A stretch of DNA of 64,000 nucleotides from Desulfomicrobium sp. ZS1 (lineage in GTDB: Bacteria > Desulfobacterota > Desulfovibrionia > Desulfovibrionales > Desulfomicrobiaceae): positions 1,798,001-1,862,000 of the forward strand of contig NZ_CP100351.1 in assembly GCF_024204645.1 (NCBI RefSeq), written 5' to 3'. The translations under genes were made by a program, and so were the position numbers. The notes under the pieces are model-generated. The model was not told the DNA's origin, did no database searches, and saw only the letters and a program-made list of their open reading frames with translations. Of the stretch, positions 1 to 64,000 are shown piece after piece (position 1 is the stretch's first letter; each line of letters opens with the position of its first letter).

Positions 1-160
1 CCTCACGCGCCCCGCATCTACTCCCCCCCCAAGTATTCGCAGGGATGCTCCCAACAGTCCGGGACGATCCAGCCTATCACGATTGCCGCGCCGAGCCACA
101 AACTGCACAAAGAATGCGTCACACACATCCAAACCTTCGTCGCAACCAGCGAGGAGCACG

Positions 161-1483
161 ATGAACGAAAGCGCACAGCATCAAGTCCCGTATGAAGAAA
201 TCCTCCACGCCATCGCCATGGACGCCCATGACGGGCTAGCTAAACCTGGGGATATTTCGCCAGCCAAACCTGAACATATTGACCACCCCGATACGCGCTG
301 CGGCTTACCGATCCATGCCTACGCCACCCACGAGTCCAGCAACCGCAAGCCCCGGAGCCCCCGAATGAACGAGACGCGTCAGATCAACGCCAACATACTC
401 CACCAACTGTTTGAAACCAAAGCCATACGGCTGGAGCGCGGCGCAATATTCGACCATGCGCTTGCCCCCAAAGGTCCGGATTTCGACTTTGATCGTGTGG
501 AGGGGATGCTCTTGGGCGCGGCCATCGGCGACTCTCTTGGAAATACTTCGGAATCAAGACTTCCACTCATCAGACGGCAACTCCACTGTGAAATCCGCGA
601 CTATTTGGCCCGCGATGGGACAGGCTGCGCCAAGGGGTATCCCAGTGACGACACGCAGCTGACATTCTGGACCCTGGAGCAGCTGATCGAGGACAAGGGC
701 GAGTTCATACCGGAGCACCTGGCCCGCAAATTTGCGGAAAGCGGCCGGATTTACGGCATCGGCCAGACCGTGAGAGGCTTTCTGAAAGCGTACAAATCGG
801 GGCAGCCCTTGCATGAATGCGGGCCGCACTCCGCCGGCAACGGCGCACTCATGCGCATCGCGCCCATGCTCATCCCGCACCTGCGCCACGGCGGCACGGA
901 CATTTGGATCGACACGGCCCTCTCGGCCATGATGACCCACAATGACCATGCGTCCACTTCCTCATGCCTGGCTTTCACGGCCATGCTCTGGGAACTGCTG
1001 GACATGAAGACTCCCCCGCCGCCACACTGGTGGCCGGAAAGATACGCAGCCATCACCGCCGATCTTCAAGGCAGGATCGGGTATACCCCGAGAAGCGGAT
1101 GTATGAAGTACTCCTTCGATGGCCCGTTGCATCAGTTTGTCAGCGAAAAGCTGGCCTGGGCGCATGCCAATAACTTGAGCGCCATGGAAGCCTGCGAAAT
1201 CTGGCATTCCGGAGCATATCTGCTGGAGACCGTGCCCAGCGTCCTGTATATCCTCATGCGCCACGGCCATGATCCGGAAGAAGCGTTGGTGCGGGCAGTC
1301 AATGACACCAAAGACAACGACACCGTCGCGTCCATCGTAGGCGCTGCTATCGGCGCGCTCCACGGCAGGAAAGGCCTGCCGGATCGCTGGATTGAAGGAC
1401 TTGCAGGCAGGACCAGAGGGACGGATGACGGCCAGGTATTCAGACTCATATCCAAGGCCCGCCTCGAATTTTGGGAAAAATGA
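161..1483 (+). CDS. ADP-ribosylglycohydrolase (DraG/ARH family)
   Basis: Predicted 440-aa enzyme that removes ADP-ribose from proteins or hydrolyses related ADP-ribosyl bonds using a di-metal centre. Family marks seen: GAAIGDSLG near residue 120, the acidic SDDTQLT motif near 162, NGALMRIAP near 228, HNDHAS near 260 and the C-terminal metal-binding NDTKDNDT followed by a GAAIGALHG helix near 381-400. The ATG at 161 is chosen because GAGGAG lies directly upstream; the open frame runs back to 83 without a ribosome site, and ATG 364 is an alternative that would remove a poorly conserved 67-aa leader. A small hydrolase follows after 53 bases, so the two may be cotranscribed. Whether it belongs to a toxin or antiphage module is inference from its position beside WYL and NERD-helicase genes. 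The 160 bases before it show no gene. Confidence 0.85.
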   Translation: MNESAQHQVPYEEILHAIAMDAHDGLAKPGDISPAKPEHIDHPDTRCGLPIHAYATHESSNRKPRSPRMNETRQINANILHQLFETKAIRLERGAIFDHALAPKGPDFDFDRVEGMLLGAAIGDSLGNTSESRLPLIRRQLHCEIRDYLARDGTGCAKGYPSDDTQLTFWTLEQLIEDKGEFIPEHLARKFAESGRIYGIGQTVRGFLKAYKSGQPLHECGPHSAGNGALMRIAPMLIPHLRHGGTDIWIDTALSAMMTHNDHASTSSCLAFTAMLWELLDMKTPPPPHWWPERYAAITADLQGRIGYTPRSGCMKYSFDGPLHQFVSEKLAWAHANNLSAMEACEIWHSGAYLLETVPSVLYILMRHGHDPEEALVRAVNDTKDNDTVASIVGAAIGALHGRKGLPDRWIEGLAGRTRGTDDGQVFRLISKARLEFWEK

Positions 1484-1536
1484 CCTCCGGGGGCAAAACG
1501 CCCCTGTGCAACAAAGTCAGCAAAGAGAGACTCATC

Positions 1537-2034
1537 ATGCAAAGGACAATCATTTTCCTGCACGGCAAACAGTCAACGCCGGAAGGCTCGGGCAGCGGCA
1601 AGGCGATCAGGGAACATTTCTCAAGCGAACACAACGTGCTCATCCCGGATTACAAACCCATGGAGCGCACTCATGAAGAAGTCGAAGCCTATTTGAGGGA
1701 GTACATCTCCCCGCACCCCGAAGCGCTCATTGTCGGCATTTCCCTGGGCGGCTATTGGGCCTATCGCATGGCGAGCATCCTGTCTGCCAACCTTGGCCTG
1801 TCCTGCGTCCTGCTCAACCCATATTTCTACAACTATCCCGAGATCGAAATTCCCATGCCGCTGGCAACGATCCCGATCACCGTCGTCGTCAACCTCGACG
1901 ACGACCTCATCAAACCGCAAGAAGTGATCAAACGCTTCCAAGGTGCGGCGACAATCAGAGCATTCGAGAAAGGCGGGCACAGGTTCAAGGACAAGACGCC
2001 GATCGTCGAAGCCGTCAATGCCAGTCTGCGGTGA
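1537..2034 (+). CDS. YqiA/UPF0227-like alpha/beta hydrolase
   Basis: Predicted 165-aa small alpha/beta-hydrolase, probably a cytoplasmic esterase of the YqiA type. Seen: an early FLHGKQSTP oxyanion-type segment, the nucleophile elbow GISLGG with Ser near residue 68, LLNPY after it, an acidic cluster NLDDDLI near 119-125 as source of the catalytic Asp, and GGHRF near 146 with the catalytic His. Length fits the family (about 160-200 aa). The ATG at 1537 follows AAAGAGAG; a longer frame from 1471 overlaps the upstream gene. Its substrate is unknown. It sits between an ADP-ribosylglycohydrolase and a WYL regulator on the same strand. Confidence 0.8.
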   Translation: MQRTIIFLHGKQSTPEGSGSGKAIREHFSSEHNVLIPDYKPMERTHEEVEAYLREYISPHPEALIVGISLGGYWAYRMASILSANLGLSCVLLNPYFYNYPEIEIPMPLATIPITVVVNLDDDLIKPQEVIKRFQGAATIRAFEKGGHRFKDKTPIVEAVNASLR

Positions 2035-2200
2035 GAGAACAGTTTGGAGACGACGGGTACATATGAGCGATATCTCGGTTTTTTTTGTTGTCATACAATC
2101 CAACATATCTAGCGTTGCGCAGCAAGACACGCTACATCTGCACGGTCTCGCCCAGACTCCTGGGCGCAATCTGTGCAACCCTGAAGATATCGAGATCAGC

Positions 2201-3172
2201 ATGGCCAACGATTCCCAGAAAATCCAACAACTCCGACGCGTCCTGCTCCTATACCAACTGGTCAAAACAAGGCCGGAGATGTCCTCCAAGGCACTCCAGG
2301 AGGAACTGGGCATCGGCAAGTCGACATACAATCGAGACCGGGAATTCATGAATAAACTGGGGGTCGACTTCAAATACGACAAGGCAAAGAAGCGACAGGA
2401 CCTCACAAAGGATGCATATTTACCAATTCCCGACTTGAGCCTCGATGAACGCTTGGCCATTATCCTGGCCCTGAGCCAATTGGGGGAACTGCAGGAATCC
2501 TTTCTCGCCGAACACGCCAGGGCCGCGGCGGCGAAACTCCTCGCCGGACAGGAGCAGTCCTTTTGCGACGTCTGCAAGGCTCTGCTCGAACATAACGTCT
2601 CCCATGGCGGACTGACGAGTCAGGAGCAGATCGTCGACGAACTGCTCAAGGCCACCATCAAACGCCGGCGCATCCGTATCAGCTATTGCAAACCGGGCCA
2701 ACCGGCCGAAGACTATGAAGTCGAACCCTATCAGGTTTTCGTGGTCGATGGGTTCCTGTACATGGATGGGTACTGCATTGAACGCAAGGAGATCCGCTGC
2801 TTCAAGGTGTGCCGGATTCAGAGCGTACGCGACCTCGGCCTAACCTTCTCCAATCTGCGCGAATACGATTTCGCCCGCAGACGGACCAACGTTTTCGGTA
2901 TCTACGCCTCTGATCTGAAACCCGAGCACGTTAAAGTCTGGTTCGCAGCGGAAATTGCGCCGTTCATCCGCGAAGAATCCCGCCATGCATCGCAGAAGCT
3001 CACCGAAAACAGTGACGGGAGCCTCTTTTTCGAGGTCGATGTGGCGGAACCGGAAGAGGTCTTGTGGTGGGCCCTGCGCTGGGGAGGGAATTTCGAGATC
3101 ATCGAACCGCAGTGGCTCAGGGACGAGGCCATCAAGACCATCAGGAAGATGGCGCAGCGATATAAGAAATAG
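2201..3172 (+). CDS. WYL-domain transcriptional regulator
   Basis: Predicted 323-aa one-component DNA-binding regulator. The N-terminus (residues about 8-60) forms a winged-helix type HTH (ALQEELGIGKSTYNRDREF), and the C-terminal half carries a WYL domain, seen as RIRISYCKPG, then YEVEPYQVFVVDGFLYMDGYC and FKVCRI. WYL domains bind nucleic acid or nucleotide ligands and often control phage-defence genes (family knowledge). The ATG at 2201 is the first Met that starts the HTH cleanly, but its ribosome site is weak (GAG only); the frame is open back to 1943. It ends 8 bases before the NERD-helicase gene, so the two form an operon and the helicase is the likely regulated partner. Confidence 0.85.
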   Translation: MANDSQKIQQLRRVLLLYQLVKTRPEMSSKALQEELGIGKSTYNRDREFMNKLGVDFKYDKAKKRQDLTKDAYLPIPDLSLDERLAIILALSQLGELQESFLAEHARAAAAKLLAGQEQSFCDVCKALLEHNVSHGGLTSQEQIVDELLKATIKRRRIRISYCKPGQPAEDYEVEPYQVFVVDGFLYMDGYCIERKEIRCFKVCRIQSVRDLGLTFSNLREYDFARRRTNVFGIYASDLKPEHVKVWFAAEIAPFIREESRHASQKLTENSDGSLFFEVDVAEPEEVLWWALRWGGNFEIIEPQWLRDEAIKTIRKMAQRYKK

Positions 3173-3180
3173 GACTCAAA

Positions 3181-4962
3181 ATGGCGACAATGTTCCCGGA
3201 AGCAGCTTCCGTCTTCACGACGGAAGGAGAAAAATTTTTTTATAATTTCCTCAGCAAGGTTGCCAGGCCAGATTCTCAGATTCTCGCGTGGTATGAACCC
3301 GACATATCCGGCAGAGAACCTGATTTCATTCTCTTTTCGCCAGATTGTGGACTGATCGTTTTTGAAGTCAAAGATTGGCGGATTGAGCAAATTCTTGAAG
3401 CAAACCCGAAAGAATTTCGATTACGCTGCGGCGCCCATGACGAACCGCGCAAAAATCCGCAAGCACAAGCCCGAGAATATGTGAAGGAGTTGCTGACTCG
3501 AATCACTCGCGATCAGTCCGAGGCCAAACAATCACCCGGAAAGTCTCCCGTCCCCATTACAGAAGGGGTCGTCTTTCCCTACATCACAAAATCCGATTTT
3601 CTTGAAGCCAAGCTCGATCAAGTCATCCCCGTCGGCAAAATCATCTTCTGGGACGATCTGCATGAGCTTTCACCTTTCTGGTCAGACCCATCAGGAACGT
3701 TGTTTCGGAAATGGTTGCAGGAAAAATATCCTCCCCTCTTTTCTTTCGCGCTTTCTCCGCGCCAAACGGCATGGATCAGAGCGATGCTGTTTCCCATCGT
3801 TCGCATCAATCTGCCTCACCGGGCAGGATTCGTGCATAATGACAATGAAAACGTCATCCAAGCTCTCGATCATTGCCAGGAACAATTGGCCAGAAATTTC
3901 ACGCAAGGCAAACGCCTCGTCACCGGGCCGTCGGGAAGCGGAAAAACACTGATATTGGCCCACCAAGCGTGGCACTTGCCAAGGGTCAATCCGAAAATCA
4001 AAAAAATTCTCTTTACATGCTTCAATCTGTCATTGCCGGGGTATATCCGCAGGCTACTGGCTCGAAAGCATGTCCCCATGGGCGAAAATGGGGTCGAAGT
4101 CATCTCCATCTACGACCTGTGTGAACGTATTCTTGGCGAACGCCTGGCCCACGCCAAGGAGCAGACGGATTATTATGAAATGGTGGTTGAGGAAGCGCTG
4201 AAAGCACTGTCCACAAACCCTGGGATGGGTTTGTGGGATGCCATTCTCGTCGACGAGGGACAAGACTTCACCCCGGAAATGGCCCAACTTCTTCTGAAAC
4301 TCCTGCACCCAAAGCACGGTGTGCTGACAATCGCCCTAGATGAAAACCAATCAATTTACAGCAGTGAAACCCGCATGTGGGAGAACTTGGGAATTCATGG
4401 CCTGAAGGTTTTTCGCCTTGCGGAGCAGTACAGATGCACAGGACATATTGCAGCCTTGGGGACCCAACTTTTGGACTCCTACCCGCACAAATCCTATGAA
4501 TCCGCCCCAACCGGCAACATACCAAAAATAATGGCTTTTCCGGATCAACAACGGCTTCTTGAAGGAATCGCAACCGAGATTGCCCAGCGCGTCCAAGACG
4601 GCACCCCAATGTCCGAAATAGCTGTTCTTTACACCAACACCAGACAAAAAGACGGCTCTCTTTTGCCAGTCCAGCTCATAAAGCTACTAGAAAGCAAAGG
4701 GGTATTGGCTGAATGGCCCGCAGAGGACGAGAGATCCAAACGCCGCTTCGACATCACGTCGGACACGGTTAAAATCTCAACGATCCACAGCGTGAAAGGG
4801 ATGGATTTCGGCCATGTATTCCTGATCGGTCTGGACGATCTGAAGGACTACCCTGAAGGCAAGAACAGGCGCCTTGCATACGCAGGAATCACTCGTGCCC
4901 GGCATGAACTTTTCATTGCCTATGTCGAAAACAGTGGGATGATTCCGGCACTGAAACTTTAG
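3181..4962 (+). CDS. NERD nuclease-domain SF1 helicase
   Basis: Predicted 593-aa fusion. Residues about 10-130 resemble a NERD domain, a PD-(D/E)XK-type nuclease fold, with PDFILF followed by VFEVKDW (D...ExK). The rest is a UvrD-like superfamily 1 helicase: Walker A GPSGSGKT near 249-256, Walker B LVDEGQDF near 353-360, the STIHSVKGMDF motif near 535 and motif VI YAGITRARHE near 567. It should act on DNA, coupling ATP-driven unwinding to cleavage or nicking. The gene starts 8 bases after a WYL regulator. NERD-helicases recur in defence islands, so an antiphage or plasmid-restriction role is plausible but not shown here. Start ATG 3181 is reasonable; upstream AGGACTC is a modest ribosome site. 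Confidence 0.85.
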   Translation: MATMFPEAASVFTTEGEKFFYNFLSKVARPDSQILAWYEPDISGREPDFILFSPDCGLIVFEVKDWRIEQILEANPKEFRLRCGAHDEPRKNPQAQAREYVKELLTRITRDQSEAKQSPGKSPVPITEGVVFPYITKSDFLEAKLDQVIPVGKIIFWDDLHELSPFWSDPSGTLFRKWLQEKYPPLFSFALSPRQTAWIRAMLFPIVRINLPHRAGFVHNDNENVIQALDHCQEQLARNFTQGKRLVTGPSGSGKTLILAHQAWHLPRVNPKIKKILFTCFNLSLPGYIRRLLARKHVPMGENGVEVISIYDLCERILGERLAHAKEQTDYYEMVVEEALKALSTNPGMGLWDAILVDEGQDFTPEMAQLLLKLLHPKHGVLTIALDENQSIYSSETRMWENLGIHGLKVFRLAEQYRCTGHIAALGTQLLDSYPHKSYESAPTGNIPKIMAFPDQQRLLEGIATEIAQRVQDGTPMSEIAVLYTNTRQKDGSLLPVQLIKLLESKGVLAEWPAEDERSKRRFDITSDTVKISTIHSVKGMDFGHVFLIGLDDLKDYPEGKNRRLAYAGITRARHELFIAYVENSGMIPALKL

Positions 4963-5010
4963 AAGAGCCCTTAACCGGCAAACAATCAGCTCGCAAAGAA
5001 ACCCAAGATA

Positions 5011-5029
5011 CTTTCCATTTTCTGGAAAG
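5011..5029. promoter_or_regulatory. Inverted repeat, candidate WYL operator 1
   Basis: Perfect inverted repeat CTTTCCA-TTTTC-TGGAAAG lies 68 bases before the ATG of the small membrane protein gene at 5097. Its core TTCCA-N5-TGGAA has the same arms and spacing as the repeat at 6716-6732 in front of the WYL regulator gene. Seen directly; the operator role and the identity of the binding protein are inference. Confidence 0.5.
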
Positions 5030-5096
5030 ATGCTCGTGCATGCTCCTTCATCATGGCGGGGAAACGAATTTTCCCGTGAAATACAAGGAGGACTGT

Positions 5097-5393
5097 ATGA
5101 ACAAATTTTTATGGTTTCTGGGCGGATGTGCTACCGGACTGCTTGCCGCAGCGGCGATTTCCGTATTGGATGAAAGTTGCGGCTCGTCATCTTCATGTGA
5201 CGATGACGAGGATGTTGAATTTGCAGACGAGGACGCCCCTGATGAAGAGGCTCCGATCTATCCAGAAAATTATTGCAAGGCAGCTTCGGCAGTCTTTGCC
5301 AAAGCCTTCCCCCGCGGCGATGTCGACAGAAACAGCGACAACGAACAGACTGAGCGCGACATCCCTGACTGCCCCGATCACCAAACAACCTGA
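5097..5393 (+). CDS. Small acidic single-pass membrane protein
   Basis: 98-aa protein of unknown function. It begins MNKFLWFLGGCATGLLAAAA, a hydrophobic N-terminal segment that is either a signal anchor or a membrane helix, followed by a Cys/Ser patch, a strongly acidic stretch (CDDDEDVEFADEDAPDEE) and a short helical region. Start is fixed by a strong AAGGAGG site 5 bases before ATG 5097; a longer frame from 5040 has no such support. The zinc-ribbon gene at 5404 follows after 10 bases. An inverted repeat matching one at the WYL gene lies upstream. Not recognised as a named family. Confidence 0.75.
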   Translation: MNKFLWFLGGCATGLLAAAAISVLDESCGSSSSCDDDEDVEFADEDAPDEEAPIYPENYCKAASAVFAKAFPRGDVDRNSDNEQTERDIPDCPDHQTT

Positions 5394-5403
5394 GAGGAGA
5401 TTC

Positions 5404-5577
5404 ATGAAAATCCCCTGCCCCCAATGCGGCTCCAATAACACGAAGTGCTCCCCCGACGGTCCCAAAATTATCGCTTTGATTGAAAAGTTGCTCCCAATAA
5501 ACCCACGCGTCCCCGGTGGACGCTATACTGTGGAATGCAAAGATTGCGGGCACAAGGGACTCATCCTGGTCAACTAA
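5404..5577 (+). CDS. Small zinc-ribbon protein
   Basis: 57-aa protein with two CxxC knuckles, CPQCGS at residues 5-10 and CKDCGH near 46-51, so it should bind one zinc ion. Ribosome site GAGGAGA precedes ATG 5404. It lies 10 bases after the acidic membrane protein gene and is probably in the same transcript. Function unknown; such ribbons usually serve protein or nucleic acid contacts. Confidence 0.75.
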   Translation: MKIPCPQCGSNNTKCSPDGPKIIALIEKLLPINPRVPGGRYTVECKDCGHKGLILVN

Positions 5578-5613
5578 AAAAATGAGCGGCATGGGATCAC
5601 CTGTGCCGCTCAT
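5575..5613 (-). terminator. Intrinsic terminator between convergent genes
   Basis: A perfect 10-bp stem, ATGAGCGGCA at 5582-5591 with TGCCGCTCAT at 5604-5613 and a 12-base loop. On the minus strand the stem is followed by seven T residues, so it should end the WYL gene transcript. It may also slow plus-strand transcription from the zinc-ribbon gene, although that side lacks a clean T-run. Confidence 0.8.
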
Positions 5614-5651
5614 CTTGAAATACGCATCCCTCTTTTATTTTAAAGAAAATT

Positions 5652-6689
5652 TCAAGAAACTTCGCTTTGTGTCTCGCACAACGAATAATATCCCAAGGCA
5701 TCCGCCAATTCCTCGCGAACCCGCTCTCGTAGATGTGCAGGTCGCAGCAGTTCGGCTTCACGCCCAAAGCTCAAAATCCATTTGACCACCTCAAGTTCCG
5801 ATTGTGCTTGAAAGGTCAGCACCACAGACCCATCGGGAGCCTCCTCCAATCGGTCGCACGCGCTCCATTGGCGCTCCCTGACATACCTGGCACCGCCTGA
5901 ACTGAATTTGGCCGACACTTCAAAGGGGGTTGTCTGGCGCGACATCCCGAAATGACCGTTTTCATCGATAGGAGGCAGAACCCGCAGCGCTCCTTCAGGG
6001 ACTATTCGACGCGTCGGCTGCAGCACCTGCAGCCTATGAATGGCCAAGGTAATCTCACGCTGCACTTCCGGGACGCCCCTTTCGGCGACTGTCCACCCGC
6101 GAACATACAATGCTTCATGAAAAGCCATTACCCGCACAGGCACAAAAACATGCGTTTTTGGTGCGTCACGGTGCGGAGAAAGATAGTCAGCCGCCACCAC
6201 CTGCCGCTCCCGAATGGCAACCATGAGACGCTCAAGGATCTTCTCGAACGCTGAATAGTCGATGCGGCCTTTTGCAACGCCCTGGCCAAGTGGAGTCAGG
6301 GCATGGATGCGCGTCTCATAATCATCCAGAAGCACCGCCGCCTTCTCTGCCGTTTTTTCAAGATTGGCCCTCATCCCTTCGGGCAGCAAATGGCACATCC
6401 ATTCCCTGCACAACACGAGCTGCGACAGCTCCGTGTCGGTCAGAGTTACCTTGGGGCGGTCGCACAGCACCTGAATCTGATAGTAAGACTGGCGGTTTTC
6501 GGTTCGCCGCTGAAGCTTTGCTCCAGGAGTCGCTTCAAGTTGATCGATAAGCCGCAAGACCGTCTGGCGCGAACACTCAAGCTTCTCGGCGAGATCGCCA
6601 AGCGAGTAGGCCCGGCCAGTAAACAACAAAAGATACAGAAGCTTGAGAGCTTTTTCCGTAGCCGTGGACTCGTGTTTCTTACGGGGCAT
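5652..6689 (-). CDS. WYL-domain transcriptional regulator (second)
   Basis: Predicted 345-aa regulator. An N-terminal HTH of the DeoR/HTH_11 type (LGDLAEKLECSRQTVLRLIDQLE, residues about 25-50) is followed by a WYL domain (RQVVAADYLSPH, then VFVPVRVMAFHEALYVRGWT) and a C-terminal extension ending in RELRERVREELADALGYY-like helices typical of WYL proteins. Start ATG 6689 has GGAGG four bases upstream; the frame continues to 6722. An inverted repeat ATTCCA-N5-TGGAAT sits 27 bases upstream and is a good candidate for autoregulation. It faces the two small genes 5097-5577, which share the repeat, and diverges from the YkvA-like gene at 6827. Confidence 0.85.
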   Translation of the reverse strand: MPRKKHESTATEKALKLLYLLLFTGRAYSLGDLAEKLECSRQTVLRLIDQLEATPGAKLQRRTENRQSYYQIQVLCDRPKVTLTDTELSQLVLCREWMCHLLPEGMRANLEKTAEKAAVLLDDYETRIHALTPLGQGVAKGRIDYSAFEKILERLMVAIRERQVVAADYLSPHRDAPKTHVFVPVRVMAFHEALYVRGWTVAERGVPEVQREITLAIHRLQVLQPTRRIVPEGALRVLPPIDENGHFGMSRQTTPFEVSAKFSSGGARYVRERQWSACDRLEEAPDGSVVLTFQAQSELEVVKWILSFGREAELLRPAHLRERVREELADALGYYSLCETQSEVS

Positions 6690-6715
6690 CCATCCTCCAA
6701 AAATTTCGCCGAAAC

Positions 6716-6732
6716 ATTCCAAAATATGGAAT
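6716..6732. promoter_or_regulatory. Inverted repeat, candidate WYL operator 2
   Basis: ATTCCA-AAATA-TGGAAT, a perfect 6-bp inverted repeat with a 5-base spacer, lies between the divergent WYL gene (start 6689) and YkvA-like gene (start 6827). It matches the core and spacing of the repeat at 5011-5029. Probably autoregulatory; this is inference from position and repetition. Confidence 0.5.
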
Positions 6733-6826
6733 CATATGGTGCGAGAGAATCTGAGAAAGGTCAACGGGTGTCGCCAATCAAGCAATACGCGATCCCAAAA
6801 ATGCAACAGTCACGGAGGAAAGCATC

Positions 6827-7174
6827 ATGGCAATGAACGGGCAACAAAAGGGAGAAACCCTGTCGATGGCAGCTGGAATGGCTGACGACTTTGATCCCAA
6901 GCAGGCAGAGGAGTTCTTATCGAAGCATGCGGACAAGGTGTGGTTTTCGGACTTTGCCATGCTGCTTCGAATGCTCACCACGGAGGGGTACAGCCTGAGC
7001 CCATCAACCTGGGCCATCATTGCCGGGGCTTTGGCATATGTTATTTTTCCGGTAGATGTGATCCCAGATTTTATCCCAGTGCTGGGGTGGCTTGATGATG
7101 CATTTGTGTTGGGAACGGTGGTCACTACGCTGAAAAATGAAATCAATAATTTCAGAAATTTATACGAACCATAA
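6827..7174 (+). CDS. YkvA/DUF1232 family membrane-associated protein
   Basis: 115-aa protein with the DUF1232 signature ALAYVIFPVDVIPDFIPVLG followed by WLDDAFVLGTVV (residues about 65-100), a short hydrophobic hairpin region. Family members are small membrane-associated proteins of unclear function. A strong GGAGGAAAG site precedes ATG 6827. It is divergent from the WYL regulator and could be under its control through the repeat at 6716. Confidence 0.85.
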   Translation: MAMNGQQKGETLSMAAGMADDFDPKQAEEFLSKHADKVWFSDFAMLLRMLTTEGYSLSPSTWAIIAGALAYVIFPVDVIPDFIPVLGWLDDAFVLGTVVTTLKNEINNFRNLYEP

Positions 7175-7342
7175 TAACAAATGTATGACACCTGCTGATA
7201 TCTTTCACACAAGAGAAAAACGTCATACACACTATTCTCTTGACACAGAAAGGATCTTGAAGAACAAAATTTTCTAAGATTCCTATTTGCAAATGGTGCG
7301 ATTGAAGCAAATGCCCGTTTTAAACGACGAGCAATTTTCTAA

Positions 7343-7376
7343 GGGGGCAGGCCATATTCGAGGCCTGCTTGCCCCC
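7343..7376. other. GC-rich hairpin in intergenic region
   Basis: GGGGGCAGGCC at 7343-7353 pairs with GGCCTGCTTGCCCCC at 7362-7376, with a 4-base bulge and an 8-base loop. It lies about 170 bases after the YkvA-like gene. No T-run follows on the plus strand, so it is a weak terminator candidate or an RNA structure of unknown role. Confidence 0.4.
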
Positions 7377-7448
7377 AGATTACCCACAGATTTTCCAGAG
7401 GACCTATTTTTGAGACCTACGATGATTACGTCGTGAAGGCGCTGAAAG

Positions 7449-7808
7449 ATGCCCCCCGGCGAGATGGAGAAAATCCCCGTGGAGGTGCGTCTTGCACGAG
7501 GCGTTGCAGTGGTTTTACTACAAATCGAAGAGCGGTTTCCCGTTGGTATCGAAGACCTGTTGCCATTGTTGATTGCAAATCCATATGGAAATTTTTTTAC
7601 ACCGACTCGTATTGCCGCCTTGTTGAATGCTTTTGCTCAGGCAGATTTAGCGATTCGCAACATGGTCAAGTACTTTGATAATCAGTTGGGAGTGTCCGCC
7701 AGTATCCGCGTTGAAGATGCCATGCTGAACGCAGAGAAGCAGTTGAAAGAAAATGAGGGCAAGAGCGAAGACGAATTGTTGGAAATAATTCAGTGCCAGA
7801 TATTTTAA
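7449..7808 (+). CDS. Hypothetical protein
   Basis: 119-aa predicted cytoplasmic, mainly helical protein, not recognised. It contains VEVRLARGVAVVLLQIEERFP, a PTRIAALLNAFAQADLAIRNMVKYFD helix and a charged tail (KQLKENEGKSEDELLEII). ATG 7449 has GAAGG about 10 bases upstream; ATG 7474 (MEKIPVEV) is an alternative. Amino-acid composition looks like a genuine protein and the frame is uninterrupted. No clear operon partner. Confidence 0.55.
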   Translation: MPPGEMEKIPVEVRLARGVAVVLLQIEERFPVGIEDLLPLLIANPYGNFFTPTRIAALLNAFAQADLAIRNMVKYFDNQLGVSASIRVEDAMLNAEKQLKENEGKSEDELLEIIQCQIF

Positions 7809-7986
7809 GCATTCCGTAGAGTTTCCCCAAATAACAAATGGATATTGCCGTTACCTTCTCGAATATTTCAACTTTTTGGTATAAATTTAAATAATATTGC
7901 ATACTAACCGTGCAAGACAAAAAATCCAAGGATCACTACCCTAGAGGAATCCCTAAAACACTCATTTCAACCAAAGAGTCTTTTCT

Positions 7987-8844
7987 ATGACAACCATTTG
8001 CCCACCACTAGACGTTCCGAACATGCCTTATTCGCAGCGCCAGCTTGTCATCGTTCAGCCAGATCAGATCGTCAACGCCGCCCGTGTAGCATCGTCTAAC
8101 GCTCAATCCCAGTCTGGCAATATTGACTGGATGGACGTCACAGGTCGTATTGCAAAAACGATTCTTGGAATAAATCCCATCACTAATGTAGTTATGAGCT
8201 TAGGTATTGAGGCGCTGAAGGCTTGGACTAAGGCTCGTGAAAGTGGTTTGGACGTGCTTCTAATTGGCCACAGCGAAGCGTTGGCCTTACAATTCCCTCC
8301 AGGCCACCCACGCGAACTGACCATGTATGTTGCACATCCGGCTGTTCCGACCGTGTACTACACGGCAGCAGTGTTTCACAGAATGGCATTCGAACACAAA
8401 TTCTCAGAGTCAATCCAACTACTTATGAGCTTAGGAGCATCACAAATCGTGGTGGAGCATGTCCATGGTTGGGCAAAAGAATTTTCAGCCAACATCTCCG
8501 CAGGACTTCCTAAAGGCGAGGCTAATTTCTCTGCTGGAAATAAGGCTTCCGCGTCGTCCAAACTACTTTTCGAGGCTGTATTGAAGAATAAGAAGGCGCC
8601 GACGCTTCCCGACGGATTAGTTTGGTATATGCACGAGCCAACATGGCAAGCCGTAGCCAAAGGTCGCTTGGAATACGGAATGCAGCAGTTCTCACTCAAC
8701 GTGGTATATGAAGATGACTATGGAGTAAATGCAGGACTAAAGGTTAGAGCTCAGAAGGCCGGTTTAGAACTCGGCGGTTCCTTTGAAGATCATATGGCAA
8801 CCATTTGGAAAATACATGGAGAATTCAATGGCAATGATGACTAA
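7987..8844 (+). CDS. Hypothetical protein upstream of dynamin cluster
   Basis: 285-aa protein of no family I can name. Visible parts: a Pro-rich start, a hydrophobic helix (TNVVMSLGIEALKAW, about 62-76), LDVLLIGHSEALALQFPPGHP near 83-103, a segment AHPAVPTVYY followed by FHRMAFEHKFSESIQLL, and a C-terminal part with alternating residues suggesting beta strands (FSLNVVYEDDYGVNAGLKVRA). No transmembrane helix is obvious. It is 277 bases before the first dynamin gene, so joint transcription is uncertain. It has no clear ribosome site, although the frame is long and clean. Confidence 0.7.
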   Translation: MTTICPPLDVPNMPYSQRQLVIVQPDQIVNAARVASSNAQSQSGNIDWMDVTGRIAKTILGINPITNVVMSLGIEALKAWTKARESGLDVLLIGHSEALALQFPPGHPRELTMYVAHPAVPTVYYTAAVFHRMAFEHKFSESIQLLMSLGASQIVVEHVHGWAKEFSANISAGLPKGEANFSAGNKASASSKLLFEAVLKNKKAPTLPDGLVWYMHEPTWQAVAKGRLEYGMQQFSLNVVYEDDYGVNAGLKVRAQKAGLELGGSFEDHMATIWKIHGEFNGNDD

Positions 8845-9121
8845 CAGGACTGTTTTCTACTGAGGACTCGACCTGCATTCTTAGATTATTTACCCCACAA
8901 ACCAACAATCTTCAAAACGACTGATTCGATGGATTATTACTGACTTTCGAGATCATCCATTAGCTACTAACAATCTTTGTTCATTGAAATTGCACAAACA
9001 ATATGCCTTCATACTCGAAAGTCTCAAACAGTACGTGCTCGAAATTTTTTGGATCTACCTTCAGTCTGGGCGATCTAAATGAATATCATTTTAGCCCATC
9101 GACATAATTCAGGAGAATATT

Positions 9122-10843
9122 ATGATTACAAAGACTCATTATCAGAATAAAATTTCAGAAATGGAAAGAATTCTTGGAAAATATAATTTTTATAAAGAAA
9201 ATTTTGATGATTTAAAAGAGCTTGAAGCTTTTATCAACGACTATGCCTTTCGAGTTGTCATGATCGGCGGATTTTCTAGCGGCAAGAGTGCCTTGCTGAA
9301 TAGGCTTGCGGGGCGCGAATTGTTTAAGGAAGACCAGGGGCCGGAAACCGCGATACCCGCAGAGATTTCCTGGGCACCCATGGAGTCTGCCGCTGCCGTG
9401 TTTGAAGACGGCAGCGTAGAGCAATTTCCACTTGGAGGGCTTACAGAAAATCCACCGCGTGGGGCAATCTTTCTTTCTCTGAATGTGAATATACCCTTCC
9501 TCAAGGCAAGGCCGGAGCTCGTGCTGGTTGACTTCCCCGGTTTTGACTCCAACATCGAGGCACATAATAAAGCCATCAACAATTATTTACAGAGAAGCAG
9601 CGCCTTTATTCTGCTTATACCGGCAAGAAGCGGCGGAATGACGGAGTCTGACAGGAAATTCGTCAAGGAGGCTGCGCATTATCCGCAAGGTCTTGCCTGC
9701 TTCATTTCCAAATCTGATCTGGTTCCTCTGGAGCAATGCGATGAGATTGCAGTTTTCGTCCAGAAGAGCATTCGTGCGATTTACGGCACGGATGTCCCGG
9801 TTGAGACCATTTCCATCAAAGAAGACGTGGAGTCCCGCTTCGAAGACAAGATTGCGGTTGCTGTTGATCGCTTTCAGCCGCAGGAACTGTTCGACGTTTC
9901 TCTGGCGGCGCCCATTAATGCCGGAATCAGAAAGGGTATCATGGCCCTTACGCAGTACATGGAAGCAATCCAACTGGACGTGCACGACATTGAAAGTAAA
10001 ATTGCCGAATCCGAATCCAGACGGGTTGAACTGGGGCGGCAACTGGAAAATGAACGAAAAGCCATGGACCGCAAATATGATCTTGAAATCATACCAAATA
10101 TTATGGACAAGCTGGAAAATGCGCTACGCAATAATATCGACACGCTGGCCGAAGCGACCATTGCAGGGCAGCAGCGTTTTTCTGACAGCGTGCAGAGCAT
10201 TGTGCGGCCCATCCTGAATACAGTGCCGGGACAGATTCAATCCAATTTGCGTGATGTCGTGGGTGACATGCGTTTTAATTTTTTGCAGAAAGATCCTGAA
10301 AGGGAACAGAATTTCAAAATTGCCCTGCTTAATATTGTAGAGGTTGTCTCCTCGCTCCCCATGCTCGGCGGCGGCAAAGCCAATCCCAAGGTGTTGGGCA
10401 AAACTCCGGTCGGTACTTCGACAGGTTCCATATTGTCAGGCGTGGGCCCGGGTCTTGTGGTCGGCAGTGTGGTAAATCCCGTTCTGGGAGTGGTAGTGGC
10501 TCTGGCACCAGCCCTGATCGAACTGTTCTTCTCCGCGAAAGGCGCATCGCAGCCCACTGTACTTGATCAGGCGCGGACGCATGTGGAGTCGCAGGTCATT
10601 CCTTCCGTCATTGCCAGACTTGAGAACCAAATCGGCCCCGCTGTTCTGGAAACCCGCGATATGATGTTCACCGAAATCAAAGCTCGAATAGACGAAAGTC
10701 TTGCCGCCGAAACAATGGCTCTCGAAAGCGCCAAAAAGGAAAAGGACGGGCGAATTGCAGAGCATGAAAAAAGTGTTGCCCAAATGCAGCGAGATTTGGC
10801 CACCCTGCAGGACATGCTTATTGAAGGTAGCCATGAAGCCTGA
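9122..10843 (+). CDS. Dynamin-like GTPase 1 (LeoA-like)
   Basis: 573-aa dynamin-family GTPase. G1 is GGFSSGKS near residues 48-56, G3 DFPGFDS near 137, and a G4-like SKSD near 196. Long helical regions follow (about 280-345), then a Gly/Val-rich hydrophobic segment (about 435-475, GPGLVVGSVVNPVLGVVVA) that could be a membrane paddle, and a C-terminal coiled coil. Length and layout resemble LeoA of enterotoxigenic E. coli (known: LeoA is a bacterial dynamin working with LeoB and LeoC). GTP-driven membrane remodelling is the expected role. AGGAG lies 8 bases before ATG 9122. Its end overlaps the next gene by 11 bases. Confidence 0.85.
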   Translation: MITKTHYQNKISEMERILGKYNFYKENFDDLKELEAFINDYAFRVVMIGGFSSGKSALLNRLAGRELFKEDQGPETAIPAEISWAPMESAAAVFEDGSVEQFPLGGLTENPPRGAIFLSLNVNIPFLKARPELVLVDFPGFDSNIEAHNKAINNYLQRSSAFILLIPARSGGMTESDRKFVKEAAHYPQGLACFISKSDLVPLEQCDEIAVFVQKSIRAIYGTDVPVETISIKEDVESRFEDKIAVAVDRFQPQELFDVSLAAPINAGIRKGIMALTQYMEAIQLDVHDIESKIAESESRRVELGRQLENERKAMDRKYDLEIIPNIMDKLENALRNNIDTLAEATIAGQQRFSDSVQSIVRPILNTVPGQIQSNLRDVVGDMRFNFLQKDPEREQNFKIALLNIVEVVSSLPMLGGGKANPKVLGKTPVGTSTGSILSGVGPGLVVGSVVNPVLGVVVALAPALIELFFSAKGASQPTVLDQARTHVESQVIPSVIARLENQIGPAVLETRDMMFTEIKARIDESLAAETMALESAKKEKDGRIAEHEKSVAQMQRDLATLQDMLIEGSHEA

Positions 10844-13082
10844 AAACACTCCGAATCCCAGCGCTTTCCAAATCAAGCTTCAGGAGCTTCTCAGCTCCTT
10901 GCAAGTCTATGAAAGCATGGCTGACGAAGGGCTCATGGTCGAGCTGAAAAAGAACGCGCAGAGTATTGCAGCCAGCTACACCGATATCATGACAGCGAAC
11001 CGCAGTCTCAAGCTAGGCATTGTGGGCCGCGTCAAGGCCGGCAAGTCGTCATTTCTGAACGCTCTGATTTTTGATGGTCGCAATGTGCTGCCCAAAGCCG
11101 CTACCCCAATGACTGCCGCCCTGACCCGCATTGCCTACGCTCCTTCAGCAGAAGCGCAGCAAGCCTTTGTCTACTATTATAGCCGCGAAGAATGGACGCG
11201 CATTGAAGAAAGCAGTCGCCGCTACGATGAAAAACTGCGCAAGGGTGTGCAGATAGGATTGGAGGCATTGAATAACTCCCCCCGCAGAAAGGGAGCTCCG
11301 CCAAGTTCAGAGGATATAGCGTCAATCAAACGGGACGTGGCTGACCATATGCCGGAGGATTTGAAGGTCTGCCACGAGTTGGTGCAGATGGCCAAAAATA
11401 CCATTCAGCATGCTGATTTGCCGAGAGCGAAGGAGCAGGAAGATTGGTACTGCGTCGCGTCCGGTACTGACAGCGCCAAAACCTTCATCGAAAGTCTTGC
11501 CGAGTATGTTGGCGCCGATGGGCTGTATACTCCCATGGTCAAATATATCGAACTGCAGGTGTACGACAAGGGCCTTGAAGGTCTGGAAGTGGTTGATACT
11601 CCTGGCCTTAATGACCCCGTGGCGTCACGTGTGGACGTCACCAACCGGTTCTTGAAGGAATGTGACGCAGTTCTCGTGCTTTCGGGCGTATCACATTTTC
11701 TTGACGCCCAGGATTCAGATCTCATCAGCAAGCAGTTGCACAATGCAGGCGTGGCCCGAGCCTATATCATCGGCACGATGATGGATGTCGGCATTATGGA
11801 ATGCCCGCGACGCGATCTTAATCTGCAGACCGCATACAAGGAAAGCAAGCTAAACTATTTGCGTCAGGCTAAAACAGTTCTTAGCAGCCTGGAAAAAATC
11901 CAGCCCCTGCCCGGCAGGCTGAGCACCAATAGCCGTCCAGAATTCGTTTCTTCCATTATGTTCGGCATTTCCCGCAAGCTGCAGCAGAGAGAGGACCTGC
12001 ATTCTGAAGAAGCATTTGTTCTGGAACGACTTGACAAACTCTTTCCTGGCTACCAGAAACAATTGGCTACAGCGGAAGATTTCGCAAGTTTTGCCGGATT
12101 TGATGGAGTTCACACGAATATTTACATGCCTGTCTTTGAAGAAAAAGAAAAGATTGTGCAGGAGCGGATTGCGCAGTTTCAATCCGTGCAGGCTGGCGTT
12201 ATGTGCACTATGCTTGAAGACATCTGTATAGATGCTACCAATAGAAAATCTATATTGAAAAAAAACGATATAATGACGCTCAGCGAAAAGTTATCAGCCA
12301 TTCAGGAGAACTTGCAGTCAAGCAAAATTGAAGTTCGTGCTATTTTTGACGAAATCTCTATCAACAGCCAAAGAATAATCAACGATCTCAAGTTGAATGT
12401 GCGACAGGTTATGTCTGGATTTAAGCGGATCAAGGTCGAGTCTGAAGTCAAGACCCGCGAATACACCACAGGGTTCATTTTCAAAGACTATCACCACGAG
12501 GTGGAAACCATTCACAAAGCCAGTGTCAACGATGCCGCAGACAACATTGAGAACTATGTTGTCGAAGCAATGCGGCTTATAACAGCCGCATTCAGTGATA
12601 TGCTCAATATAAAGAGCATCGAAATGAAATTACGAAATGCCATATATGATACGTTTACGAGCGCTGATTCAGATTCCAGCAAGGCTGACATTATCGGACC
12701 TGTGCAGATTCTAGTGAACACATTGACAATACCAGAAATTGATTTCTCGTGTGCAGAAGAAGCGAAAAGAAATATTTTTAATAAGTTTTCGAGCCAAGTT
12801 TGCGACAGCCAGATTGAAGATCTTAAGGTTGAGCAGAATGAACAGCTTCAGCATGTTTATGCCAATATGGCCAATAATCTTGATGACGCCCTTGCCAAGT
12901 TGAAAAGTACTCTGGGATCGCATGGAGCGAATTTTATTGATAATGTGAGCGGAAAGATACGGCAATCTTATGAAACGATGGAAAAGCAGCTCAAGGATAA
13001 GGATAAAAACCTCCAGATGTACAAAGATTTTATAGATAATATGACTGCAATAAAAAAAGATTTTGCAGAATTTGGAATGTAA
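10833..13082 (+). CDS. Dynamin-like GTPase 2
   Basis: 749-aa dynamin-family protein. G1 is GRVKAGKSS near residues 64-72, then KAATPMTAALTRI as the G2 switch, and G3 DTPGLND near 254-261. The usual G4 (TKxD) is not visible; the position reads IIGTMMD, so nucleotide specificity may differ. A long helical stalk fills the C-terminal half with no strong membrane helix. ATG 10833 is chosen because it overlaps the end of gene 1 by 11 bases, a usual translational coupling; an upstream extension to 10701 lies inside the first gene. It probably acts as a hetero-partner of the adjacent dynamins. Confidence 0.85.
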   Translation: MKPENTPNPSAFQIKLQELLSSLQVYESMADEGLMVELKKNAQSIAASYTDIMTANRSLKLGIVGRVKAGKSSFLNALIFDGRNVLPKAATPMTAALTRIAYAPSAEAQQAFVYYYSREEWTRIEESSRRYDEKLRKGVQIGLEALNNSPRRKGAPPSSEDIASIKRDVADHMPEDLKVCHELVQMAKNTIQHADLPRAKEQEDWYCVASGTDSAKTFIESLAEYVGADGLYTPMVKYIELQVYDKGLEGLEVVDTPGLNDPVASRVDVTNRFLKECDAVLVLSGVSHFLDAQDSDLISKQLHNAGVARAYIIGTMMDVGIMECPRRDLNLQTAYKESKLNYLRQAKTVLSSLEKIQPLPGRLSTNSRPEFVSSIMFGISRKLQQREDLHSEEAFVLERLDKLFPGYQKQLATAEDFASFAGFDGVHTNIYMPVFEEKEKIVQERIAQFQSVQAGVMCTMLEDICIDATNRKSILKKNDIMTLSEKLSAIQENLQSSKIEVRAIFDEISINSQRIINDLKLNVRQVMSGFKRIKVESEVKTREYTTGFIFKDYHHEVETIHKASVNDAADNIENYVVEAMRLITAAFSDMLNIKSIEMKLRNAIYDTFTSADSDSSKADIIGPVQILVNTLTIPEIDFSCAEEAKRNIFNKFSSQVCDSQIEDLKVEQNEQLQHVYANMANNLDDALAKLKSTLGSHGANFIDNVSGKIRQSYETMEKQLKDKDKNLQMYKDFIDNMTAIKKDFAEFGM

Positions 13083-13087
13083 AAGCG

Positions 13088-14341
13088 ATGACATTTAATA
13101 CTGATGTAGATATTGATGATATTGCTGCTGTGCAGAACTCCTATCTTGCCAACCCCAATCGTGGGCTTGAGCTGGTGTCTTCGTTATTGGCCGGAGCTTC
13201 ACAGGCCAATGACAGAAAAATCAACAACACACTTGACGAAATGATTGCCGCCTGCGGTCGCCTTCACCTGCCGGAAGATGAGAAATATTTCGGCAAATTG
13301 CGGCAGCTTGTGGAGCTTCTCAAAACACCTGCCCGCTATAGGATGCTCAAGGGCTACACCATTGTGGGATTGGGTGGTCAGTTCAGCTCGGGCAAGTCTT
13401 CGGTTTTGAATTCCCTGCTGGAGACAGGGGCAGAGTTCAAGCTTCCCGAAAATACGCTGGCCTCCACATCCGTATCCACGTATATGATGTACGGCCAGAA
13501 GGGGACAGTGGCGGCTTGTACCAAAACTGGCCAGGAAGTGCCCCTCAATGCCGATGCTCTTGAGGCGGTGTCTCATGATTTCAACCGAATGCATGCGATC
13601 AATCCTGCACAATACATTGATTTTATTTCCATCGGCTTGCCGCAGTTCCGTGTCAAAAGCATCGCCCTGCTGGATACTCCCGGCTACAACGCCAGTGATG
13701 TTGCCACGCTGCAGGAATATACGGACAAAAGGCGTTCTCTCAAGGCGCTTCGTTCTGTGGACCATCTTGTCTGGCTCATTTCAGCCAAAGAGCCCCTCTT
13801 AAGCAGAACAGACGCGAATTTCATCAAAAACCTCAATCTTTCCGGCAAAGTGACGGTGATTGCCAATAAATGTGACCAAGTCTGCGATATTTTCCAAAGC
13901 GCCAATCCAGACAATACCGACTGCATTAAAAAAATTCGTCGATGCTTTGACGAAGCTGGAATTGCCTGCGATGCGGTTATTCCATATTGCGCTAAAGATC
14001 CTGAGTGGAACGGAGGACGCAAAAGAGTGCTCGATTTTCTTACAAAGGCAGCATCTTCCAAGCAATATGCTGAAGATTGTGGAGCACAAATGGATATAAT
14101 TCTTACTGAACTTAAAAATGAATTTGAAAATATGCTCAGCAGCATGTCCATTGCGGAAATGGAAGAAATTGACACCTATGTTGACGCCTCGTCCAACCCG
14201 CTTGAACTGCAATCTCTTGTCAGGTTACGTGGTTTGATGGGTTTTGAGCGCTCCAAACTGCTTTACGATCACAGCATTTTCAATGCGTGTGCCGCTACTC
14301 TTTCACAATGGATAAAGCAACAGCAGATGTCTGCAAAGTGA
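13088..14341 (+). CDS. Dynamin-like GTPase 3 (short)
   Basis: 417-aa GTPase. G1 GGQFSSGKSS is near residues 96-105, G3 DTPGYNASD near 195 and a proper G4 NKCD near 259. It has only a short helical tail, so it is shorter than typical dynamins and may need a partner to supply a stalk. It starts 5 bases after gene 2 with no clear ribosome site (AAAAGCG), suggesting translational coupling. The next gene begins 9 bases after its stop. Confidence 0.85.
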   Translation: MTFNTDVDIDDIAAVQNSYLANPNRGLELVSSLLAGASQANDRKINNTLDEMIAACGRLHLPEDEKYFGKLRQLVELLKTPARYRMLKGYTIVGLGGQFSSGKSSVLNSLLETGAEFKLPENTLASTSVSTYMMYGQKGTVAACTKTGQEVPLNADALEAVSHDFNRMHAINPAQYIDFISIGLPQFRVKSIALLDTPGYNASDVATLQEYTDKRRSLKALRSVDHLVWLISAKEPLLSRTDANFIKNLNLSGKVTVIANKCDQVCDIFQSANPDNTDCIKKIRRCFDEAGIACDAVIPYCAKDPEWNGGRKRVLDFLTKAASSKQYAEDCGAQMDIILTELKNEFENMLSSMSIAEMEEIDTYVDASSNPLELQSLVRLRGLMGFERSKLLYDHSIFNACAATLSQWIKQQQMSAK

Positions 14342-14350
14342 GGAAAACCC

Positions 14351-16600
14351 ATGAATAATCGTACATTTCCTCTTCTGGCAGCGCTGTCATCCACGGATAT
14401 TGTGGAAGATAATGAGCTGGAAAAGAATCTCAATGGACTGAGAAAGAGTATTGAAGACGAATTACTGCCTAGGCTGTATGAAAGCCGCTATATCGAAAAA
14501 AGTCGTTTGGAACTGGGTCTGGACAGTGTCCTCAAGGATGCCGCCACGCTGTGCAGACGTCCGGAGTTGCTGGGACGCACATGTGTAGGAATAGTCTGCG
14601 CTGATGACACAGCCCTTCCGGTGATCGACGCTCTGGGGCACGACCGTGACTCCTTGGCGGCCTTTGATTGTGATTCCCGTTTTCACCATGCGTGGACTAT
14701 GCGAACTTCTATTCCTCTGTGGCTTGTTCATGACGCTGACAATCCCCGCGTGACTGTTGCCGATCTCATGGGCCGCGATGTAGCACTCAATGGCATCATT
14801 GGCGACCGTGAAAACAAACGAATCGCCCTTTTGCCCGAGGAGTACGAGACCCTGCTCGCCCTTGGCGAGGATGGTATCGATCCACGCGATGTAGTCTCTG
14901 CCCTGTCGTATTTTGTGCCTCTTAAACGCCCCCAGTCCGTCTATTTTATCTTACCGCCGCAAGAATTTGAACGCGACGGTTATGAAAAATACATCGCTCA
15001 ATGTGATGTAGTTTTTGTATGTGGCACTGTGCATAATGAATACTGTATCAACGCACTTTGTGATAATTTCAACATGCCTGTCTATTTTGTTGCAAAGGAC
15101 GCTGCCGCAGTCCGGGACACGGTCAAAATAATTAAGGACAAAGTACCAGAGCGTATTGTCGATGTTGTTAACATTAAAGATGTTGACTGTCTTCTTGACA
15201 GCTATAACGGATATGTTGATCGCATTACAATTTATGACAGATTAATGTATGAGATGCTTGCATTTATCGAATCTGTCAGTATCAAAATCGCGCAACACAG
15301 GAATTTGACTGATGATATTAAACGTGACTACATATTGTCTCTAAAAACACAGAGCAATATCAATGATATTTTAGAAAAAATTCAGAACGATTTTTTGCAA
15401 AACAATACGATGCTTGAAAAGAATAAAGATGACTTTTCAGCAGCTTATCACAGAGTTCTTGCGGATGCTGCAGACCTCGAGGCTCTGTTGCGCAATATCG
15501 GCCCAGCTCGCCCCAGCAATGAAGCGAACGGCCGACTACATGCAGGCCCTATGAGTCACAGTTCTTTGTGGCGGCGTATCATTCTGCGGGCGCTTGCGTC
15601 GGACAACCCCGCCCTTGCTGAGAAGTATCAGAATAAATTTGCCAAACTCTATCCTGAGCAGGCATTTGTTACTGAACTCTACATCAATAAGAACAAGCAG
15701 ATTCCCATTTCCCCAAGTAGCATAGAGCAACTACGTCATATGCCCGATAACCCGGAAGTATTTCGCGCCAAAATTTTCTTCCGTGAAGAACTGGGGCTTT
15801 CAGAGCAAGACTGCGCCGAAATTGCCGCGCTGTTGCCCAAACACAAGAATGCCGATGAAAAATATTTCTGGGCCGTACATTTGAACGAAGTGTACCAACA
15901 GCACAAAAAAAATGGAACGAGAGCCCCCCTCCCCTTTACCGATGTACTCACGGCCTTCAGGCGTGCCGTGTTGGCTGGCAGCGATGCGGCTGCGCAAACC
16001 TTTGCCATATATTGCGGCGGGGAAAATCTTTTCGACGAAGCGCGAGAAATCGCAGACATGGCACAACCCACTGCGGCCTTTGTGTACCGCTTGCTTTGCC
16101 TCACACGGGGCGATTCCACTACTGCCCACAGATATCTGAAAATGTCCGCCGCCCTAGAATATCCCGCCGCCGTGTCTAGTTTTGCTGAAGAATGCTGGGA
16201 AAATCGGGCTTGCGGCGCAGCTATTTCCTTTGACTATGGCGAAGGCGTTTTGAGGGGCATCGATAGCGAGGCCATAAACTCAGGCGTTGCCATTTATGAA
16301 TATCTGCAATCAAACAAGTTGCAGGGCTTAAACGTTCCAGACATTTCCGAACGTCTTGGCTTTTTTTATTTCTGCTCCGAACAATGGCGCAAAAGCAGGG
16401 CCGCTCTAGACAACGCACCAAGGACACCGGAAGGAAAATTCAGCCTCGCCGTCATGCTCAAATATGGCCACGGCGGCAATCTGAGCAAGGAGGAGGCCAT
16501 CAGGCTTATGATAGAAGCAGAATCTATGGACGGCTTTTTTGCCCGTGTAGCAACAGCAATAAAGAACAAGTGGCATGTTGATGATCGAGCCAGGATTTAA
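14351..16600 (+). CDS. Sel1/TPR-like repeat protein, possible pseudo-GTPase N-terminus
   Basis: 749-aa protein, not assigned to a named family. The N-terminal 300 residues alternate strands and helices in the order expected of a GTPase fold: RTCVGIVCADDTALPVIDALG near 75-95 where a P-loop would be, IPLWLVHDADNP near 117, CDVVFVCGTVHNE near 219 and MPVYFVAKDA near 240, but the GKS lysine is absent. Residues about 300-380 are coiled coil. The C-terminal third has Sel1/TPR-like helix pairs (AAQTFAIYCGG, HRYLKMSAALEYPAAVSSF, FSLAVMLKYGHGGNLSKEEA). GAGGAAAACCC precedes ATG 14351. It is likely a scaffold or regulator of the three dynamins. The degenerate-GTPase reading is inference. Confidence 0.75.
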   Translation: MNNRTFPLLAALSSTDIVEDNELEKNLNGLRKSIEDELLPRLYESRYIEKSRLELGLDSVLKDAATLCRRPELLGRTCVGIVCADDTALPVIDALGHDRDSLAAFDCDSRFHHAWTMRTSIPLWLVHDADNPRVTVADLMGRDVALNGIIGDRENKRIALLPEEYETLLALGEDGIDPRDVVSALSYFVPLKRPQSVYFILPPQEFERDGYEKYIAQCDVVFVCGTVHNEYCINALCDNFNMPVYFVAKDAAAVRDTVKIIKDKVPERIVDVVNIKDVDCLLDSYNGYVDRITIYDRLMYEMLAFIESVSIKIAQHRNLTDDIKRDYILSLKTQSNINDILEKIQNDFLQNNTMLEKNKDDFSAAYHRVLADAADLEALLRNIGPARPSNEANGRLHAGPMSHSSLWRRIILRALASDNPALAEKYQNKFAKLYPEQAFVTELYINKNKQIPISPSSIEQLRHMPDNPEVFRAKIFFREELGLSEQDCAEIAALLPKHKNADEKYFWAVHLNEVYQQHKKNGTRAPLPFTDVLTAFRRAVLAGSDAAAQTFAIYCGGENLFDEAREIADMAQPTAAFVYRLLCLTRGDSTTAHRYLKMSAALEYPAAVSSFAEECWENRACGAAISFDYGEGVLRGIDSEAINSGVAIYEYLQSNKLQGLNVPDISERLGFFYFCSEQWRKSRAALDNAPRTPEGKFSLAVMLKYGHGGNLSKEEAIRLMIEAESMDGFFARVATAIKNKWHVDDRARI

Positions 16601-16685
16601 TTTTTATATACACGCAATAGAATTTCCTGTACATAGACAACCATTCTAATTTTTGTAAAAACCTTTTTACGTGGAGGATACTTGC

Positions 16686-17195
16686 ATGCCTTTTCCTTTA
16701 CTTGTACCATTTGGCGCAGCAATTGCCAGTGCTATTGGCACTGCTGCCGGTGCCGCTGCTACTGTCGGTGCAGTTGCAGCGGCCGGGGCCACTGCTGTGG
16801 CCACAGCAGCTGTGGCTGCCGCGCCCTTTCTTGCAGCAGGAGCCGCTGTACTTGGCGGATTGGCCATTACAGGCTATATAGTTGAACAAAATGAAAGAGC
16901 CCAAAGGGAAGCACGCGAGGCAGCCGAGAAAATAGCCTCGCGTGAGCGCGAAAAAGAGCTGCTCAAGAAAAAGACACAATTTGAAGAGAAAGTGAGCAAC
17001 CTGGAAAAACAATACGGAAGTAAAGTCCCCCAAAATAAACAGGAAGAGATCTTAAAGGCCAGCTCAGTATTATTGGGCGAATTTGAAGGCAATAAAGCCG
17101 GGCTTGCAACCAAGGGCCAGTCTTCATCCAGCAAGGCAGACGCAGCTGCGGCGGAACTCATAGCATTTCAGGAACAATGTGGCCTCAAAAAGTAA
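16686..17195 (+). CDS. Ala/Gly-rich membrane segment plus coiled-coil protein
   Basis: 169-aa protein. Residues about 5-62 are a long, almost purely Ala/Gly/Val/Thr hydrophobic region with GxxxG-type spacing, able to form a membrane hairpin. A charged coiled coil follows (about 65-115, KEKELLKKK and similar), then a polar tail. GGAGG lies 8 bases before ATG 16686; an upstream GTG at 16671 overlaps that site and is unlikely. The gene follows the Sel1-like gene by 85 bases and precedes the CxxCxxCC and radical SAM genes. It could be the membrane element of the dynamin system or a substrate of the radical SAM enzyme; both are inference. Confidence 0.75.
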   Translation: MPFPLLVPFGAAIASAIGTAAGAAATVGAVAAAGATAVATAAVAAAPFLAAGAAVLGGLAITGYIVEQNERAQREAREAAEKIASREREKELLKKKTQFEEKVSNLEKQYGSKVPQNKQEEILKASSVLLGEFEGNKAGLATKGQSSSSKADAAAAELIAFQEQCGLKK

Positions 17196-17222
17196 TGGGA
17201 GTGGTCTGCCACTACAAATTCC

Positions 17223-17504
17223 ATGACGTTTGATTGCGACAAGTGCGGAGCCTGTTGCCGCCATCTCAAGCTTTTTGGCGACGCGTACGCTTGGCTTGTG
17301 GATGGCGGTACAGGCATGTGTCGTTATTTCGACCCAAATACCAATCTCTGCACCATCTATCCCATCCGGCCTTTGATGTGCAATATTGACCTGGGCTATG
17401 GCCTCTTTTTTTCGCATATTCCCTATGCAGAATTTATCGAAAAAAACAGGCAGGCCTGCGGCGTACTAAAGAAACTTCCCCCAGACCTCAAACATCACGA
17501 ATGA
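17223..17504 (+). CDS. YkgJ-type CxxCxxCC cluster protein
   Basis: 93-aa protein with the metal-cluster signature CDKCGACC at residues 5-12, then GMCRYFDPNTNLCTIYPIRPLMC, the typical YkgJ/UPF0153 pattern for zinc or iron-sulfur binding. It overlaps the radical SAM gene by 4 bases (ATGA), so both are translationally coupled and probably work together. The start ATG 17223 is 27 bases after the previous stop; its ribosome site is weak. Confidence 0.8.
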   Translation: MTFDCDKCGACCRHLKLFGDAYAWLVDGGTGMCRYFDPNTNLCTIYPIRPLMCNIDLGYGLFFSHIPYAEFIEKNRQACGVLKKLPPDLKHHE

Positions 17505-18544
17505 CTACTCTCAATTTTCCCCACGATATTGCCTATGTCCAGAATCTTGCCCGAACAATTGCGCCCTGTGCCGTAAAGAAAAAAGACCATCATTTCAATT
17601 TGGGTATTGGCCTGTCCACGCGCTGCAACTTCCGTTGCCCCATGTGTTATTATCACAGCGAAACGGGCGACTTCGTCGAGCCAAGAGACATGCCCCTGTC
17701 TCTTTTGGATGCAATCCTAAATCAATTACCAACCCTTGCAAACATAACCGTTGGATTGGAGGGCGAACCCTTTTGCCATCCGTCCATATTCCAGGCTTTG
17801 GATATGATGGCCCAAAAATCGGACAGGATCAGCATTGTTTCCAATGGCAGTCTACTAACACCCAGCGTATGCCGCACCCTTTCAGCCTATCCCATTACCC
17901 TCTTTGCCTTGAGCATTGATGCCGCAGATACTGCGGCCTATGCCAAATTTCGTGTCGGAGGAAATCTCCAGACCTTCAAAAAGCACGGTGCCTGCCTCGC
18001 AGAATATTTTGGAGATGCAGTGCGCCTGCACACGGTCATGTTTGCGGAAAATCTTGATTCCATCTTCCAGATGCCTCAGGTAGCAGCAGAGATGGGTATC
18101 GGACATATTAGCTTTCAGCAATTACGCCCTCATGCGGCTGCCCTGAGACGCGGCATTACTCCTTCAGACCATTTTGAACTGGAGTCGTGCCTTAACCGGC
18201 TTATTGAGAATGCTAAAAAATACAATATTGTACTGCATTTTGATAGTTTTTTCGCAAACAAAACCATCATGCAGATGCTGTCTGACATTTCAGAAACAAC
18301 TTCGGTCGTTAGCGTACAACCACACGTGGGCAAGCAGTGCCCCTATATTTTCAATTTCACTTCCATTCTTTCCGATGGCCGCATCTTCCCCTGTTGCGGA
18401 GATTTTCGACCGGCTGAAGTTGGTGACTATTCTTTTGACGGCATTTTCAATCACGACTACTTGAAAAGTTTGCGTACCCTCTGTCTCCAAAGCATTCCAA
18501 TGGCACCGTGTTCTTTATGTAGACAGGACCTCATGGATTACTGA
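17501..18544 (+). CDS. Radical SAM/SPASM domain protein
   Basis: 347-aa enzyme. The radical SAM cluster motif CNFRCPMC (CxxxCxxC) lies near residues 43-50, a GLEGEPFCH SAM-binding segment near 86, and a C-terminal SPASM/twitch region has CPYIF, FPCCGDF and APCSLC cysteines for an auxiliary Fe-S cluster. Such enzymes modify peptides or proteins, for example in RiPP or anaerobic maturation pathways. It ends the dynamin-associated gene string and overlaps the YkgJ-type gene. Its target is unknown; the small Ala/Gly-rich protein two genes upstream is the nearest candidate. Confidence 0.88.
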   Translation: MTTLNFPHDIAYVQNLARTIAPCAVKKKDHHFNLGIGLSTRCNFRCPMCYYHSETGDFVEPRDMPLSLLDAILNQLPTLANITVGLEGEPFCHPSIFQALDMMAQKSDRISIVSNGSLLTPSVCRTLSAYPITLFALSIDAADTAAYAKFRVGGNLQTFKKHGACLAEYFGDAVRLHTVMFAENLDSIFQMPQVAAEMGIGHISFQQLRPHAAALRRGITPSDHFELESCLNRLIENAKKYNIVLHFDSFFANKTIMQMLSDISETTSVVSVQPHVGKQCPYIFNFTSILSDGRIFPCCGDFRPAEVGDYSFDGIFNHDYLKSLRTLCLQSIPMAPCSLCRQDLMDY

Positions 18545-18657
18545 CAAGCACTGCAATGAACACATTGTGTCTAATGTTTGCATAAATAGTATAAAAGCAT
18601 CAAGGCACAAAAAAATATCCTATATCATCATAGTAAATACATAAAAAATTTAAAAAA

Positions 18658-19065
18658 TCACCTTTTAATATGATCTAAAAATCTTTCTACAAAAAAAACT
18701 ATTTCTCCTGAGAGCGCTTTCAAAACATAATCACCATCCTTCAATTCAAAATCATATTTTTTTTCTACATAATTTTTGATTAAAAGATTCATATCCTCAT
18801 CATCTTTTCTCATCTTATCCGCATATTTTTTCCCGAAAACAATATAATTTAGGTCCAGATTATATTGTTTTGCAATCAAAATAGCCCACGATGCCGGGAA
18901 CGTGTTTCCGGTTTTTTGCTTCGACACTGAAGCACTCGATATCCCCAGAAACTCTGCAAGGTTCGTCGATGTCTTGAGATCCGTCTGCTCGGAAATTCGC
19001 CTGAAAACGCCCTCAAATTCCAAATCCATTCCCGCTCGACTCACATTGTCCTCCAAGTTTTTCAT
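18658..19065 (-). CDS. CI-like phage repressor family HTH regulator
   Basis: About 135-aa regulator with a bacteriophage CI-type HTH (FRRISEQTDLKTSTNLAEFL then GISSASVSKQKTGNTFP), followed by NLDLNYIVFGKK and a short C-terminal region without the LexA-like peptidase. Start is ambiguous: ATG 19065 begins MKNLEDN, but GTG 19044 has a better GGAGG site 5 bases upstream, and ATG 19029 begins the HTH itself. It is divergent from the nuclease-like gene at 19235; a palindrome in that promoter is its likely operator. Local composition is AT-rich compared with the Wadjet genes. Confidence 0.75.
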   Translation of the reverse strand: MKNLEDNVSRAGMDLEFEGVFRRISEQTDLKTSTNLAEFLGISSASVSKQKTGNTFPASWAILIAKQYNLDLNYIVFGKKYADKMRKDDEDMNLLIKNYVEKKYDFELKDGDYVLKALSGEIVFFVERFLDHIKR

Positions 19066-19156
19066 CTTTATTCTAAATAAAATCAGGAAAAATCTAAGCA
19101 ATTTACCGGTGTTATAAAAGAAGCTTCAACGCAACGCAAATATTTTTAAATAATAC

Positions 19157-19185
19157 TTGACAAAACTAGCTTTAAGCTATATAGA
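19157..19185 (+). promoter_or_regulatory. Sigma70-type promoter with operator palindrome
   Basis: A perfect -35 TTGACA at 19157-19162 is followed after 15-17 bases by TATATA/TATAGA at about 19178-19185. Between them lies TAGCTTTAAGCTA at 19167-19179, a perfect 6-bp inverted repeat around one central base. An operator between -35 and -10 would allow strong repression of the gene at 19235 by the divergent CI-like protein. The promoter call is direct sequence reading; the regulator link is inference. Confidence 0.6.
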
Positions 19186-19234
19186 TCCATCTCATAAGTC
19201 AATTTTTCAACCAAAAACAAGCAGGAGATTTCAT

Positions 19235-20467
19235 ATGAACAAGAAAGACAAAAACCTGGCTCCCTTTGGAAAGTACGAAGGACAGCCCCTCGAAGTCCTT
19301 TTGGCCGACAAGCCCTATTGCGCCTGGCTGGTTGGCCAGGCCGACCTTCGCGAACAGTATCCGGATCTGCGTGACATGATCTACAAAGAGCATGGCAATG
19401 ACATCAAAACGCCTAACCATAACAGAATGCAGGCAGAATATTTGACCAGAGACACGATGTTGAAACTTTTCTACTTGGTCAACCCAGAAATATTCAGTCA
19501 CGACAAAGAATACTATGTAAAGTGCCTTGATGAATACTTCGTCGACAAGTTGCCTATCGTCAAATCGGTATGTGACCGCATGAACAACAGAGTTTTCGCG
19601 ATCACAAATATGGCGACCGAAGTATCCGTAATTTCAAAAAACTGGGCTTTGTACGGAGAAAAATCCTACGCTGTCCCCGTTTCTCCGTTCAAAAAGTACA
19701 TGGATGGAAGAGAACAGGAAAAATATATTTTCAAAAATCCTGTAAGCTTGATCGTCAACGATCCGGAAGAGCTTTACAGAAACACTATTCTGGACTTTAA
19801 TTTGTTTTACACATTTTTTGATGAATTTCTGTCGTACTTGAATGCATCACAGTTCAAGCATATCAAATCATGTAATCGGTCATTCGAAAATAAGTACAAT
19901 GATGTTACAATTGAAATCGATTTTTATGAAGAAATAAAACCGAAATTTTCAGCGCGCGTCGAAAAATTCTTTGAACGCGCTCTGTACAGACACTCATCTA
20001 GCAATAACGAAACAACCAACATCCCGGATTTCTTGCATGCAGATTGGCGTTACAAAAACCAGAAAATAAACAGTGAACTGTACTATATTGAAATCAAACC
20101 TTCTATTGGTGACGACTATCACGCTGTCCTGAACCAGATTTCAAATCGCAGGGAAATGAATAAGATGCATTTCAAGCAGAAAGCATCACAAAACGTGAGA
20201 TATCTTCTTGTCATCGGCGCCTACGATGGCACCGGCGTTAGCTATGAGAATTTCAAAAGCATCTTCAAGAACGAAGATATTGAAGTTGTGCTTGAAGCAG
20301 AAATCGACAATGTAAAGATTCCCAAGATTGAAAACGATTTTAGAATCAGTTTTTTTGAAATCCCTGCTTTGAATGAAATTTTTAACATTCTTGATTCTGT
20401 AAAAAAAACAATCAAAAGTGCGGATGAATGTTTTGTAAACAGAAAAAATCGCGCATCAGGATTCTAG
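19235..20467 (+). CDS. DUF3820-like plus putative PD-(D/E)XK nuclease
   Basis: 410-aa protein. Residues about 6-55 (LAPFGKYEGQPLEVLLADKP, CAWLVGQADL, then REQYPDLRD) resemble DUF3820, a small domain also found near exonucleases. The second half holds a candidate nuclease core: IPDFLHADW, then YYIEIKPSIGDDYHAVLNQI (E-x-K followed by a Gln helix) and YLLVIGAYD. No restriction-system methylase is nearby. AGGAG lies 8 bases before ATG 19235. It is divergent from a CI-like regulator whose likely operator sits in its promoter. A role as a tightly repressed nuclease or toxin is inference; the nuclease call is moderate. Confidence 0.65.
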   Translation: MNKKDKNLAPFGKYEGQPLEVLLADKPYCAWLVGQADLREQYPDLRDMIYKEHGNDIKTPNHNRMQAEYLTRDTMLKLFYLVNPEIFSHDKEYYVKCLDEYFVDKLPIVKSVCDRMNNRVFAITNMATEVSVISKNWALYGEKSYAVPVSPFKKYMDGREQEKYIFKNPVSLIVNDPEELYRNTILDFNLFYTFFDEFLSYLNASQFKHIKSCNRSFENKYNDVTIEIDFYEEIKPKFSARVEKFFERALYRHSSSNNETTNIPDFLHADWRYKNQKINSELYYIEIKPSIGDDYHAVLNQISNRREMNKMHFKQKASQNVRYLLVIGAYDGTGVSYENFKSIFKNEDIEVVLEAEIDNVKIPKIENDFRISFFEIPALNEIFNILDSVKKTIKSADECFVNRKNRASGF

Positions 20468-20484
20468 ACAATTCATATTCAATA

Positions 20485-20523
20485 CTGCGCAGCTGCATGT
20501 AAAAAATACGCGCAGCTGCGCAG
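20485..20523. terminator. Long perfect stem-loop between convergent genes
   Basis: CTGCGCAGCTGC at 20485-20496 pairs perfectly with GCAGCTGCGCAG at 20512-20523, loop 15 bases. It lies between the nuclease-like gene end (20467) and the jetD end (20531). There is no clear T-run on either side, so it may be a bidirectional terminator or transcript-stabilising hairpin. Confidence 0.55.
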
Positions 20524-20530
20524 TGCCCCT

Positions 20531-21523
20531 TCAGAAAAGCACCCCTTCCAAATTCATCCCGCGTTTCCTGAGCTGGTAAAGCACCTGCTCTTGTTCAGCC
20601 TGCAGCTTATGACGCCTACCCCACCTCGCCAGGTCCTTCAACCGGTCATTGCGCAACGCGTCCTCGCGGAATGATCTTGCGCCCTGCCATGTAGGCAGAT
20701 CGGCCTTCAGAAATTCCAGTGTTTCCCGATTAGGAAAGAACTCCCCGTCACGCTCCGCTGTGGCAGAGAGCCTGTCGAATATGGCAAGTCCGTCAGCATC
20801 GAAGTCCCCGAAGTGAATCCAGCGGCTTGACTCCGGAGCCGATTGGAGCCAGGCGGCCACCCCTCTGGAGGCGTAGCCACCCGTGTAGATGAGCAGTCCG
20901 GCAGGCAGGGCGAGTTCCAGAAAGGGAGAGAGATTTTCGCAGGTCATGATGAAGTGAAGATGCGACAGATCATACTGCTCGGGGCGAACATGAGAGGACA
21001 TCAGGACGGCCTGACCCTGGTATTTCGTGACGTCGAAAAGATCTGGGCCTCCTGCTGTGTGCGGGAGCGGAGAAAAAGCCTTGAGCCGCAACTCTCCCCG
21101 GCTGGGCTTAAGGGCGAGCCAATCCTCGTAGATTCGGGACAGGATGGAGACGGAGCCGATGTGCTTCGAGTTCCCGAAAAGCTCGGCGCTGAGTTGCTGC
21201 CGCCAGACCAAGCCTACGGCCTGCTCGGTCTTTTCCAAGGCCATGAGCAGGCGCAGGCAGTCTGATGCCCGATCGGTGATCCGTACCCCCAGCCCCATGG
21301 CCGCCGCCAGTGATTCGGCTGAATCCAGCTTGGCAAGGGCGTCCGAAAACTCGGGCGTAGCTAGCAGCCGCTGCATTTCTTCCTCTTCGACCAACACGGC
21401 GCTGTTCTTCTCACGCCGTACGATCCCAGCCCGTTCGAGCATGGCAAACTCGGCGTTCCAACCCACCCTGCCCCGCTCAAGCAACCCTCGCCAGGCCAGA
21501 CATCTTGCTGTCAGGTCCTTCAC
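20531..21523 (-). CDS. jetD: Wadjet nuclease subunit JetD
   Basis: 330-aa topoisomerase-VI-like Toprim protein. The Toprim triad is visible: Glu in CENLSPF at residue 196 and GDFDADG with acidic residues at 240-244, followed by a C-terminal DUF2220-like part. In Wadjet, JetD cleaves plasmid DNA after loop extrusion by JetABC (known). It starts with GTG whose GTGA overlaps the jetC stop, so it is translationally coupled and last in the operon. At 330 aa it is shorter than some type I JetD proteins. Confidence 0.85.
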   Translation of the reverse strand: MKDLTARCLAWRGLLERGRVGWNAEFAMLERAGIVRREKNSAVLVEEEEMQRLLATPEFSDALAKLDSAESLAAAMGLGVRITDRASDCLRLLMALEKTEQAVGLVWRQQLSAELFGNSKHIGSVSILSRIYEDWLALKPSRGELRLKAFSPLPHTAGGPDLFDVTKYQGQAVLMSSHVRPEQYDLSHLHFIMTCENLSPFLELALPAGLLIYTGGYASRGVAAWLQSAPESSRWIHFGDFDADGLAIFDRLSATAERDGEFFPNRETLEFLKADLPTWQGARSFREDALRNDRLKDLARWGRRHKLQAEQEQVLYQLRKRGMNLEGVLF

Positions 21524-24500
21524 GCAATTTCTCCGGCAGGCTCGTCATCGTCGTTTCCTGCGGCAACCGCTTCCGCCGCCTGCGGGACATAGACCCCCAC
21601 ATGAGTCACGCCCTGCGGTAGCGCGGTGAGAATATGCGTCAGCGAGTCCGGAATGTTGAGCATCCTGGGCAAGGCCAGCACCAGCTGGCACTCCACCCTG
21701 TCCAGCAGGTCGCGCACGGTGTTCATGGCCCGCTCATCAAGGCGCTCGGCCTCGTCCAGGGCCATGAGTAGGATGCCGCTGCCGCGATGCTGGCCTGAAT
21801 CCGAGCCTTCGTAGAAAAGCAGACTCAGGCAAATGGACAGGTTGATGCCGAGGCCCTCACCGCTTGAAAAACCGCTGCGGCGTTCACGGCCTTCGTCGTC
21901 CTCGATGGCCCATCGCAGGCGGACATAGGTGCGGTAATCGGTGATCTGATCGTCTTCGAGTTGCGCGCCCTTGGCGTGGCGGGCGATGATCTCCCGGATC
22001 TGGTCCAAGAATTCACGCAAACCCACCGCTGCTCCGGACGAAAAGAGCGACAGCTGACCGGTGCCCCGCAAATGCTTGAGACCTTCGTAAGCGGGCTCAT
22101 GCACTTTCTCCAGATACACCTTGCGCACCTTGCCAAAGCCCAGATTGGAGAGGATGTCGTTGATCCTTTGCAGCTTGCGGGTCAGGGCGCGGATATCGGC
22201 ATCCACGTTGTTGCGGATCGCCTCGACGTATCCGCGCAGCTTGCTTTCGATCTTCGCCAGTTCGTCCCGCAGGGCCTTGAGCTTCTCTTCCTCGCGATCA
22301 AGCTCCACGTCGGGAGGCAGCAGCATGGTCAGCACATCGCCCACCAGCTGATCGGGTTCCCTGTCCCGGGGCATGGCCAGCTCCTGGCCGTATTCGCGGC
22401 AGACAAGCTCCAGTTGCCCGGTCAGGGCCACCCTGGCCTCGGCCCAGGCCTGACGGGCTTCGGCTCGCTTGGCCTCATTCCAATCTCCATGGAGGGCACC
22501 GGGGTCGTCCCCGGGATAATACCGGCTCCAATGCGCGGTGGCCTGTTCCATTTCCTGACCAGCATGTCGGAGCTTGCCGGATATATCGTTGAGCGTGCTG
22601 GACCTGTTCTGTACGTCGGCGCGCAGCTTGCCCAGCTGCTCAGCTCCGGCGCGCATTTTCCCCTTGATGGAGGTCAGCTCCTTATTCAGCTCCGCCACCC
22701 GTCTCGCCATGAGCTCGGCCTGTGTGAAATCGACGCGCCCTTCCAGAACATCGAGCGGCTCATCCTTTTCCAGAGTTTCGCGCAGGGAAAGGGCCTTGGC
22801 CCTTGAATTATCGGACTCCCTCCGTTCCCGCTCAAGTTCGGTCTGCCGTTTCTGAAATTCTTCCTTACTGGCACGCAGCCTCGCGAGGCCCTCTTCCAAG
22901 GCTTTCACGTCTCGTTCCAGCTCCACGATCCTGGCGCGCACGGCATCGAGTTGCGCCGGGCTTTCCGCCAGTTCAAAGGACTGGATGCGGCTTTTGAGCT
23001 TCTCGACGCAGTCATGGCAAGCCTTGGTCCGGGCCTGCCCTTCGGACACAACGCGAACACGGTTGGCCAGGGCCTCTTCAAGCCCCACGCTCTCCCGATC
23101 GCACAAAGCGTCCCACGCCCCAAGCACTGCGGCTAGACGCTCTTCCAGCCCCCGCTGGGAAGCCCTCTCGGCTTTGAGACGAGCCATGGTCGCGTCACAT
23201 TCCTCCAGTTCCCGAGCAAGGACGATGAGCTGCTCGGCCCGCGCGCGGCTGGACAGCCAGACCGGGCCCTGCGGCTCGTACCAGGCCAAAGCGCCCCGCC
23301 CGCCAACCGCAGCAGTGCGGCTTGCCCAGTCCTCTTCCCCGGCCTCAGAGGTGACCACGAAAACCCTGTCCGTTCCTTCCAGCTTGTCCAGAATCTCAGC
23401 GCCCTCCCTCGGTCGGATTGCCAGAGCAAAGGGACCAAGGCGCGTCTGCCATGCCGCAGCCTCCTGGACGTCGAGCTGGTCAAAATCCATGGCCACGGGA
23501 TCAGCCAGACCCAGATCGACCATGCGCTGCGCCTCGGGCGGCAGGGGCGGACGGCCCTGGGCCAGGGTGTCGCGCAGCTGCTGAATACGACCGCGCTCGG
23601 CCACAAGTTTCTCTTCCTTGAGGCTCAGGCGGATGACGTCATCCTTGGTAGCGCGCAGCCTGGCCTCAACGTCCTCGCGTTGGGGAGGATCGGTCACCGC
23701 GTTCACTGCCATCAGACCCTTCCAAAGCAGCAAAGCCTCTTCATGGCGTTTCGTGCGGCGGCGCAGTTCCGTCAGCTGTTCCTTCCACGTGGGCAGAAGA
23801 CGCAGTTCCTGATAAGGCCCGTCCCACTCGTTCCAGGCCTCGACGACATCGAAGGCCGAGGCGACCTTGCGGCCCAAAATTTCCGCAGCCTTGACCAGAT
23901 CGGCCTCGAAGCTCCGCCAAGCCTTCACGTCCTTGGCCAGCTGGGTTTCCTGCCCGGCCATCTTCTCCCGTTCAACCAAAAGCTCTGTCCGCTTGGCATT
24001 GCCAAAAGTGATCTCCTCCGAGACGACGCGGCACTTCTCGCTGGTGCTCGTCTGTTCGGAAAGAATGGCCTGAAGACACTTGTCCGCCTCGGCCAAAATT
24101 TTGCCAGCCGCGACGTATTCTTTATGCCTGCGTAACTGTGCATCCAGCGACGATTGCTGTTTCTGCAACAGATCGCGTTGGGTGAAAACCTCGGATTCCT
24201 GCTTCTCCAGGCTGGTCAAGGCGGTCTGCTGCGCTTCCAGCTCCTGCTGGGCCTTTTCCTGCTCCGCCCGAAGCCTGCCCTCCTGCTGCCGCAGGGCCTG
24301 AACACGCCCCGAGGATACCACAAGGTCGGCGGCCAGGCTCTCTCTGCGCGCGCTATCCAAAGCAAGGCGCAACTCCTCAAGTTTGAGCCGCGTCTCCCGG
24401 AAGCGGACCAGACGCTTGAGACGTTCCTCCACGCCGCGACGGTCGTGCATCAGCTTTTCCACGTCGCTAAAATTCATCTTCCTGGCGGGGGGTGGGCAAA

Positions 24501-25140
24501 GCATGTCCTGCAAAAAAGCCTGCAAGTCCGTCAGGCGCGGCTGCGTGATCTGACGCCACAGTCCGGCAAAACTTTTCTTCTTGCCGGGCCGCATGAGCGG
24601 GATGGGCAGGATGCCCTGCTCGTGCAGGAAGGCGTGGTAATCATCCACGCGCTCGAAGGGCAGATAATCGGCCGTGGGGTTGGCCTGCAGGATCCTGCGC
24701 GACAGGACCTGAAAATCCGGAGTGATGGCACTGGTCTCGGGGTCAAGGAACAGACTTTCTTGAAGCGCTACGCGCCGCAACACAAAGGGCGAAAGTTCCA
24801 GTTGCTCGCCGCTGGGGCGCACGGCCAAGCGCACGCCAATGGCCGTGACCTCCTCGTGCCCGGCAATGCCGATGGCCGCCCAAGCCACACGCTGGCGCAG
24901 CTGGCCGATAATGGAGCGGTCGTTCTGGCCCGAGGCCACGTTCATGGAAATGTACTGCTGGTGGCAGAGAATCACAGTCTGGATGGCGTCCAGGAGCGTG
25001 GTCTTGCCCACGCCGTTATTACCGGACAGGACCGTCAAACGGCCGTGCAGGGGGATCAAGCTGCAGGGGAAGAGCTGGTAGCCGATCAGGAGCAGATCCC
25101 GGGCCCAGATCGGATCAGGACTGAAAAAGGGCAGGTTCAT
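21520..25140 (-). CDS. jetC: Wadjet SMC-like ATPase JetC
   Basis: 1206-aa SMC/MukB-type ATPase. Walker A GNNGVGKTT is at residues 40-48. Long coiled-coil arms flank a hinge region around 520-640. Near the C-terminus come an SSGEG signature loop (about 1110) and the Walker B segment LLMALDEAERLDE (about 1150), where Glu is the catalytic residue. It dimerises and with JetA and JetB forms the DNA loop-extruding motor of Wadjet, which recognises small circular DNA. ATGA overlaps join it to jetB upstream and GTGA to jetD downstream. Clearly GC-rich compared with the neighbouring nuclease and flagellin genes. Confidence 0.9.
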   Translation of the reverse strand: MNLPFFSPDPIWARDLLLIGYQLFPCSLIPLHGRLTVLSGNNGVGKTTLLDAIQTVILCHQQYISMNVASGQNDRSIIGQLRQRVAWAAIGIAGHEEVTAIGVRLAVRPSGEQLELSPFVLRRVALQESLFLDPETSAITPDFQVLSRRILQANPTADYLPFERVDDYHAFLHEQGILPIPLMRPGKKKSFAGLWRQITQPRLTDLQAFLQDMLCPPPARKMNFSDVEKLMHDRRGVEERLKRLVRFRETRLKLEELRLALDSARRESLAADLVVSSGRVQALRQQEGRLRAEQEKAQQELEAQQTALTSLEKQESEVFTQRDLLQKQQSSLDAQLRRHKEYVAAGKILAEADKCLQAILSEQTSTSEKCRVVSEEITFGNAKRTELLVEREKMAGQETQLAKDVKAWRSFEADLVKAAEILGRKVASAFDVVEAWNEWDGPYQELRLLPTWKEQLTELRRRTKRHEEALLLWKGLMAVNAVTDPPQREDVEARLRATKDDVIRLSLKEEKLVAERGRIQQLRDTLAQGRPPLPPEAQRMVDLGLADPVAMDFDQLDVQEAAAWQTRLGPFALAIRPREGAEILDKLEGTDRVFVVTSEAGEEDWASRTAAVGGRGALAWYEPQGPVWLSSRARAEQLIVLARELEECDATMARLKAERASQRGLEERLAAVLGAWDALCDRESVGLEEALANRVRVVSEGQARTKACHDCVEKLKSRIQSFELAESPAQLDAVRARIVELERDVKALEEGLARLRASKEEFQKRQTELERERRESDNSRAKALSLRETLEKDEPLDVLEGRVDFTQAELMARRVAELNKELTSIKGKMRAGAEQLGKLRADVQNRSSTLNDISGKLRHAGQEMEQATAHWSRYYPGDDPGALHGDWNEAKRAEARQAWAEARVALTGQLELVCREYGQELAMPRDREPDQLVGDVLTMLLPPDVELDREEEKLKALRDELAKIESKLRGYVEAIRNNVDADIRALTRKLQRINDILSNLGFGKVRKVYLEKVHEPAYEGLKHLRGTGQLSLFSSGAAVGLREFLDQIREIIARHAKGAQLEDDQITDYRTYVRLRWAIEDDEGRERRSGFSSGEGLGINLSICLSLLFYEGSDSGQHRGSGILLMALDEAERLDERAMNTVRDLLDRVECQLVLALPRMLNIPDSLTHILTALPQGVTHVGVYVPQAAEAVAAGNDDDEPAGEIA

Positions 25141-25880
25141 TCGTCCTCCGCCGTGTCGTCGCTGTCATCGCCTTCCGGTTCGGTCTCGAACCCGGCCCAT
25201 AGGGTTCTGACCACACCGAGCAGGTCGGCCGCATCGCTGCCCTGATGCAGGAGCGCGTTGCGGCTCACTTCCAGAAAACGTTGCAGACCCGGCAGACGGT
25301 ACACCTGTAGATCCCGCCACTCCGCCCGGACTGAGGGTCGCAGCTCGACAAAGCGGTAGCGGGCCAGCTCGTTCAGAAAAGTGCGGATTGCGTCGATCAT
25401 CCTGTCGCGGTTCTGCTCCGTCTCGGCCCGCTGCCGGCCTCGCCCGCGCACAGGCAGGAAGACCGGGACCAGCATGTTGAAATCGAAGTTCGAAAGGATC
25501 CGCCCTGCCAGGTCGGCAGCCGGCACCGACTCCTGGCCATCCACGCCTTCGGTCACGAAATGCCAAGCCAGAAAGATGCCCAGGAAGGTCGCCCCGCGAC
25601 TGAGTCGATCGGCCTTGATCTTCCCCCACTCGGGCTTGAGGTAGAAGAAGCTCTCCCCGCCCAGGTCGCTGCGACACAATCTGTACCCCAGGAAACTAAA
25701 GAAATCTTCCCAGTCCGACTGGTTGCGGTCCAGAAAACGGAACTCGGGCCCCATAAAGGGGTCGATATGCTCTCCGCGCTGCAGGCTGTGGATGATGCGC
25801 CGGGACAGCGCCGGCGAGGCAAAGAGGACATTGCCGTCGCCCTCGTCGGGCATGGGATCTTGAATCGGGGCGTCAGACAT
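25137..25880 (-). CDS. jetB: Wadjet MukE/MksE-like subunit JetB
   Basis: About 247-aa KITE-type (MukE/MksE-like) subunit. It has the typical start with an LFASPALSRRIIHSLQRGEH helix, winged-helix blocks (FLGIFLAWHFVTEG; RTFLNELARYRFVELRP) and an acidic tail. It should bind the JetA kleisin and regulate the JetC ATPase. The start is set at ATG 25880, overlapping the jetA end by 8 bases; a frame from 25985 would lie inside jetA and lacks support. Resemblance to MksE suggests a non-type-I Wadjet, but the subtype is not certain from sequence reading. Confidence 0.8.
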   Translation of the reverse strand: MSDAPIQDPMPDEGDGNVLFASPALSRRIIHSLQRGEHIDPFMGPEFRFLDRNQSDWEDFFSFLGYRLCRSDLGGESFFYLKPEWGKIKADRLSRGATFLGIFLAWHFVTEGVDGQESVPAADLAGRILSNFDFNMLVPVFLPVRGRGRQRAETEQNRDRMIDAIRTFLNELARYRFVELRPSVRAEWRDLQVYRLPGLQRFLEVSRNALLHQGSDAADLLGVVRTLWAGFETEPEGDDSDDTAEDE

Positions 25881-27180
25881 GGGGCGTGTCCAGGATGACG
25901 GGTTGCATGAGAGTGGGCCCAAGAGCCTCCCACGAGGAATCGGCAGCACGGACCAGGACGGCGGGCTTCCATGCCGGCATGTCATTCAACAGATACCATA
26001 GGGCCAGGATTTCGGCATCGGAATCGACCGCGTCCGGGGCCAGAAGGCTTCGGATCCACGCGGCAAGGGGCCTGGGCGAGAAAGGGGTGGAACTCCATTG
26101 TCTGCGAGCTTCATCGAGAAATTCGCTGCGCCACGGTGCCTGAATGTTCCTGACCGGCTCGGGAACAAAGGCGGACAGTGCCGCCAGCGCCGCCGGGTCG
26201 AGGGTGACAGGGGCCAGGTTCTGGGAAGCGCCGAACTCAAGGCTGATGGCGCACGGGCGGTTCTGACCGACCACGGGCATGCTTAAGGGTTCGCTCAGAG
26301 CCAGGCGCAGCAGGTCGAGCTGCAGCCGACCCAAAGCGTCGCGGCGGGACAGGGAGCCTACGAAAGACTGGTAGGAGACGCACTGCCGCACGAACCGGAT
26401 GAGATTTGCGAGCATGCGCTCGATGCGGTGGCGCATCCCCTCCAGAAAATCCAGCGCCCGCCCGATGGCGGTGCGCAGATCGGGCTCGGAAAAACGGTCA
26501 TGGCATTCCGACAGCGCAGCCATGAGCGGCATGTAGGCAGAGCCGTCCTGGACCGCATCAAGCAGCTCGTCCAGATACTCGCGCCCCTTGCGTACTGCGG
26601 CCAGGGCTTCCTCAAAGGCCTGTTCATCCTGCCCGCTGCCGAGGCGCTTGGCGGTCTGCTCCTGATCGAGAAGCCCTTCTTCAATGGCTAGGAGCTTGTA
26701 CTCGATCTTTTCTCGAATGGTGCCATGGAAGAAATGGGTTAGCCACTTGGCAAGCTCCGCAGGATCACCCTGCCCCATCTCCTGACGCAGGGAAGCATGG
26801 GCCTGGTTCAGAAGAGTGCACAGGTCCTCGCTACCAAAGTCGGCATCTTCCAAAAGATCCCGGGCCAGGCTTCTCCCTAGGCGAGTCAGGCAATACTCCT
26901 GCGCCCGCGAATCCGTCACCGACGTCCGCACCATCCTGAAACGCACCAGCCGGTCAATGACCTGGGCCGGCTGGGAGACGTCATCCTCCATGCCGAGTTG
27001 TACTGCGGCATGGGAAAGCTGCTGCCGCAGTTCGCGGTCGGAGATCCTCGCCGCCTCCGTGGCCAGTTCCCTAAAATACAGCCAACCAACGAAAAGCAGA
27101 TCCTGCTTGGAGAGCTCCAACCCCCGCGGAAAGCGGTTGCCGAGATTGCTTAGCTTGAAGATTACGTCCTGCTGCTGCAT
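25873..27180 (-). CDS. jetA: Wadjet kleisin-like subunit JetA
   Basis: 435-aa, largely helical MukF/MksF-like kleisin. It starts MQQQDVIFKLSNLGNRFPRG, followed by an HTH-like bundle (ISDRELRQQLSHAAVQLG) and a long helical middle that would bridge JetC heads. Position first in a four-gene overlapping string with MukE-, SMC- and Toprim-like genes makes the assignment firm. No good ribosome site is seen before ATG 27180. The operon promoter must lie in the 468-base gap shared with the divergent flagellin gene. Confidence 0.82.
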   Translation of the reverse strand: MQQQDVIFKLSNLGNRFPRGLELSKQDLLFVGWLYFRELATEAARISDRELRQQLSHAAVQLGMEDDVSQPAQVIDRLVRFRMVRTSVTDSRAQEYCLTRLGRSLARDLLEDADFGSEDLCTLLNQAHASLRQEMGQGDPAELAKWLTHFFHGTIREKIEYKLLAIEEGLLDQEQTAKRLGSGQDEQAFEEALAAVRKGREYLDELLDAVQDGSAYMPLMAALSECHDRFSEPDLRTAIGRALDFLEGMRHRIERMLANLIRFVRQCVSYQSFVGSLSRRDALGRLQLDLLRLALSEPLSMPVVGQNRPCAISLEFGASQNLAPVTLDPAALAALSAFVPEPVRNIQAPWRSEFLDEARRQWSSTPFSPRPLAAWIRSLLAPDAVDSDAEILALWYLLNDMPAWKPAVLVRAADSSWEALGPTLMQPVILDTPHV

Positions 27181-27648
27181 GCCGACAGGAGATATACGGA
27201 TTGCCGGGCGGGGTCCACCTTACGAAGCCGGGCTTGAAATGATTGATGAGTAATCTCGAAGCTACGTTCCTCCATACCAAATAACCAAGGGAATAACCGC
27301 AAGAACTGAGTGGTCCGAAGTTTCCCGGCAGGTCATTCCCTACGGTGGCACAAACTTCCGTAAGACAACCCCTTCTCTCTACCAACCTTGACCCTTCAAG
27401 CGAAAAATATTCCTACCACCGACTCGACTTCGATTATCGTTTTCGCCAAGAAGATCAGCAAATCCTGCCGATAAAAACTTCAAAATAAAATTTCTCCATA
27501 CTTTTCAAATAGTAGAAAACAAAAATCCTCAGAGCAAATAGCCTTCTCATTTCGCGGTCACAATGAGCAACGTTGGTTTCTTTGTTGCTACTATAACAAA
27601 GCCCATTTTCTAATTTTTTTACGACTAAATAAGCAGGGTCGGTAACAC
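27181..27648. other. Divergent intergenic region jetA/flagellin
   Basis: No convincing gene in 468 bases. It turns AT-rich towards the flagellin. It holds GCCGATAA at 27467-27474, identical to a FliA (sigma28) -10 box, but the matching -35 is poor. An inverted repeat AGCAAC-N12-GTTGCT lies at 27566-27589. Promoters for both flanking genes must lie here. Confidence 0.5.
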
Positions 27649-29178
27649 TTGTCACTCACCATCAATCACAACCTGATGGCTATCAATACCTCCAGAAACC
27701 TGTCGAAGCACTACGGGAGTCTTGGCGTATCAACCAGAAGGCTGTCTTCAGGGCTGAGAATCGGGACTTCGGCAGACGACGCCGCTGGTCTTGCCGTTCG
27801 TGAAATGATGAGAGCCAACATTGCCAGTCATAGTCAGGGAGTGAGGAATGCAAACGATGCCATTTCGATGATCCAAGTAGCGGATGGCGCTCTTCAGGTC
27901 ATCGACGAAAAACTGATTAGAATGAAAGAGCTGGCCATACAAGCTGCAACAGGCACGTACACTGCTGACCAGAGAGCGATCATAAATGATGAATTTCAAG
28001 CCATGAAAGCTGAAATTAATAGAATTGTTGATTCAACTGAATTTAACGGTATAAAATTAATTGCGGGAAATAAATATGCCTCTAGTCAATCTCAGAAATC
28101 AGAAGACGATATATCAACAAATTTAATGCTTCATATAAATTTCAATGAGGGAATTGAGGATGTATCTGGCAATGGATTTACATCTAATTCAGTCGGAACA
28201 ACTCTCACTCCAGGAGTTGAAGGTGAAAATTCAATAGAATTTAACTCAACGAACAGTAGTCTTGATACAAATTTTGGAATGACTGGTGACAAATTCACAA
28301 TTCAACTTTGGTTTAATGCACAATCATTCGGTCCAGATATTTCGCAAATTTTTACTTCAAATGCGCCAGCTGGAAAGAGAAGATATGAAATACAATTGAC
28401 ACCAACAGGTAATGTTGAAATTTGGTATTCGAATAATGTATTCACAAATCATGTTGTTACGCCAAGCCCAGTGTCTTTAAATACTTGGCACCTCTTGACA
28501 AACACATATGACAACGGAGAGTACAAATTATACCTAGACGGAGCTGAGTTAATTACTAGAAACGTCGGAAACGGCAATGTTGCATTCCTGGCCAACACGT
28601 CATTCGGATATGACCCGTATCAAGCTATTCATAACTACGAAAGATTTGACGGACTGATCGATGACGTCAGAATTTACAACAAAGCATTAAGTCCTAGAGC
28701 AATAGAAGAATATTACGGATTAAGCGGTAACATTGAAAATTCTGTTGAGTATGAAAAAGATGATGTAAATAAAATTATTGTTCATTTTGGACCAAGTAAT
28801 GATAACTTAGAAGATTACTATGCAGTAAAGATACCCTCTGCAACAGGAGAATGGCTAAAAATTGAAAATCTTTCACTGACGACACAAGAAACAGCACAAA
28901 ATTCACTAGATAAAATCACAGAAGCAATAATCTACAAAGACAAAATCCGCGCCTCACTTGGCGCAACGCAAAATCGGCTTGAGAACACCGTTACCAACCT
29001 TCAAATCCAGGCAGAAAACCTTCAGGCCGCTGAGTCCCGCATCTCTGACGCCGACATGGCAACTGAAATAACAGAGTTTGTAAAAAGTCAAATCCTGACT
29101 CAATCGGCAACGGCGATGCTGGCCCAGGCCAACGCCCTTCCGGAAATGGCACTGCAACTCATTCAAGGACAGGGATAA
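27649..29178 (+). CDS. Flagellin with LamG-like insert domain
   Basis: 509-aa flagellin. The D0/D1 N-terminus is intact (SLTINHNLMAINTSRNLSK, then RLSSGLRIGTSADDAAGLAV), as is the C-terminus (ENTVTNLQIQAENLQAAESR, then SDADMATEI and MLAQANALPEMALQLIQ). The variable centre, about residues 155-365, is not flagellin but resembles a laminin-G/concanavalin-like jelly roll (LMLHINFNEG, FTIQLWFNA, WHLLTNTYDNGEYKLYLDG, FDGLIDDVRIYNKALS), so the filament should display a binding domain. The start is TTG 27649 with only a weak AGGG site, odd for a filament protein, but the conserved N-terminus needs it. The insert is AT-rich compared with the flanks. No other flagellar genes are present in the window. 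Confidence 0.88.
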   Translation: MSLTINHNLMAINTSRNLSKHYGSLGVSTRRLSSGLRIGTSADDAAGLAVREMMRANIASHSQGVRNANDAISMIQVADGALQVIDEKLIRMKELAIQAATGTYTADQRAIINDEFQAMKAEINRIVDSTEFNGIKLIAGNKYASSQSQKSEDDISTNLMLHINFNEGIEDVSGNGFTSNSVGTTLTPGVEGENSIEFNSTNSSLDTNFGMTGDKFTIQLWFNAQSFGPDISQIFTSNAPAGKRRYEIQLTPTGNVEIWYSNNVFTNHVVTPSPVSLNTWHLLTNTYDNGEYKLYLDGAELITRNVGNGNVAFLANTSFGYDPYQAIHNYERFDGLIDDVRIYNKALSPRAIEEYYGLSGNIENSVEYEKDDVNKIIVHFGPSNDNLEDYYAVKIPSATGEWLKIENLSLTTQETAQNSLDKITEAIIYKDKIRASLGATQNRLENTVTNLQIQAENLQAAESRISDADMATEITEFVKSQILTQSATAMLAQANALPEMALQLIQGQG

Positions 29179-29611
29179 ACTATAAAACAACAGATTGGTC
29201 TACGACACGGTGAACGATGCTCGGAAGTCGATCATGATACATGGATGACACAATCAAAAGTGGCCGCATTCACGGTTGGGCAAGAAAGCGCCTGGCGAGA
29301 CTTACGCCGAACAGATGTCGCCATTAAGTGTGGCAGTGTAAGAAAAGCGGAGATTCCACCTAAGAAACGGGCGAACGTGTTTAAACAAACTGAGCCACTT
29401 CTCGGATGTAGCCTGTCCAGCGTCCAGCGTGTTATATACAGGGAAGCGCAGTAAACGATCTCAAGCCTCAATCAGTGATTGTAACATTCATTCGGCATTT
29501 ACATTCTCGATAATTGTATGTTACTTCTTCCATCGCACCTCAAAATTAGCGCAGGCACAATTTGTGCTAAGAGCTAACAATCAAATTCCCATAGATCCTT
29601 AAGGAGAAAAC
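29179..29611. other. Intergenic region flagellin/mucR
   Basis: 433 bases with no supported gene. A 69-codon frame at 29245-29454 lacks a ribosome site and any recognisable motif. The last 100 bases are AT-rich and probably carry the promoter of the MucR-type gene, which has its own AAGGAG site. Confidence 0.45.
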
Positions 29612-30013
29612 ATGGAAGATTATCTCAAGCAAGCAATCGAGATCGTAAAAGCCCAAGCATCTGTACGCAACATGAACGAGGAAGAGATCACATCCATGAT
29701 CAAAGCCTTGGCTGGCAACATTCGCGGAGTCGCTGACGGTGTCGCACCAATTGTCGAAACCGAACCAGCTGTCGACCCTAAAAACGCCATCAGAGAGAAA
29801 AGCGTCATTTGCTGCGAGTGTGGAAAGTCATTCAAAGTTTTGACGAAGCGGCACTTGGCGACACACGGCCTGACCCCTGAACAGTACAGGGAGAAATATG
29901 GCTACAAGAAAGGCACTTCACTCGTGGCAAAATCTCTGGCCCGGAGTCGCAGGAAGACCATGCAGGACATGAAGTTGTGGGAAAAGCGCAAGAAGGCACC
30001 CAAGGCCGAATAA
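29612..30013 (+). CDS. MucR/Ros family zinc-finger transcriptional regulator
   Basis: 133-aa regulator. The Ros/MucR signature is clear: VICCECGKSFKVLTKRHLATH (Cys2-His2-type zinc finger, residues about 68-88) followed by GLTPEQYREKYGYKKGTSLVA. Members bind AT-rich DNA and act as silencers or global regulators of surface and motility genes. AAGGAGAAAAC precedes ATG 29612. Its position beside an AT-rich accessory region and a flagellin fits a silencing role, which is inference. Confidence 0.92.
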   Translation: MEDYLKQAIEIVKAQASVRNMNEEEITSMIKALAGNIRGVADGVAPIVETEPAVDPKNAIREKSVICCECGKSFKVLTKRHLATHGLTPEQYREKYGYKKGTSLVAKSLARSRRKTMQDMKLWEKRKKAPKAE

Positions 30014-30024
30014 GCTACACCATC

Positions 30025-30057
30025 AGGCCGGCCTCCCCTCTCCTAGGAAGCCGGCCT
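30025..30057 (+). terminator. Hairpin after mucR-type gene
   Basis: AGGCCGGC at 30025-30032 pairs with GCCGGCCT at 30050-30057 around a 17-base loop and is followed by CTTGCTT. It starts 11 bases after the stop codon; a probable though not ideal intrinsic terminator. Confidence 0.6.
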
Positions 30058-30129
30058 CTTGCTTATTCATTTAGCCAATCATACGCTGGCGGTCAGAACC
30101 TTCGCCGAACCCAAGCGCACGAGATAGTT

Positions 30130-30822
30130 ACGTGCGGACGTTTTTCCCTTCCTGACGGAGCAGCGGTTTCACAGATCCTGAAAATCGACCGCTGGAACTG
30201 GCATAGGCCGGAACCGCGTTACAATGTGGCTCCGACAACCCTTGTTCCCTTGGTCATCAGGGCCGACGATGTTCTGTTGGAACTGAACGGCGCACGTTGG
30301 GGACTCATACCCCATTGGTGGAAGAAAGATGCGCCGCCCTCCCTGACCTTCAATGCTCTGTCCGAAGAGGCGGCTGAAAAGCCGACCTGGCGCCACAGCA
30401 TGCGCAAGTTGCGCTGCCTGATGCCTGCGCGTGGATGGTACGAGTGGAATGAAAAGGAACAGGTCAGGAGCGACTCGGGCCGACTGGTAAAGCAACCCTA
30501 CTTCATCTCCGCACCGAACGCGGAAGCTATCGCCTTCGCCGGACTTTGGTCCATCAGGGCCGGACAGGACGGCACAGAGGTGCTTTCATGCGCATTACTC
30601 TCCAAGGCGGCATCGCCTACCATCGTTCATATCCATAACCGCATGCCTGTCGTCCTTAAACCGGACCACTTCGATGCCTAGATGGACCCGAACACATCGG
30701 GGGAGGCCGTCCATGAGATCATCGCCGACTCTCAGAACGATTTCGTTAGCTATCCCGTGAGCACCAAGGTCAACAACACGCGAAACGACTTCCCGGAGCT
30801 GCTCATCCCGCTCAAAGCCTGA
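30130..30822 (+). pseudogene. SRAP (YedK/HMCES) protein, start lost and internal stop
   Basis: Remnant of an SOS-response-associated peptidase family gene, which normally crosslinks abasic sites in single-stranded DNA through Cys2. The reading frame matches the family: CGRFSLPDG, RYNVAPTTLVPLV, RWGLIPHWWKKD, FNALSEEAAEKPTWR, RCLMPARGWYEW, AFAGLWSI and HNRMPVVLKPDHFDA. Two lesions are seen. The codon before the catalytic Cys is ACG (30130-30132) rather than ATG, and TAG at 30679-30681 interrupts DA-stop-MDP where a Trp is usual (TGG to TAG). The frame then continues for 46 codons with the normal ending (DFVSYPVSTKVNNTRNDFPE) to TGA at 30820-30822. Either lesion alone should abolish activity unless the start has moved. 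Confidence 0.85.
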
Positions 30823-30854
30823 CTGCTCTGTACATTGCAAACGGATGGGGACCT

Positions 30855-31415
30855 TCAGAACAGCAGCCGGGCCGCTTTGCGCAGAAATTTCTCGAACCAC
30901 GACGTCGACAAACCTTTTTCTTCACGCCGCCATTGCCAGGGTGACGTTGGATCCTTGTCGGCCCACAGCCCTGCCCTGGTCGACCTCGCTTCGGCTTCGA
31001 GCCCGCCCCATTCGCCACACACCCAATCCTTGCAGTATTGCCTGTAAAGCCAGGCATGGCCGGATCGCAACTGCGCTGCATTGACGTCCTCTGCGTCCAC
31101 AAAAACCCGCGCCACGGTGCGTCCATACCTGTCCGTATCCATGGCTTCGATCTGCACCGATTGCCCATACACCATCGACGACAGATTTTGCTTCGATGCC
31201 TTGCCGAACGGCTGACCGGACTCGGGTGCGTCTATGCCGTAAAGCCGGATTTTCACCTGGTCATGCCCGTCACGCAGGACAGTGATCGTGTCGCCGTCGG
31301 CGATTCCGACAACCTTCCCGGTCCAAGCCCACCCCGCGCCGGCCTGGAGCAGGGCAAGCTGAAGCACTAGAGCGGCCCAGACCGCGTTCTTACCCATCCA
31401 ACTCTGACAACTCAT
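30855..31415 (-). CDS. Secreted thermonuclease-family (SNase) protein
   Basis: 186-aa protein. An N-terminal signal peptide (NAVWAALVLQLALLQAGAG, about 9-27) is followed by a staphylococcal-nuclease fold: VVGIADGDTITVL, KIRLYGIDAPESGQPFG with the catalytic Asp and nearby Glu/Arg, DRYGRTVARVFVD, NAAQLRSGHAWLYRQY. It should cleave DNA or RNA in the periplasm or outside. ATG 31397 (MGKNAVWAA) is an equally good start. It faces the SRAP remnant and is divergent from the PocR kinase gene. Confidence 0.85.
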   Translation of the reverse strand: MSCQSWMGKNAVWAALVLQLALLQAGAGWAWTGKVVGIADGDTITVLRDGHDQVKIRLYGIDAPESGQPFGKASKQNLSSMVYGQSVQIEAMDTDRYGRTVARVFVDAEDVNAAQLRSGHAWLYRQYCKDWVCGEWGGLEAEARSTRAGLWADKDPTSPWQWRREEKGLSTSWFEKFLRKAARLLF

Positions 31416-31749
31416 TTCCAGATCCGGCGTCCTTGGTTGCGGTTATTTCACCAGCGACAATTCGGCCCAGCACGTTGTGTACCGGGGTGATTTCCCCACC
31501 TGCTTCGTATGCAACAGCGTTGTTAGTCATTCGGGACCAGTTGGATTATCAAAACACCTTGTTAGATCTCACAGCAAATAATCAGGCTCAGCAAAAATAC
31601 GCTTTAATTTTGTGCCGAAATTTTTGCAGCGAGATCACCTCTTGCGTCAAGTGGGGAACATGACCTAGCATAATAATATTTACAACTCTGGGGGCAGGTC
31701 AATTCAGCTCCCCGTTTCCGTTCGCGGTCAGCCGCAAGGATAGCATGCT
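31416..31749. other. Divergent intergenic region SNase/PocR kinase
   Basis: 334 bases without a supported gene or clear repeat. It must contain the promoters of the two divergent flanking genes. No -24/-12 or clear -35/-10 pair stood out. Confidence 0.4.
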
Positions 31750-33552
31750 ATGCCAGATTCAATGAAGGCTCTTCAATCTCCCTCTGTACGACTTAATGAG
31801 CACCGCGATGGCCTTGAACTGTCAGAAATCATAGACCTCGCGTCCCTGCAGTTGCTCATGGACCATTTCCATAGACTAACCAACATGGTTTTCGCCATCT
31901 TGGACCTAAAAGGTGCCGTCCTTGTTGCTGTAGGCTGGCAAGACATATGCACAAAATTTCACAGGGTCCACCCAGAGACCGCCTGCCGCTGTAAAGAAAG
32001 TGATATAATCCTGACGCGAAACATAGAGCCTGGGAAATACAAGCTCTACCGGTGCCAGAATGGCATGTGGGACGTTGCTACACCTCTTATCATCGGAGGG
32101 GAACATGTAGGCAACATTTTCATGGGCCAGTTTTTGTTTTCAGACGAAGAGCCAGACCGAGAGGTTTTTCGTAAGCAAGCAATAACATACGGATTCAATG
32201 TTGAAGAGTATCTTGCGGCCCTTGACCGTGTCCCTCGCTTGAGCAGGGAGACGTTAGATTCTGTTATGCAATTCTATTCTCGCCTTGCAATTATTCTTTC
32301 ACAACTTAGCTATAGTAATATAATGCTTTCAAAAGCTATGTCCGAAAAGAATGAACTGCTTCTTCAGCTCGAAATGAGCAAAGACAAGGCGGAGCTCGCC
32401 AATCAGGCTAAATCGAAATTTCTGGCAAACATGAGCCACGAAATCCGCACTCCTCTCAATGGCGTGCTCGGAATGCTCCAGCTCATCAAGACAAGCGAGG
32501 ATCTCAGCGAGGTGGGAATGTATGCCGAGATGGGCATTCGCGCCGGTCAAAGACTGACGAGCCTGCTGGGCGACATCCTCGACCTGTCGCGCATCGAAGC
32601 TGGCCGCATGCCCATAGCATACAAGCCGTTCACCTTGGCCGACATTTTCACTGCCTTAGCCGAAACTTTCTCACCCCTGCATTACAGCAAGAGCCTTTCA
32701 TTGGTGATCAATACCTCCGCAGATGTCCCCACTGACGTTGTCGGGGATGAGATTCGGGTCCGGCAGATCCTGTTCAACCTCGTGGGCAATGCCATGAAGT
32801 TCACCGAAAAGGGTGAAGTGCGGGTCGAAGTCTCGACACTCCAGCCCCATCCATCTGGCATGGCACGACTGTTGTTCATTGTGAGCGACACTGGTCTCGG
32901 TATCCCTGACGACAAGGTCGACCAGATCTGCGCCCCGTTCACGCAGGTTTCTGATGACTACGCGCGATCACATCAAGGAGCTGGCCTTGGCCTTGCCATC
33001 GCACATAAGCTTATCAACGTCATGGAGGGAACCCTGGCTTTTGATAGCACAAAAGATGAGGGAACCTCTGTCTACTTGGTGCTGCCGTTCAGAGTTCCAG
33101 ACCAGTCGGCCATCTCAAAGACGGCAACGCCCGGTCCCAGTTCGGAAAGAGTTGCCTCACTGCAATTGCTCTTGGCCGAGGACGATGAGATCTGCCGTGT
33201 GAGCGCAAAATCGCTCTTGGAGAAAATGGGCCACCAGGTCGTCACGGCCAACAACGGAGAGGAAGCCTTGGAGGCGTTGCGGATACGTTCCTTCGACTGT
33301 GTGCTTATGGACGTCCAGATGGATGTCCTTGATGGCGTAGAGGCCACACGGAAGATCAGAAACGACAATTCCGGTCTTCTAGACACGCAGATCCCCATCA
33401 TCGCCATGACCGCTTATGCCATGACCGGGGACCGTGAAAGATTTCTTGAAGCGGGCATGAACGACTATATCGCCAAGCCAGTTTATGCTGAAGAACTCAA
33501 GAATGCGCTGGCGCGGGTAGTTGAAGCGCGGGGAAAGAGTCGAATGCAGTAG
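31750..33552 (+). CDS. PocR-domain hybrid histidine kinase
   Basis: 600-aa cytoplasmic sensor. Residues about 20-185 form a PocR ligand-binding domain ([52 protein letters not shown]) with conserved Cys residues. HisKA follows with phosphoacceptor His230 in [10 protein letters not shown], then HATPase motifs ([33 protein letters not shown]) and a C-terminal receiver with Asp521 in CVLMDVQMD. No transmembrane helix. No separate response regulator is adjacent, so its output partner is unknown. A 72-base stretch near its end (33397-33468) is nearly identical to the kinase gene at 53009. Confidence 0.9.
33397..33468 (+). repeat. 72-bp near-identical receiver segment, copy 1
   Basis: Matches 55898-55969 at 71 of 72 bases, the one difference (C/T) giving Ala versus Val. 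It encodes the [18 protein letters not shown] receiver region. Surrounding sequence is much more diverged, suggesting gene conversion or recent domain exchange. Confidence 0.85.
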
Positions 33553-34009
33553 TTTTCAACCTATTCGTGGCAGCAAGTAATGCCTAGTTGCGCTAACAGT
33601 ATTATATATATTCAATTTTTTTACGCAAAATATCTGCTTTTATATCCAGTAGAAAAGTCATGATTAAAATATGCCGTTCAGTTTACTAGGCAAATTGTAA
33701 GTGGACAGAAAACTACCCGGTCTTAAAATCGATTACAAATCCCCGCAGCGCAAACCACGAAAGACATGCGGGCGCTCATCCCGCAGCGATTCAACAAATC
33801 CCTTCTCCCAAGCCTTCCCATGCCAATGCCGTGCAAATAGTAAAGACTCCTGCTTCTATCACAGATCAGGGGTGGTCGTGAAAGAGCGGAGCCCTGACCG
33901 CTTACCCTAAAAGATTATGCCGAGTAGAAGACCAATTCTGCCCACATTATCTACTGACTGTTTGAGAAAAAACTTGCTCTAAAAAACCTGGCTACCATAT
34001 ACTCACCTT
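33553..34009. other. Intergenic region with possible IS66-like right end
   Basis: 457 bases without a convincing gene. Bases 33884-33905 end in CCGCTTAC; read on the minus strand this begins GTAAGCGGTCAGGG, resembling the GTAAGCG-type termini of IS66-family elements and the left-end candidate at 60441 (GTAAGCGCTCAAG). No transposase coding is visible next to it. Composition becomes AT-rich towards the next gene. Confidence 0.3.
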
Positions 34010-36304
34010 ATGAGTATCCTAGGTCGTTACGTAAAAAAACGAAGAATAGCCTTGGCTGAAAAGCACTCCGGCTATTCAATACGCAGTGTAGCTAAACGCA
34101 TTGGTATTCACCACTCTTACTTAAGTAGGCTCGAACGAGGGGAATATGCGCCTTTATCTGAAGAACGGATTCGAGCATTGTCCGTTTTACTCGGTGACGA
34201 CTCAGAATTACTTATGGCTATTGGTGGCCGACTTTCTGACCACATCGCCAATCTCATAGCATCAAACCCAGAAAATTTTTTGCATTTCGTTACAAGCATG
34301 GAAGAGCAGGCTGAATACTCAAAAAATGAGTGCCTCCTACGACTAACTCACCGGAAGGAAGAACTTGAAACCCTAACGCGCTTACTGCGAGATGAAATTC
34401 ATAAAAACCAAATTCTTGAAAATCAAGTCCGAGAGCAAGAGCAAATTCATCGAACCATTCTGAATAATCTGCGTGACGTATCCATAATCCTATTTGATGA
34501 CCAGCTCAAAATTTTGTGGTCTAACACGCTAATTAGTGAAAATTCTAACAGCGTATTACAAAATTCTCATTGCGAATCTATACAGCAAAAGATCACACAC
34601 ACATCCTACGACATAGTTTCACTCGCACTCCAAACAAAAAGCATCCAGAATGGCACCTACCAATCACCTGATGGCAAACACTGGTTGCTCCGCAGTGCCC
34701 CGATCATGGACGCTGATGCAAAAATAACACAAATCGTCCACCTGCAATTCGAAATCACAGAATTGATTCAAGCCAAACAGCAGCTCGAAGCTAACGAAGA
34801 ACTATTAAAGCTTGCCATAGCAGGATCACGAGCAACGATCTGGGACTATGACTTTCTATCTGACACAATAACGTATGAAGACTCCGGTTTTACAATGCTC
34901 GGATATTTAAAAAAGGAGATGCCACTAACACGCGCTGGATGGATGAAGCTGATACATAATGAGGACACTCTTCGTGTACAGAGCACATTTGAACTCCATG
35001 CTAATGGATATACTGAATTTTACGATTGTGAATACAGAGTCTTATGCAAAAATAATACATATAAATGGATTATATCTCGCGGAAAAATCGTCAATCGAGA
35101 TAAAAAAAATAAGCCTTTACGCATAATTGGAACTCATACAGACATTACAGACAAAAAAATAATCGAAGAAAAAACAAAAATAAATGAAATTTTTTTAGAA
35201 ACACTATTAACAAGTGTTCAAGAAGGAATATCAGTAATAAGTCCAGAACTTAAAATATGCTATGCTAATAAGTTTTTAGAAAATACATACAGCGAATTTA
35301 TGCCACTTGTCGGAAAATATTGTTACGAAGCTTACCATCAAAGCAAAAAACATTGTAAAAATTGCCCTACTATAAGAGCACTGAATTCTGGAGAAAAGCA
35401 TTCTGAAATTATTAATATAAAAAATTCTTCAAGTATAAAATGTATAGGACTTAATGCGTATCCAATAAAAGACAATAGTACAGGAAAAATACCTGGCGTA
35501 GTCGTTTTTGCTCAAAACATAACTGAACTACAAAACATTAAAGAAAATCAGATACTTTTGTCATCGATCATAGAAAATTCACAAACTATTTGCGTTATAA
35601 AAGATCTCGATCTTCGAATCATCACGGCGAACAAATTTTTGGTCGAAGCACTTGGAAAAACGTCCGTCGACGAAATCATCGGCAAAACTGATGCTGAAAT
35701 TTTCGACATTCATCTTAACAGCGAAGCAGTTGCAGTGTGCATGCGTGACGAACTCAAAGCCCAGACTCTTTCGCCTGGTCAATTTATCGACCGCGAAGAA
35801 ACAATCATTTTTCCAGACAAAAAAATTCGCGTCCTTCACACTCAAAAATTTCCAATTTTTGACGACAACGGTGCCGTAATCTCTACAGCAAATATCTCAA
35901 CTGACATCACAGAAAAAAATCATCTCAAAAATGCCTACCAAAATATAAGCCAAAAATACAAAGATTTATTTGAAAATGCACCAATCGCAATCTGCACAGC
36001 TAACGCGCATCATCAATATTTATCAATGAATATTAGCTATGCTAATTTATACAGATACTCCTCTACACAAGAAATGATGAATTTATGCAATACTACATTA
36101 GATGTTTTTGCATCTTTAAATGACAAAATAAAAATCCAAAATTTACTAAAAAATAACAATATTGTAACTAAATTTAAATGTGAAACTCGACGTAAAGACG
36201 GAAGTATATTTTTAACAACTCGCACAATTCGAAAAATTTATGATCAATACGGAGAACTTGAATATTACGAAGCTTTTGTAAACGAAATATTTGACAGTAA
36301 ATAA
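34010..36304 (+). CDS. XRE-type HTH protein with about five PAS domains
   Basis: 764-aa cytoplasmic protein. An N-terminal XRE HTH (SIRSVAKRIGIHHSYLSRLE and RGEYAPLSEERIRALSVLLG, residues about 22-64) is followed by a coiled coil (about 95-145) and roughly five PAS-like repeats starting near 150, 262, 390, 516 and 650. The third holds a CxxC pair (KHCKNCPT), a possible metal or redox site. No kinase, GGDEF or receiver domain follows, so it may be a one-component regulator with a large sensory array, or a kinase that has lost its output. The gene is strongly AT-rich compared with flanking kinase genes, suggesting transfer. ATG 34010 lacks a strong ribosome site. Confidence 0.82.
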   Translation: MSILGRYVKKRRIALAEKHSGYSIRSVAKRIGIHHSYLSRLERGEYAPLSEERIRALSVLLGDDSELLMAIGGRLSDHIANLIASNPENFLHFVTSMEEQAEYSKNECLLRLTHRKEELETLTRLLRDEIHKNQILENQVREQEQIHRTILNNLRDVSIILFDDQLKILWSNTLISENSNSVLQNSHCESIQQKITHTSYDIVSLALQTKSIQNGTYQSPDGKHWLLRSAPIMDADAKITQIVHLQFEITELIQAKQQLEANEELLKLAIAGSRATIWDYDFLSDTITYEDSGFTMLGYLKKEMPLTRAGWMKLIHNEDTLRVQSTFELHANGYTEFYDCEYRVLCKNNTYKWIISRGKIVNRDKKNKPLRIIGTHTDITDKKIIEEKTKINEIFLETLLTSVQEGISVISPELKICYANKFLENTYSEFMPLVGKYCYEAYHQSKKHCKNCPTIRALNSGEKHSEIINIKNSSSIKCIGLNAYPIKDNSTGKIPGVVVFAQNITELQNIKENQILLSSIIENSQTICVIKDLDLRIITANKFLVEALGKTSVDEIIGKTDAEIFDIHLNSEAVAVCMRDELKAQTLSPGQFIDREETIIFPDKKIRVLHTQKFPIFDDNGAVISTANISTDITEKNHLKNAYQNISQKYKDLFENAPIAICTANAHHQYLSMNISYANLYRYSSTQEMMNLCNTTLDVFASLNDKIKIQNLLKNNNIVTKFKCETRRKDGSIFLTTRTIRKIYDQYGELEYYEAFVNEIFDSK

Positions 36305-36441
36305 AAATTTTGCAGTATATTAAATTAGAGAAATATTTTTAAGTACCACTGTATAAAAAATATAATAATTTTAAAATTTAATAAAAATATTTACGACAGA
36401 CAAGGTGATTTTACACTATTCACAAACCAGGAGGAAATGGG

Positions 36442-38472
36442 ATGAAGAACATTAAGTTAGGCATAAAAATTGGCGGAGGGTTTAGCATACTAATTCTTAT
36501 TGCTTGCACCCTTGGCGGTCTAGCTGTTTTTAACATGAAAACCGTAGAAAATGATTCCGTCCGACTCGCCAATGAATATGTACCTGAAGTCGGAATTGCA
36601 GGTGAAGTTGAACGTAATGCCCAATTGGCTATGTATGCATGGCGAGGTTATGCTTTTACTAAAAGTTTGGATTTTCTTGCAGAAGGCAAAAAAAAGCTTG
36701 ATGATGTTCAACAGAACATCATCACAGCAAAAGCTCACGCTAACAAATATCCTGACTTAGTAAAATTACGGGAAAGCGTAGACTTAGCCCAAATTAAAAT
36801 TACAGAATATCAAAAGCAAGCAGTTGAAACTGAAAGGTTGCTCGGGATTCAAGACACAAGTCTAGTAGCGGCTCGCGATGCCGGTGATATTTTTTTTCAA
36901 AATGCTGAAGCCTTTCTTGAGAGCCAAAATACAGCCATGGCTAATGAAATTGACAATGGCTCCTCCCCAGAAAATTTAAAAGAAAGGCTGCTGAAAATAA
37001 CGCAGATAAATAATGTTATTGATTTAGGAAATTATGCTCGCATAACAACTTGGCGGGGTTTAGGGCTTCGGAATCCGAAACTACTCGAAGAAGCAATGCA
37101 GGTTTTTACAAAAGTTGGTGATTTACTTGATCAGCTTAAATTAACCACACGCCAAGAAGTAAATTTAAAGCAAATTAGCACAATTAGAGAAGCTGGCGAA
37201 TCATACAAAACAAATTTGAATACTCTTTATAGTAGCGTGCTTGAAGTTGAAAAATTAAATAAGTTGCGCACAGAAACAGGTAACGATGTATTGTCTGTTG
37301 CTCAAAATATTTCTGTGGCTGGAATGGATCAAACACAGAATATCGCAAATGAAGCTGTCACGAATCTTTCTACTGCATCAACAGTCATGATTTCAGGGCT
37401 CAGCATTGGGGTCTTGATCGGTGTTATTACTGCAATTTTTTTGACCAAGGGGATTACTGGGCCAGTACGGCAGGGTGTCGAATTTGCTCGGAAGTTGGCA
37501 GAAGGCGATCTAACAGCCAAACTTGATGTCGACCAAAAAGATGAAGTTGGTGTGCTTGCACAAGCTCTGCGAGACATGGTCAGTAAGCTGCGTGAAATTG
37601 TGACTGAGGTACAGTCAGCCTCTGACAATGTAGCATCTGGCTCTGAAGAACTGAGCGCATCAGCCGAGCAATTATCGCAGGGCGCGACGGAACAGGCCGC
37701 ATCCGTAGAAGAAGTGTCATCGAGCATGGAGGAGATGGGATCAAATATTCGACAAAACGCCGACAACGCCTCCCAGACCGAAAAGATCGCCTTAAAGGCC
37801 GCCGTTGATGCCGAAGCCGGCGGCAAGGCCGTGGTCCAGGCCGTTGGCGCCATGAAAAACATCGCCGAGAAGATCTCCATTGTCGAGGAAATTGCCCGCC
37901 AGACCAACCTACTGGCTTTGAACGCCGCCATTGAGGCCGCCCGGGCCGGAGAGCACGGCAAGGGATTCGCAGTAGTCGCCGCCGAGGTACGCAAGCTGGC
38001 CGAACGCAGCGGCTCTGCAGCTGCCGAAATCAGTGAGCTATCCTCCTCCACAGTGACCGTGGCCGACCAGGCCGGTCAGATGCTTATCAAGCTCGTCCCG
38101 GACATCCAACGCACGGCCGAACTGGTGCAGGAAATATCCGCCGCATCGAACGAACAGAACGCCGGAGCCGAACAGATCAATAAGGCCCTGCAGCAGCTTG
38201 ATCAGGTCATCCAGCAAAACGCCTCGGCTTCCGAGGAGATGGCTTCCACATCCGAGGAACTGTCCAGCCAGGCCGAACAGCTGCAGTCCTCCATCTCCTT
38301 CTTCCATCTGGGCGCCACGACGACACGCGTCACGAGCCAGATGCCATCCCGGCGAGCCAAGCCCCAGGTTTCTAAAAAGGCTCCCAAAGCCCTAGTCTCC
38401 AAAGGTGCCTCAAGCGGATTGGCACTGGATATGGGACGAGACGATGAAGACGATGAATTCGAACGCTTCTAA
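36442..38472 (+). CDS. Methyl-accepting chemotaxis protein with CheR-tether tail
   Basis: 676-aa transmembrane chemoreceptor. TM1 is near residues 11-33, a helical periplasmic sensor spans about 34-310, TM2 near 312-334 ([19 protein letters not shown]), HAMP about 335-388, and the signalling domain has the hairpin tip ([20 protein letters not shown], then [20 protein letters not shown]). A long flexible acidic tail ends DDEFERF, an aromatic-x-x-Phe terminus like the NWETF pentapeptide that docks CheR/CheB in other bacteria. The first 1.2 kb are AT-rich and the rest GC-rich, with a sharp change near 37,680. AGGAGG precedes ATG 36442. CheW follows after 23 bases. Confidence 0.92.
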
Positions 38473-38495
38473 CCAGGGGACCAAGGAGGTGACTC

Positions 38496-38981
38496 ATGAG
38501 TGACAACACTACGCTACAGTACCTGACCTTCGGCCTCGGAGAGGAAGTCTTTGCCTTGGAGACGGGCTCCGTGCGCGAGGTCATTGAGCTCGTGTCCGTG
38601 ACCCGCATCCCGAAGACGCCGCCCTTCATGCGCGGTGTCATCAACCTGCGCGGACATGCAGTGCCCGTGGTCGATCTGCGTGTGAAGTTCGACATGCCGC
38701 AGGTCAATGACACAGTAAACACCTGCATCATCATCGTCGATGTGGAAGTAGAGGGCGAAAGCTGCTTCATGGGCGCTATCGTCGATTCCGTGCGCGAGGT
38801 CTTTGAAATGACCAATGACCAGATCAACCCGCCCCCACGCATGGGCACGTCCATCCGCACGGACTTCATCCGGGGCATGGGGAAGCAAAACGAGGAATTC
38901 ATCATGATCCTCGACATTGGCAAGGTCTTCTCGCCTGAAGAGCTCATGGTTTTAGCCGAAAGCGGGCTTGAGGAAGAATAA
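38496..38981 (+). CDS. cheW: Chemotaxis coupling protein CheW
   Basis: 161-aa CheW. The SH3-like fold is recognisable: YLTFGLGEEVFALETGSVREVIE, RIPKTPPFMRGVINLRGHAV, PVVDLRVKF, GAIVDSVREVFEM and FIRGMGKQNEEFIMILDIGKVF. It links receptors to CheA at the inner membrane. AAGGAGG lies 6 bases before ATG 38496. It directly follows the MCP gene and belongs to the chemotaxis string up to 44,567. Confidence 0.95.
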   Translation: MSDNTTLQYLTFGLGEEVFALETGSVREVIELVSVTRIPKTPPFMRGVINLRGHAVPVVDLRVKFDMPQVNDTVNTCIIIVDVEVEGESCFMGAIVDSVREVFEMTNDQINPPPRMGTSIRTDFIRGMGKQNEEFIMILDIGKVFSPEELMVLAESGLEEE

Positions 38982-39083
38982 AGGCAAAAATGCGTTGCAC
39001 TCGGGAGTTGAGTGTGACTGAATATTCAAGATCTTACCCCGGTTCCATGCATCATCAAGAGTAGGAACCTTAACCGACACAAT

Positions 39084-39111
39084 GCGGGTCAGGCGTCACT
39101 GCCTGGCCCGC
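39084..39111 (+). other. Hairpin before the MCP-like gene
   Basis: GCGGGTCAGGC at 39084-39094 pairs with GCCTGGCCCGC at 39101-39111 with one G-U wobble and a 6-base loop. It lies 23 bases before ATG 39135. No T-run follows, so it may be an attenuation or stability element in the leader rather than a terminator. Confidence 0.45.
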
Positions 39112-39134
39112 ACATTATGAACAAGGATCGGTCC

Positions 39135-40943
39135 ATGCCGAACGACTCCGACACGCATTCCACAAACGACACTCTTGGGCTTGTTATGGATGCGTGCGCC
39201 CGCTCACTGCCGTCCCTCCTCCCTCGCTTGTCCTGTGTGATCAAAGACAGGGAAGAGGATTTTCTGCGGCTTGGGTCCACTGTTTTCGGCATAAACTCGC
39301 AAGCGAATACTTTTTCCTCAACCGCAAAATCCATGGCCTCCGCAGTTGGAGAAGGAGCCCTGCACGCTGCAATCTCCGAACTGCAGGCCCAGGCTGGCGA
39401 GGCCAAGGTCATGTTCGCATCCGTCTCGTCCGCTGAACAGCTGCAGGGGATGTCTGAAGTGCTGAATCTGATCCGGACTCTGGATCAGGCCATGGTCCAG
39501 TTTTATACGCTGGTGCAAACCCTCAAGGTACTGGAGATCACAACCCGCATTGAAAGCGCCCGTCTCGGAAGCGCGGGAACCGGGTTCACGACCTTGGCCG
39601 ATGACGTCAAGTCCCTGGCGACGGTAATCGCCGAGCATACAAGAAAAATAGGCGATCATTCCCAGCTGCTGATGAATCAGGTCGCCTCGGCCCGCGAACG
39701 CAGCCAGAAGCAGCTTTCCGCCCAAGAGCGGATCGTGGTGGAGATGTTTTCGCAGCTCTTCTCAGGCATCACCGAACTGGAATCCATGCGCGCCGATTCG
39801 GCCTCGCTGGTCCTGGATCTAGCTAGGGGGTCGAAGCATGTGACCGAAAGCATGGGACATGTCATAGCCTCGGTGCAGTTTCACGACATCACCCGCCAGC
39901 AGGTTGAGCACGTCGAAAAAATCCTGGATCAGGCCGTGCTTGAAATGAACAAGCGGCCTCGGGATGAAGGTGAACTCGCGCTGGGAGCCTGGATACGGGA
40001 CGTACTTCGGCTGCAGGCCCCGCAGCTGCGCCAGGCGCAGGAGATGTTTCGCCGGGCCGTGGAGGAGCTGATCAGCAACCTGTCCGCCATCGGCCTGAAC
40101 ATCGAAGGCCTGCACGGCAAGATCACCGCCGTGGCCTATGCCGATAAGCGGGACGGCTCGTCCATCCTCGACACCATCCGTCGGCATATCGCACAGGTCA
40201 TGGAAGCCATGCGGACCACCAGCGGACATATTTCAGAGACATCGAGGACCATGTCCCGCATGGCCGACACCATTTCCACGGTAAACACGTTCGTGCGAGG
40301 CATCGAAGACATTGGCGCGGAGATCGAGCTTATCGCCCTCAACGCCAGGGTCACGGCGGCTCACACCGGAACTCAGGGCCGGACTCTGGGCGTCATTGCC
40401 ATGGAAATTCAGAGCCTGTCCGTGGACGCGCGCACTCGCACCGGGAAGATCGCCGAGATCCTGACCCATATCTCCACCCTTGCGGACCGTCTCTCTGAGT
40501 TGGCCCACAGTTCAGACGTGTCAGAGCTTGTCGGCGGGATTCAGGGCCGTTTTGAAACCGTGCTTGATCACCTCGCGAGCCTTGATTCGGAGCTCGGCAA
40601 AAATATCGGACATCTCTCCGAGCTCGGCGAAAATCTGGTGACCCAAATCCGTTCCATGACCTCTTCCATCCATTTTCATGGCCAAGTATCAACCCTGCTC
40701 TTGGATCTCGAAAAGGAAATCGGAGGACTGGAGGACAAATTTAAACCCTTCGCGGAGGAGCTCGATGCGGCCAGGCAGCCCGAAAAACTTCGTGATCAGC
40801 TGTCCCGCTACACCATGGACAGCGAGCGACTGGTCCATCTAGCCGTGCTGGGACAGCATGAAGACACGGAACAGAACAGCGACGTGAACCTCTTTGGCGA
40901 CAATGACGTGGAGCTTTTCGACGACAATGTGGAACTTTTCTAA
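39135..40943 (+). CDS. Soluble protein with two MCP-like signalling tips
   Basis: 602-aa protein with no transmembrane helix or HAMP. Two separate segments resemble the MCP hairpin tip: VLEITTRIESARLGSAGTGF and TTLADDVKSLA (about 132-165), and IELIALNARVTAAHTGTQG and RTLGVIAMEIQSLS (about 393-428). Long helices connect them. The C-terminus carries a short tandem motif, VNLF-GDND-VELF-DDN-VELF. The start is ATG 39135 with AAGGA 7 bases upstream; ATG 39117 has no ribosome site. Between cheW and the STAS/cheY/cheA genes, it is likely a cytosolic receptor or an organiser of the CheA array. The exact role is unknown. Confidence 0.8.
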   Translation: MPNDSDTHSTNDTLGLVMDACARSLPSLLPRLSCVIKDREEDFLRLGSTVFGINSQANTFSSTAKSMASAVGEGALHAAISELQAQAGEAKVMFASVSSAEQLQGMSEVLNLIRTLDQAMVQFYTLVQTLKVLEITTRIESARLGSAGTGFTTLADDVKSLATVIAEHTRKIGDHSQLLMNQVASARERSQKQLSAQERIVVEMFSQLFSGITELESMRADSASLVLDLARGSKHVTESMGHVIASVQFHDITRQQVEHVEKILDQAVLEMNKRPRDEGELALGAWIRDVLRLQAPQLRQAQEMFRRAVEELISNLSAIGLNIEGLHGKITAVAYADKRDGSSILDTIRRHIAQVMEAMRTTSGHISETSRTMSRMADTISTVNTFVRGIEDIGAEIELIALNARVTAAHTGTQGRTLGVIAMEIQSLSVDARTRTGKIAEILTHISTLADRLSELAHSSDVSELVGGIQGRFETVLDHLASLDSELGKNIGHLSELGENLVTQIRSMTSSIHFHGQVSTLLLDLEKEIGGLEDKFKPFAEELDAARQPEKLRDQLSRYTMDSERLVHLAVLGQHEDTEQNSDVNLFGDNDVELFDDNVELF

Positions 40944-40959
40944 CCCCAGGAACTCTATC

Positions 40960-41277
40960 ATGTTTGCATGCACCACTCAGGGTACCCCGGAACATCCGGT
41001 CATCAAGCTTGCCGGCAGCCTGACCCTCGAGCATTCCAAGGAAATTCACGTCGAACTTGTGGCCAGATTGCCCCAGGCAGGCGCCCTGACCATTGACCTC
41101 GAGAACTCGGAGAAATCGGATCTTTCTTTTGTCCAGATCCTCTGCTCCCTTTTGACGAATCAGAGCACACGAATCAGCTTCGTGTCCCTGCCCACGCACC
41201 TGCTAGAACTTGCGGCGAGTCTGGGCGCGGACAGTCTGATCAAGGAAATAACGAGTCGAATCGAGGATACAGTATGA
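40960..41277 (+). CDS. STAS-domain protein
   Basis: 105-aa STAS-fold protein (HPVIKLAGSLTLEHSKEIHVEL, LTIDLENSEKSDLSFVQILC). The SpoIIAA-type phospho-Ser site position reads DLSFVQ, so a phosphorylatable Ser may be present. In chemotaxis operons such proteins act as scaffolds or switches. CAGGAA precedes ATG 40960. It overlaps the CheY gene by 4 bases (ATGA). Confidence 0.85.
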   Translation: MFACTTQGTPEHPVIKLAGSLTLEHSKEIHVELVARLPQAGALTIDLENSEKSDLSFVQILCSLLTNQSTRISFVSLPTHLLELAASLGADSLIKEITSRIEDTV

Positions 41278-41636
41278 GCAATACTATAATGACCGTGGAT
41301 GACTCGGCCAGTGTCAGGCAGATGGTCTGCCTGACACTGAAGGACGCCGGATATGCGGTCATCGAAGCCTGCGACGGTAAGGACGCCCTGGCCAAACTGT
41401 CGGGACCGGTAAACATGATCGTGACCGATCTGAACATGCCCAACATGAACGGAATCGAACTTATCCGCGCCGTGCGCGCCATGCCTCAATACAAGTTTGT
41501 GCCCATCGTCATGCTGACCACGGAATCCCAGACATCCACTAAAGAAGAGGGCAAGGCGGCTGGAGCGACCGGCTGGATCGTCAAACCATTTAAACCGGAT
41601 CAGCTCCTGGCAGTGGCCAAGAAACTGTTGCGCTAA
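41274..41636 (+). CDS. cheY: CheY-like response regulator
   Basis: 120-aa stand-alone receiver. DDSAS near residue 9-13 gives the acidic pocket, Asp in VTDLNMPNMNG near 53 is the phosphoacceptor, Thr in MLTTES near 83 and Lys in WIVKPFKPDQL near 106 complete the active site. It should carry the signal from CheA (next gene, 21 bases downstream) to the flagellar motor or another target. Confidence 0.93.
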   Translation: MSNTIMTVDDSASVRQMVCLTLKDAGYAVIEACDGKDALAKLSGPVNMIVTDLNMPNMNGIELIRAVRAMPQYKFVPIVMLTTESQTSTKEEGKAAGATGWIVKPFKPDQLLAVAKKLLR

Positions 41637-41657
41637 CCCGCCCCTCAAGGAGCATAT

Positions 41658-43718
41658 ATGTCCAGAGAAGAACTAAACCGGCAGGCATTCAAGGAAGAAG
41701 CCCTGGAACTGCTGGGAGAGCTGGAGACTTCCCTTCTGGAGCTTGAAGAGGACCCGAAAAACGACGAAGTCATCAACCGGGTCTTCCGCGCCATGCACAC
41801 CATCAAGGGATCGGGCGCCATGTTCGGTTTCGAGGACATCGCCTCCTTCACGCATGAAGTGGAGACGGTCTTTGATCTGGCACGCAATGGGCAGATCTCC
41901 GTGTCCAAAGAGCTCCTCGACCTGACGCTGCTGGCCAGGGACCACATCTTGTCCATGCTCGAAGGCGAGGAACACGGGATCGGGACGCGAGCCAGAGAGG
42001 TCATCGTGGGCCTCAAGGCGCTCACACCCATTCAGGCGAAGGCCGAGCCCGATTCATCCCGCATGGAGGCGCCGCCTACCTGCGTCACAAGTTCCGACAT
42101 GGGGACCTGGAGAATCCGTTTCGCCCCGCCCAGGAACCTCTTCCTGAGCGGCACAAACCCAGCCGCCCTGCTGGAAGAGCTGTGCGAAATGGGCGAGCAC
42201 CACGTCATCATGCACACCAAAGAGATTCCGGAGCTGTCCGAGCTTGATCCAGAACAATGCCTAGTCTGGTGGGATGTGATCCTGACCACGGCCCGCAGCG
42301 AAGACGAGATCCGCGACGTTTTCATCTTCGTCGAGGAAGACAGTGAACTCACCATCCAAATGGTAGGCAGCTGCCAGAGCATCGATGACGAATCCTACAA
42401 ACTAATCGGCCAGATCTTGGTCGAAAAGAACGACATCACAAAGGACGCCCTTGAGCGTATCCTCCTCGACCGCAAGCCCATCGGTCAGCTCCTGTCCGAA
42501 GCAGGACTAGTCAGCTCCAGCCAGGTCGAGGCGGCCCTGGTCGAGCAGCAGGAAGTCAAACGGCTGCGGCAGACGTCAAGCTCCGACACTCAGACGTCAA
42601 GCATTCGCGTTCCGGCCCAGAAACTGGACTTTCTCGTCGATCTGGTCGGGGAGTTGGTCACGGCCCAGGCGCGGCTGACCCAATTCGCGAGCGAGCAGAA
42701 CGACGCTCGGCTGCAGGCCATCTCCGAAGAGATCGAACGGCTCTCCGACGAATTACGCGACAACACTCTGGGCATCCGCATGCTGCCCATCGGCTCCACC
42801 TTCAGCCGCTTCAAGCGTCTGGTGCGAGACCTTTCGCAGGAGCTGGGCAAGCGCATCATCCTCGAAACCCATGGCGAGGACACTGAGCTGGACAAGACCG
42901 TCATCGAACGCCTGGCCGACCCTCTAGTCCATCTGCTCAGAAACAGCATCGATCACGGCATTGAAAGTCCGGAAGTGCGCACAGCCCAAGGCAAAAGCCC
43001 CGAGGGCCGGATCGAGCTCTCGGCCGAACATTCTGGAGGCGAAGTACTCATCCGCATCATCGATGACGGAGCTGGCATCGACCCTGAGCGCATCCGGGCC
43101 AAAGCCATCGAAAAGGGCCTCATCGCCCACGACACCCTAATTTCCGACAAAGAAACGTTGATGCTCATTTTTGCGCCCGGATTCTCCACAGCCGAGAAAA
43201 TCACCAGTATATCGGGCCGTGGCGTGGGCATGGACGTGGTCAAGCGCAACATCGACGCCCTTCGTGGCCGCGTCTCCCTGGAGAGCATACCCGGCGGCGG
43301 AACCACGGTTTCCGTGCGCATCCCTCTGACCCTGGCCATTATCGATGGGCTGCAAGTCCAGGTCGGGGACAGTTATTTCATCATGCCCCTCTCGGCCGTC
43401 GAGGAATGCGTAGAGCTGATCCGCAAGGACAACGACCGCGCCGCCTTCATCAACCTGCGCGGTCAGATGGTGCCCTACGTCAGCCTGCGCTCAAGCTTCG
43501 ACATTCCGGGGCAGACCCCGGACATCGAACAGGTTGTGGTCTGCAACTCCCAAGGCATCCGGGTCGGCATCGTCGTGGACCGGGTCATCGGCGAACATCA
43601 GACCGTCATCAAAAGCCTTGGCAAGGTCTATCAGGATGTACTTGGAATTTCCGGTGCAACCATCAAGGGTGACGGAAGCATGGCGCTCATCCTCGACATC
43701 ACAGCCCTCATCGTCTGA
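41658..43718 (+). CDS. cheA: Chemotaxis histidine kinase CheA
   Basis: 686-aa CheA. The P1 HPt domain has phosphoacceptor His47 in FRAMHTIKGSG. A P2-like domain lies about 140-245 (WRIRFAPPRNLFLSGTNP). P3 begins near 315 (IRVPAQKLDFLVDLVGELV). The P4 ATPase has HLLRNSIDHGIE near 420, IDDGAGID and GRGVGMDVV. The P5 CheW-like domain ends the protein. It phosphorylates CheY and is coupled through CheW. CAAGGAG precedes ATG 41658. CheR follows after 3 bases. Confidence 0.95.
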   Translation: MSREELNRQAFKEEALELLGELETSLLELEEDPKNDEVINRVFRAMHTIKGSGAMFGFEDIASFTHEVETVFDLARNGQISVSKELLDLTLLARDHILSMLEGEEHGIGTRAREVIVGLKALTPIQAKAEPDSSRMEAPPTCVTSSDMGTWRIRFAPPRNLFLSGTNPAALLEELCEMGEHHVIMHTKEIPELSELDPEQCLVWWDVILTTARSEDEIRDVFIFVEEDSELTIQMVGSCQSIDDESYKLIGQILVEKNDITKDALERILLDRKPIGQLLSEAGLVSSSQVEAALVEQQEVKRLRQTSSSDTQTSSIRVPAQKLDFLVDLVGELVTAQARLTQFASEQNDARLQAISEEIERLSDELRDNTLGIRMLPIGSTFSRFKRLVRDLSQELGKRIILETHGEDTELDKTVIERLADPLVHLLRNSIDHGIESPEVRTAQGKSPEGRIELSAEHSGGEVLIRIIDDGAGIDPERIRAKAIEKGLIAHDTLISDKETLMLIFAPGFSTAEKITSISGRGVGMDVVKRNIDALRGRVSLESIPGGGTTVSVRIPLTLAIIDGLQVQVGDSYFIMPLSAVEECVELIRKDNDRAAFINLRGQMVPYVSLRSSFDIPGQTPDIEQVVVCNSQGIRVGIVVDRVIGEHQTVIKSLGKVYQDVLGISGATIKGDGSMALILDITALIV

Positions 43719-43721
43719 GCC

Positions 43722-44567
43722 ATGTACGACGCAAACGGACAGACCGCACCGCTAATGAGCGACAAGGAGCTGAAGGAATTCAGCGAGTTCATCTATTCCG
43801 AGCTCGGCATCAAGATAACCCAAACCAAGAAGACCATGCTCCAATCGCGGCTACAACGTCGCCTGAGGACACTGAACATCAAATCCTATGGTCAATATTT
43901 GGAGTACCTGCAGTCGCTACGCGGCTTGGAGGTGGAATTACCCCAGATGGTTGACGCGGTGACTACCAACACGACCAGTTTTTTTCGCGAACCCAAACAT
44001 TTCGAATATCTCTCCCAGACAATTCTTCCCCTGTGGCAAAAACATCATCCGGGTCAAACCTTTGCAGTTTGGAATGCAGGATGCTCGTCGGGCGAGGAAC
44101 CATACACTACAGCCATGACCCTCATGGACTACCACCAGCGAATCCACCCACTGCGATTTTCCATAGTGGCCACGGACATTTCTACCGACATCCTCAAAAA
44201 AGCCGCCCGGGCCGTGTACGAAGACGAAAAAATCGCAAACATTCCCTTGGAATTCAGGCGGAAATACTTGCTGCGAAGCAAAAACAAGCACAATCGATTG
44301 GTCCGAATCGCCCCTGAACTTCGAGAAATGGTCAGCTTCAGACGCCTAAATTTCATGGATGACTTTCAATTCCGTGAGAAAATGAACCTTATTTTTTGTC
44401 GCAACGTAATGATCTATTTTGATAAAAAAACTCAGACTGAACTGGTTCAAAAATTTTGTAACCATCTTGAACCAGACGGATATCTTTTTATTGGCCATTC
44501 TGAAAGCTTAGCAGGCGCAGATCTACCTCTCAAGCAACTTGCTCCTGCTACATATATACGCATTTGA
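43722..44567 (+). CDS. cheR: Chemotaxis methyltransferase CheR
   Basis: 281-aa SAM-dependent glutamate methyltransferase. N-terminal CheR_N helices (LKEFSEFIYSELGIKITQTK) are followed by the catalytic domain: TTNTTSFFREPKHFEYL, FAVWNAGCSSGEEPYT for SAM binding, VATDISTDIL, FCRNVMIYFDKKTQ and LFIGHSESLAG. It would methylate the MCPs; the receptor at 36442 ends in a suitable tether. No CheB methylesterase is seen in the window. The sequence becomes AT-rich near its end. Confidence 0.95.
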   Translation: MYDANGQTAPLMSDKELKEFSEFIYSELGIKITQTKKTMLQSRLQRRLRTLNIKSYGQYLEYLQSLRGLEVELPQMVDAVTTNTTSFFREPKHFEYLSQTILPLWQKHHPGQTFAVWNAGCSSGEEPYTTAMTLMDYHQRIHPLRFSIVATDISTDILKKAARAVYEDEKIANIPLEFRRKYLLRSKNKHNRLVRIAPELREMVSFRRLNFMDDFQFREKMNLIFCRNVMIYFDKKTQTELVQKFCNHLEPDGYLFIGHSESLAGADLPLKQLAPATYIRI

Positions 44568-44641
44568 ATACTCATATATTTATTTTTAATATATTGATTT
44601 TTATTTATATTACTGAATTAAAAATTTTAAAGGCCGAGCTT

Positions 44642-46522
44642 ATGAAAAAAAGAATATGTTTCTTTTCAACAAAAAGCATATGCGTAGTTGTTTTGAAAAG
44701 TATTCTACTGGGAATTTTTACAGTTCTCCTGTTTTGCACATCAGCAACAGGCTATGCTTTGGATCTCAGCCCCGAGGAGGAAGATTACCTGCGCGTTCTG
44801 AAGCCACTGAGCGTGTGTGTCGATCCTGACTGGGAACCCTTCGAACGAATCACCCGGGACGGTAAGTATATTGGCATTGCCGCCGACCTGCTCAGACTGG
44901 TGGGCGAGAGGGCCGGAGTCACGTTCCTGATCACGCCAACTCGGGACTGGGAAGAAAGTGTTGCGCTGTCCAAGGCGGGCAGATGCGACATCCTCGCTTT
45001 TTTGAACATGACTCCTCAGCGCGAGGAATGGCTGATTTTCACGGAACCTTACTTTATCGATACCAACGTCATCGTAACTAGGGCCGAGCATGACTATGTC
45101 GCGAATCTTGCGGCCATTTCCAACGAGACCATGGCTTTGCCCAAAGGCACAAGCATTGAGGAACGGGTCCGACGCGATTACCCCAATGTACATCTTGTTC
45201 TTGTTGATTCGGAGGCCGAGGCGTTTCGATTGGTGGAAAATCGCAAGGCAGACATGACTCTGCGTTCGCTGACCATGGCAGCCCACACCATCAAAAAAGA
45301 GGGATGGTTCAACCTAAAGATCGCCGGTCAAATCACTGCCTATGCCAATGCCATGCGCATCGGAATGACCAAGGACAAACCTGTTTTACGCAATATCCTA
45401 AACAAGGCTGTGGCCACTCTAACGCCCCAGGAAGTCAATGAGATTGTCAATCGGCATGTTTCAATCTCAATAACAAGCAGCATTGATTACAGTTTGCTGT
45501 TCAAGACGTTAGCTGCCTTCTTGATCGTTGTTGGAATGGGATTAGCGTGGATGACTGTTTTACGCCGAAAGAACCGAACGTTGGCTACTCTTGGTGAACA
45601 ATTGCGGCGGGACATGGAGGCGCGCGTAGAGATCGAGGCTGCCTTGCGCCAAAGCGAGGAGCGCTACCGCCTGCTCGTCGAGACGGCTCAGGAGGGAATC
45701 GTGGTGGCCCAAGACGGATACTTGGCCTACGCTAATCCTGCCGTGTCTGACATCACAGGATATTCGACAGAAGAACTAAAAGAAATGCCGTTCACCCATT
45801 ATGTTTTTCCTGAAGACCGGGAGCTTCTTCTGGATAATCACAAACGGCGACTGGAAGGTAAAGAAACCGATCAGCGCTACCAGCTAAGGGTATTGCGCAA
45901 GAACGGGGAAGTTGCCTGGGTCGAAATGAGTGGAACCCTCATTGAATGGGGTCGTCAGCCAGCGTCTTTAAATTTTCTTGTGAACATTTCCAAGCGCAAG
46001 GCCTTTGAAGAAAAGATAAAATATATGGCCCAACACGACCCGTTGACAGGCCTGCCCAACCGGACGCTTTTCTTCGACCGACTGAACCAAGCCTTGGCCT
46101 TGGCACAACGCGAACGCCGGAGATTGGCTATGATGTTCATCGACCTCAATAACTTCAAACCAGTTAATGATACGCTTGGACATGACGTGGGCGACCTCCT
46201 CTTGCAGGCTGTGGGACGCAGAATCGCTGCTTCATTGCGTGCATCAGACACTGTGGGCCGCATAGGGGGGGATGAGTTTGTCGTCCTTCTTCCGAACGTG
46301 GAACGCCTGGAAGACGTTCAGCACGTGGCTGAAAAGATAGGGCAAGATCTGTCGCAGCCATTCGATCTTGATGGTCGACAAGTGAACATATCCGCGAGCA
46401 TCGGCTCATCGGTCTTTCCAGACCACGGAGAAGACTCCAACACCTTGTTCCGACACGCTGACCAAAACATGTATCTGAATAAAAGCCGTTTCAATGAAAA
46501 AAAGCAACATCGCAAATGGTAA
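44642..46522 (+). CDS. Periplasmic SBP_3 + PAS + GGDEF diguanylate cyclase
   Basis: 626-aa membrane sensor. A signal peptide (about 1-40) is followed by a bacterial extracellular solute-binding family 3 domain (about 45-270, LSVCVDPDWEPFERITRDGK; FTEPYFIDTNVIVTR), TM near 285-308 (LLFKTLAAFLIVVGMGLAW), PAS (about 345-450) and GGDEF. The active-site motif GGDEF at residues 542-546 is intact, so it should make cyclic-di-GMP in response to an amino-acid-like ligand. The start is ATG 44642 after AAGGCCGAG; the frame is open to 44564. No EAL domain. Confidence 0.9.
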   Translation: MKKRICFFSTKSICVVVLKSILLGIFTVLLFCTSATGYALDLSPEEEDYLRVLKPLSVCVDPDWEPFERITRDGKYIGIAADLLRLVGERAGVTFLITPTRDWEESVALSKAGRCDILAFLNMTPQREEWLIFTEPYFIDTNVIVTRAEHDYVANLAAISNETMALPKGTSIEERVRRDYPNVHLVLVDSEAEAFRLVENRKADMTLRSLTMAAHTIKKEGWFNLKIAGQITAYANAMRIGMTKDKPVLRNILNKAVATLTPQEVNEIVNRHVSISITSSIDYSLLFKTLAAFLIVVGMGLAWMTVLRRKNRTLATLGEQLRRDMEARVEIEAALRQSEERYRLLVETAQEGIVVAQDGYLAYANPAVSDITGYSTEELKEMPFTHYVFPEDRELLLDNHKRRLEGKETDQRYQLRVLRKNGEVAWVEMSGTLIEWGRQPASLNFLVNISKRKAFEEKIKYMAQHDPLTGLPNRTLFFDRLNQALALAQRERRRLAMMFIDLNNFKPVNDTLGHDVGDLLLQAVGRRIAASLRASDTVGRIGGDEFVVLLPNVERLEDVQHVAEKIGQDLSQPFDLDGRQVNISASIGSSVFPDHGEDSNTLFRHADQNMYLNKSRFNEKKQHRKW

Positions 46523-46709
46523 GCGCCCAGAAAATTTTCACAGCAGAATTTCGATAAGAAGTCTTGCGAACTTTCATTAATTCGACGCGTTCAAAAATCT
46601 ACAGTCATTAAGTCCTCCAAGTCAATGAAGTAACCATAACTGTTTGTTATTAATTCAAATCAATTAGTATTAATGTCCAAAAACATAATGCCGCATCAAA
46701 GGAGCAACA

Positions 46710-48767
46710 ATGCTTAACACCCAGTCTGTCAAGTTCACTACCAAACTGTTCACCGGAATCTTGTCCATATTGGTCCTGTCCCTCGTTTCGGTCATCATTG
46801 TAACCACTATCCTGGTAAAAGATGGGCTTCAAAACCTCGGCAAGGACGCTCTGGAAAACATGAACGAGTCCGTCTTCGCCTCTCTAGAGGCACAGAACTC
46901 CCTACTAATGGAAAAACTTTCCGGTGACATGACCATCTTGGAAGGAGAGTTGAAGCATTACGGATCCTTTGAACTGGATATGATTTATACTCTAAACAAA
47001 ACTGTCACCAACCAAGCCACCAAGGCCTCTGAGAGTATTAGCATTCCCCAACTCAAACTCGGCAGCACTGTCATTAATGACAACACGGAAATTGTTGACA
47101 ACGTACAGTCTCTAACTGGAGGAGTTTCAACCATATTTCAGGTGCTCGATAAAAAATTGCTGCGAGTTTCTACAAACGTGCGAGTTAATGATAGGCGTGC
47201 TATAGATACTTTTATTCCAGCGGATAGCCCTGTTTATAAGGCTGTCATGAGTGGAAACACTTACACCGGGCGTGCTTTTGTAGTCGATGACTGGTATGTG
47301 ACTACCTACAAACCCATGCGCAACGCCGAAAACAAAATCATAGCAGTACTCTTCGTTGGACGCAAAATACTGACACCGCAACTTCGTGACATGCTGAGCA
47401 CCGTCAAAGCAGCTGGAGTTGGTTATTTCTATGTCTATGACTCCAAGGGAGATGTCCTCGTGCACCCCTCCCTCGAAGGGAAGAATCTTTTTGAAGTTCA
47501 AGGCATCGGAGACGTTTTTCGAGCTCATAAAAATGGATTTCTCAATTATCAGTGGGAAGGTGAGCGCAAGACTACCTTCACTCATTATTTTGAGCCATGG
47601 GACTGGCACCTCGGCGTAGGCCTGAGCGATACACAGATAGTTCGTGGTCTTGACACAGAAATCATAACCAAGTGTATCTTCGTTGGCATAGCCGTCATGC
47701 TGCTCGGCGTGCTCATCGCTGTGCTCTTGATACGAGGCATTGCCAGGCCGCTTAATCAACTTGCATCCAAAAGCTTGCAGGTGGCCGAAGGCGACTACAC
47801 GATCACCTTCAACCACCCGGCCAAGGACGCCATTGGACACCTATCTGAAGCTTTGAGCACCATGGTTGGCCGCACCAAAGAAATGCTTGGAGAGATCAAC
47901 ACTGCTACCCAATCCCTAGCCACGGCCTCCACTCAACTCTCAAGCATCTCCGCCCAGATGACTCAAAGTTCAGCCCAGACTGCGGGCATGGCCAACACGG
48001 TCAGTACTGCTGCCGAAGAAGTCAGTAGCAGCATGAACTCCGTTTCCACAGCCATGGAGCAAGCCTCCATGAACATGACCACGGTGGCCTCTGCAGCCGA
48101 AGAAATGTCAGCCACCATTCAGGAAATCGCCCAGAACTCAGAGCGGGCCAGAAGCACGACGGCAAACGCCGTATCCAAGACCCAGGCTACATCAGAACGA
48201 GTGGACCAACTTGGCTCGGCCGCAAATGAAATAAGCACAGTAACCGCGACAATCACCGCCATCTCCTCCCAGACAAATCTGCTTGCCCTTAATGCCACCA
48301 TCGAGGCTGCACGGGCCGGAGAGGCCGGACGAGGGTTCGCAGTAGTTGCTAATGAGATCAAGGAACTTGCGCAGCAGACCGCCAGAGCCACTGAAGATAT
48401 TCGTGAGCGAATCACCGGTATCCAGTCCGTGACCACCCAGACCGTAGGCGACATCTCCGAAATCACAAGTGTCATCGCGGAAATGAACGAAATCGTCACT
48501 ACCATTGCCACGGCGGTCGAGGAGCAATCCGTGACCACCCGCGACATTGCCGAAAATGTCGGACAGGCTTCCATGGGCATCACCGAAATCAACACTAACG
48601 TGGCCGCCAGCTCTTCCATGACACACTCCATTAGTTCCGACATTGCTGAAGTACGCACCGCTTCAGATGAGATGACTGCAAGTAGCCGGACAGTGCAAGA
48701 AAGCGCCACGGAACTCTCCCAGCTAGCCGAACGTCTGCGTGAACAGGTTTCACGCTTCAAGATATAA
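46710..48767 (+). CDS. Methyl-accepting chemotaxis protein with Cache sensor
   Basis: 685-aa chemoreceptor. TM1 is near residues 12-38. A periplasmic single-Cache-like domain spans about 60-315 ([40 protein letters not shown]), TM2 near 318-345, HAMP to about 395, then the signalling domain with tip [20 protein letters not shown] followed by [18 protein letters not shown]. The terminus SRFKI has no CheR tether. AAGGAGC precedes ATG 46710. It stands alone about 190 bases after the GGDEF gene. Confidence 0.93.
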
Positions 48768-49058
48768 ATGTCATGGCAAAAATATGTGTTTGTTGGCACA
48801 CAATGGCGGCTAATTACGCATATTTAATACAAAATAGTTATGGACACGATTCCTCATATACATGATTATATTTCCGTTCGAAATATTACAGAATCATAAT
48901 TCTGTAGCAACTCTTATAGGTATAAAAATATTGAAATACATTAAAATACATCCTGTTTTTAATCGGATTACAGAATAAAATATGAAATAATTTTTACATT
49001 TTACGCACAAATTGATAAAAAATACATTCATTTTAATTAATTCTGTCTAGAGGATACC

Positions 49059-50216
49059 ATGAACTTTACTGCTCTGCGCAAATTTCTCATTCCAGAGACA
49101 ATTTTTGGGATTGGTGCAGTGGATCTTGTCGGACAGTACGCAGAAAAATTCGGCACGAAAAAGCCACTTGTAGTCACAGACGCAGGTGTAGTTGAGGCCG
49201 GTTGGACAACGCGTGTCATGGAAAGTCTTGCGGCATTTGACATTCATGGGGTCCTTTTTTCGGAAGTCACGCCTAACCCAAAAACTGCCGAAGTCATGGC
49301 CGGAGTCGCAGTGTACACTGCCCACGAATGCGATGGAATTGTCGCCGTAGGGGGTGGCAGTCCCATGGACTGCGCCAAGGGTATCGGCATCGTCGTCTCT
49401 AACGGCGGACATATCCTCGACTACGAAGGTGTTGACAAGATTATCATTCCCATGCCGCCGCTCATCTGCATCCCGACGACGGCGGGCACTTCGGCCGACA
49501 TGTCCCAGTTCGCCATCATCAATAATACGGAACGCAAGACCAAGATCACCATCATCAGCAAAACCATCGTCCCTGATGTGGCCCTGATCGATCCCCAGAC
49601 CCTGATGACCAAAAGCCAGTACCTTATCGCTTGCACAGGAATGGACGCCCTGGCCCATGCCATCGAAGCGTTTGTTTCCAGCGCCCACTCGGTTATGACC
49701 GACGTTCACGCACTGGAAGCCATTCGATTGGTGCATGGCAATCTCCTGGATTCATTCAAACATCGGGAAGACATGGAACTCAAAGCCAAGATTATGCTCG
49801 GAAGCATGCAGGCCGGAATGGCATTCTCAAATGCGAGTCTTGGAGCGGCCCACGCCATGGCCCACAGCTTGGGCGGCTACAATGGCTTACCCCACGGAGA
49901 ATGCAACGCCCTGCTATTACCACACGTGGTGGACTACAATTTCTCGGCAGAACCGGAACGATTCCGTATCATCGCCGAAACCATGGGCCTCGATCCACGG
50001 GGTATGAGTGCTTCGGAAATTCGCTCTTGGCTCATCAAATCCTTGACAGACCTGCGTAGCGCACTGGGCATCAAAGAAACTCTATCTTCCAAAGGCATAC
50101 GCTCAAGCGACATCCCTGAACTTTCAGACAAGGCCGTGCTCGACCCCTGTTTGGTCACCAACCCTAAAGCTGCCAACAAACGCGACATCCAGATAATTTA
50201 TGAAGAAGCAACCTGA
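49059..50216 (+). CDS. Iron-containing (type III) alcohol dehydrogenase
   Basis: 385-aa NAD(P)-dependent dehydrogenase of the group III family. Nucleotide-binding GGGSPMDCAKGI lies near residues 97-108, TTAGTSADMSQF near 145, and metal-site residues appear in GMDALAHAIEAFVSS (His near 200) and AAHAMAHSLGGYNGLPHGEC (near 265-285). It interconverts alcohols and aldehydes in energy metabolism. AGAGGATACC precedes ATG 49059. The downstream histidine kinase gene overlaps its end by 17 bases, so the pair is coupled. Confidence 0.93.
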   Translation: MNFTALRKFLIPETIFGIGAVDLVGQYAEKFGTKKPLVVTDAGVVEAGWTTRVMESLAAFDIHGVLFSEVTPNPKTAEVMAGVAVYTAHECDGIVAVGGGSPMDCAKGIGIVVSNGGHILDYEGVDKIIIPMPPLICIPTTAGTSADMSQFAIINNTERKTKITIISKTIVPDVALIDPQTLMTKSQYLIACTGMDALAHAIEAFVSSAHSVMTDVHALEAIRLVHGNLLDSFKHREDMELKAKIMLGSMQAGMAFSNASLGAAHAMAHSLGGYNGLPHGECNALLLPHVVDYNFSAEPERFRIIAETMGLDPRGMSASEIRSWLIKSLTDLRSALGIKETLSSKGIRSSDIPELSDKAVLDPCLVTNPKAANKRDIQIIYEEAT

Positions 50217-52464
50217 AGAAGACATTACGGGCATGACGTCACTTCGCGACAAAATCGTAGGCCTCAGCGAATCATTGGGACGGAGAAGCTACTACCCCAT
50301 GCTGCAACAGATGATCCGGGAGTTGCAAAATGAAATTGCTGAACGGAATCAAGCCGAAGACACGTTACGCAAAACCTTGCAGCGCATTGAACGGCAGCAG
50401 GCAGTAATCGCAGAGATATCCAAACATCCAGACGTCTTCAACGGGCGATTGGAAGAAGCCGCTCCCATGATGACGGCCAAGATGGCCCACTCCATGGGTG
50501 TGGAACGGGCAAGTTTGTGGGTCATGCGCAGTGACAAACTTTACTGTCTGGACAAATTCGAGACGAGGCAGGACGTTCATTCGTCAGGAAATTGCCTGGA
50601 ATGCGGCAACTACAGAACCTACTTCGAAGCGATCAAAAAAGGGCCGATCATTGCAGTCGATGCGCGGCAGGATCCACGAACAAAGGATTTTTTAGCGAAC
50701 TACCCGGACTCAGAAAACATATCATCCATCCTCGACGTCCCCGTGTTAATTGACGCAGAGATGGTCGCCGTCATTTGCTTCGAGCATACGGAGGAGCCCA
50801 GGGCCTGGCAACCCGACGAAATTACTTTCTCCAGCCGTATTGCCGATCAGGTCGCCCTTATATTGGCCAGACAAAGACGGAGCGTCGCGGAGGAGAAGCT
50901 ACAAAACACCCACGCCATCTTGAAACGCAATCTTCACTTCACAGAAGTTCTCCTCGATGCCATTCCGATCCCAATCTTCTACATGGATTCGAAACGGCGC
51001 TACCTAGGCTGCAACCTGAATTTCACTGAGATCATGGGCGTAACTTGTGAGGAAATTCGTGGCAAAACAGCTCATGATTTCTGGCCCGAGATGGCCGATC
51101 TTTACAACGAGCAGGATGCCTGCCTCCGACAGGATGTCTACAAACTCACCTACGAATCAAAAATCCGCAACAAGGATGGCGAAATGCGGGAGGTCATTCT
51201 TGCTAAACAAATTTTTTTCGATGAATTCCATAACACCGAAGGTACCATCGGCTCTTTCGTGGACATCACCGAACGCAACCGCACGGCCAAAGAAACACAA
51301 CGATTGCGCAACCTGCTTTCGAACATCGTCAACTCCATGCCGTCAATGCTCATCGGGGTGGATGACGACGGACGCATAGAGCTGTGGAACCAACAGGCGG
51401 AGCTTTTAACCGGAGTGAGCGAGCAGGAGGCACAGGGTCAACAGTTCGGGATTATACTCCCTTGGCTTGAGTCAAAGACAAAAAAGATCAGACAGACCAT
51501 TGCCAGCAAGAAACAATATTTTGAAGGCAAAACGAGCCGGATCGAGCAAGGCAATCTCCTGTACGAGGATATAACCATCTTCCCAATAATCACCAATGAC
51601 AAGGAAGGGGCTGTCATCCGCATTGATAACGTAACCGACAAGGTGCGCATCGAAGAAATTCTGATCCAGTCAGAAAAAATGCTCTCCATCGGAGGGTTGG
51701 CTGCAGGCATGGCTCATGAAATCAACAACCCACTAGCGTCCATAATGGGCAATGCCCAGGTCATAGAATCCAGGCTACTCTTGCCTATACCTCCAAACGT
51801 GACGGCAGCGCTTGAATCCGGAATTACCCTGGAGAGCCTGCACCGCTATTTGGAAAAACGCGGAATCCCAAAAATGCTTGCATCCCTGCGAAGCTCGGGA
51901 GCTCACGCCGCGAAGATTGTCAGCAATATGCTAAGTTTCAGCCGCAAAAGCGAATCCGTGCTGATTCCGGAAAATATCACGGAACTCCTCGACAATACGT
52001 TGGAGCTAGCCTGCGCGGACTATAACCTGAAAAACCAGTACGATTTCAAGAAAATTCAGATTGTTCGCGAATACGAGTCCGAGCTACCGAAAATTCATTG
52101 CTCAGCCACAGAACTGCAGCAGGTCTTCCTGAACCTGCTGCGCAACGGATCCGAAGCCATGTGCGAAAAAGACTACCCAACAGGCGATGGCCCTAGATTC
52201 ACTCTACGGGCAAGTAGAAAGAAATCATATTTGCGCATTGAATTTGAAGACAACGGCCCTGGGCTTGAAGAATCGGTGCGCAAACGGATTTTCGAACCAT
52301 TCTACACCACGAAATCAGTAGGTAAAGGCACAGGGCTTGGGCTGTCTGTCTCGTATTTCATCATCACCGAAGAGCATGGGGGAATCATGAGCGTCCAGAC
52401 TTCCTTCGGAAAATGGACACGATTCATCATTGATCTTCCTGTAGAGCGTTCCACAGATATTTAA
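50200..52464 (+). CDS. GAF-PAS-PAS histidine kinase
   Basis: 754-aa cytoplasmic kinase. Coiled coil about 20-75, GAF about 80-225 (MGVERASLWVMRSDKLYCLD; VPVLIDAEMVAVICFEHTEE), PAS about 243-365, PAS about 370-485, HisKA with His506 in GMAHEINNPLAS, and an HATPase domain (NLLRNGSEAMCEKD; DNGPGLEE; GKGTGLGLSVSYF). The overlap with the alcohol dehydrogenase gene suggests it senses a related metabolic state, which is inference. No response regulator is next to it; the XRE protein follows after 55 bases. Confidence 0.9.
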   Translation: MKKQPEEDITGMTSLRDKIVGLSESLGRRSYYPMLQQMIRELQNEIAERNQAEDTLRKTLQRIERQQAVIAEISKHPDVFNGRLEEAAPMMTAKMAHSMGVERASLWVMRSDKLYCLDKFETRQDVHSSGNCLECGNYRTYFEAIKKGPIIAVDARQDPRTKDFLANYPDSENISSILDVPVLIDAEMVAVICFEHTEEPRAWQPDEITFSSRIADQVALILARQRRSVAEEKLQNTHAILKRNLHFTEVLLDAIPIPIFYMDSKRRYLGCNLNFTEIMGVTCEEIRGKTAHDFWPEMADLYNEQDACLRQDVYKLTYESKIRNKDGEMREVILAKQIFFDEFHNTEGTIGSFVDITERNRTAKETQRLRNLLSNIVNSMPSMLIGVDDDGRIELWNQQAELLTGVSEQEAQGQQFGIILPWLESKTKKIRQTIASKKQYFEGKTSRIEQGNLLYEDITIFPIITNDKEGAVIRIDNVTDKVRIEEILIQSEKMLSIGGLAAGMAHEINNPLASIMGNAQVIESRLLLPIPPNVTAALESGITLESLHRYLEKRGIPKMLASLRSSGAHAAKIVSNMLSFSRKSESVLIPENITELLDNTLELACADYNLKNQYDFKKIQIVREYESELPKIHCSATELQQVFLNLLRNGSEAMCEKDYPTGDGPRFTLRASRKKSYLRIEFEDNGPGLEESVRKRIFEPFYTTKSVGKGTGLGLSVSYFIITEEHGGIMSVQTSFGKWTRFIIDLPVERSTDI

Positions 52465-52519
52465 TGCCGACTGATGATCGTTTAACCGCATTTAAACATT
52501 ACTGGCGAAAAAGGGATCC

Positions 52520-52924
52520 ATGACCCCAAAAAGAATCAAAAAAATCAGAGAAGTCCTGCGACTGACACAAGACGACCTGGCAACAATCTTGGGCGTGACC
52601 AAAACCACAGTATGGCGATACGAAGACGGCAGAGGGTTTCCTGGAGAAGATGTCATGGTCAGGCTTTTGAGCCTCGAATCGTCACTGAAAGACACCTCAG
52701 AACGAAGGGCTCTGAGTGCCTTATGTAGAACTCCAGAAGGTATAGCCGCAATGGCCGCAATTTCGGCCCTAGGATCTGCTATATTTTCCAGATCAACTAC
52801 CGTGGGCGCCGCCCCAGTGGGGTATGTTGAAATTCTCAGCTACCCAGCTGGAAAGGCGCTCTTTTCGTTCATCGAAAAAGCCTGCGGGGCATCTTCGACC
52901 AATGATACCACAACGCTGCCATAG
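52520..52924 (+). CDS. Small XRE-family HTH protein
   Basis: 134-aa protein. The XRE HTH is clear (IREVLRLTQDDLATILGVTK and TTVWRYEDGRGFPGED, residues about 8-44). The C-terminal half is Ala-rich and mildly hydrophobic (EGIAAMAAISALGSAIF) with no recognised domain. AAGGGATCC precedes ATG 52520. It may be the DNA-binding output for the kinase upstream or the sensor downstream, but lacks a receiver domain. Confidence 0.8.
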   Translation: MTPKRIKKIREVLRLTQDDLATILGVTKTTVWRYEDGRGFPGEDVMVRLLSLESSLKDTSERRALSALCRTPEGIAAMAAISALGSAIFSRSTTVGAAPVGYVEILSYPAGKALFSFIEKACGASSTNDTTTLP

Positions 52925-53008
52925 ACAATGCCGGCGATCATACTTGAGGTTGACCTCTATTTCCTTTACTAATTTGGCAGGCTTCAAAACTTACTCGCAG
53001 GGGAGCAA

Positions 53009-56000
53009 ATGACGCACTTTAGAACTTCCTTACTTGCCTTTGCCCTCCTCGCCTTGCTGCTTGCACCATATGTCGCAGCGTCCGATCCGCTCCCCAAAAA
53101 GGTGCTCATTCTCACATCCTACCACCAGGGCGACCGCTGGAACGACAGCGTTGTCTTGGGCATCCAAGAAAACTTAGGGTCCATTGAATCCGTCAGCCTA
53201 GCCATCGAAAACCTAGACATGCGCCGGCACGCCGACCCGAACCATATCCAACTGACCAAGGATTACATTCTGGCCAAATACAAGGACAAGCCGCAAGACT
53301 TGGTTCTGGTCTCGGATGACCCAGCTCTGAACTTCCTGCTGACCGTACGGGATGATCTATTTTCCACGACTCCGGTGGTCTTCTGTGGTGCCAATGATTT
53401 CAGTCCAGAGCGAATACAGGGACAGACCAATATTACCGGGGTCAACGAGGCTCTTAGCTTGGAAGCCTCTCTGAAACTGGCCCTGAAGTTATTTCCCAGC
53501 ACCACCCGGATCATGGCCGTGGTTAGCGACACTGATGCTAGCGGCCGCATCAACTTGGAACAGTACAGGGCCGTAGCCGATCGAATGAGGGGGCAGGTGC
53601 AGTTCGGCGAACTCCTCAACATGACCGGCAAGGATGCACCGGACATCCTAAACCGACTGCCAAAAGACAACCTAGTCCTGCGCCTGATCAACCTCCTCAA
53701 GCCTGACGGAGGATATCTATCCATACAGGATAGCATCCGGATACTTTCTGCCAATTCCCCGGTTCCGGTCTTCACTCCGTGGTCTTTTGACCTGGGTGAA
53801 GGTGCCTTGGGTGGTTACGTAGCCTCAGGCCACGAGCAGGGTCGCATCGCTGCCAAACTAGCGCTCCGCATCTTGGATGGCCAGGGAGCGGACCAGATTC
53901 CCGTGGTCATGGACAGTCCAAACGTGCCCATGTTCGACTACGAAGTGATGCAGCACTTCGGGATCAGGGAATCTTCCCTTCCCCAAGGGAGCATCGTCCT
54001 CAACCGTCAAGTATCAATGTGGGAGCAATACAGGAGCTGGATCATTAGCATTGCTGTGATCGGATGCTTGCAGACGATCTTAATCTTGGTCTTACACCAC
54101 CTCTGGAAACGTTCAAAGACGGATAGAGACGCACTACTGAAGTCTGATTCTAAGTTCCGTGCCCTTTTTGATTATGCTGGAGAAGGAATTTTCTTAGCAG
54201 ATAGTCAATCAAATATCACAAACGCGAACCATTCCGCAGCGAAGATGCTGGGATATGCTTCCCCCAGCGAATTGGTTGGCATGAATGCCAAAGAGTTAAT
54301 CCACCCCGATGACCTTCACAAAATAAGCGCAAAATCAAATTTTGAGAAGGCAAAGAAGGACGAGATCCTTCGCTTCGAACGGCGATATCGAAAAAATGAC
54401 GGCTCGTATATTTCTGTCCAAATAACAATTAAATTCCTTGGTGATTCTGGGCTACATCATGTTCTCTTCAGCGATATCTCAGAACGAATAAAGGCTGAGC
54501 AAGCGTTGAAAGAAAGCGAGGAACGCTTTCGGGTACTTTTTGAACAGGCACCGGATCCGTTGTTCATATGGCGCCTGGATGAAAGACTCCAAGATGTAAA
54601 TCACGCAGCCTGTAAGTTACTCGGGTACGACCGCACAGAACTGCTCGCTCTTAGCCTGCCTGACATCCAAGCTCCATCCCTGAGGGGATTGCCTAACACT
54701 CGGCTACAGTCAGAGATGACATGTTATGCATTTGAGACATGGGATGTTTGCAAAAATGGGTCTGAAATTCCCGTAGAGGTGATCACAGTACCCATCAAAC
54801 TCCACGGCAAAGACTTTGCGCTTTCAGCTGTCCGCGACATAACCCAACGCATCCGTTCAGAGCAGGAACTTCGCCAGTCGAAGGAATCAGCCGAAGCTGC
54901 AAATAAGACCAAGAGCGAATTCCTGGCGAATATGAGCCATGAAATCCGCACTCCGCTCAACGGTATAATGGGCATGATGCAGCTCCTGGACACTACCTCT
55001 CTGGATGATGAACAGAAGCAATTCGTCCTCATGGCCATCAAATCGACCAACCGATTAACCAGATTGCTCTCCGATATTCTAGATCTTTCCAGGATTGAGG
55101 CGAACAAAATGACCCTTCACGAGAAGGAATTCGTGCCCCATGAACTTGCCGATGCCGTATCCGACTTGTTTAAGGTTACGGTCAGAGACAAAGGGGTCTA
55201 TCTGGAATGCTTCATTGATCCGAAAATCCCTTCGCGACTTGTTGGGGATGATGCGCGTGTTTTGCAAATTCTGTTCAATCTGGTGGGCAATGCTTTTAAG
55301 TTTACGGAGCAGGGACATGTTCGACTGGAAATCTCCTCTGTAGGCACCGGCATTGAGGGTGCCGTCAGGGTGCTATTCTCTATATCCGACACTGGCATTG
55401 GCATTCCGGACAACAATTTGGATGGCCTATTCAAACCTTTTGCTCAGGTAGACAATTCCTACACCCGCAACTTTCAGGGAGCCGGTTTGGGCCTGGCCAT
55501 TGTCAAGCGCCTAGTGGACCTGATGGGTGGGAAAATTTCCGTGGCAAGTACTCTCGGCGAGGGAACCACTGTGAACGTTCTCTTGCCTTTTAAGCTGCCC
55601 GTGGATGAACGCATTCCCAATGAAAAAGGTCCTGGGCATTTGGTCCAAGCCAAGCAAAGCCTACGGATTCTGCTGGCCGAGGATGAACCGTCAAACTCTT
55701 ACGCCGTGACAAAACTACTGGAAAAGGCCGGGCATACTGTGACTCTAGCCGAAAACGGACAGCAAGTCCTTGATTTGCTTGCGGCTCAAGACTTCGAGGT
55801 AGTCCTTATGGACGTGCAGATGCCGGTGATGAATGGAGTGGAATCGACAAAAGCAATCCGTCAGTCCTTAACGTTGGGGAAGAAGAAAGACATCTTTATC
55901 ATCGCCATGACCGCTTATGCCATGACCGGGGACCGTGAAAGATTTCTTGAAGTGGGCATGAACGACTATCTTTCCAAACCCTTTAGCTTCAATGATCTGG

Positions 56001-56032
56001 AAAGATTGCTGATCAAGTACAGTCTATCCTGA
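53009..56032 (+). CDS. ABC-substrate-binding domain hybrid histidine kinase
   Basis: 1007-aa membrane sensor. A signal peptide (1-24) is followed by a periplasmic ABC-type substrate-binding domain (about 30-310, [38 protein letters not shown]), TM near 345-367, two PAS domains (about 372-495 and 500-620), HisKA with His644 in [10 protein letters not shown], HATPase ([23 protein letters not shown]) and a receiver with Asp935 in [17 protein letters not shown] precedes ATG 53009. It shares an 86-base identical HisKA block with the kinase at 57209 and a near-identical receiver block with the kinase at 31750. Confidence 0.92.
54929..55014 (+). repeat. 86-bp identical HisKA segment, copy 1
   Basis: Identical at all 86 bases to 59270-59355, including synonymous positions, while the sequence on both sides differs. 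It encodes [20 protein letters not shown] and the following residues around the phosphoacceptor His. Confidence 0.95.
55898..55969 (+). repeat. 72-bp near-identical receiver segment, copy 2
   Basis: 71 of 72 bases match 33397-33468 in the PocR kinase gene. It lies in the receiver domain and encodes the same alpha-4 region. Confidence 0.85.
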
Positions 56033-56231
56033 CAATGGCCGCAAACGTTACGCAGGCCAGCTTTGGATTCTACGAAAAAAAATGCAAATAAAGAGCCAAA
56101 CCTATCACCGCCCATGGCTGTGGATCACAACTTCAGAAGTCTCCGACAGGCCCGCTAGTTCGTGTCTCGGAAGCATACCTAAACCAGAACCACTCCATAT
56201 CTTCTCCCCTAACTCAATACTGGCGCACTAA

Positions 56232-57170
56232 ATGAAACAACCACCTGCCCACCTCTTGGTAGATGGAGAATTCCAGAAAAAAATTCTGGACTCAGTATCA
56301 GAACACATTGTCGTAACAGACAATGCCGGAGTGATTCTCCTAACCAACAAGGGCTGGGATCTTTTTGGCCGTGAAAACGGATGCCGGATTAATAACGCAT
56401 GGGCAGGGATTAATTATCTCGAAATCTGTGAAAAAGCTGGGAAGATGGGCGACGAATTTGGCACAGCCGCTTCTGAGGGAATCCGCCAGGTAATCGCCGG
56501 AAAGGCATGCTTCCAGATTGAATATCCTTGCCATAGCCCAAACGAAAAACGCTGGTTCATGATGAATGCGAATTCGTTTCAGTACGAAGGGCAGACGTAC
56601 CTCGTTATCATGCACCACAACATCACCCAGCGGAAGCTTGCGGAAGAGCAGGCTCTGGAGTTGGCCCGGCAGGACGGATTGACCGGTCTTTTTAACCGGC
56701 GGGCCTTCGATGAATTCCTGCAAAGCGAGTGGTTTCGTTGCATGCGCCTCAATCTACCTATCACGGTGGCCATGATGGACATTGATCATTTCAAAATCCT
56801 CAACGACACCTACGGTCACCAGCAAGGAGACGACTGTCTGATCCGACTCGGTAACGTCATAAAGAAATACGCCCGACGTCCCGGTGACTTGTGCGCGAGA
56901 TACGGTGGCGAGGAATTCGTCATGGTCTTCGGAAATAGCACTTCAGAACAGACCCTACCGCTCATGCATGCGCTCATGGCAGATATTCGGACACTCGATA
57001 TTAAAAACCAAAATGCCCCAAAAGAAAAACACGTAACGTTGAGCATTGGGCTCGCAAGCACGATCCCATCTGGAGCATCGAATCACCACAACTTGCTGAA
57101 AAGTGCTGATATTTTATTGTACCAGGCCAAAAAAAATGGTCGGAACAATATCATGCCCGAAACGTTATAA
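56232..57170 (+). CDS. PAS-GGDEF diguanylate cyclase
   Basis: 312-aa cytoplasmic enzyme. A PAS domain (about 10-135, [20 protein letters not shown]) is followed by a GGDEF domain with the active variant GGEEF at residues 225-229 and [18 protein letters not shown] near 177. It should synthesise cyclic-di-GMP. No strong ribosome site is seen at ATG 56232. It lies between two hybrid kinases, about 200 bases after the first and 38 bases before the second. Confidence 0.9.
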
Positions 57171-57208
57171 ATCAAAAAAATAAGAATAAACTCAAAAAGT
57201 TGAGAAAC

Positions 57209-60200
57209 ATGAACAAACAAATTTTTTTTGTGGACGGCGACTTGATCCATTCGGACATTCATGTGTCCAGACGAGAGCGACACGTCGTGGCATCTTTGAC
57301 GTTCATGCTGCTCCTCTTTATCCTGCAAACGCCGCGAATGGCCGTCGCATCTGAACCCTCGCCACCAATCATCTCAGCCGCCGAGATCGATTACCCGCCT
57401 TTTTCCATTGTTGATGAAGCGGGCCGCGCAGACGGTTTTTCCGTAGAACTTCTGCGTGCCGCCTTGGCCGCTATGGGACGCGATGTCACCTTCCGTACGG
57501 GGCCGTGGGGTGAAGTCAAAGGCTGGCTGGAGCAGGGCGATGTGCAGGCCCTACCTCTGGTTGGCCGCACGCCCGAGCGCGAAGAACTCTTTGATTTCAC
57601 GGTACCCTATATGTCCCTACACGGAGCCATTGTGACACGCTCCGGGACGAAAGACATACAGAGCTTGACCGATCTCAGGGGACGGAGGGTGGCCGTTATG
57701 CGCGGCGATAATGCAGAGGAATTTCTGCGTCGAGAAGAACGCGGCATACTGATCCAAACCACGCCCACCTATGAACAAGCTTTGCAAGAACTGTCCCAGG
57801 GACGCCTCGACGCCGTGGTCGTGCAACGGCTTGTGGCATTGCGCCTCATTCCTACAACCGGGCTTACGAACCTGAGGATTATCGACAAGCCCATCGAAGG
57901 CTTTCGTCAGGACTTCTGCTTCGCCGTCAAAAATGGCGATAGCGACACGCTGGCCTTGCTGAACGAAGGACTCGCCATAGTCATCGCCGACGGGACCTAT
58001 CGCCGTCTCCACTCCCGGTGGTTCGCCGCTCTGGAACTGCCGGGACAGCGCCGCCTCGTCGTAGGGGGTGATCATCAGTATCCTCCGTTCGAATATCTGG
58101 ACGAAAAGGGAAAGCCAGCCGGTTTCAATGTCGAACTCACCCAGATGATTGCCAAGGAGATGGGACTTGACCTTGAAATTCGTCTCGGACCCTGGACGGA
58201 TGTGCTGCGCGATCTGGAGCAAGGCGAAATTGATGCTGTTCAAGGACTGTTCTATTCTGTGGAGCGGGACCGTAAATTCGACTTCACCCAAGCACACTCA
58301 GTGAACAATTACGCAGTGTTAGTGCGACGCGGAGAAAGCAAACCGCCGGTTTCATTAAGCGATCTCAAAAGCAAGAGCATCGTTGTCCAGAAAGGAGACG
58401 CCATCCACGACTATCTGTTGAAGCAAGGCCTGGAGACCCAAATTTCCACCGTAGAGACCCAAGAGGAAATGCTGATGGAACTGTCCGAGGGAAAGCATGA
58501 CTGCGCGCTGAGCCCGCGCATCATCGCCCTGCACATCATCAAGGCGCAAGGGTTGACAAATATAGAACTGGGCCGAAATTCATTTTTGGCCATGGATTAT
58601 TGCTATGCAGTACCCAATGGACATGGGGCGCTTCTGACGCAGTTCAGCGAGGGGCTGCAGGTTCTCAAAGATTCCGGCGAATACCGTCGCCTCCATGAAA
58701 AATGGATGGGAGTGTACGTGCAGCCCCCCCCGTCATTTGTTACCATCCTGCGCGAACTCGCCATGGTCGTTGTGCCACTGCTTGTTATCCTGTTTGGATT
58801 TTTTCTTTGGTTTTGGATGCTGCGTAGACAAGTAAAATCGAGGACAAAAGAACTGCAGGAAAGTAAAGAACGTTTCAAAGCCCTTCACAATGCCTCTTTC
58901 GGCGGCATTACCATTCACGATAAGGGCTTCATCCTGGACTGCAATCATGGGCTCTCAGAGATCACCGGCTATTCCGCTGATGAATTGATCGGGATGAACG
59001 GCGTCATGCTCATATCCGAAAAATCCCGCGACTTGGTTATGAACAATATTCTGTCCGGACACGAAGAACCCTATGAGGCGTTAGGTCTTCGAAAAAACGG
59101 AGAAGAATATCCCGTCCGAATCGAAACGCGTAACATCCCGTATAAAGAAACGACTGTTCGGGTTACGGAAATTCGAGATATCACTGAGCAAAAACGGGCT
59201 GAAGAAGCTCTACTCCAGGCAAAGACAAAAGCAGAGTCCGCCAACCGTGCCAAGAGTGAGTTCTTGGCCAATATGAGCCATGAAATCCGCACTCCGCTCA
59301 ACGGTATAATGGGCATGATGCAGCTCCTGGACACTACCTCTCTGGATGATGAACAACGACAGTTTTGCTCTCTCGGCATCCAATCTGCAACCCGTTTGAC
59401 CAGCCTGCTTTCAGACATTTTGGACCTCTCCCGGGTGGAGGCGAGCATGATGCTCATCCGTTACAAGCGCTTTGACCTGCGCGGCGTACTGACTCAAACC
59501 CTGGATCTTTTCGAACCTGTCGCAATCCAGACCGGTATCACATTATCACGGCATCTTGACCCTGGCCTCCCGATTTGGGTTGTAGGAGATTCCATCAGGC
59601 TACAGCAGGTGCTCAACAACTTGATCGGCAACTCCTTCAAATTTACCAAACTCGGGCGCGTGCACGTCGAAGCCCATGCACTTCCATCACGCAGTAACGA
59701 TACCTTAAGAGTTTTCTTCGCCATTGAAGATACGGGGTGCGGCATTGCCGCTGAAGAACTTGGGAATCTGTTCCAACCTTTCACTCAGGTAAGCCAGGGA
59801 TATACTCGGAACCACCAAGGTGCAGGATTAGGCCTGGCCATCAGCAAGCAACTGGTAGCCCTCATGGGCGGAAACATGGCCGTGGAGAGCGAGGAGGGAG
59901 TGGGCACGACCTTTGCTTTTTGCGTGACCTTCAACAATGAAGTGATCCCCCATGAAGATGAGGCTGCGCTAGAGAGCCGTACTGCGCCGCCGGCGTCCCA
60001 CCGAATCCTTCTGGCCGAAGATGACGAGACAACAAGTTTCAGTATCAGCAAGTTGTTGGAAAAGTTCGGGCACAGCGTGACCGTGGCCCACAACGGTCAG
60101 GAAACCCTGGAAATGCATGAAGCAAATGATTTCGACCTCATCCTCATGGATGTATCAATGCCGGTCATGGATGGCATCGAAGCCTGCAAGCGCATTAGAG

Positions 60201-60376
60201 GCTCCAGAAACTCCCACAAACGGGATATCCCTATCATTGCCCTGACGGCCTACGCCATGGACGGAGACAAAGAAAAGTTCCTGGCCACAGGCATGAACGG
60301 ATATGTAGCCAAGCCCGTAAAGATTGAATGCCTCCTGCAAAGCATGGCCAAAGCGCTGGCAGGACCGCAACGTTAG
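57209..60376 (+). CDS. BvgS-like hybrid kinase with two SBP_3 domains
   Basis: 1055-aa membrane sensor. It has a signal or anchor segment near residues 30-48, two tandem solute-binding family 3 domains (about 52-270, [18 protein letters not shown]; about 285-510, [19 protein letters not shown]), TM near 517-540, PAS (about 555-675), HisKA with His691, HATPase ([23 protein letters not shown]) and a receiver with Asp981 in LILMDVSMP. This is the BvgS/EvgS-like architecture, without a terminal HPt. ATG 57209 is preferred over TTG 57200. It shares the 86-base HisKA block with the kinase at 53009. Confidence 0.92.
59270..59355 (+). repeat. 86-bp identical HisKA segment, copy 2
   Basis: Perfect copy of 54929-55014, 4.3 kb away in direct orientation. 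Immediately outside the block the two genes differ, for example TGGCC versus TGGCG before it and CGACAG versus GAAGCA after it. Confidence 0.95.
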
Positions 60377-60440
60377 GATTGCAGACGAGTCACTTGGTAC
60401 AGGATACAATTTCCTACCGAGCATCAAGTGTGCTTTCAAG

Positions 60441-60656
60441 GTAAGCGCTCAAGAGAGTCCATCTTCCAATAATTTCAAACTATGAGATAAAAGGCCTCCA
60501 ATCCAAGGAGGTTCTCATGAAATCTCGCATTCGCCAGAACCGTGCTGCCCGATGGCTCGCTCATGTTGAGCAGTGGCGGCACAGCGGCATGAGCACGGCC
60601 GCATATTACACCGTGCACCAGTCTCGCCATTCCATCAGCTATGACGCAGAAAGGAG
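60441..60656 (+). mobile_element. IS66-like left end with truncated tnpA
   Basis: GTAAGCGCTCAAGAG at 60441 resembles IS66-family terminal repeats. At 60517, after a strong AAGGAGG site, an ATG opens a frame whose start (RAARWLAHVEQWRHSGMSTA) looks like the N-terminus of the IS66 accessory protein TnpA. The resemblance fades after about 35-40 codons, and the frame then runs antisense into the CheA-like gene end (stop at 60657). No tnpB, tnpC or right end follows, so this is a remnant. The element end is set at the neighbouring gene boundary. Confidence 0.6.
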
Positions 60657-62675
60657 CTACATTTCCTGGAGAGGAATGTGGAACGTGAACCGAGTGCCTT
60701 GTCCGGGCTTTGAGCTCATCTCCATGCTGCCCCCAAGGGCTTCAAGCTCGGCCTTGACAGCGGCCAGTCCCATGCCACGACCGGAAAGGGACGTGACATC
60801 GCTTTTCGTTGAGAAGGAATCCATGAAAAGCAGGGCATAGACTTTGTCCGTTTCCATGCGCTCAGCTTCCTCCGCCTCGATGAATCCCTTTTCCACGGCC
60901 TTGGTCTTGACCTTGGCAGCATCGATGCCCGCGCCGTCATCGGAAATCGAAATCCTGAATCGCGTGTTGTCCTCATCGAACTTGACCTTGCATTGAATGA
61001 GGCCAACCTCGCGTTTCCCCGATTCCAAGCGATCTTCAGGCGTCTCAATGCCGTGGTCGATCATGTTGCGGAACACATGGACGATGGACTTGAAGAATTT
61101 CCGGTAGTGGTCCTTGTCTATAAGGATGTCGTCGCCGCTAACATGCATGGGTTCGATCACCTTTTCCACCCGACCGGCAAGTGTTTCCAGGTATTCGGTG
61201 TAGGCGCCGAGAAGCTCCTTGACATTGTGCTTGCGCAGCGAGCGCAGAATGGGGAGCACGTCGCGTTGCTCCTTATCGCCCAACTTTTCTTCAATCAGTT
61301 TTTCGATTTTCAGGAGCCGCTCCTTACTGATGAGGAAACGTTCTTCAGTCTCGAAATAGCTGCGTCCGAGAGAGGCTATGATGATGGATTTGTCTTCGAT
61401 CAGTATGGCTTCGACGTCCCAGGCGCTCACAACTGCCAGAAGCTCGTATTCGTCGGTAGGGGTCTCCCGTTTGATCATTTTGGAAAGGGCGTCTTCCATC
61501 TCGTGCAACTGCGCGGCGGTGTTGTGCAGGCCGTACTGGGCAAAGTCTCCCTTGAAGGTATGCACCACCCTGAAAATTTCGAACAATGCTTCGCCCGGAG
61601 TCTCGGCCTCGCGTATCATGGCCGTGGCATCCTGAGTCACGAAACCGACAAAGTCGTCAATTGCCATGTTCACGTCAGACTGCTTGGCCAAAGCCTTGAC
61701 AACCATGCGCAGATTGCTTCGCTCCTGCGCCATTTTCTGTTCAAGTTCCTTCTTCTCGGTGATGTCGGTCAGTACGAGCATCATGCCCTTCTGGTCAGTG
61801 CGCTGGGTTACCTTGTACTCGATTCTGACCACCTTGTTGTAGATGGAGAGTTCGTTCGGGAGCAGTGAAATATAAACTTTCTGTTGTAGATTTTGGGACG
61901 CGCCAAAAACATTCTGGAATATCTGCCCCACCATTTGCCCGGTTTCTTCGGAAAGGTGCTTCCTGATCAGATCCACAAAGTTCTTGCCGCCAATGGGTCC
62001 TCTGAAGATATTCACGCATTCCAGTGAATATTCGTTGGAAATAACACAGTCCTGTCCAAAGGAGAGAAATCCCTGACCAGCGTTGTCCAGCAGGTTCTTG
62101 ATGGAATCGTTACGTTCTCCCAGCTCGCTGTTCTTTTCCTCTATCTGGGTGCGGTGACGAACTTCGGCCGCATTGGCAAGGTGCAGAATCTCCTTCTGCT
62201 GCTTGAGGAGTTCGATTTCCTTTTCTCTTTTGTGGGTGAGCTCCACCATGAAGCGTTTGATGCTGACCACCCCAAGAAGCTTTTCGTCTTCGGTGATGAT
62301 GACGATGTCATACACTTTCGACAAGGGACGATTCATGGCGATGGTACTGATGGTGGCGATGTTCACGGACACATCCACGATCAGAGGGTGCGGGTTCATG
62401 ACCAGCTTAGCCGAACGTTTGAGAAAGAGAGCCCGGCCATACATGCTGCCAAGATTCTGGAAGAAATCGTTACGCATCACGAGTCCCACAGGGGCGAGAC
62501 TGTCATCGACGACAACCACGCCTTCGGAGTCAGTGTGATCGTTGAAGAATGTATTCAGCGCTGCACCGGGGTCGTTGACGTGGAAGGTCGCGGTCTGTTC
62601 AACCAGCTTGCGAATGTTGTCTTCTTCAGAGGAATATTCCTTGATTTCAATATCCGTCAGGGCTGTGGATTGCAT
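60657..62675 (-). CDS. CBS-HPt CheA-like histidine kinase
   Basis: 672-aa cytoplasmic kinase. A pair of CBS-like motifs forms the N-terminus (about 28-150, EGVVVVDDSLAPVGLVMRND; DIVIITEDEKLLGVVSIKRF), followed by a coiled coil and a PAS-like region (about 190-305), an HPt domain with His372 in RVVHTFKGDFAQYG, and a CheA-type ATPase (FRNMIDHGIETPEDR near 540, DDGAGID near 590, GRGMGLAAVK near 640). It ends without a CheW-like P5 domain, so it is not coupled to receptors in the usual way. ATG 62675 has GGGAG 8 bases upstream. It lies downstream of a CheY gene on the same strand. Confidence 0.88.
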   Translation of the reverse strand: MQSTALTDIEIKEYSSEEDNIRKLVEQTATFHVNDPGAALNTFFNDHTDSEGVVVVDDSLAPVGLVMRNDFFQNLGSMYGRALFLKRSAKLVMNPHPLIVDVSVNIATISTIAMNRPLSKVYDIVIITEDEKLLGVVSIKRFMVELTHKREKEIELLKQQKEILHLANAAEVRHRTQIEEKNSELGERNDSIKNLLDNAGQGFLSFGQDCVISNEYSLECVNIFRGPIGGKNFVDLIRKHLSEETGQMVGQIFQNVFGASQNLQQKVYISLLPNELSIYNKVVRIEYKVTQRTDQKGMMLVLTDITEKKELEQKMAQERSNLRMVVKALAKQSDVNMAIDDFVGFVTQDATAMIREAETPGEALFEIFRVVHTFKGDFAQYGLHNTAAQLHEMEDALSKMIKRETPTDEYELLAVVSAWDVEAILIEDKSIIIASLGRSYFETEERFLISKERLLKIEKLIEEKLGDKEQRDVLPILRSLRKHNVKELLGAYTEYLETLAGRVEKVIEPMHVSGDDILIDKDHYRKFFKSIVHVFRNMIDHGIETPEDRLESGKREVGLIQCKVKFDEDNTRFRISISDDGAGIDAAKVKTKAVEKGFIEAEEAERMETDKVYALLFMDSFSTKSDVTSLSGRGMGLAAVKAELEALGGSMEMSSKPGQGTRFTFHIPLQEM

Positions 62676-62837
62676 TTCTGGCTCCCGTGAGGACGTTGCC
62701 GACACCTGCCCTGTGTTCAAGGCCGCGGAAAATGAGCGAGCACAGGGACTCGCGATGCGGAAATGCATGCAAAAGACCATGTGATGTTGTTTTCGCGCGA
62801 TAACGCTGTGGCTTGAGCTCGATTTATTGACAATGCG

Positions 62838-62868
62838 CTGGCGGACGGGTGCATCCCGCCCGCTTGCC
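62838..62868 (-). terminator. GC-rich hairpin after the CheY gene
   Basis: GCGGACGGG at 62841-62849 pairs with CCCGCCCGC at 62855-62863 with one mismatch that is a wobble on one strand, and flanking CTGG/CCAG extend the stem. It lies just after the stop of the minus-strand CheY gene. There is no strong T-run, so it may reduce rather than stop readthrough into the kinase gene. Confidence 0.45.
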
Positions 62869-62879
62869 AGGACGTTGCG

Positions 62880-63242
62880 CTAGCTAGCCAACACTTCGCT
62901 GATGGCTTCAAGCACCTTGTCCGCCTCGAAAGGCTTGGTGATGTAGTGCTTGGCACCTGCATTGAGCGCTTCAAGAATCTTTCCGCCCTGCCCCAGAGCA
63001 CTGACCATCATGACCTTTGCTTCAGGGTCGGTTGCCACGATTTTCTTCAGACACTCGATGCCGTTGAGATTGGGCATGGTGATGTCCATGGTCACCAGGT
63101 CGGGCTTGAGTTCCGTATATTTTTCGAATCCGGCTTCACCATCAGATGCTTCGGCAACGATGTCGTAGTCTGCACCCGCCAGGATGGTCTTGAGATTGTT
63201 GCGGGCGACAATGGAGTCATCCACAATAAGAATGCGCGCCAT
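62880..63242 (-). CDS. CheY-like response regulator
   Basis: 120-aa stand-alone receiver. DDSIVAR near residues 8-14, Asp in VTMDITMPNLNG near 53, a Thr/Ser-position Ser in MMVSALGQ near 83 and Lys in YITKPFEADKV near 105. It lies between the CBS-HPt kinase and the CheX-like gene on the same strand and is the natural phospho-acceptor for that kinase. A good AAGGAGATAAAG site precedes the start. Confidence 0.92.
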   Translation of the reverse strand: MARILIVDDSIVARNNLKTILAGADYDIVAEASDGEAGFEKYTELKPDLVTMDITMPNLNGIECLKKIVATDPEAKVMMVSALGQGGKILEALNAGAKHYITKPFEADKVLEAISEVLAS

Positions 63243-63350
63243 CTTTATCTCCTTGCGTAAAAATATTCGAAATGATGAAAAATCCGGTCTCCCGCTAACC
63301 AGGTTCTCGAAAGCCCTATTCGTCGGACAAAGTGACCGGATGCGGGTATT

Positions 63351-64000
63351 TTACTGCATTGATTTGAAAACAGGCGACCCCAGCCCAATGTAGAAGGCAA
63401 ATTCGCCGAACGGAAGGTTAAAGGGAACCTTGTAGACAACGCCGATGGATTTGAGCGTGCCGTCGGTCTTGCTTTCCGAGGGGTACAGTTCCAGTTCCAC
63501 CCACTCATTGGAGAGCTTGGACAGGAACAGTCCGTTGTGCATGTTCATGAACTCGCTCAGCGAGTCGATTGCCAGGGCATCAAAGGACGTGATGTCCATT
63601 TTTGCGAAACACCTGGCGAACTCCGTCATGCCTTCCAGGCTTCCGCAAATGCCGGTGTAGATTTTGAAACGACCGTCCATCTCCTGATGCACAAGCGCTT
63701 GGAAGGAATCTTCCTGAATTTTTTCGGCAGGCTGCACCATGATGTTGCCATCGATGAACCGGACGATGTTGCGAACCAGCAGGGAAAAATACTCGCCGTA
63801 AACATGAGGATCACCCAAATCAGGCATCTTGACGATGGCCTTGGTCACGGTGTCAATGTCGTTTTTCTTCAGTGCATCTAATTCGGCTTCGTTCAACCCG
63901 GAGTCCTTACGGAAGTCCTCGAGAACGCGCGCGATCTCCTCGAAAGACAGCAGTCCGCTGTCGAGAAGGGCCTGGCTGATCAGGAGATGACGCTTGTTCT
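63351..64000 (-). CDS. CheX-like phosphatase domain protein (cut by window edge)
   Basis: At least 215 residues are visible; the frame is open through the window end, so the N-terminus lies outside (the visible start reads NKRHLLISQALLDSG). The C-terminal part has the CheC/CheX-type signature DSLSEFMNMHNG with the E-x-x-N catalytic pattern, which dephosphorylates CheY-P in known members. An internal TTG at 63896 is not the true start because coding continues upstream. With the adjacent CheY and CheA-like kinase it forms a small phosphorelay. Confidence 0.75.
   Translation of the reverse strand, partial: NKRHLLISQALLDSGLLSFEEIARVLEDFRKDSGLNEAELDALKKNDIDTVTKAIVKMPDLGDPHVYGEYFSLLVRNIVRFIDGNIMVQPAEKIQEDSFQALVHQEMDGRFKIYTGICGSLEGMTEFARCFAKMDITSFDALAIDSLSEFMNMHNGLFLSKLSNEWVELELYPSESKTDGTLKSIGVVYKVPFNLPFGEFAFYIGLGSPVFKSMQ

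Follow-up and report, generated by a model that had tools for sequence, protein, structure and literature searches.

A recurrent four-gene unit of three dynamin-like GTPases and a predicted Sel1-fused pseudo-GTPase in Desulfomicrobium sp. ZS1

The accessible portion of PMC6104087 describes bacterial dynamins mostly as side-by-side pairs. The same portion presents Campylobacter DLP1/DLP2 as a heterotypic pair whose operon also encodes an HcpA-like beta-lactamase, mentions no pseudo-GTPase there, and depicts DynA of Bacillus subtilis as a single protein of two fused dynamins, in contrast to the four-gene unit described here. According to the excerpted text of PMC8844932, DynA confers phage resistance through lysis delay. 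The LeoABC system of E. coli H10407 comprises LeoA and a second dynamin that is split into LeoC and LeoB, as reported in the available sections of PMC4159319, and the Dynamins and Eleos defence classes have been merged (PMC11811056). The titles and abstracts listed from open PMC papers, a corpus that leaves subscription papers and bioRxiv largely outside, contained no description of a three-dynamin operon with a Sel1 protein or of dynamins associated with polymorphic toxins.

We analysed a window of 64,000 nucleotides from the Desulfomicrobium sp. ZS1 genome, in which the original prediction had described a seven-gene string containing three dynamins. The seven open reading frames (ORFs) proved genuine and lay where they had been placed. 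Together with a possible regulator, they are as follows (Pfam scores in bits; cut-offs were 27 for Dynamin_N, 29.5 for Radical_SAM, 23 for CxxCxxCC and 21.5 for SPASM):

D1, 9122 to 10843, plus strand: 573-aa dynamin-like GTPase with a hydrophobic membrane segment (Dynamin_N 65.8 bits, 6.4e-18).
D2, 10833 to 13082, plus strand: 749-aa dynamin-like GTPase, counted from the ATG (Dynamin_N 74.8 bits, 1.1e-20).
D3, 13088 to 14341, plus strand: 417-aa dynamin-like GTPase lacking the hydrophobic segment (Dynamin_N 44.1 bits, 2.9e-11).
P4, 14351 to 16600, plus strand: 749-aa predicted pseudo-GTPase (D3-like, residues about 2 to 380) fused to Sel1 repeats (about 400 to 749).
P5, 16671 to 17195, plus strand: hydrophobic, Ala/Gly-rich membrane coiled-coil protein; neighbour outside the conserved unit.
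CxxCxxCC (YkgJ-type) protein, 17223 to 17504, plus strand (Pfam 30.8 bits, 4.7e-7); neighbour outside the conserved unit.
Radical SAM enzyme, its SPASM match lying below threshold, 17501 to 18544, plus strand (Radical_SAM 50.7 bits); neighbour outside the conserved unit.
HTH-WYL-WCX protein, a possible regulator, 5652 to 6722, minus strand (Pfam; phmmer E 4.4e-39 to relative locus L024; a homologue lies near the dynamins of genome G422).

D1 and D2 overlap by 11 bases, as had been noted, and the gaps announced as 4 to 9 bases are 5 bases between D2 and D3 and 9 bases between D3 and P4. An upstream TTG would extend D2 to 793 aa. Since homologues of D1 to P4 are present in many genomes, these are not chance ORFs.

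All three dynamin calls held, each protein exceeding the Dynamin_N cut-off and carrying the P-loop and G3 motif of dynamin superfamily GTPases. Among the family members examined, the P-loop was present in 23/23 D1 and 23/23 D3 proteins, as was the DxPG motif, while D2 proteins carried the P-loop in 86 and DTPG[LMI]NDP in 79 out of 88 cases. The hydrophobic segment was found in all 23 D1 proteins and in none of the 23 D3 proteins, and the strongest 21-residue hydrophobic window of D1 begins at residue 446. Judged by their motifs, the three proteins thus retain a GTPase apparatus, and among them the hydrophobic membrane segment belongs to D1. The AF2 model of D2 (pLDDT 82.1) resembled SynDLP (Foldseek E 3.3e-14; Z 23.6) and DLP1/DLP2 (5owv; Z 22.0, rmsd 15.5 over 379 residues), the latter being matched in sequence by D1 and by the D2 profile as well. 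D2 is accordingly predicted from the model to be of the BDLP/DLP1/SynDLP type, with helices inserted into the G domain and a long trunk whose tip bears a beta-hairpin.

P4 had been described as a Sel1/TPR-like protein; its Sel1 part was confirmed, and an N-terminal dead dynamin-type GTPase domain had been overlooked. Sequence alone placed nothing near a Pfam cut-off in a Pfam scan. Profile comparison aligned P4 with the D3 family (hhalign E 2e-15, prob 98.5), and the P4 profile retrieved D3 proteins with E-values down to 3e-21 across its first ~395 positions. The kinship of P4 lies with D3, because the same comparison gave nothing for D2 (prob 1.4) and a prob of 77.8 for D1. In the AF2 model, the N-terminal half showed a dynamin-type G domain and neck, matching IniA (Z 11.8, rmsd 3.9 over 190 residues) and Mfn1, Fzo1 and DLP1 (Z about 11), with Mfn2 ranked first by Foldseek (E 8.6e-5); since global TM-scores were low (0.2-0.3), this likeness is at domain level only. 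The C-terminal half matched the Sel1 protein 8sxq by profile (3.1e-32), and the model matched HcpC (Z 13.0, rmsd 8.1 over 240 residues), a Sel1-type protein, this match being a possible parallel to the HcpA-like gene of the DLP1/DLP2 operon. The P-loop was absent from all 23 P4 proteins examined, and P4 was therefore classed as a related pseudo-GTPase and not as a dynamin GTPase. A loose G4-like pattern, [NTS]KxD, occurred in 13/23, although so short a pattern could be chance. Both profiles and model thus identify P4 as a D3-like GTPase domain that has lost its P-loop and is fused to a Sel1 array. BDLP of Nostoc, SynDLP, mitofusin/Fzo1 and IniA share the fold predicted for D2 and for the N-terminal half of P4, from which P4 differs in lacking a P-loop and in carrying Sel1 repeats.

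The resemblance to LeoABC/Eleos, namely several dynamin-like proteins encoded by adjacent genes, raised the question of a plain LeoABC/Eleos system scoring below model thresholds. D1 did weakly match the PADLOC models of LeoA (2.5e-9) and LeoB (2.4e-6; 24.7 bits, over part of D1). However, PADLOC (2023 models) returned no strong full-length component match, the best being 34.8 bits over part of D1, with none for D2 or P4, and the NCBIfam LeoA model NF041922 (cut-off 325 bits) scored 14.9 for D1 and 14.6 for D3, with D2 unlisted. The arrangement differs too: in place of LeoA accompanied by another dynamin (LeoB/LeoC, as separate or fused proteins; PMC4159319, sections as above), this locus encodes three whole GTPases and a Sel1-bearing pseudo-GTPase. 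We therefore regard this explanation as very improbable. The four-gene unit is of the LeoABC/DLP kind and is not a LeoA member, so that the distinction from LeoABC drawn in the original prediction stands.

The conserved unit consists of four genes, D1, D2, D3 and P4 (9122 to 16600), and not of seven. Among 87 relative loci, in a genome scan covering the best 80 of 240 relatives and with genes in unannotated relatives called as ORFs for this analysis, 61 had all three dynamins identified and 30 of these showed the order D1-D2-D3 (three of the 30 being identical copies). P4 followed in 24 of the 30, two more were truncated by the contig end, and four lacked it (L020, L104, L023 and L025). Two loci with D1 cut off also carried P4, giving 26 P4-bearing loci besides the window, which span Bacillota, Synergistota, Pseudomonadota and the window's order. 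The expected recurrence in the same order in unrelated genomes was thus borne out, compactly, for D1-D2-D3-P4 and failed for the set of seven. A profile built from 23 P4 proteins recovered 26 full-length P4s at 344-946 bits, the next protein, of D3 type, scoring 73 bits. This family was reached through the D2 alignment: single-sequence P4 searches hit 1/297 genomes (its own), none in plasmids and none confirmed in genome contigs, and an iterative P4 profile drifted into dynamins, its hit list being excluded as evidence. Relatives are divergent, 21/22 aligning to the window's P4 at 14-21% identity and the closest at 36%. A D2 tree, which omitted D2 rows shorter than 600 aa (among them L028 and L063), placed the window and every P4-bearing locus with D2 kept in one supported clade of 26 rows; L034 and L035, which duplicate L032, entered neither the tree nor the neighbour sets. 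The four proteins co-diverge, with distance correlations of r 0.86-0.91 over 19 loci (L028 and L063 omitted) and 0/999 permutations as high, showing by sequence comparison that D1, D2, D3 and P4 have been inherited together.

The three remaining genes look like a neighbouring cassette and not like subunits of the dynamin unit. Were all seven one system, the CxxCxxCC protein might donate a cluster or metal, and the radical SAM enzyme might modify either P5 or one of the dynamins. All seven genes share a strand, the CxxCxxCC and radical SAM genes overlap by 4 bases, in locus L079 D1 is preceded by a CxxCxxCC gene and one resembling P5, and three clostridial loci carry a radical SAM block directly after P4, albeit a different one. 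Nevertheless, P5 begins at GTG 16671 or ATG 16686, leaving 70 or 85 bases after P4, a larger gap that had gone unmentioned (27 bases separate P5 from the CxxCxxCC gene), and no relative examined kept all seven. ORFs of the 87 relative loci contained no P5 homologue at E 1e-3; a CxxCxxCC homologue appeared in one locus, L079, in another gene order, and after P4 in none of the P4-bearing loci; and the window's radical SAM enzyme had a single superfamily-level match (L063, E 4.6e-5), within a different block. The downstream comparison was informative for 19/26 P4-bearing loci, where at least 3.3 kb was present after P4. CxxCxxCC homologues were also found in plasmid cassettes without annotated dynamins, with related cassettes of this kind in the stretches examined from Klebsiella, Duffyella and C. 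difficile, and P5 resembled a ~360-aa family weakly (best E 1.6e-4 in a composition-prone comparison of 19 sequences). Across 199 genomes of the order, the radical SAM enzyme had one other match at E 1e-15. As the relatives examined do not keep the last three genes beside the dynamins as a set and the stretch common to Citrobacter and E. coli stops after P4, the predicted seven-gene system was rejected, and we hold such a functional link to be quite improbable. The predicted radical SAM-SPASM label was correct in its first half, SPASM scoring 20.7 bits, slightly below the cut-off. Prokaryotic viperin was considered and dismissed for this enzyme (42.9 bits against the NCBIfam NF038283 cut-off of 180).

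The limits of the unit were also visible in its apparent mobility. A Citrobacter 223 kb draft contig and an E. coli plasmid have 7,710 bp in common at 99.04% identity, starting 62 bases ahead of D1 and ending 59 bases beyond P4, with unrelated flanks and no further shared sequence in the stretches compared (blastn E 1e-20). Transposon-like ends were not apparent, the longest end-to-end reverse-complement match of the shared unit being 6 bases. Flagellin was set aside as an anchor for an empty-site comparison, being a repeated gene family. D2 (E 1e-20) occurred in 2/247 genomes of the order, the window's own and G422, as did P4 beyond its Sel1 part; a search of 15 further genomes from the genus did not recover the unit, and in E. 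coli it is rare (5/5,426 genomes). Viral contigs yielded no confirmed relative of D2 or the CxxCxxCC protein, and phages one short partial match, to D1. A housekeeping operon for membrane maintenance would agree with the membrane surveillance that bacterial dynamins can serve (PMC8844932, excerpt as above) and with the several loci lying amid core-type genes. Such patchy distribution in order and genus, and near-identical copies between unrelated flanks, argue against it, and it is the account to which we give least credence.

The defence-like setting noted originally was recovered, since Wadjet-type genes, NERD-UvrD and WYL form a defence island around the locus. WYL proteins were found among 12/114 immediate neighbours of relatives and 0/54 controls, the control proteins being drawn from other taxa than the neighbours; the excess was strongest in sister operons and not in the P4 clade. 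The neighbour set fell from 115 to 114 on removal of L029:5065-7839 and did not count ORFs below 150 or above 1000 aa, P4s or genes between dynamins; of 20 control stretches chosen, 3 proved nonexistent and 2 fell short of the requested length. With a profile that was itself seeded on core-proximal WYL genes, 16/87 loci had a WYL gene no farther than 2 kb from the core. Among the 25 of 63 families listed, other known defence models matched single neighbours, the control set gave also one TPR and one MotB-type match, and many relatives sit among ordinary genes, e.g. of tRNA synthetase, ATP-synthase and aminotransferase families.

Sister operons mostly have the order D1-D3-D2 and can carry a HerA-like ATPase with nuclease-toxin/SUKH-immunity pairs. 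The ATPase cluster spans 16 loci (one member domain-scanned), and in several of them WHH, LHH or HNH nucleases and SUKH proteins follow behind it. These operons could be the full form of an export machine, in which dynamins would remodel the envelope for vesicle release or toxin deployment, as proposed for LeoABC, where leoAB disruption reduces vesicle-linked secretion (PMC4159319, sections as above). Against such a role for the window's unit, no HerA-like ATPase or toxin-immunity pair was noted beside it among the P4-bearing loci listed, and D1 and D3 fall short of the LeoA model cut-off, with D2 unlisted there. We consider export rather unlikely.

The explanation that we favour, with slightly better than even confidence, is that positions 9122 to 16600 encode a self-contained, horizontally moving dynamin machine of four subunits, most likely immune in function (anti-phage or responding to membrane damage). 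P4 would be the catalytically dead partner of D3, the two pairing by way of their G domains, and the Sel1 array of P4 would sense or recruit a trigger. Release or activation would then permit GTP-driven assembly of D1 and D2 on the inner membrane, D1 inserting into the membrane and D2 tethering. The assembly might remodel or seal the membrane, thereby hindering lysis or phage release, or alternatively damage it and kill the infected cell. WYL-type regulators lie near a share of the copies, and control by them would be in keeping with a weapon that is costly to its bearer.

More tentatively, and as a possibility that we would not expect to hold, multi-dynamin operons may constitute a two-branched, as yet undescribed class of machines for bacterial conflict, with dynamin membrane remodelling as their common engine. 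In the window's branch, the dead dynamin and Sel1 array would be a sensor licensing a three-GTPase membrane assembly, while in the sister branch the same three GTPase types and a HerA-like ATPase would deploy or unleash SUKH-guarded nuclease toxins. Because a 7.7 kb Citrobacter/E. coli copy exists, the unit can be tested in laboratory E. coli. If the favoured explanation is true, the unit would provide a simple genetic model for the regulation of dynamin assemblies by a dead GTPase and would connect dynamins both with immunity in bacteria and with toxin-immunity operons.

All seven open reading frames (ORFs) proposed as one undescribed system were found in the window with the expected sizes and order: three dynamin-like GTPases (D1, 9122-10843; D2, 10833-13082; D3, 13088-14341), a 749-aa Sel1-bearing protein (P4, 14351-16600), an Ala/Gly-rich membrane coiled-coil protein (P5, ending at 17195), a CxxCxxCC protein (17223-17504) and a radical SAM enzyme (17501-18544). 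The 11-base overlap between D1 and D2 was confirmed, while the gaps that the original prediction put at 4-9 bases measured 5 bases (D2-D3) and 9 bases (D3-P4). P4 and P5 were 70 bases apart from the GTG start of P5, or 85 from its ATG start. D1, D2 and D3 passed the Pfam Dynamin_N cut-off, as did the CxxCxxCC and Radical_SAM families theirs, with SPASM just under; P4 alone gave no Pfam match near the cut-off.

As a single query against genomes, plasmids and genome contigs, P4 retrieved nothing beyond its own genome. Queries with D1 and D2 led to plasmid loci in E. coli, P. aeruginosa, Photobacterium, Moraxella, Calditerrivibrio and others, with several dynamin genes together; on the E. coli plasmid, dynamins of 563, 724 and 405 aa preceded an 829-aa protein. 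An alignment of six D2 proteins yielded 240 relatives in genome contigs, and the best 80 of the 240 plus seven loci found earlier made up a set of 87 related loci (L020-L106). D1, D2 and D3 were all identified in 61 of them; elsewhere one of the three escaped detection, in many cases at the end of a contig. The gene order was D1-D2-D3 in 30 of the 61 loci (including the identical L032, L034 and L035 and the nearly identical L022 and L047), D1-D3-D2 in 24 and another in seven. P4 lay behind D3 in 24 of the 30 D1-D2-D3 loci; two were cut by a contig end (L027, L037), and in four (L020, L023, L025, L104) P4 was not found. With L030 and L041, where D1 was cut off, this gave 26 P4-bearing loci besides the window, and a profile of 23 P4 proteins returned the identical 26 as full-length matches (344-946 bits; next protein, 73).

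A single 26-row clade (support 99) of the D2 tree took in the window together with all P4-bearing loci for which D2 was kept; the four P4-less D1-D2-D3 loci were placed outside it. Pairwise distances across the 19 loci with all four proteins correlated for all six protein pairs (r 0.86-0.91; 0 of 999 permutations as high). Within the window's order, D2 was detected at E 1e-20 in two of 247 genomes, its own and G422 (the only other one of these genomes with the unit), and it was absent from all 15 other genomes of the genus. The P4 profile matched 58 of the 247 genomes at E 1e-8, reaching beyond the Sel1 part only in the same two; the remaining listed matches were confined to profile positions 586-734. 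The closest D2 relative came from a rumen Synergistaceae contig (39% identity). This distribution is, as judged by sequence comparison, the pattern of a horizontally moving unit. The units of L032, L034 and L035, from records that carry three different Clostridia names, were 100% identical across 8.4-8.9 kb (two of the contigs in full), reflecting a recent transfer or a binning problem. On a Ruegeria plasmid (L026, 3705-16777), four dynamin genes came before genes for a Ser/Thr kinase, an FHA protein and a PP2C phosphatase.

The borders of the unit were visible between a 223 kb draft contig of Citrobacter werkmanii (L047) and the E. coli plasmid (L022), which had one stretch of 7,710 bp in common (99.04%), running from 62 bases ahead of the annotated D1 start to 59 bases past the P4 stop. 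The flanks were unrelated, and no second common stretch was found by blastn (E 1e-20) within the stretches compared. In six loci (L029, L033, L040, L043, L047, L051) the next called ORF after P4 was on the opposite strand, and in L024, the G422 locus, an unrelated gene followed about 580 bases away. These borders and strand switches suggest that the four genes are likely sufficient as a unit.

Same-order recurrence in unrelated genomes, the check proposed for all seven genes, was obtained for D1-D2-D3-P4 and not for P5, the CxxCxxCC gene and the radical SAM gene, whose membership in the dynamin system found no support among the ORFs of the 87 loci. There, P5 had no homologue at E 1e-3, the CxxCxxCC protein had one only in L079, and the radical SAM enzyme had one superfamily-level match (L063); at least 3.3 kb followed P4 in 19 of the 26 P4-bearing loci, the other seven being cut within 1.6 kb. 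Across 199 genomes of the order, the radical SAM gene had a single further match at E 1e-15 (27% identity); the CxxCxxCC gene had none in 296 other genomes of the phylum at E 1e-8. CxxCxxCC homologues occurred on 41 plasmid records. In Klebsiella and Duffyella plasmids the gene stood behind genes for a ~360-aa Gly/Ala-rich membrane coiled-coil protein and a ~520-aa protein, and in C. difficile it was flanked by the ~520-aa gene and by one for a ~340-aa protein of the coiled-coil family. No annotated dynamin was present in the stretches examined of these three, and both Klebsiella (as a fragment) and C. difficile had an annotated WYL gene close by. In Vitreoscilla the CxxCxxCC match followed a ~330-aa member of the coiled-coil family, beside a restriction-modification locus, and in L079 all three gene types preceded D1. 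The likeness of P5 to the ~360-aa family was weak. Since CxxCxxCC cassettes occurred without annotated dynamins and homologues near the relatives were sparse, the last three genes look like a neighbouring cassette. The recurrent cassette (L115-L117; L079:360-3326) comprised a ~340-365-aa Gly/Ala-rich membrane coiled-coil protein, a ~520-555-aa protein in which an HNH-like motif was recognised by eye, and the CxxCxxCC protein, with a WYL regulator in some cases. Three clostridial loci carried another block, encoding about 300 aa, a radical SAM enzyme, about 260 aa and a U32 peptidase:

L030:5826-9373, four-gene radical SAM/U32 peptidase block, directly after P4
L031:11480-15011, four-gene radical SAM/U32 peptidase block, directly after P4
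L063:15620-19220, four-gene radical SAM/U32 peptidase block, directly after P4

Radical SAM enzymes thus recur near the unit, but not as the window's cassette.

Comparison of the P4 and D3 families (23 proteins each) by hhalign gave E 2e-15 (probability 98.5) over 343 columns, nearly all of D3; the profile comparison with D1 reached probability 77.8 and that with D2 gave nothing. When the ORFs of all 87 loci were searched with the P4 profile, the best matches after P4 itself were D3 proteins (E down to 3e-21), covering the first ~395 positions of the profile; they came mainly from sister operons (related loci with D2 outside the window's clade, mostly D1-D3-D2) and also from the P4 clade (L086, 2e-15). 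The P-loop was present in all 23 D1, all 23 D3 and 86 of 88 D2 proteins and in none of 23 P4 proteins; DxPG was likewise in every D1 and D3 (23/23 each) and no P4 (0/23), with a loose [NTS]KxD pattern left in 13 of the 23. The AlphaFold2 model of P4 (pLDDT 81.9) had an alpha/beta domain (77-285), helices to 383 and then helical repeats. Its top Foldseek match was mitofusin 2 (E 8.6e-5), and BDLP, SynDLP and Sel1 proteins scored under 1e-3 as well. By VIA-align, the N-terminal part matched IniA (Z 11.8, 190 residues, rmsd 3.9) and mitofusin/Fzo1/DLP1 (Z about 11, rmsd 6-15), and the C-terminal part Sel1/TPR proteins (Z 12-13). Since Z scores of this size are moderate and repeat proteins easily reach high ones, more weight goes to the profile matches. 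The most fitting description of P4 is a D3 homologue, putatively without catalytic activity, joined to a Sel1 array. A C-terminal CFI-box motif occurred in 12 of 23 P4 proteins, the window's not among them.

A strong hydrophobic segment was present in all 23 D1 proteins and almost nowhere else (D3, 0/23; D2, 0/88; P4, 1/23), so that D1 is probably the subunit that inserts into the membrane. The D2 model (pLDDT 82.1) resembled SynDLP, BDLP, Campylobacter DLP1 and IniA along its whole extent (Foldseek E 3e-14 to 1e-10); structural alignments gave Z 18-24 with rmsd 8-45, high because hinged parts differ. It carried a helical insert (118-191) and, at the tip of the trunk, a beta-hairpin (535-564).

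The unit sat in a defence-type island of the window, among the following features:

83-1483 (also given as 83-1480), ADP-ribosylglycohydrolase
1943-3169, first WYL regulator
3181-4959, NERD-UvrD helicase
5652-6722, second WYL regulator
18658-19101, CI-type repressor
20531-25985, minus strand, Wadjet-type JetD (JetD_C), JetC (MukB-like) and JetB/MksE homologue
25873-27180, minus strand, unclassified ORF in the JetA position, no model match

The Wadjet-type locus (20531-27180, minus strand) adjoins the dynamin unit. A flagellin gene at 27649-29178 has an internal LamG/ConA-like domain between conserved ends. The stretch 3181-6722 encodes, besides a small Zn-ribbon protein, the NERD-UvrD helicase and the second WYL regulator; homologues lie close to the G422 dynamins (NERD-UvrD, E 5e-193; second WYL, E 4e-39), and these genes are possibly a second, co-travelling system. 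A glycohydrolase homologue directly followed P4 in Syntrophomonas (L086:15967-17154, E 2.5e-117). WYL models matched 12 of 114 immediate neighbours at E 1e-10, whereas among 54 control proteins, drawn from other genomes in the phylum, none did. By a profile seeded from such near-core genes, a WYL gene lay within 2 kb of the core in 16 of 87 loci, mostly sister operons. BrxR-family WYL regulators are described as often found with phage defence systems (PMC9122601). Many neighbours across the relative loci were ordinary genes, which counts against an exclusive defence reading.

Sister operons often had extra ~400-aa genes before D2 and a ~1,040-aa ATPase after it (16 loci; the one member scanned was HerA-like). 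In L061, L069, L070, L072, L074, L077, L081-L084, L088, L092 and L103, dynamins and the HerA-like ATPase were followed by small genes. Behind the ATPase we found nuclease genes (WHH in L074 and L092, LHH in L070, sub-threshold HNH in L083) and SUKH genes (L070, L083, L092, L103); Colicin-DNase/WHH models matched 7 of 114 neighbours. A short N-terminal pattern written from the small genes matched five ORFs, all within the 14 examined. Several of the small genes are predicted to encode nuclease toxins (WHH, LHH or HNH) and immunity proteins of the SUKH type. In the literature searched, no association of dynamins with toxins was found, and a term search for dynamins in the text of a broad polymorphic-toxin survey (PMC3482391) gave no mention.

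Altogether, the unit is a mobile set of four proteins: three GTPases, one of them the candidate for membrane insertion, plus a Sel1-repeat pseudo-GTPase. It would work in the manner of DLP pairs and DynA; by the tested cut-off it falls outside LeoA. On a bolder reading, less likely than not, multi-dynamin operons would be conflict machines with two branches, this unit and the sister operons. D1 and D2 would form the remodelling engine and P4 would pair with D3 as a sensor or scaffold, and the unit may serve in phage or membrane-damage immunity.
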